16,319 bases of DNA, from assembly GCA_003353825.1 (NCBI GenBank), contig PIVW01000080.1, forward strand, positions 1 to 16,319, read 5' to 3'. Of the stretch, positions 1 through 16,319 are shown piece after piece (positions within the stretch are counted from its first letter, which is position 1; every line of letters begins with the position of its first letter). The position numbers and the translations under genes were made by a program. The notes beneath the pieces were generated by a model. It worked only from the letters and a program-made list of their open reading frames with translations, was not told the DNA's origin and ran no database searches. This DNA is from Chloroflexota bacterium (lineage in GTDB: Bacteria > Chloroflexota > Anaerolineae > J102).

Positions 1-512
1 TATGCCTCCACATCACCTGCATCTTCCTCCACCATCTCTTGCACTGCATTCTTTCCCAACTTTTGCCCCAACAGGTATTGAAGCATGTTCACCACTTTCT
101 CGTACGCCACCTCCACACCAAGGTATTCCGCCATCTCCCGCAGCAAATCCGAATAACAATCTTCACCCAAACTTAACGCTTCATCCAGAGGACTCTGACC
201 TCCTGCACCCTGCTTGTAGAAATAGGGCCGCCAGAATGGCAGTTTCCCAAATATCGAGTAGTAGTCCCGTTTCTTTTCTGAATGATACGGCAACGCCTCT
301 CCTTTTTCATTTTCTATAGCAATCCGAGGATAGCGTTCCGCCTGTAATGAAAAAAACAGTAACATCAGTCTGTAGCCCATTTTCAGCAATCGTTTGAAGA
401 TATTTCGCTCTGCTTCGTAGGCTGTTTTCTTTTCGTTGAGCCGTACATACTGCAACATCGATTCGGATTCCTGACGAACTTCATGTACAATAACCTCTGA
501 GTTGGATGACAT
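1..512 (-). CDS. Transposase-like protein, N-terminal part (ISKra4- or UPF0236/ISLre2-like)
   Basis: I translated the reverse strand by hand: an open frame of 170 codons runs from ATG at 512-510 to the window edge with no stop. An AGGAG site lies about 8 bases upstream of the start. The protein begins MSSNSEVIVHEVRQ, has a helical first third, then the pattern R-D-Y-Y-S-I-F-G-K-L-P-F-W-R-P-Y-F-Y, then S-P-L-D-E-A-L-S-L and a Y-S-D-L-L-R-E-M-A-E-Y helix. Proteins of the ISKra4 and UPF0236/ISLre2 transposase families share this layout before their catalytic core: an 'R.Y.T.FG.v.v.R.Y' strand pair followed by 'PLD..L.L...YS'. The catalytic DDE region would lie outside the window, so activity cannot be judged. 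The family call rests on motif memory, and a non-transposase DUF is possible. It is transcribed divergently from the membrane-protein gene at 634. Confidence 0.55.
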   Translation of the reverse strand, partial: MSSNSEVIVHEVRQESESMLQYVRLNEKKTAYEAERNIFKRLLKMGYRLMLLFFSLQAERYPRIAIENEKGEALPYHSEKKRDYYSIFGKLPFWRPYFYKQGAGGQSPLDEALSLGEDCYSDLLREMAEYLGVEVAYEKVVNMLQYLLGQKLGKNAVQEMVEEDAGDVEA

Positions 513-633
513 GGCTCTTCTCCTGGTGAATTGAATAGACGATAGTCGTGTCACCTTCAGTTTACCAGATTTGCTGTGTCTCCAACCCGTTTAGGACGCA
601 CCCTTTTCATTCACCCTTGGAGGAGAGTTCATC

Positions 634-1263
634 ATGACCCTTTTCGACCGAATCACCCTACTACTCACAGGTCTGACGGCTGCTTACATCGCTTGGCGGT
701 TCTATACACGCTATAGCAAAGAAAAAGCCCTCCACGATATCTATTACATGATGGGCTTTGTCGTTTTATTGGTTTCTGGCGTACTGCTCATTTTCGGCGG
801 CTGGGGTCTCTTGGCTTCACCCTACGTATTGACTGTAGCAACGCTAGTTCCTTTGGGTATCTCAATGGGCCTAATGAACCAGTTCGTGCCTAAATATAAG
901 AAGGCTTATTCTTGGTTCGCCCTGCTGGGCTTGTTGGCCATCGCTGTCACCAGCATTGCAGACATGCCCTTTAAGTCCATCGCCGTTCCTCTCTTTCATG
1001 GCATAGCCGGCTTGATCATTTTTGGGCTGCCACTCTACCTAACCTTCGTCACAAAAACCGAACCCAAAGGCTTTGCCATGGTTGGCGTCGGTGGTCTGTT
1101 AATCGGCATCGGTGGCATAGCTCTGGCTTTCTACAAAGCAGGCAAACCGCTGTTCGGCATCTTTACTGGGGAATTCATCCTCATGATTTTGGCTCCCTTG
1201 CTATTGATTATGACTTTGGCCTTCACTTGGGGCTTTATAAAAGACATCAACAAAAATAATTAG
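634..1263 (+). CDS. Seven-TM membrane protein of unknown function (paralogue A)
   Basis: This 209-residue protein is almost entirely hydrophobic, with about seven predicted membrane segments (roughly residues 7-22, 39-57, 63-83, 92-108, 116-138, 147-167 and 179-200) and a short basic tail ending in NKNN. A strong GGAGGAGA ribosome binding site sits about 8 bases before the ATG. I do not recognise a named family. It is clearly paralogous to the protein at 5064-5669: both start with DRI-x-LLLTGL-x-AAY and share an L-x-SP turn, an HG-(I/V)-AG-x(2)-IF-x-LP segment and a GFA-(M/L)-VGVGG-x-LIG-(I/V)-GG motif followed by LAF-x-KAGK. The glycine-rich motif (about residues 145-160) is the most conserved part and may pack helices. 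It opens the heme-copper-oxidase-like cluster, but the 324-base gap to the next gene makes co-transcription uncertain. No catalytic residue stands out. Confidence 0.8.
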   Translation: MTLFDRITLLLTGLTAAYIAWRFYTRYSKEKALHDIYYMMGFVVLLVSGVLLIFGGWGLLASPYVLTVATLVPLGISMGLMNQFVPKYKKAYSWFALLGLLAIAVTSIADMPFKSIAVPLFHGIAGLIIFGLPLYLTFVTKTEPKGFAMVGVGGLLIGIGGIALAFYKAGKPLFGIFTGEFILMILAPLLLIMTLAFTWGFIKDINKNN

Positions 1264-1587
1264 CCCCCTCTCAGGATTTCCAAATGCTGGCTTTATCGCA
1301 AAGATATTGGCAGTCTTCGAGCGCGTAACTACTCAGTTCTTCCGTCGAGGTCGATTTTCGCTACCCCAGAAATCAGTTGCTGGTAAAAATTGTCTGCCGG
1401 AATTTCTATTTGACAATTACAATCAGCCCATTTTGAGATATCCTAAAAGATAGGAATCCCGGTGGGCTGATTTCGTTGTCGTCGACAAGTCACCCATTGT
1501 TTTTGATTGGCTGTATAGCAGAATAACGCTCTGCCCCTGCCAACGTCCTCCTCAATCCAAAAATTAAATTTACGTCGGAGCCATTCT
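1264..1587. other. Intergenic stretch, 324 bases
   Basis: No credible ORF on either strand. Its one clear structure is the long stem-loop at 1412-1480. A TTGACA hexamer at 1410-1415 overlaps the left arm, but no good -10 box lies at the right distance. The GGAG ribosome binding site of the next gene is about 8 bases before its ATG at 1588. Confidence 0.6.
1412..1480. repeat. Long imperfect stem-loop upstream of the oxidase-like gene
   Basis: A perfect 10-bp stem joins AATCAGCCCA (1421-1430) to TGGGCTGATT (1463-1472). An outer 5-bp stem joins GACAA (1412-1416) to TTGTC (1476-1480) across a small internal loop. The apical part can pair further (CCTA at 1442-1445 with TAGG at 1451-1454). No run of T follows on the plus strand, so it is not a typical intrinsic terminator. 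It may be a 5' leader structure of the 1588 gene or a palindromic dispersed repeat. Confidence 0.6.
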
Positions 1588-3129
1588 ATGCAAGCATTAA
1601 CAACGCGTTTGAACTACCTCTTCCGCTCCACCAGAGGTCTGGCGCTGGTCGCCATCGCCGTAGTCGCTCTGGTAACGGCTGTTTGGGGTACGCTTTCCGG
1701 CCCGATGGTCGAATGGGGCGTGCGCGATATCACCGTCAAGGTGTTGGGGATGGATCTGGTGCAAGCTGACCGTGAAGGACGCATCATCATGCTCTATCAC
1801 ACCATCGCCATGACCGTCATCGCCATCGAGGTCTACTTTATGACCGAGATCCTGCCCATGAAACGCCATGAGCAGGTTTTCATCAACGCCACCATCACCG
1901 TCGGCTATCTCACAGCGATCATCTTCGGCCTGTTCTTTGGCTATTTCGGACATAACTTCGCCTACCATGGTCTCTTCCTGGTTGGACAGTCGCTGGTGTT
2001 TTTCTCTGGCATATTGTTAGCCGTCGCGCTTTGGCCCTGGCGCAAAGAGTACCGCTTAGCCCCGGACTCGCCCTACGCCCACACCAGGAACGGCATCGAT
2101 CTAGAGCGTGCGGCCTTTTTCGTCATGGTCATCATGACACTCACTTCCGCCACCTGGGGCGCTGTCGCCGGCTCCTTCTGGGCCAACGGACACGAGACCT
2201 TTCTGGCTGAAGATCTCATTCGCATCCCAAACAAAACGGCGCTACAGAAAGCGATCATCGGCCACTTACACATTATGCTGACCCTGGTCGCCGTGGGGAT
2301 TACCTTGATTGTGGGCAAGTGGATGGACTTCCAAGGCAAACTTCATAAAATCGCTATGCCTCTGATGATTTTCGGCTCCATTGTGACCACGTTTGGAGCC
2401 TTGTCTATTGTCTGGTTGCCTTGGGGGCACACCACCATCTACTTCGGCTCAACGATGATCATGCTCGCCGCTCTATTCTACGTTATTTTCTCGTGGAACA
2501 AGCTGATCAAGGATCGCATCGCCGAGCAGGGCATCGAAAAACCGACATTCTTACAGAAAATTGCCGCACTGCTGCATGACCCGCTCAAATTTGGCACCGG
2601 CTGGCAGATGGTCTTCATGAACTTCACCGTCAGCGGGGTTGGTATTTTTATGGCCGTCAAACTGACGGAGATCTTCCGTGTATGGCCACACCGCGAAGAA
2701 CGCATCACCCTGACCGGACACTGGCATATTCTAGCCGCGCTCATTGCAACGATTATTCTTCTTTACTACGGAGATCTCTCTGGTCTCAAAGATAAAACTC
2801 GCAAATGGTATGGTTGGTTCATTATCATCGGCTCTAACATCGCCTTTGCCTCCGCCACAATCTTTTCGATGAAACGGCTCTTTGTCACAGAATACGAGCA
2901 GCAACCCTTGGTCAACGTCCTTATGCTGCAGATGGACGCGGGTCTGGCCGGACTCCTAATCCTATTGGCCATTTTCATGGGATGGCGATTAATCGATCTG
3001 TTTAGGAAAAACGGCGTCTGGAGCAAAGAATTTGCTGCGGAAAAGAGATCTAACGCAGAAGTCGATCTGGTAGAACAAAAACGCAAAATGGAAGAACTTC
3101 AGGCAACTCTGGATGAGGTGTCCAAATGA
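1588..3129 (+). CDS. Heme-copper oxidase superfamily subunit I-like protein (cbb3/NOR-like, divergent)
   Basis: This 513-residue integral membrane protein has about 12 predicted TM helices (near residues 17-38, 68-89, 101-121, 128-150, 175-196, 222-244, 255-277, 282-303, 340-360, 377-396, 407-428 and 445-468) and a charged, coiled-coil-prone C-terminus (480-513). Twelve helices with His in TM2 (H71) and an H-x-H in TM10 (H378, H380) match the heme ligands of heme-copper oxidase subunit I and NorB: low-spin heme between TM2 and TM10, high-spin heme on the other TM10 His. The CuB/FeB site is not canonical. TM6 carries H226-L-H228 instead of H-x3-Y or H-x3-E, and TM7 lacks the HH pair, with only H253 before it and H281 after it. 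An internal repeat is visible (W33-G34 and W190-G191 motifs). The start has a GGAG site, and the stop overlaps the next ATG by ATGA. The nearby heme o synthase supports a heme-binding role. The substrate (O2, NO or other) cannot be told. Confidence 0.65.
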   Translation: MQALTTRLNYLFRSTRGLALVAIAVVALVTAVWGTLSGPMVEWGVRDITVKVLGMDLVQADREGRIIMLYHTIAMTVIAIEVYFMTEILPMKRHEQVFINATITVGYLTAIIFGLFFGYFGHNFAYHGLFLVGQSLVFFSGILLAVALWPWRKEYRLAPDSPYAHTRNGIDLERAAFFVMVIMTLTSATWGAVAGSFWANGHETFLAEDLIRIPNKTALQKAIIGHLHIMLTLVAVGITLIVGKWMDFQGKLHKIAMPLMIFGSIVTTFGALSIVWLPWGHTTIYFGSTMIMLAALFYVIFSWNKLIKDRIAEQGIEKPTFLQKIAALLHDPLKFGTGWQMVFMNFTVSGVGIFMAVKLTEIFRVWPHREERITLTGHWHILAALIATIILLYYGDLSGLKDKTRKWYGWFIIIGSNIAFASATIFSMKRLFVTEYEQQPLVNVLMLQMDAGLAGLLILLAIFMGWRLIDLFRKNGVWSKEFAAEKRSNAEVDLVEQKRKMEELQATLDEVSK

Positions 3130-4079
3130 AACGCATTATCTTCAGCCTGCTCTTGACTGGCTTGCTTGCAAGCGCCTGTGCGCCATCATCCGACGTGGGT
3201 GCGATCACCCCGCCAGCTATTGACTCCGGTGTAGACCCCACTGCCTGGACAACAATCCCTGCCGGTGAATTCCCCTCTGGTCAGATGGACCACATAACCG
3301 CGGTGGATGAGTATCAGATCATGATCACAGATGTCACTGTCGAGCAATACGCAAACTTCCTGAACGATGCCCTGGCATCTGGCGATGTCAGTGTTGGTGA
3401 ATTTGAGGTCGAAGCCGGAGAGCTTATCTGGCACGAGGACGGAGCCGGTGGCTACTATGGTGGCGATCCCTTCGATGGCTATAAGCACGAAGAAGAGATA
3501 AAAGCGGGTGATCACCTCTACGCACCACTGGCAGAGGACAAAGGCACCCGTTTGACCTACGATGGACAAACCTTCGCCGCCATGGAGTCGTACGCCAACC
3601 ATCCCATGAACATGGTGACCTGGTTTGGCGCCAACGCTTATTGCGAATACTACGACACACGCCTGCCAATCGAGATAGAATGGGAAAAAGCAGCACGTGG
3701 GACCGAAATAGTGGACGGACACGGTCTCCCCTTCCCCTGGGGTAAGGAGATTGAAGCCAACAATGCCAATTACTACTCGTCTTTTGATCTCTTCGAGAAG
3801 ATATATGGCAAGTTGGGCAACACCACACCTGTTGGTTTCTACAATGGCCAAACCTACGACGGCTATGAAACTCTTGATTCCGTCAGTCCCTACGGCCTCT
3901 ATGACATGGCCGGTAACGTGTGGCAATGGCTGGGTGATGACCTCCCCGACCAACACTATCGCCACATGCGTGGCGGCAGTTTCTATTCCTACGAAGTCGA
4001 CTTGCGTGTTTGGAAATATAACAGCGCTGGCCCACAACACTACGACCCGTCGATAGGGTTCCGGTGTGCAAAAGACTAG
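3126..4079 (+). CDS. SUMF1/FGE-fold lipoprotein (formylglycine-generating-enzyme-like domain)
   Basis: This 317-residue protein has a lipoprotein signal peptide with lipobox L-A-S-A-C18, so it should be lipid-anchored outside the membrane. The rest matches the SUMF1/FGE-sulfatase fold: an early I-P-A-G-E-F, a V-T-V-E-Q-Y-A-N-F-L helix, P-M-N-M-V-T-W-F-G-A-N-A-Y-C, R-L-P-I-E-I-E-W-E-K-A-A-R-G, Y-G-L-Y-D-M-A-G-N-V-W-Q-W and R-G-G-S-F near the end, closing with G-F-R-C. The segment after RGGSF lacks the pair of catalytic cysteines of true formylglycine-generating enzymes, so this is probably not an FGE. Domains of this fold also serve as non-heme-iron enzymes or structural and binding modules. 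Its ATG overlaps the stop of the oxidase-like gene (ATGA), implying translational coupling and perhaps a shared complex. An extracytoplasmic partner subunit is the simplest inference. Confidence 0.8.
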   Translation: MKRIIFSLLLTGLLASACAPSSDVGAITPPAIDSGVDPTAWTTIPAGEFPSGQMDHITAVDEYQIMITDVTVEQYANFLNDALASGDVSVGEFEVEAGELIWHEDGAGGYYGGDPFDGYKHEEEIKAGDHLYAPLAEDKGTRLTYDGQTFAAMESYANHPMNMVTWFGANAYCEYYDTRLPIEIEWEKAARGTEIVDGHGLPFPWGKEIEANNANYYSSFDLFEKIYGKLGNTTPVGFYNGQTYDGYETLDSVSPYGLYDMAGNVWQWLGDDLPDQHYRHMRGGSFYSYEVDLRVWKYNSAGPQHYDPSIGFRCAKD

Positions 4080-4163
4080 GTTGCCTTTATCCTCCCGGAG
4101 GTTCTCATCTCCACTCTCATGTGAACCAAGGACCGATCTCCAACATCGGTGCGGGATAACATT

Positions 4164-5027
4164 ATGACAAGTTTCAAAACTAAACTCCGCTTGTATTGGC
4201 CGCTTATCAAGAGCTTACAGACTGCATTGCTCCTCACTACCGGATTGGCCGGGTTTATGAGTACGCGCTGCCCAATCTTGAATTGGCAAATAGTGCTGGC
4301 TGTAACCGGTAGCCTGTTCCTGGCCATTAGCGGCAGCACAGTCTTGAACATGTGGTCTGATCGGGATATTGACGCAAAAATGGAGCGGACAAAAAACCGT
4401 CCATTACCATCAGGCAAAATCCCTCCCCGCGAGGCGCTCATCCTCGGTCTGGTTTTGGCCTTGCTAGGCGTCAGTTGGGCAGTTGCACTCGATCCACTCT
4501 ACGGCCTCATCGTCTTCGCCGGTCTGTTCTTCGATGTCGTCATTTACACTATGTGGCTCAAAAGGCGCACCCCCTGGGGTATCGTCTGGGGTGGTATCGC
4601 TGGCGGTATGCCCGTGTTGGCCGGGCGCGCTTTGGGAACGGGGCAAATCGAATGGATAGGCATTCTATTGGCTCTGGCTGTCCTTTTCTGGATCCCCACC
4701 CATATCCTCACCTTCAGCATGCGTTATCATGATGATTACCAGCGCGCTGGTATCCCTACCTTTCCCTCCGCTTACGGGGATCGCGTCACCCAGATCGTTA
4801 TAGCTATTTCCAGCGTGATTGCAGCCATCATGATGATCATCGCTGCATATGGGATTGGTCTCACTTTTGGTTATTTGCGACTCATGGCCGTGCTGTCCTT
4901 TGGTATGTTGCTTCTGGCCATCGTCAGCGCAACCACACCTTCCGAGCGCACTAATTTCGGCCTGTTCAAATACGCATCAGTATACATGCTCAGCGCCATG
5001 GGACTGCTGATGTTGGTTGCCGGATAA
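4164..5027 (+). CDS. ctaB: Protoheme IX farnesyltransferase (heme o synthase)
   Basis: This is a UbiA-superfamily prenyltransferase that adds a farnesyl group to heme b to make heme o. The first Asp-rich motif fits CtaB/CyoE closely: N-x3-D-x3-D-x2-M-x-R-T followed by R-P-L (starting near residue 62 when counted from this ATG). The loop Y-T-x-W-L-K-R-R-T-P and G-G-I-A-G-G-M-P is also typical, as is the second motif P-T-H then H-D-D-Y-x-R-A-G-I-P. About eight or nine TM helices are present. An in-frame GTG at 4149 would add five residues; I prefer ATG 4164 because a GCGGGA stretch lies just upstream, but this is not decisive. It lies 84 bases after the lipoprotein gene in the same direction. 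The placement suggests that the oxidase-like protein uses heme o (or heme a, though no heme A synthase is seen here). Confidence 0.9.
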   Translation: MTSFKTKLRLYWPLIKSLQTALLLTTGLAGFMSTRCPILNWQIVLAVTGSLFLAISGSTVLNMWSDRDIDAKMERTKNRPLPSGKIPPREALILGLVLALLGVSWAVALDPLYGLIVFAGLFFDVVIYTMWLKRRTPWGIVWGGIAGGMPVLAGRALGTGQIEWIGILLALAVLFWIPTHILTFSMRYHDDYQRAGIPTFPSAYGDRVTQIVIAISSVIAAIMMIIAAYGIGLTFGYLRLMAVLSFGMLLLAIVSATTPSERTNFGLFKYASVYMLSAMGLLMLVAG

Positions 5028-5063
5028 TGAGGGTAATTGTCACCTAGCTGAGGGACTTAAACC

Positions 5064-5669
5064 ATGAAGAAAATATCTGTTCTTGACCGAATTCTTCTTC
5101 TTCTAACCGGGCTGCTTGCCGCCTATCAAATTGTCGTTGGCATCGATGAGGCTGCAAAGCTCTCCGTGTTCGCCTACACCATTGCCTTCGGCACCCTGCT
5201 GGTGGCCAGTTTGTTGCTTATCATCATGGGATTTGAAGTCTTGGATAGTCCGTTGGTCGTCATCGTCTCGACTATCATTCCCCTCAGCCTCTCCCTGGGG
5301 TTGGTCTCGGAATACCTGCCCGAATTCACGACGCTCTACATGATCTTTATTGTTGTAGGATTCTTGGCGGTTGTTGTCACTCGCTACACCAAACCTGGCG
5401 AAATTGCCACTATCGTTCTTGCCACAGTGCATGGCGTTGCCGGAATGTTGATCTTCCTGCTTCCCATCATCCTTGTTCTGAGGGGCGAAATGTCTGGAGG
5501 ATTCGCTTTGGTCGGAGTAGGCGGCGCCCTCATCGGAGTAGGGGGATTGCTGCTTGCATTTCTCAAGGCAGGAAAATCGATTCTACCTCAAAAGACCATC
5601 CTGACCGTTTTTCCAGCCCTATTGCTGCTGATGACAGCGGCTTTTGTGGCAGGTTTCTCTTTTAGTTAG
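5064..5669 (+). CDS. Seven-TM membrane protein of unknown function (paralogue B)
   Basis: This 201-residue hydrophobic protein with about seven TM segments is homologous along its length to the protein at 634-1263. Shared blocks are L-D-R-I-L-L-L-L-T-G-L at the start, an L-D-S-P turn near residue 60, H-G-V-A-G-M-L-I-F-L-L-P, and the G-F-A-L-V-G-V-G-G to L-A-F-L-K-A-G-K block. It ends F-S-F-S without the basic tail of paralogue A. The start lies 36 bases after the heme o synthase stop, with an AGGGA site about 9 bases upstream. No named family is recognised. The position of the two paralogues at both ends of the oxidase cluster hints at a role in that membrane system, for example as an accessory or assembly factor, but no residue proves it. 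Confidence 0.8.
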   Translation: MKKISVLDRILLLLTGLLAAYQIVVGIDEAAKLSVFAYTIAFGTLLVASLLLIIMGFEVLDSPLVVIVSTIIPLSLSLGLVSEYLPEFTTLYMIFIVVGFLAVVVTRYTKPGEIATIVLATVHGVAGMLIFLLPIILVLRGEMSGGFALVGVGGALIGVGGLLLAFLKAGKSILPQKTILTVFPALLLLMTAAFVAGFSFS

Positions 5670-5679
5670 GAATGAACTA

Positions 5680-5708
5680 CCCCGCCGTCAGCGGACGATG
5701 GTACGGGG
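5680..5708 (+). terminator. Possible hairpin terminator after paralogue B
   Basis: CCCCG (5680-5684) can pair with CGGGG (5704-5708), with weak inner pairing. It starts 11 bases after the stop of the 5064 gene. Only CTTCG follows, with no T-run, so it may instead be an IS200-like end hairpin or a processing site. Confidence 0.3.
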
Positions 5709-5739
5709 CTTCGCAATGAATAAGCCTAACTTATCAAAC

Positions 5740-5867
5740 CACTAGTACATCGTGGCGCAAGTAGCTGTGCGGTTCGTAGTAGGCGATTCATCGCCGTGAC
5801 AGGTGCATAAAAGCGCTAAAGCGCTTACTACAAACTGCCTCCTTAGGTGTGCCGCTTTGTACTAGTG
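5740..5867. mobile_element. MITE-like palindromic element 1
   Basis: The 128-bp element is bounded by perfect 9-bp terminal inverted repeats, CACTAGTAC (5740-5748) and GTACTAGTG (5859-5867), with partial matching for another 10 bases inward. Further in, GTTCGTAGTA (5772-5781) faces TACTACAAAC (starting at 5827), again inverted with one mismatch. The centre holds two near-perfect hairpins: GGCGAT/ATCGCC (5782-5795) and AAGCGCT/AGCGCTT (5811-5826). No ORF is present. I could not identify a clear target-site duplication. Confidence 0.7.
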
Positions 5868-6023
5868 AAAAGATACGCGCACATACTTCATTTTGACCTT
5901 ACTCGCACTTGCCATGCGTTTCACTTGGTAGTATGCTTACATTTATAAGCCTTAAAATAGCAGCGCCTGTCAATGGAGCCGGGCAGACTACTTTTAATTT
6001 CGGGTCATTTACGGGCGACTCCT

Positions 6024-6038
6024 TCATTCCAAAGGAGG
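6024..6038 (+). repeat. Direct repeat, copy 1 of TCATTCCAAAGGAGG
   Basis: This is an exact 15-base match to 6278-6292, where the same bases form the ribosome binding site of the nucleotidase gene. No usable start codon follows this upstream copy, so it is not an active initiation site. It may be a remnant of a duplicated leader. Confidence 0.7.
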
Positions 6039-6120
6039 GAAGAATCGACACTAATTGACATCGGCATATTGAACCAGGTAGCATACTGCAAAGATTTAGA
6101 CAAAATAACCAATCAGCGGT

Positions 6121-6262
6121 AGTCCCCCTCTTGAATGTTGCTGGCTGGGAATAAGCAAAACCTGCCACGAATTTCTCGAATTTTCACCAATTCTGTTATC
6201 TTTTTCGTGTCAATTCGTGTCATTCGTGGCGAAAAAGTCCAGCAACACTTAACGGGGGCACT
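6121..6262. mobile_element. MITE-like palindromic element 2
   Basis: Two 24-base arms (6121-6144 and 6239-6262) are inverted repeats with 19 of 24 matches, including a perfect TGTTGCTGG/CCAGCAACA. A second inverted pair lies inside: GCCACGAAT (6164-6172) and ATTCGTGGC (6222-6230). The right half carries tandem TTCGTGTC-type units, a pattern I recall from dispersed non-coding repeats in environmental bacteria. No ORF is present. The right end lies 39 bases before the nucleotidase ATG, so the element may carry or displace that gene's promoter. Confidence 0.65.
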
Positions 6263-6278
6263 ATCCAATCAATTGTCT

Positions 6279-6296
6279 CATTCCAAAGGAGGAATG
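6279..6296 (+). promoter_or_regulatory. Hairpin containing the Shine-Dalgarno of the nucleotidase gene
   Basis: CATTCC (6279-6284) can pair with GGAATG (6291-6296), enclosing AAAGGA. The AAAGGAGG ribosome binding site spans the loop and the 3' arm, 9 bases before ATG 6302. Pairing would partly block the site, which could tune translation. The stem is only six pairs. Confidence 0.45.
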
Positions 6297-6301
6297 TAAA
6301 A

Positions 6302-9300
6302 ATGAAGCCAATTAACCATACCTTACGGTTAACCATTGCCCTAAGTGTTGTATTCGTAGTCATGGTTGTAGCCGGTGGATTCGCCGCTATTAGTGCGACT
6401 GACGTCCCCTCTACAATAGAATCTATTCCTGGATATGAAAAAGGTGGACCTGATTATGGACCGCTAAGCCTGCCTGCGGGCGATGCTACCCGCTTCCGTG
6501 GCTATATCCGCATGGGCAGCCTCGACGATCCTGGTCAAGGTATTGCCGGTATTACCGTGCACTGTTACGGCCGCAATGAGGGTGAATCACGTCCGGGCCA
6601 TCTTATTCAAACCCGCGTTAGCGACGGCTCGGGTTTCTTCAACCTGTACATCCTGCCGGACCCCCGGTGGACCTATGATTATTATCTACTGATGGTCGAT
6701 ACCCCGTTGGGGCTCGTTCCCACAGGCGCCTGGAGCGAATCCGGCGTTGTCCTCGATGGCACGCACATCGAATGGCGCGATCCGGGTGGTCCGCATGATT
6801 ACATTCACCTGAATGAGATCCGTTTCGACGAACCACCCACCAGCGCTGAGCTGACTATCCTTCACACCAATGACTTCCACGGCAATCTCGAGACTGACTA
6901 CAAGGGCCGCGGCGGCTCAGCCTTCATGGCCACTGTGATCGGCGAGGTACGGGATGAAGTTGGCGGCAACAATGTGATCCTGGCGGACGCGGGGGACGTA
7001 TACCTGGGCGCTCCACCCATATCCCAGCTTGTCGAAGGCGAAAGCACTATCGCCATCTACAACATGCTGGGCTACGATGTTGCCAGCTTCGGCAACCACT
7101 CATTTGATAAGGGACAGGAAGTGATCCAGGCTCGCGTAGAGCAGTCCGATTTCCCCTGGCTGGGCGCCAATATCGTGCTCGAGGGCAGTGAATGGGATAT
7201 CCCCGCCTGGGCCAAGCCTTATGTCATCTTGGAGAAAGGTGGCGTGAAGGTAGGCGTCATCGGTTTGGATACAGACGAAACCCCGGAAGTTACACTGAAA
7301 GGCACGACCGCTGGCCTGGTCTTCAAAGATCTCACCGAGACGATCTTGCACTACTACGACGAGGTCAAGGCTCAATCCGACGCCATGATCATTCTGGTGC
7401 ATATGGGCACAGATGATAGCGGACCCTACAAGGGTATGCAGACCATTGCCCAGGCACTGATCGATGCCGGCAAGCCGGTGGACTTGATGATCGGAGGGCA
7501 TCAGCACCAAGCTCTCTCTGAACCCGTCATGGTCGGGGACACGGCTATCATCCAAGCCGGCTATTATGGCCGCTGGCTGGGCCGGGCCGACATCACGGTT
7601 GACGTGGCTAGCAAGTCTCTGACCCTCAACAACTATGAGTTGATAACGATCAATAACGAACTTCCAGAGGACCCGGATGTAGCGGCAGTTATCGAAACCT
7701 GGGCCGAAGCTATCGCTCCCATCGTCGAGCAACCGGTTGGCGTTACCAATGTCGATCTCATACGTAACTACAACCGTGAATCTAACATGGGCAACCTGGT
7801 AACCGATAGTATGTTGTGGAAGGCGGACCAGTACGACGACGACGAAGTCAACGGATCGGTGGATATCGCCTTCACCAACCCTGGCGGCCTACGCGCCGAC
7901 ATAGAAATCCCCGAGGGCTCAGATTTGCCCCATACCATGATCTGGGGTGATACCTTCAACGTACTGCCCTTTGCCAACACGCTCTTCCTGATGGACCTGA
8001 CGGGCGCCCAGATCCAGAACTTACTGGACCAGGCAGCCAGCCTGTACAAAGGCATCTTACAGACCTCCGGTGCCAGTTGGTACTGGTACAACGACTGTGA
8101 CTGTGATACTCCCACGAGTTGGGAAGCCTACAATGTCATGGTTGATGGGGAACCACTGAACCCTGAAATGACCTACCGGGTCGTAACCAATAACTTCCTG
8201 GCTGGTGGTCAGGATGGATGGGTAACCTTTGCCGATGGCACTAACCGCTGGGATACCTATTACGATATGCAGGTGGGCGCCAACGAATACATCCAGATGT
8301 ACAACGACACCGTTGGACCTATCGACACTGAGGTCGAAGGGCGCATCACCAAGGTCGATAAAGTGATCACCATCCTGCACACTAACGACACCCATGGCCG
8401 CTGGCCTGCCGACTCTTATTACGGAGATCCCCAAGGCATGGTCTACATGGCATCGCACATCGCTGAGGAGAGGGCCAAAAACCCGAATACCATTTTGCTA
8501 GATGATGGCGACACCTTCCAGGGGAACGCCTTCGCTCAGTACTTCAGAAATGCAACCCCCAATCCCATCGCCGGCGGTATGAATTTACTGGAGTACGATG
8601 CCATGACGCTCGGCAACCATGAGTTCAACTTTGGGGCAGAGACCTTTGCCACCATGTTAGGCCAGGTTGACTTCCCAATTCTGGGAGGCGCCAACCTGGA
8701 TGACGATGGCAGCTATGGCTTCATCAACGACAATGTCCAAGATTACATCACGTTGAACGTCGGTGATGTGGATGTTTCGATCTTCGGCCTGACCAATCCG
8801 GAGGTGCCGCTCTACGAACTGCCAAGCAACATTCAGGGTCTGACCTTCTATCCGGCCGTCGACACGGCCGCGGCCCTGGTACCGCAGATTCAGGCCTCCG
8901 AGGATCCTGATGTAATGATCGCGCTCAACCACATCGGCTACGATGTCTACAAAGACAGCACAGATAAGGATAAGTTCATCGCCGAGCAGGTTCCAGGCAT
9001 AGATGTGATCATTGGCGGACACAGTCATACCAAGCTCGCCCCGGCTGTCATAATCAGCTCCGACCTCAACCCCAACGGGACGTTGATCGCCCAGACAAGA
9101 GCTTACGCACAGTACCTGGGGAAGGTCAACGTCGGCCTGATCGCCGATGGGGCCGACGGATATGATGTCGTGTTCCGGGAAGGGTTCTTGCTCGACGCCG
9201 CTGACGTGGACGCAGATCCAACAGTGACAGAGTATCTAGTGCCCTTCAGTGACGAGTTGGCTAACTACACCGGCACGGAAATCGGACAGACCACGGAACC

Positions 9301-9958
9301 CATCGATGCGCTGGAGGCTTATACGGAAGAAACCAGCGGCGCCAACCTACAGGCTGATTCGGCAGTCTTTGAGCTTGAAACGAATGGCATCGAAGTGGAC
9401 TTCCACCTCTCCGGCGCCATGAGCAACAGAAAGGTGGCGGATGACGCAACGGCAGAGAATCCTGTGACGCTGACAGTAGACGATATGTACACGCTCATGC
9501 CCTACGAGAACTCGCTACTAGTCATGGAGATGAACGGTCCCCAGATCAAGGAGGTGCTCGAGCGAGGGTACCGCAACTACTGGTACTACAAGTACTCGGA
9601 AGACTACGGTGGTTATTCGCATTACACGACCTGCATGCTCGACATCAGCGCCGGCGGCGTGATTACCTACAACGATGCCCATCCTGAAGAGCCGAATGGC
9701 AATAATGTGGTGTCGTTGGTCTCTGACGGCCAGTCTGTCGACTTCGAAGACGCCGACACCTACTACAATGTCTCCAGCGTCAACTACCTGGCGGCAGGGT
9801 CCTGCAACTTTAATAACGATGGTGAGACCTTATGGCCGCTGGATCAGATCGTGGCCGATACGCAATTCTATGTGCGCGATGCAGTCATCGACTACATCAC
9901 GGCGATGGGCACCATCTCACCGCAGGTTGAAGGCCGGCTTGTATTTTCCACCCCCTAG
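6302..9958 (+). CDS. Exported tandem 5'-nucleotidase/metallophosphatase (two UshA-like modules)
   Basis: This 1218-residue protein starts with a signal peptide or anchor (about 1-32), then a beta-rich region (about 60-175) with G-Y-I-R and G-I-T-V, resembling SdrD/CNA-B-type domains. Two complete 5'-nucleotidase modules follow. Module 1 has H-T-N-D191-F-H193-G, G-N265-H266-S, an H-M-G segment and G-G-H400-Q-H402, then a C-terminal substrate domain with N-P-G-G-L-R and V-L-P-F-A-N. Module 2 has H-T-N-D696-T-H698-G, G-N772-H773-E, an N-H-I-G segment and G-G-H907-S-H909, then a diverged substrate domain (S-G-A-M-S-N-R in place of the usual N-G-G-x-R) and L-M-P-Y-E-N. The family hydrolyses 5'-nucleotides, UDP-sugars, NAD or cyclic nucleotides outside the membrane using two metal ions. 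There is no C-terminal anchor motif (it ends in V-F-S-T-P). The length fits a duplication of a single-module enzyme of about 550 residues. The upstream AAAGGAGG supports the start. Confidence 0.92.
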   Translation: MKPINHTLRLTIALSVVFVVMVVAGGFAAISATDVPSTIESIPGYEKGGPDYGPLSLPAGDATRFRGYIRMGSLDDPGQGIAGITVHCYGRNEGESRPGHLIQTRVSDGSGFFNLYILPDPRWTYDYYLLMVDTPLGLVPTGAWSESGVVLDGTHIEWRDPGGPHDYIHLNEIRFDEPPTSAELTILHTNDFHGNLETDYKGRGGSAFMATVIGEVRDEVGGNNVILADAGDVYLGAPPISQLVEGESTIAIYNMLGYDVASFGNHSFDKGQEVIQARVEQSDFPWLGANIVLEGSEWDIPAWAKPYVILEKGGVKVGVIGLDTDETPEVTLKGTTAGLVFKDLTETILHYYDEVKAQSDAMIILVHMGTDDSGPYKGMQTIAQALIDAGKPVDLMIGGHQHQALSEPVMVGDTAIIQAGYYGRWLGRADITVDVASKSLTLNNYELITINNELPEDPDVAAVIETWAEAIAPIVEQPVGVTNVDLIRNYNRESNMGNLVTDSMLWKADQYDDDEVNGSVDIAFTNPGGLRADIEIPEGSDLPHTMIWGDTFNVLPFANTLFLMDLTGAQIQNLLDQAASLYKGILQTSGASWYWYNDCDCDTPTSWEAYNVMVDGEPLNPEMTYRVVTNNFLAGGQDGWVTFADGTNRWDTYYDMQVGANEYIQMYNDTVGPIDTEVEGRITKVDKVITILHTNDTHGRWPADSYYGDPQGMVYMASHIAEERAKNPNTILLDDGDTFQGNAFAQYFRNATPNPIAGGMNLLEYDAMTLGNHEFNFGAETFATMLGQVDFPILGGANLDDDGSYGFINDNVQDYITLNVGDVDVSIFGLTNPEVPLYELPSNIQGLTFYPAVDTAAALVPQIQASEDPDVMIALNHIGYDVYKDSTDKDKFIAEQVPGIDVIIGGHSHTKLAPAVIISSDLNPNGTLIAQTRAYAQYLGKVNVGLIADGADGYDVVFREGFLLDAADVDADPTVTEYLVPFSDELANYTGTEIGQTTEPIDALEAYTEETSGANLQADSAVFELETNGIEVDFHLSGAMSNRKVADDATAENPVTLTVDDMYTLMPYENSLLVMEMNGPQIKEVLERGYRNYWYYKYSEDYGGYSHYTTCMLDISAGGVITYNDAHPEEPNGNNVVSLVSDGQSVDFEDADTYYNVSSVNYLAAGSCNFNNDGETLWPLDQIVADTQFYVRDAVIDYITAMGTISPQVEGRLVFSTP

Positions 9959-9961
9959 CGA

Positions 9962-9993
9962 CCAGTGAGCTACACCTAGCACCATCTCACTGG
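9962..9993. other. Small hairpin after the nucleotidase stop
   Basis: CCAGTGAG (9962-9969) and CTCACTGG (9986-9993) form a perfect 8-bp stem with a 16-base loop, right after the stop codon. No T-run follows. It probably stabilises the mRNA end ahead of the real terminator. Confidence 0.5.
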
Positions 9994-10018
9994 ATGCTAC
10001 TACTGAAAGAACTAACCC

Positions 10019-10063
10019 AGTCCTGGGCGGTTAAAATCAACCGCTCAGGACTTCTTTTCTTTT
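10019..10063 (+). terminator. Strong intrinsic terminator of the nucleotidase gene
   Basis: AGTCCTGGGCGGTT (10019-10032) pairs with AACCGCTCAGGACT (10039-10052), 13 of 14 positions, with a 6-base loop. A pyrimidine run TCTTTTCTTTT follows (10053-10063). This is a classic rho-independent terminator on the plus strand. Confidence 0.88.
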
Positions 10064-10085
10064 GGCCTGCGAGTAACAACCGTAC

Positions 10086-10315
10086 AATGACATCAACTCC
10101 CTCAATCTCCGGCGCATCGATGCCGCTATCACCGCCCAGATGGAGGAAGTCCAACACACCTGGGGAACCATTCCTGGCATCGGTCCGGTATTACAGCCGG
10201 TATCATCGCTGAGGTGGGCGACCTCGCTCGCTTCGACTACAACGAAGCCAAAGTCGCAAGCTTATGCCTGCTTCAAATGGCCTCGTTCCCAATTTCGTAA
10301 ACTCAGTTTCATATC
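10086..10315 (+). pseudogene. IS110-family transposase remnant (C-terminal domain), frameshifted
   Basis: One frame from 10086 reads R-R-I-D-A-A-I-T-A-Q-M and then T-I-P-G-I-G-P-V, the start of the transposase_20 (HhH-like) domain of IS110 proteins. After a shift near 10190 the next frame reads I-T-A-G-I-I-A-E-V-G-D-L-A-R-F and then A-K-V-A, the family's continuation. A further shift near 10250-10265 gives A-Y-A-x3-W-P-R-S-Q-F, resembling the A-x-Y-A-G-L-x-W-x-R-S-Q segment. The N-terminal DEDD domain and any IS ends are missing. It is a decayed fragment between the terminator at 10019-10063 and the potassium channel gene. Confidence 0.7.
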
Positions 10316-10320
10316 TTGCC

Positions 10321-10701
10321 TTACTTAACGTCGTTAGCCTGATCATCAGCTTTCCGGCTTGCATGTTTGCCAATCCGCTGCACATGCGTTTTCGCGATTG
10401 AGCTTGCAAAAGTGGCAATTATACTTAGCCCTAGGAAGATGTAAACGGTTGTGAACAGCTTTGCCGGGGTCGTGTCTGGGCTAAGATCACCGTAGCCGAC
10501 CGTTGTCAGCGTAACGACGGAAAAATAAAAGGAATCTACCAGGCTCCAACCTTCTACCAAGCTATAGAAAACTGTTCCGATCAGAAGCAACAAAACTACC
10601 ATGAGCAATATCCCCCGACCGACGCGATCCGAAAACATATCTTTCAGATCTCTGGCGAAACCTACAAGCAGACTAAACCCACCTAAAATAGCTGCAGTCA
10701 T
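10321..10701 (-). CDS. Two-TM potassium channel subunit (Ion_trans_2)
   Basis: This 126-residue inner-membrane protein has two main TM helices (about 31-50 and 82-102) around a pore loop carrying the K+ selectivity filter T-V-G-Y-G-D (67-72), preceded by T-L-T. This is the minimal KcsA/MthK-type pore unit, which would assemble as a tetramer for K+ passage. An additional hydrophobic N-terminal stretch (2-16) is present, and the short basic C-terminus has no RCK/TrkA-N domain, so gating would need another signal or partner. A strong GGAAAGGAG site lies upstream of the ATG at 10701. It follows the AI-2E permease gene by 53 bases and is probably the last gene of the minus-strand operon. Confidence 0.9.
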   Translation of the reverse strand: MTAAILGGFSLLVGFARDLKDMFSDRVGRGILLMVVLLLLIGTVFYSLVEGWSLVDSFYFSVVTLTTVGYGDLSPDTTPAKLFTTVYIFLGLSIIATFASSIAKTHVQRIGKHASRKADDQANDVK

Positions 10702-10754
10702 GGATCAAGCTCCTTTCCAATTAGATAGTACTGAGACGTGCCCATTTCATCGAT

Positions 10755-11876
10755 CTAAGGGGTAGCATCATTATACTTGTCTTCCGAATTTGACGCTTCA
10801 GCTGATTCACCAGAATCATCAACACCACCCTTCATGCCGAGACTGTGTTTTAGGCGACCCCAGGTAAGCTTCAGATCTGCATGGGCCTGTTTGCGCTCTC
10901 CGCCATCCTGTTCTTTCCTGGGAACGCTCATCAGGATCGCGATCCAGCGCGTGTCGGGGAAGGCGGAAAGAACAGCCATCACGATCATGGTGAGGGGAAC
11001 AGCCAGAATAGCACCGACGCCACCCAGCAAAAAGCCCCAGAAAATCAGGGAGATGAATACCACTACGGGGGAGATTCCTAACCCCTGCCCCATCATACGC
11101 GGTTGGACGAAGTTCTGTACGGAACCGTTGATCAAAACGAAGCCAAGAAAAACAATAATAGCCGACTGTAGCCCATTCGTTGTCCAGGCCAATATAAGGG
11201 GCGGGATCATTGCTATCCAAAAGCCGATGGTGGGGATGTAACCCATCAGCCAGGCTAGGAGTCCCCACACCAATGGGTACGGCACGCCAAGGATCCACAG
11301 TAGAAGTGCATCCCCTAAACCAACCAAAAAATTGACACCCGTCATAATGGACATATAACTACGGACGTCTTCCGTTAATTGAGCTACTTGTGTGAGTACC
11401 TCGTTACTGGCACTTAAGCCCAGTCGGTTAACAGCAGGCATGGTGATCGCGGCGCTCAACATGAAAATGAAGATGATCAAGACGGTAACGACCAGCGCCA
11501 CTGCCCCACCGGCCCAACGGACGATGGCCCCAAAGAACTGATTCATTTGTTCTGACGTGATTGAACTTTTTCCGGGAGAGGTCAATTGCCCTGAAACATC
11601 CGCCGTGATTTGCGTGAATGCACCAAATACCAGGAGGAGCACGAACGCTATCAATGCGATCACGGCAAGTAACGTCACTACGAAAGACAGCCAGTCAGGC
11701 AGGCCTCGTTCTGCCAGTTTTTGGGGCGCAGGCATGACGATAATTGTGATAATGGCTGCCAGCAGGATGGGGTTAAGAATGACGGCCGTGGTCTGGATCC
11801 CCCAAATGATGATAAAGACGGCTGCAAAACTGACAAGCAATGCGGCGAAAGAGGGTGCGGTTTTTGTATTATTCAT
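10755..11876 (-). CDS. AI-2E family transporter (TqsA/PerM-like permease)
   Basis: This 373-residue membrane protein matches the AI-2E transporter family (PF01594). It has a first helix pair near the N-terminus (I-I-W-G-I-Q-T-T-A-V-I-L-N-P-I-L-L-A), a long central soluble or helical stretch, and the family's core: G-L-G-D-A-L-L-L-W-I-L-G-V-P, G-Y-I-P-T-I-G-F-W-I-A-M-I-P-P, Q-N-F-V-Q-P-R-M-M-G and a closing G-A-I-L-A-V-P-L-T. Members were named for autoinducer-2 export, but many are Na+/H+ antiporters or of unknown substrate, so no substrate is claimed. ATG 11876 is preferred over 11903 because AAGGAGC lies about 10 bases before it. The C-terminus carries an acidic tail (S-G-E-S-A-E-A-S-N-S-E-D). 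It lies 77 bases after the SulP gene. Confidence 0.9.
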   Translation of the reverse strand: MNNTKTAPSFAALLVSFAAVFIIIWGIQTTAVILNPILLAAIITIIVMPAPQKLAERGLPDWLSFVVTLLAVIALIAFVLLLVFGAFTQITADVSGQLTSPGKSSITSEQMNQFFGAIVRWAGGAVALVVTVLIIFIFMLSAAITMPAVNRLGLSASNEVLTQVAQLTEDVRSYMSIMTGVNFLVGLGDALLLWILGVPYPLVWGLLAWLMGYIPTIGFWIAMIPPLILAWTTNGLQSAIIVFLGFVLINGSVQNFVQPRMMGQGLGISPVVVFISLIFWGFLLGGVGAILAVPLTMIVMAVLSAFPDTRWIAILMSVPRKEQDGGERKQAHADLKLTWGRLKHSLGMKGGVDDSGESAEASNSEDKYNDATP

Positions 11877-11912
11877 GTACTGAAATGCTCCTTGTTTGTG
11901 CATCTTCGGCGT

Positions 11913-11934
11913 GACTCCTAAGGGAGTCGTTTTT
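11913..11934 (+). terminator. Short hairpin with T-run between SulP and AI-2E genes
   Basis: GACTCC (11913-11918) and GGAGTC (11923-11928) form a 6-bp stem with a TAAG loop, followed by GTTTTT on the plus strand. In that direction it resembles a small terminator. On the minus strand, which carries the operon, no T-run follows, so it may only mark an mRNA processing or attenuation point. Confidence 0.4.
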
Positions 11935-11953
11935 CGGGTATGTACGTCCTCAT

Positions 11954-13834
11954 CTAACTTTGCTCCTGCTTCTCTTCCAGCTGGCTGCGCACGCCTTCCA
12001 GCCGGTCGATCGCTGTGTTCAATCTTGCTCGATGCTCCTCACTTACGTGCTCAGAAGCATAACTGAATATCTCTGTCATGGTGTCTATTCTGTTAATGAC
12101 CGTTTCCGGATCATCAACAGTTAATTCTTCTAAATGCTCTAATGCATAAGCCAGTACAGCTTCCAACACCGTATGGTGAAGGTTCTCCTCGCTGATTTTC
12201 TCTGTCAAACCACTGACATCGAGCATTTCTTGAACCGGTTGATGTATCCCAGCCAACTTAAACTGGATCCCTAATGCTTCATGTTCTTCGTACAGCTTTT
12301 CTAGCATCTCCACACCGGGCACATCTAACTCATTGGTCATCTCGACATCGAGTATCGTGATCTGTCCCGATGTTCTGGCAGCGAAGGCGTGACCACGAAT
12401 AGCATTACGCAAACCAGCTGCATTGGCAAAGAAAATACTTTCATCGGGACGGAGAATGAGCAGGCTTGGATCTGTGGTTGCATTTGGATAATGTTTTGTG
12501 CTTCGGAAAAAGACTGTACCGGGGAGACGGCCCAAAACGCTCAGTTTTGGGGTGCTTGTGCGCCATATGAGCGCCAACAATGACAGCACAACGCCGAGCA
12601 AAAGTCCAGCCGATACCTCTTCAAAGGTAAGAACACCAAGGAGGGTGATCAGTGCCAGCCAGAATTCTGGCCGGTGCAGCCAATACAGGCGCCGGAACTC
12701 TTTGACTTTCACCACCCTGGATACCGCCACAATGACGATGGCGGCCAAAGCCGCTTCCGGAAGGTTGAAAAACAAAGGTGTGAAGAACAGGGCGACCAGA
12801 ATCGTGGCAAGCGCAGCAATGATTCCGGCCATTTGGGTTGTGCCCCCGGCGGCATCACTGTCCGCCGACTTCGAGAGGCTGGCTCCGATGGGGAAACCCT
12901 GGAAAAAGCCAGCTCCCATATTGGCCATGCCTAGACCGACTAACTCCTGATTTTCGTCGATTTCGTAATGATGTTTGCCAGCAAAGCTGCGAGCTAGTCC
13001 GACCGCATCAGAAAACATAACCAGTGTGATAGCCAGTGCAGCTGGTACAAGCATCAACCATGCTTGCAGACTGATATCAGGGATCTTGGGAGGAGCGAGT
13101 CCGGAAGAGATCTCACCGATGATATGAACACCCTGATCAGCTAAATTGAATATAGAAACAACAGCGATGCCGTAGATCATGGCGATGAGAGCTGCCGGGA
13201 TTCGTTTGAAACGGCGTTCCAAAAAGATCATGAGAATCAATGACGAGAGGCCTACAGCCAGTGTCGGTAGATGCGTCTCTGGCAATTCGCGAACAAGCTC
13301 GATGATGCGTTCCCAGAAGTTGCCGCTGACCGGTTCAAGACCAAACAACTTGGGGATCTCCCTGATCATAATCACCAACGCCAGGCCTGAGACAAACCCC
13401 ACAAGGACGGATTCGGAAAAGAACTGCGCAATGCGTCCTAAGCGGAGCAAACCAGCTAACAGAGCCACCAACCCGGTCAGAATCGCCAGTGCAGCTGTCA
13501 AGGTGATGAATTCCGCTGATTCAGCCGGTACTAAACCGCTCACGATGGAAGCTGACATGACGGCAACCGTTGCAGAAACGGTTACAACGAGCTGTCTGGA
13601 CGAACCAAAGATAGCATATAAAATCAGTCCAGCCGGAGCAGCATAAAATGCTGCCTGGGGTGGCATGCCAGCCAGTTCAGCATAAGCCATCCCTTCTGGT
13701 ACTAGCAGCGCCATGATGGTCATACCTGCAATGATATCAAACCGCATCCACTTACTTTGGTACTGAGGTAGCCATGCCAGGATGGGAATGTAGCGACGGA
13801 GAGTAGTCGATTCCGTTTGCGCCTGGGTTGTCAT
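11954..13834 (-). CDS. SulP family anion transporter with STAS domain
   Basis: This 626-residue protein is a SLC26/SulP transporter (sulfate, bicarbonate or other anions; substrate not deducible). The N-terminal Y-I-P-I-L-A-W-L-P-x-Y, then D-I-I-A-G-M-T-I-M-A-L-L-V-P-E-G-M-A-Y-A and A-G-M-P-P-Q-A-A-F-Y-A are signature segments. Further in are G-F-F-Q-G-F-P-I-G-A-S-L-S-K-S-A and N-L-P-E-A-A-L-A-A-I-V. About 10-14 TM segments fill residues 20-430. A cytoplasmic STAS domain follows (about 455-570, with I-T-I-L-D-V-E-M-T-N-E-L-D-V-P-G). A C-terminal helical extension (about 575-626) is unusual and ends in a charged coil. ATG 13834 is chosen over 13852 because GGAGG sits about 6 bases upstream. 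It lies 42 bases after a phosphatase gene in the same direction. Confidence 0.93.
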   Translation of the reverse strand: MTTQAQTESTTLRRYIPILAWLPQYQSKWMRFDIIAGMTIMALLVPEGMAYAELAGMPPQAAFYAAPAGLILYAIFGSSRQLVVTVSATVAVMSASIVSGLVPAESAEFITLTAALAILTGLVALLAGLLRLGRIAQFFSESVLVGFVSGLALVIMIREIPKLFGLEPVSGNFWERIIELVRELPETHLPTLAVGLSSLILMIFLERRFKRIPAALIAMIYGIAVVSIFNLADQGVHIIGEISSGLAPPKIPDISLQAWLMLVPAALAITLVMFSDAVGLARSFAGKHHYEIDENQELVGLGMANMGAGFFQGFPIGASLSKSADSDAAGGTTQMAGIIAALATILVALFFTPLFFNLPEAALAAIVIVAVSRVVKVKEFRRLYWLHRPEFWLALITLLGVLTFEEVSAGLLLGVVLSLLALIWRTSTPKLSVLGRLPGTVFFRSTKHYPNATTDPSLLILRPDESIFFANAAGLRNAIRGHAFAARTSGQITILDVEMTNELDVPGVEMLEKLYEEHEALGIQFKLAGIHQPVQEMLDVSGLTEKISEENLHHTVLEAVLAYALEHLEELTVDDPETVINRIDTMTEIFSYASEHVSEEHRARLNTAIDRLEGVRSQLEEKQEQS

Positions 13835-13876
13835 GCATACCTCCGACAACATCTTTGCAGACCGCCTACATTGTCT

Positions 13877-14362
13877 TCACGCATGTTTCTTATCCCAATG
13901 AGACTCGAAATTCTCAATTCGTTTGCGGATGTAACCGGCATAAGGATCTGCTTTGTCTCGTTTCTCTTTGACAACCTTCATAGCAGCTTCGGCAGTATAC
14001 CCCTTGGCGACGAGAATGCAACAAGCCATGGCCACACTACGATGCACCCCTGCTTTGCAATGCACGAGAACGGAATGGCCTTGCTCATCGATAACTGGTA
14101 ATGCCCCATGAACCCCTCGTTTTAAGATAAACTGGGGGATGGGGGTCCAGGGTGAATCAAATGAAGGACAATGGATAAATTGGAAGGGTGGCTTGCAATA
14201 AACGTTAGGCGGTTTATTAACAGGCATCGAAATGACAAGACGAATTCCCAGAGAAAAAATATGTTCGGCATGTTCATCTTTGGGTAGAGATGACAGAAAG
14301 AGATACTCTGTAATCTGGGACAAATCGGGATGTTCTACACTGCTATGTTCTTCATCGGTCAT
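13877..14362 (-). CDS. Dual-specificity-type protein phosphatase 1
   Basis: This 161-residue cysteine-dependent phosphatase has the P-loop H-C102-K-A-G-V-H-R108-S, the HCX5R(S/T) signature of DSP/PTP enzymes. A candidate general acid is D69 in F-D-S-P-W-T-P-I-P. The N-terminal I-T-E-Y-L-F-L-S-S-L-P motif is the usual strand of small DSPs ('i...lylGs'). The protein ends in basic helices. ATG 14362 is chosen because GGTGGAG lies about 8 bases upstream; the longer frame to 14545 would add residues that translate a palindromic repeat and are unlikely to be coding. It is clearly paralogous to the enzyme at 15324-15839 (shared C-K-A-G-x-H-R-S-V-A-M, A-D-P-Y and I-R-K-R-I-E motifs). The substrate is unknown; neighbours suggest a role in controlling transport proteins. 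Confidence 0.88.
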   Translation of the reverse strand: MTDEEHSSVEHPDLSQITEYLFLSSLPKDEHAEHIFSLGIRLVISMPVNKPPNVYCKPPFQFIHCPSFDSPWTPIPQFILKRGVHGALPVIDEQGHSVLVHCKAGVHRSVAMACCILVAKGYTAEAAMKVVKEKRDKADPYAGYIRKRIENFESHWDKKHA

Positions 14363-14491
14363 ATGATTTCTCCACCGGACACTTCTATAGATGTTCAGAT
14401 AATGATTTTGACTTTTTGCCAGACTTTCCGCTGGTAAATACGCCTGCGGATTCAAAATCTTTTTCTGGAAGACTATATCAACTGTCTTTCC

Positions 14492-14529
14492 TTCGATTTC
14501 ACTCAGGACAGGTCTGAGTGGGTTTTCGA
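14492..14529. repeat. REP-like palindrome
   Basis: TTCGA (14492-14496) and TCGAA (14526-14530) flank an inner stem CACTCA (14500-14505)/TGAGTG (14515-14520) with loop GGACAGGTC. The reverse strand translates to P-V-L-S-E-I-E-G, a peptide I recall as a frequent false-ORF product of a dispersed palindromic repeat in environmental bacteria. It overlaps the end of the PRC-barrel C-terminal frame and supplies its stop. Confidence 0.6.
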
Positions 14530-14981
14530 AGCCGGCACACATCAAAAGACACGGACTTTGGTATAGTAGATAAGAGGAGCCTTATGCCGAGAGTTTGAAT
14601 GTATCTTCTCAATAACTTGGGGGAACTAGCCCGTCCACGAAGGTGGACGTTCGGCGGTACGCCCTCTGAGCCCGAATTCATTCGGCGAGTGCCCCGGATT
14701 ACTGAAGCCTTATCGATTTTCAAAAAAACGGTATCCATTTCAGCCCGTTCGATTCCGGAGACCGGAATGGTTACAGTCCATTTATCTAATAGGTTGCGCT
14801 GGCGCAAGACCGAATAACTTACGTGATGGGTTTCTGGATCGATAACAACCTCGTCTATCTTTCCCACTTGGCCATCCGTTGCAAACACTCTTGCACCTTT
14901 ATTCACCGCTAGTGGTGTTAATGAAGGCTGAGCGGGGAGCCCCAGTGTCGTTGATTCTGCCATTCGGTAAGGATGATGCAT
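14499..14981 (-). CDS. PRC-barrel domain protein, C-terminal half (frameshifted from 14899-15291)
   Basis: The frame encodes a PRC-barrel: L-A-V-N-K-G-A-R-V-F-A-T-D-G-Q-V-G-K-I-D-E-V-V, I-D-P-E-T-H-H-V-S-Y-S-V-L-R, V-T-I-P-V-S-G-I and V-F-L-K-I-D-K-A-S-V. In Chloroflexota and Cyanobacteria this domain usually follows a first one on the same chain, as the second half of an MHIP-type protein. Here the first half ends in another frame about 75 bases further on, so the two ORFs are best read as one gene broken near 14950-14985 by a frameshift (natural or sequencing error). The tail after about 14690 does not match the family. It runs over a hairpin (14632-14649) and into the REP palindrome, which ends the frame. 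ATG 14981 is probably not a real start. Confidence 0.6.
   Translation of the reverse strand: MHHPYRMAESTTLGLPAQPSLTPLAVNKGARVFATDGQVGKIDEVVIDPETHHVSYSVLRQRNLLDKWTVTIPVSGIERAEMDTVFLKIDKASVIRGTRRMNSGSEGVPPNVHLRGRASSPKLLRRYIQTLGIRLLLSTIPKSVSFDVCRLRKPTQTCPE
14632..14649. other. Perfect hairpin CGTCCAC-GAAG-GTGGACG
   Basis: A 7-bp perfect stem (14632-14638 with 14643-14649) and a GAAG tetraloop. It lies where PRC-family homology ends in the C-terminal frame. It may be part of an inserted repeat or an mRNA 3' structure. No T-run follows on the minus strand. Confidence 0.5.
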
Positions 14982-15291
14982 CCATCGTGTAGCTAGCCGC
15001 TATTGCCGGTGACGGAGCCGGTGGTGCATTATCGTAGGCGTCATAGCCATTGAAATGTGCTTCGTGGAAGGGAGTTAACTGATAAACAGCCTCTTTGCGG
15101 CAATCAAGCAGGATAACAGTTCGGTCTGAATCCACCACAAAATCCAAAGGCGCCAGGAATTCGCGCCCATGTTCCTCTGTTTTGACAACAAAATGGGTGA
15201 TTTGCTCAGTGATAAGATCGACAATTATGTACGATGATTTACCGACGGGACCATCGTAACAAGAAACGGTTGCGTGCATTGGAATATGCAT
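14899..15291 (-). CDS. PRC-barrel domain protein, N-terminal half
   Basis: The 130-residue frame starts M-H-I-P-M-H-A-T-V-S-C-Y-D-G-P-V-G-K-S-S-Y-I-I-V, continues E-Q-I-T-H-F-V-V-K, E-F-L-A-P-L-D-F-V and then Y-Q-L-T-P-F-H-E-A-H-F, the first PRC-barrel of a two-barrel family in Chloroflexota and Cyanobacteria. PRC-barrels are small beta-barrel scaffolds that bind partner proteins or RNA; no catalytic role is known here. ATG 15291 is chosen over 15348 because AGAAGGAGA lies just upstream and homologues begin MHIP. It follows the second phosphatase by 32 bases. The frame ends after a P-rich linker (P-P-A-P-S-P) while the second barrel continues in another frame (14499-14981). Confidence 0.75.
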   Translation of the reverse strand: MHIPMHATVSCYDGPVGKSSYIIVDLITEQITHFVVKTEEHGREFLAPLDFVVDSDRTVILLDCRKEAVYQLTPFHEAHFNGYDAYDNAPPAPSPAIAASYTMDASSLPNGRINDTGAPRSAFINTTSGE

Positions 15292-15323
15292 AAGGTCTCC
15301 TTCTGATAGCTGTGATATAAACT

Positions 15324-15839
15324 TCAAATACTGTGTTGCGTCTGCCAATATGGCTCAAACTTTTCAATCCGTTTTCTGATATGAGGTTTGTACGGATCGG
15401 CTATTTCACGGGCGTCAGCTACCATCCGCATCGCCTCAGCCGCCGAATGCCCCTGACCAATAAGAATACAGGAAGCCATGGCCACACTGCGATGGATGCC
15501 CGCTTTACAAAAGACAAGCACTTTACCACTCGCATCCAGGATGGGCAGTGCCACCTCCGCACCGTGGCGCAATTGAAACAGGGGCAAGGGCATAAAAGGG
15601 GCATCTGTCATCCGAATTTGAACCATTTTTAAAGGAGGCAGTTTCAACTCTTTGTCTTGTCTTTCCCAGAGCGTGCAAATGATGAGTTCGATGCCATAAT
15701 CCACGATTTCTGGTGCATGTTTGGCAATGGGCCAGTTGGAAACAAACAGGCCATTCGTAATCTGGGAAATGTCCAGAATATCTGTCTCCTCGGTGATGCC
15801 CTGTCTGCGATTGCGTAATTTTCGAATAATGGATGCCAT
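15324..15839 (-). CDS. Dual-specificity-type protein phosphatase 2
   Basis: This 171-residue paralogue of the enzyme at 13877-14362 has a P-loop that reads F-C111-K-A-G-I-H-R117-S, so the usual His before the catalytic Cys is replaced by Phe. The conserved Asp candidate is D79 in M-T-D-A-P-F-M-P-L-P. The N-terminus is basic (M-A-S-I-I-R-K-L-R-N-R-R), followed by I-T-N-G-L-F-V-S-N-W-P. ATG 15839 with AGGTGA upstream is preferred over the GTG at 15848. It lies 14 bases after the metallophosphoesterase stop, which suggests co-transcription. The His-to-Phe change may lower activity by altering the Cys pKa; this is an inference from PTP chemistry. Confidence 0.85.
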   Translation of the reverse strand: MASIIRKLRNRRQGITEETDILDISQITNGLFVSNWPIAKHAPEIVDYGIELIICTLWERQDKELKLPPLKMVQIRMTDAPFMPLPLFQLRHGAEVALPILDASGKVLVFCKAGIHRSVAMASCILIGQGHSAAEAMRMVADAREIADPYKPHIRKRIEKFEPYWQTQHSI

Positions 15840-15853
15840 CTTTATCACCTATG

Positions 15854-16315
15854 TCATGGTTGCCTGAGGGTAACACTATCGATCAACTCGTCTGAACGAT
15901 TATAAAAACTGAAATTGATACAACTATCATCCGCCGTTATGAGCATTGCCCCAAAATCCTGGTTGTAACGCACGGCGCTGCCCGGCACTGCCTCGGTGAA
16001 GGTATGAATACGCCAACGCCCTCCCAAGCCATTGATAAAATAGTGGATGTCGTCGCGATTGATACGTTCGTAACTGTGTTGGTGACCGGACAAGACGGCC
16101 GTCGCCCCCCACTTCGCATAAGGCCATTGCATCTCTGAGTCAGCCCCATGCTTGCCGCCAGAACTGTAAGGCAAATGGTGCTGTGTGACCAACTTCCAGG
16201 GAGCGGTTGAGGCTGTCATTTGCGTTTTGAGCCATTCCGCCTGAATGGAGTCGCTGGTACGCCCGTCGGGTTCTTCTTCATTACTGTCAATTACAAAAAG
16301 TTTAGCAAAAGCATA
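15854..16315 (-). CDS. Calcineurin-like metallophosphoesterase, C-terminal part (5' end broken or outside)
   Basis: The frame reads F-V-I-D-S-N, then A-E-W-L-K-T-Q, W-K-L-V-T-Q-H-H-L-P-Y-S-S-G-G-K-H-G, V-L-S-G-H-Q-H-S-Y-E-R and Y-F-I-N-G-L-G-G. HHLPYSSG and GHQHSYER are the late metal-binding motifs of purple-acid-phosphatase-like phosphoesterases. The N-terminal metal motifs (GD, GNHD) are not in the window. Homology extends upstream of ATG 16219 to about 16312, but a TGA at 16316-16318 is in frame just before it, and no other start codon is seen between. The gene is either interrupted by this stop or a frameshift at the edge, or starts at 16219 as a truncated form. It is first in the minus-strand block. 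Confidence 0.75.
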   Translation of the reverse strand, partial: YAFAKLFVIDSNEEEPDGRTSDSIQAEWLKTQMTASTAPWKLVTQHHLPYSSGGKHGADSEMQWPYAKWGATAVLSGHQHSYERINRDDIHYFINGLGGRWRIHTFTEAVPGSAVRYNQDFGAMLITADDSCINFSFYNRSDELIDSVTLRQP

Positions 16316-16319
16316 TCAA

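Follow-up and report, generated by a model that had tools for sequence, protein, structure and literature searches.

A candidate branch of the heme-copper oxidase fold encoded with a SUMF1-type lipoprotein and a heme o synthase in several bacterial phyla

Introduction

The heme-copper oxidase (HCO) superfamily carries out most respiratory O2 reduction and much of the NO reduction in bacteria, and debates about how aerobic respiration arose draw on the history of this superfamily. Here we ask what is encoded by a gene cluster in which an oxidase-like membrane protein lies beside a lipoprotein and a heme o synthase. The DNA analyzed (the window, 16,319 nucleotides) comes from a Chloroflexota bacterium (Anaerolineae; J102) and covers positions 1 to 16,319 of the forward strand of contig PIVW01000080.1 in assembly GCA_003353825.1. 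An initial annotation had described a five-gene module there and proposed that it forms a self-contained complex handling O2 or NO. No prior description of the 513-aa family, or of an HCO fold paired with SUMF1, was found among titles and abstract beginnings, a search that had preprints and most subscription journals outside its scope, and an earlier description elsewhere in the literature is possible.

Results

A three-gene core is conserved

All five genes of the initial annotation were found on the + strand: 7-TM membrane protein a (209 aa, 634..1263), the 513-aa HCO-fold protein with 12 predicted long helices (1588..3129), a SUMF1-fold (PF03781) lipoprotein (3126..4079), the heme o synthase CtaB with a GTG start (4149..5027), and 7-TM membrane protein b (201 aa, 5064..5669). 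The 513-aa and SUMF1 genes share the four bases of an ATGA overlap (3126..3129, + strand), as annotated, which suggests translational coupling of the two. The same offset recurs in 54 of the 59 frame pairs that start within 60 bases.

The two outer proteins, whose "7-TM" label is the first annotator's count rather than a computed topology, are 42% identical over 203 columns (E 4e-36), and the 634..1263 protein has a single conserved His, H122. Homologous membrane proteins at both ends are thus a feature of this window, but they do not hold as a general rule. Elsewhere they are optional accessories: a relative lies upstream in 38 of the 62 loci that allow the test and downstream in 44 of 64 such loci. 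Since all five genes are complete in just 19 of 51 loci, the five-gene order was rejected as the unit. The order of a three-gene core, however, is kept in several phyla, contrary to the possibility that it would prove unconserved in relatives. The arrangement exceeds chance: among loci fetched by the 513-aa protein only, the SUMF1 gene adjoins the 513-aa gene in 74 of 75 and CtaB lies close by in 67 of 69.

The SUMF1 lipoprotein and the dedicated CtaB

Because the SUMF1 gene is adjacent in those 74 loci and fused to the 513-aa gene in the remaining one (L071), the lipoprotein is supported as the partner of the HCO-like subunit. In a set of 120 rows, 45 proteins are of fused length. One query returned 3172 database matches; among the 120 listed, none carries a COX1 assignment, and the one functional name given is "MFS family permease." The identity given to the 3126..4079 product is borne out by a PF03781 match of 115.2 bits (cut-off, 23.3) and a lipoprotein-like N terminus. 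Cys18 (3177..3179, + strand), the proposed lipid-anchored residue, is conserved in at least 97% of 69 rows, and a simple lipobox pattern is matched in 47 of these. Among the Cys residues only C18 and C314 reach 97% or more, and the FGE-type active-site Cys pair, at what we take to be its location, is not conserved in the same rows.

The 4149..5027 product likewise proved to be the heme o synthase it had been called (TIGR01473, 238 bits; cut-off, 210.3), with the NxxxDxxxD residues N67, D71, and D75 conserved. CtaBs of the module are 55-74% identical to the window's copy, whereas other CtaBs of the host genomes reach at most 38%, and the module copies form a separate group in quick trees, which were built without bootstrap and carry a long-branch warning. 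These comparisons support a heme o synthase belonging to the module itself. In three host genomes (G014, G016, and G023) the module's CtaB is the only one, and neither COX1 nor bd was found there. Linkage of the 513-aa family to heme o synthase is seen in two gene settings.

Gene neighborhoods, hosts, and distribution

Neighbors were counted in 77 loci, 36 of which had 6 kb on both sides; L007 and L063 are not among them, since an overlapping frame had taken the place of theirs in the simple gene list. A CuA-like motif occurs within 6 kb in 2 of the 77 loci and in none of the 36 with full flanks, in a motif-based scan that does not extend to cupredoxins lacking the CuA motif (quinol-oxidase type). 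CXXCH genes outside the module occur within 6 kb in 13 of 77 loci (5 of the 36). The absence of a classical subunit II noted for the cluster stands, and homologs are not always placed beside one elsewhere. Neighboring genes were grouped by single-linkage clustering, and each cluster took its name from representatives; Crp/Fnr regulators are among the neighbors in 29 of 77 loci, and several neighbors are part of the response to NO or O2 stress. Members of a second subfamily adjoin COX1 genes in L135, L202, and L205.

COX1-family genes score above cut-off in 31 of 41 host genomes, and a description of the hosts as "mostly anaerobic" was withdrawn on this account; 35 of the 41 have a match to the COX1 family (oxidase or NOR) or to bd. 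No link to denitrification was found, with NosZ above cut-off in 6 of the 41, and PF02335 (NrfA) is above cut-off in 24 and below an E of 1e-100 in 18. These NosZ and NrfA counts describe the host genomes alone and carry no claim of enrichment or depletion.

The distribution of the 513-aa family is patchy. In the phylum of Desulfuromusa, 7 of 297 genomes match at E up to 1, two of them strongly. Counting matches of any strength, there are 5 in 277 genomes of the Desulfuromusa class (one, G989, only at the SUMF1 end), 13 in 301 of the phylum of the Anaerolineales genome G004, 1 in 296 of the phylum of the Bacteroidales genome G021 (G021 itself), and 61 in 396 of the class of G528, where both subfamilies occur. 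Two loci labeled Spirochaetales (L025 and L027) group near Chloroflexota in quick trees without bootstrap, a placement that may reflect transfer or misbinning.

The 513-aa protein resembles HCOs in predicted fold but not in sequence

The predicted structure of the 513-aa protein has the 12-TM subunit I fold of the HCO superfamily. Two predicted models both rank HCO rows above unrelated rows, and cbb3 and ba3 oxidases top the structural match lists. The label "oxidase-like" is upheld at this level but fails at the level of sequence: the COX1 profile PF00115 matches 0 of 41 family members, searches of Pfam, NCBIfam, and PDB with the protein and with alignments reached no known HCO family, and profile searching reported no NorC-like fused domain. 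Profile-profile comparison (hhalign) against 15 and against 5 HCOs of the host genomes gave nothing significant in any of three comparisons. The best local alignment covered the TM10 HxH in two of them, including with the 15 HCOs, whereas in the other it lay in an unrelated part of the protein. Because neither PF00115 nor profile-profile comparison connects the protein to known members, we assign it to the superfamily by fold only. It is no ordinary oxidase subunit, and it is past detection as an oxidase by sequence.

Helix register was assessed by superposing a model of residues 66-385 on HCOs, and it agrees within one helical turn. Since the last 27 residues of the fragment (TM10) have pLDDT below 50, the superposition lends support to the assignment of the ligands but is no proof of it. 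H71 (TM2; 1798..1800, + strand, as for all residues here), the putative low-spin heme ligand, lies within 2-3 residues of the TM2 ligands of HCOs and is invariant in 50/50 and 55/55 rows of two alignments. The TM10 motif H378-W379-H380 (2719..2727), placed by alignments and proposed to ligate the high-spin and low-spin hemes, lies within 2-4 residues of the canonical ligands, at the end of low confidence. The heme-ligand pattern of HCO subunit I, a TM2 His with a TM10 HxH, is thus present and invariant (H71, H378/H380).

The metal-B pattern of one TM6 His and an HH pair at TM7/8 is absent. Instead, predicted model and alignments place invariant H226 (2263..2265), a proposed metal-B ligand, on TM6 with H228 (2269..2271), the second His of a GHLH motif and a possible ligand of metal B or of an extra site, and a single invariant H281 (2428..2430) at the TM7/TM8 junction in place of the HH pair. 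They also place an invariant H127 (1966..1968) at the start of TM4, for which we know of no HCO counterpart. Seven His together with R65, E208, M230, D331, E371, R372, and R405 are invariant in both subfamilies, which are about 36% identical, and this invariance suggests that a chemistry has been retained.

In O2-reducing HCOs the active-site Tyr lies four residues after the TM6 His (A and B families) or on TM7 (C family). Reading these places from the helices of the predicted model rather than from residue-level superposition, position H226+4 is Met (M230) in 50/50 rows, neither Tyr nor Glu, and H281-6 is Val, Met, Ile, or Leu. A Tyr does occur at H281+4 (Y285) in 17 of 21 first-subfamily rows (alignment A5) and in 48 of 55 rows of another alignment; position 285 is Asn in the other 4 first-subfamily rows and in 28 of 29 of the second.

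Discussion

Taken together, the cluster appears to represent a large branch of the HCO fold that has no name as yet and occurs in several bacterial phyla, and it may deal with nitric oxide or oxygen in a way not previously known. We lean, with slightly better than even confidence, toward a three-gene core that reduces a small diatomic: a catalytic-type subunit of the HCO superfamily, an obligate SUMF1 partner subunit on the outer face, and a dedicated CtaB that would supply it with heme o. We propose that the lineage of this subunit lies outside the known HCO families. The originally suggested self-contained complex would thereby keep its HCO-like subunit without subunit II, its SUMF1 partner, and its own CtaB, but lose the ordinary oxidase subunit and the five-gene unit. 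A low-spin heme between H71 and H380 would accept electrons, probably from quinol because neither a CuA nor a cytochrome c subunit is conserved, and hand them on to a high-spin heme, probably heme o, ligated by H378. This heme would face a non-heme metal held by the TM6 His (H226, perhaps H228) and H281, where the diatomic would be reduced. As substrate, we favor NO slightly over O2, chiefly on account of the missing oxidase Tyr and of several neighbors that take part in responses to NO or O2 stress.

The same complex could instead be a protective or respiratory quinol oxidase that reduces O2, with Y285 or another residue in place of the cross-linked Tyr. The accompanying heme o synthase, the frequency of Y285 in the first subfamily, the second-subfamily members beside COX1 genes, the rank of cbb3 and ba3 oxidases in the structural lists, and the COX1-family genes of most hosts all agree with this, yet Y285 gives way to Asn throughout nearly all of the second subfamily, neither H226+4 nor H281-6 is Tyr, and most hosts already have a COX1-family or bd match. 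We regard it as a minority possibility. Less likely again is a non-catalytic relative, such as a heme-o-binding sensor, a heme carrier, or an assembly factor, in which SUMF1 would serve for output or docking; an incomplete HH/Tyr/Glu set, the lack of any conserved electron-transfer subunit, frequent Crp/Fnr regulators, and COX1 genes next to some second-subfamily members (as would fit a helper) are set against residues held invariant between such divergent subfamilies and against the three genomes whose only CtaB is the module's and in which COX1 and bd were not found.

An HCO-fold enzyme working on another substrate or in another direction, for example one that oxidatively matures its SUMF1 partner or some exported protein, would suit the strict pairing and its repeated fusion or splitting, and many proteins of the SUMF1 fold are enzymes whose substrates are compounds of Cys or His (the weak matches include SenA, EgtB, and OvoA). 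With only C18 and C314 so highly conserved, no active-site Cys pair, and no target gene identified, we find this improbable. Most doubtful of all is a chance resemblance to HCOs in the model of an unrelated transporter with 12 TM helices, as the lack of sequence similarity and the permease name might imply, since two models favor HCOs, six invariant His occupy canonical places, and the family is tied to heme o synthase in two settings.

A bolder reading, which we consider rather unlikely, makes the family a further primary HCO lineage beside A, B, C, and NOR, reducing NO or O2 in several phyla. It would be marked by a rebuilt active site of a TM6 HxH with one TM7/8 His, an extra H127/H228 site, a SUMF1 outer subunit, and its own heme o synthase. 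Because the HCO fold has threefold pseudosymmetry, H127 and H228 could hold a third cofactor in a normally empty pore. The branch combines a ligand set unlike that of known HCOs with a SUMF1 partner. Surveys of NO reductases that use known-family profiles (for example PMC10359470) would be expected to miss it. Should the branch prove to turn over NO or O2, surveys of this kind are incomplete; should its activity be another, the HCO fold has a new function.

Comparison with known systems

Relative to CcoN of the cbb3 oxidases (C family), the 513-aa protein is 7-10% identical, has a single His for HH, and lacks a Tyr six residues before it; the module has a SUMF1 partner and no conserved cytochrome c subunit. 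Its predicted fold is shared with the ba3, aa3, and bo3 oxidases (A and B families), and the module is like bo3, which uses the product of heme o synthase, but it lacks the TM6 HxxxY, a COX1 profile match, and a conserved subunit II. From cNOR and qNOR, and from the proposed eNOR, bNOR, sNOR, gNOR, and nNOR, it differs in having no Glu at H+4 and in including a heme o synthase in the operon. In eNOR, subunit II is a cupredoxin, and annotation mistakes the enzyme for cytochrome c oxidase (PMC8756737).

The lipoprotein shares its PF03781 domain (115 bits) with the SUMF1/FGE superfamily (FGE, EgtB, GldK/GldJ, PvdO, and SenA) and its lipoprotein form with GldK, a weak match, but in contrast to these it is paired with or fused to an HCO-fold protein and has no conserved catalytic Cys pair. 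The module CtaB is like CtaB/CyoE in its TIGR01473 score and NxxxDxxxD residues, whereas by identity to the window's copy (55-74% against at most 38%) and in the quick trees the module enzymes form a group apart from the other CtaB/CyoE proteins of their hosts.

Conservation of the gene cluster

All five forward-strand genes predicted by the initial annotation were found at 634 to 5669. As it had proposed, the 209-aa and 201-aa 7-TM proteins (634-1263 and 5064-5669) are paralogs with 42% identity, the 3126-4079 product is a PF03781 (SUMF1) protein with a lipoprotein-like N terminus, and the 4149-5027 product is a heme o synthase (CtaB) scoring over the equivalog cut-off. For the 513-aa product (1588-3129), which has a predicted heme-copper oxidase (HCO) fold, the best Pfam hit (E 0.074) was to an unrelated pilin family and not meaningful, while NCBIfam gave nothing up to an E of 1 and the PDB nothing up to an E of 10; a PDB search with a 41-row alignment of its family was also negative, and no member of that alignment matched COX1. 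With an E threshold of 0.001, 3172 of the 7998 scored candidates counted as relatives, and the 120 matches listed were named "hypothetical protein" throughout, bar one "MFS family permease."

Using the 513-aa protein as sole query, we fetched 79 genome loci (best 80 of 88 relatives), four of which stop within its gene. The SUMF1 gene lies directly next in 74 of the 75 loci having at least 1 kb downstream, and in the 75th (L071, Desulfuromusa) both parts occupy a single 786-aa frame, near which no CtaB was seen. CtaB lies within 4.5 kb in 67 of the 69 loci having at least 2.3 kb, being absent from L014 and L058; it is on the opposite strand in L025 and L027. The overlap offset seen in the window recurs in 54 of 59 frame pairs starting at most 60 bases apart. 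Relatives of the 7-TM proteins occur upstream in 38 of 62 loci and downstream in 44 of 64. The anticipated conservation of gene order thus held for the adjacent SUMF1 gene and the nearby CtaB but not for the whole set, since all five genes are present in 19 of 51 loci. The loci come from records named Chloroflexota, Bacteroidota, Calditrichota, Chlorobiota, Ignavibacteria, Aminicenantes, Spirochaetales, and Desulfuromusa, and three additional genomes from the class of Desulfuromusa carry the same three genes in the same order.

Among 120 relatives listed for the L071 fusion, 45 carry PF03781 at a length of 761-856 aa, and fused-length proteins include records named Desulfocapsa, Verrucomicrobiota, Marinimicrobia, and Symbiobacterium. 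A quick tree (85 rows, 26 fused) requires 6-7 changes of the fused state, or at least 4-5 by well supported branches. That fusion or splitting recurred is an argument for the 513-aa and SUMF1 products acting together in one complex, SUMF1 lying outside the membrane.

Elsewhere in the window, 6302-9958 encodes a 1218-aa protein with two stretches each of PF00149 (metallophosphatase) and PF02872 (5'-nucleotidase C-terminal). Two similar reverse-strand frames (13877-14545 and 15324-15848), which look like a duplicated unit, share the motif [HF]CKAG[VI]HRSVAMA, by which we take them to be phosphatase-like.

Heme o synthase and a second subfamily

Of 31 CtaB-like frames compared with that of the window, 16 share 55-74% identity with it, 14 of these at loci also encoding the HCO or SUMF1 protein; the other 15 share at most 38%. 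A quick tree built from every second module copy (32) plus 15 other CtaBs placed the module CtaBs together on one side of a branch supported at 100, and in a second tree (three second-subfamily CtaBs added, four rows omitted) the 12 others separate with 100 and the module alone with 74; both trees gave warnings of long branches. The module's CtaB is the sole TIGR01473 match in 6 of 41 host genomes.

A second subfamily, represented by loci L134 and L135, is 33-39% identical to the window's 513-aa protein, and the L134 protein gave 649 matches as query. In three of its loci (L210:6605-8883, L211:6059-9021, and L212:464-2703) the gene is followed directly by its own CtaB (scores of 211, 209, and 205 bits; cut-off 210.3) and no SUMF1 was seen, forming a two-gene variant of the system. 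Because CtaB accompanies both the SUMF1 module and these SUMF1-less loci, the heme o link holds in two settings.

Invariant histidines and proposed heme-ligand register

Seven histidines are invariant across both subfamilies (50/50 rows; 21 first-subfamily and 29 second-subfamily) and are kept in 55/55 rows of another set (the window, 45 fused proteins, and nine further loci). By the predicted model's helices, these are H71 in TM2, H127 at the start of TM4, H226 and H228 in TM6, H281 at the TM7/8 junction, and H378 and H380 in TM10. HCOs have His ligands in TM2, TM6, TM7/8 (HH), and TM10 (HxH).

Pairings from the superposed model of residues 66-385 presume a gap-free stretch from the range ends to the histidines. 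On that basis, the counterpart of H71 is residue 74 in 1ehk_A, residue 63 in mouse COX1 (7o37_a), and residue 62 in 3mk7_G. For H378/H380 the counterparts in these structures are 386/388, 379/381, and 348/350, respectively, and 632/634 in the qNOR 6qq6_A. We take the known ligands to be H72 and H384/H386 in 1ehk, H61 and H376/H378 in mouse COX1, and H60 and H345/H347 in 3mk7. For qNOR, PMC10256718 gives His629/His631. On these numbers the pairings fall 2-3 residues from the ligands in all four structures; in 8smr_E the offset is 3-4 residues, provided that its ligand numbering follows 3mk7. The predicted register would therefore agree with HCOs within about one turn, the fragment's TM10 being of low confidence.

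Genomic neighbors and possible function

The initial annotation had noted no subunit II, cytochrome c, or CuA partner, and across 77 loci none is conserved: CXXCH genes occur in 13 (at least three motifs in 7) and a CuA-like motif in 2. Quinol would therefore be the likeliest electron donor. Six loci (L021, L036, L060, L065, L077, and L079) have a pair of c-type proteins of about 290-370 aa near the module, with 6 and 7 CXXCH motifs, a possible donor in one branch.

Some neighbors suggest redox stress. Of 77 loci, 29 have a Crp/Fnr-type cluster no more than 6 kb away and 14 a NapH/NosR-like ferredoxin cluster; among the 36 loci with complete flanks, the counts are 17 and 9. The L134 gene adjoins a flavodiiron protein, whose 233 bits fall short of the flavorubredoxin model's cut-off of 635, and also a hemerythrin-DUF438-PAS protein with relatives in L202 and L206. 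COX1 is near second-subfamily genes in L135, L202, and L205, accompanied in L135 and L205 by a small subunit-II-like or weakly cupredoxin-like protein. None of these neighbors was seen in other second-subfamily loci (e.g., L203, L208, and L209). Near the module in some genomes is also a domain with an HSCGA-type motif (L136:3669-4481, L011:3805-5388, and others; two copies in L011), whose L136 member had no Pfam match.

We lean toward the module being an NO or O2 reductase. Position 230 of the 513-aa family is Met, in place of the Tyr of A and B oxidases and the Glu of NORs, and in the second subfamily Y285 gives way to Asn in 28 of 29 rows; because the Tyr is missing, NO is placed slightly ahead of O2. 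The same absence weighs against an oxidase, a reading that draws on heme o, on the lack of a denitrification link, and on the COX1-family genes of most hosts (over cut-off in 31 of 41 draft genomes; bd is over cut-off in 24, and 6 showed neither with an E threshold of 0.001). The oxidase is kept as an alternative, as are a non-catalytic heme protein and action on another substrate.

Relationship to known heme-copper oxidases

Other COX1-like proteins appeared in the loci. L100:452-1828 encodes a very divergent 459-aa protein (47 bits); a canonical COX1 gene lies about 2 kb away in this genome, which is that of Calditrichaeota locus L055. A candidate for a further remote HCO relative is another family, about 430 aa long, whose members (L101:712-2007, L102:669-1952, and L105:558-1856) match COX1 weakly and are each preceded by a presumably DUF2249-like gene.

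The HCO fold and the three kinds of protein are already known; for the 513-aa lineage, its ligand set, and its SUMF1 pairing, no description was found in print among titles and abstract openings, preprints lying outside this scope. By its predicted fold we file the 513-aa protein in the HCO superfamily, outside all named families because the residues that define them were tested for and not found. Whereas HCOs carry HH at TM7/8, this family has a single His there and, unlike HCOs, an additional His in TM6 and another in TM4.
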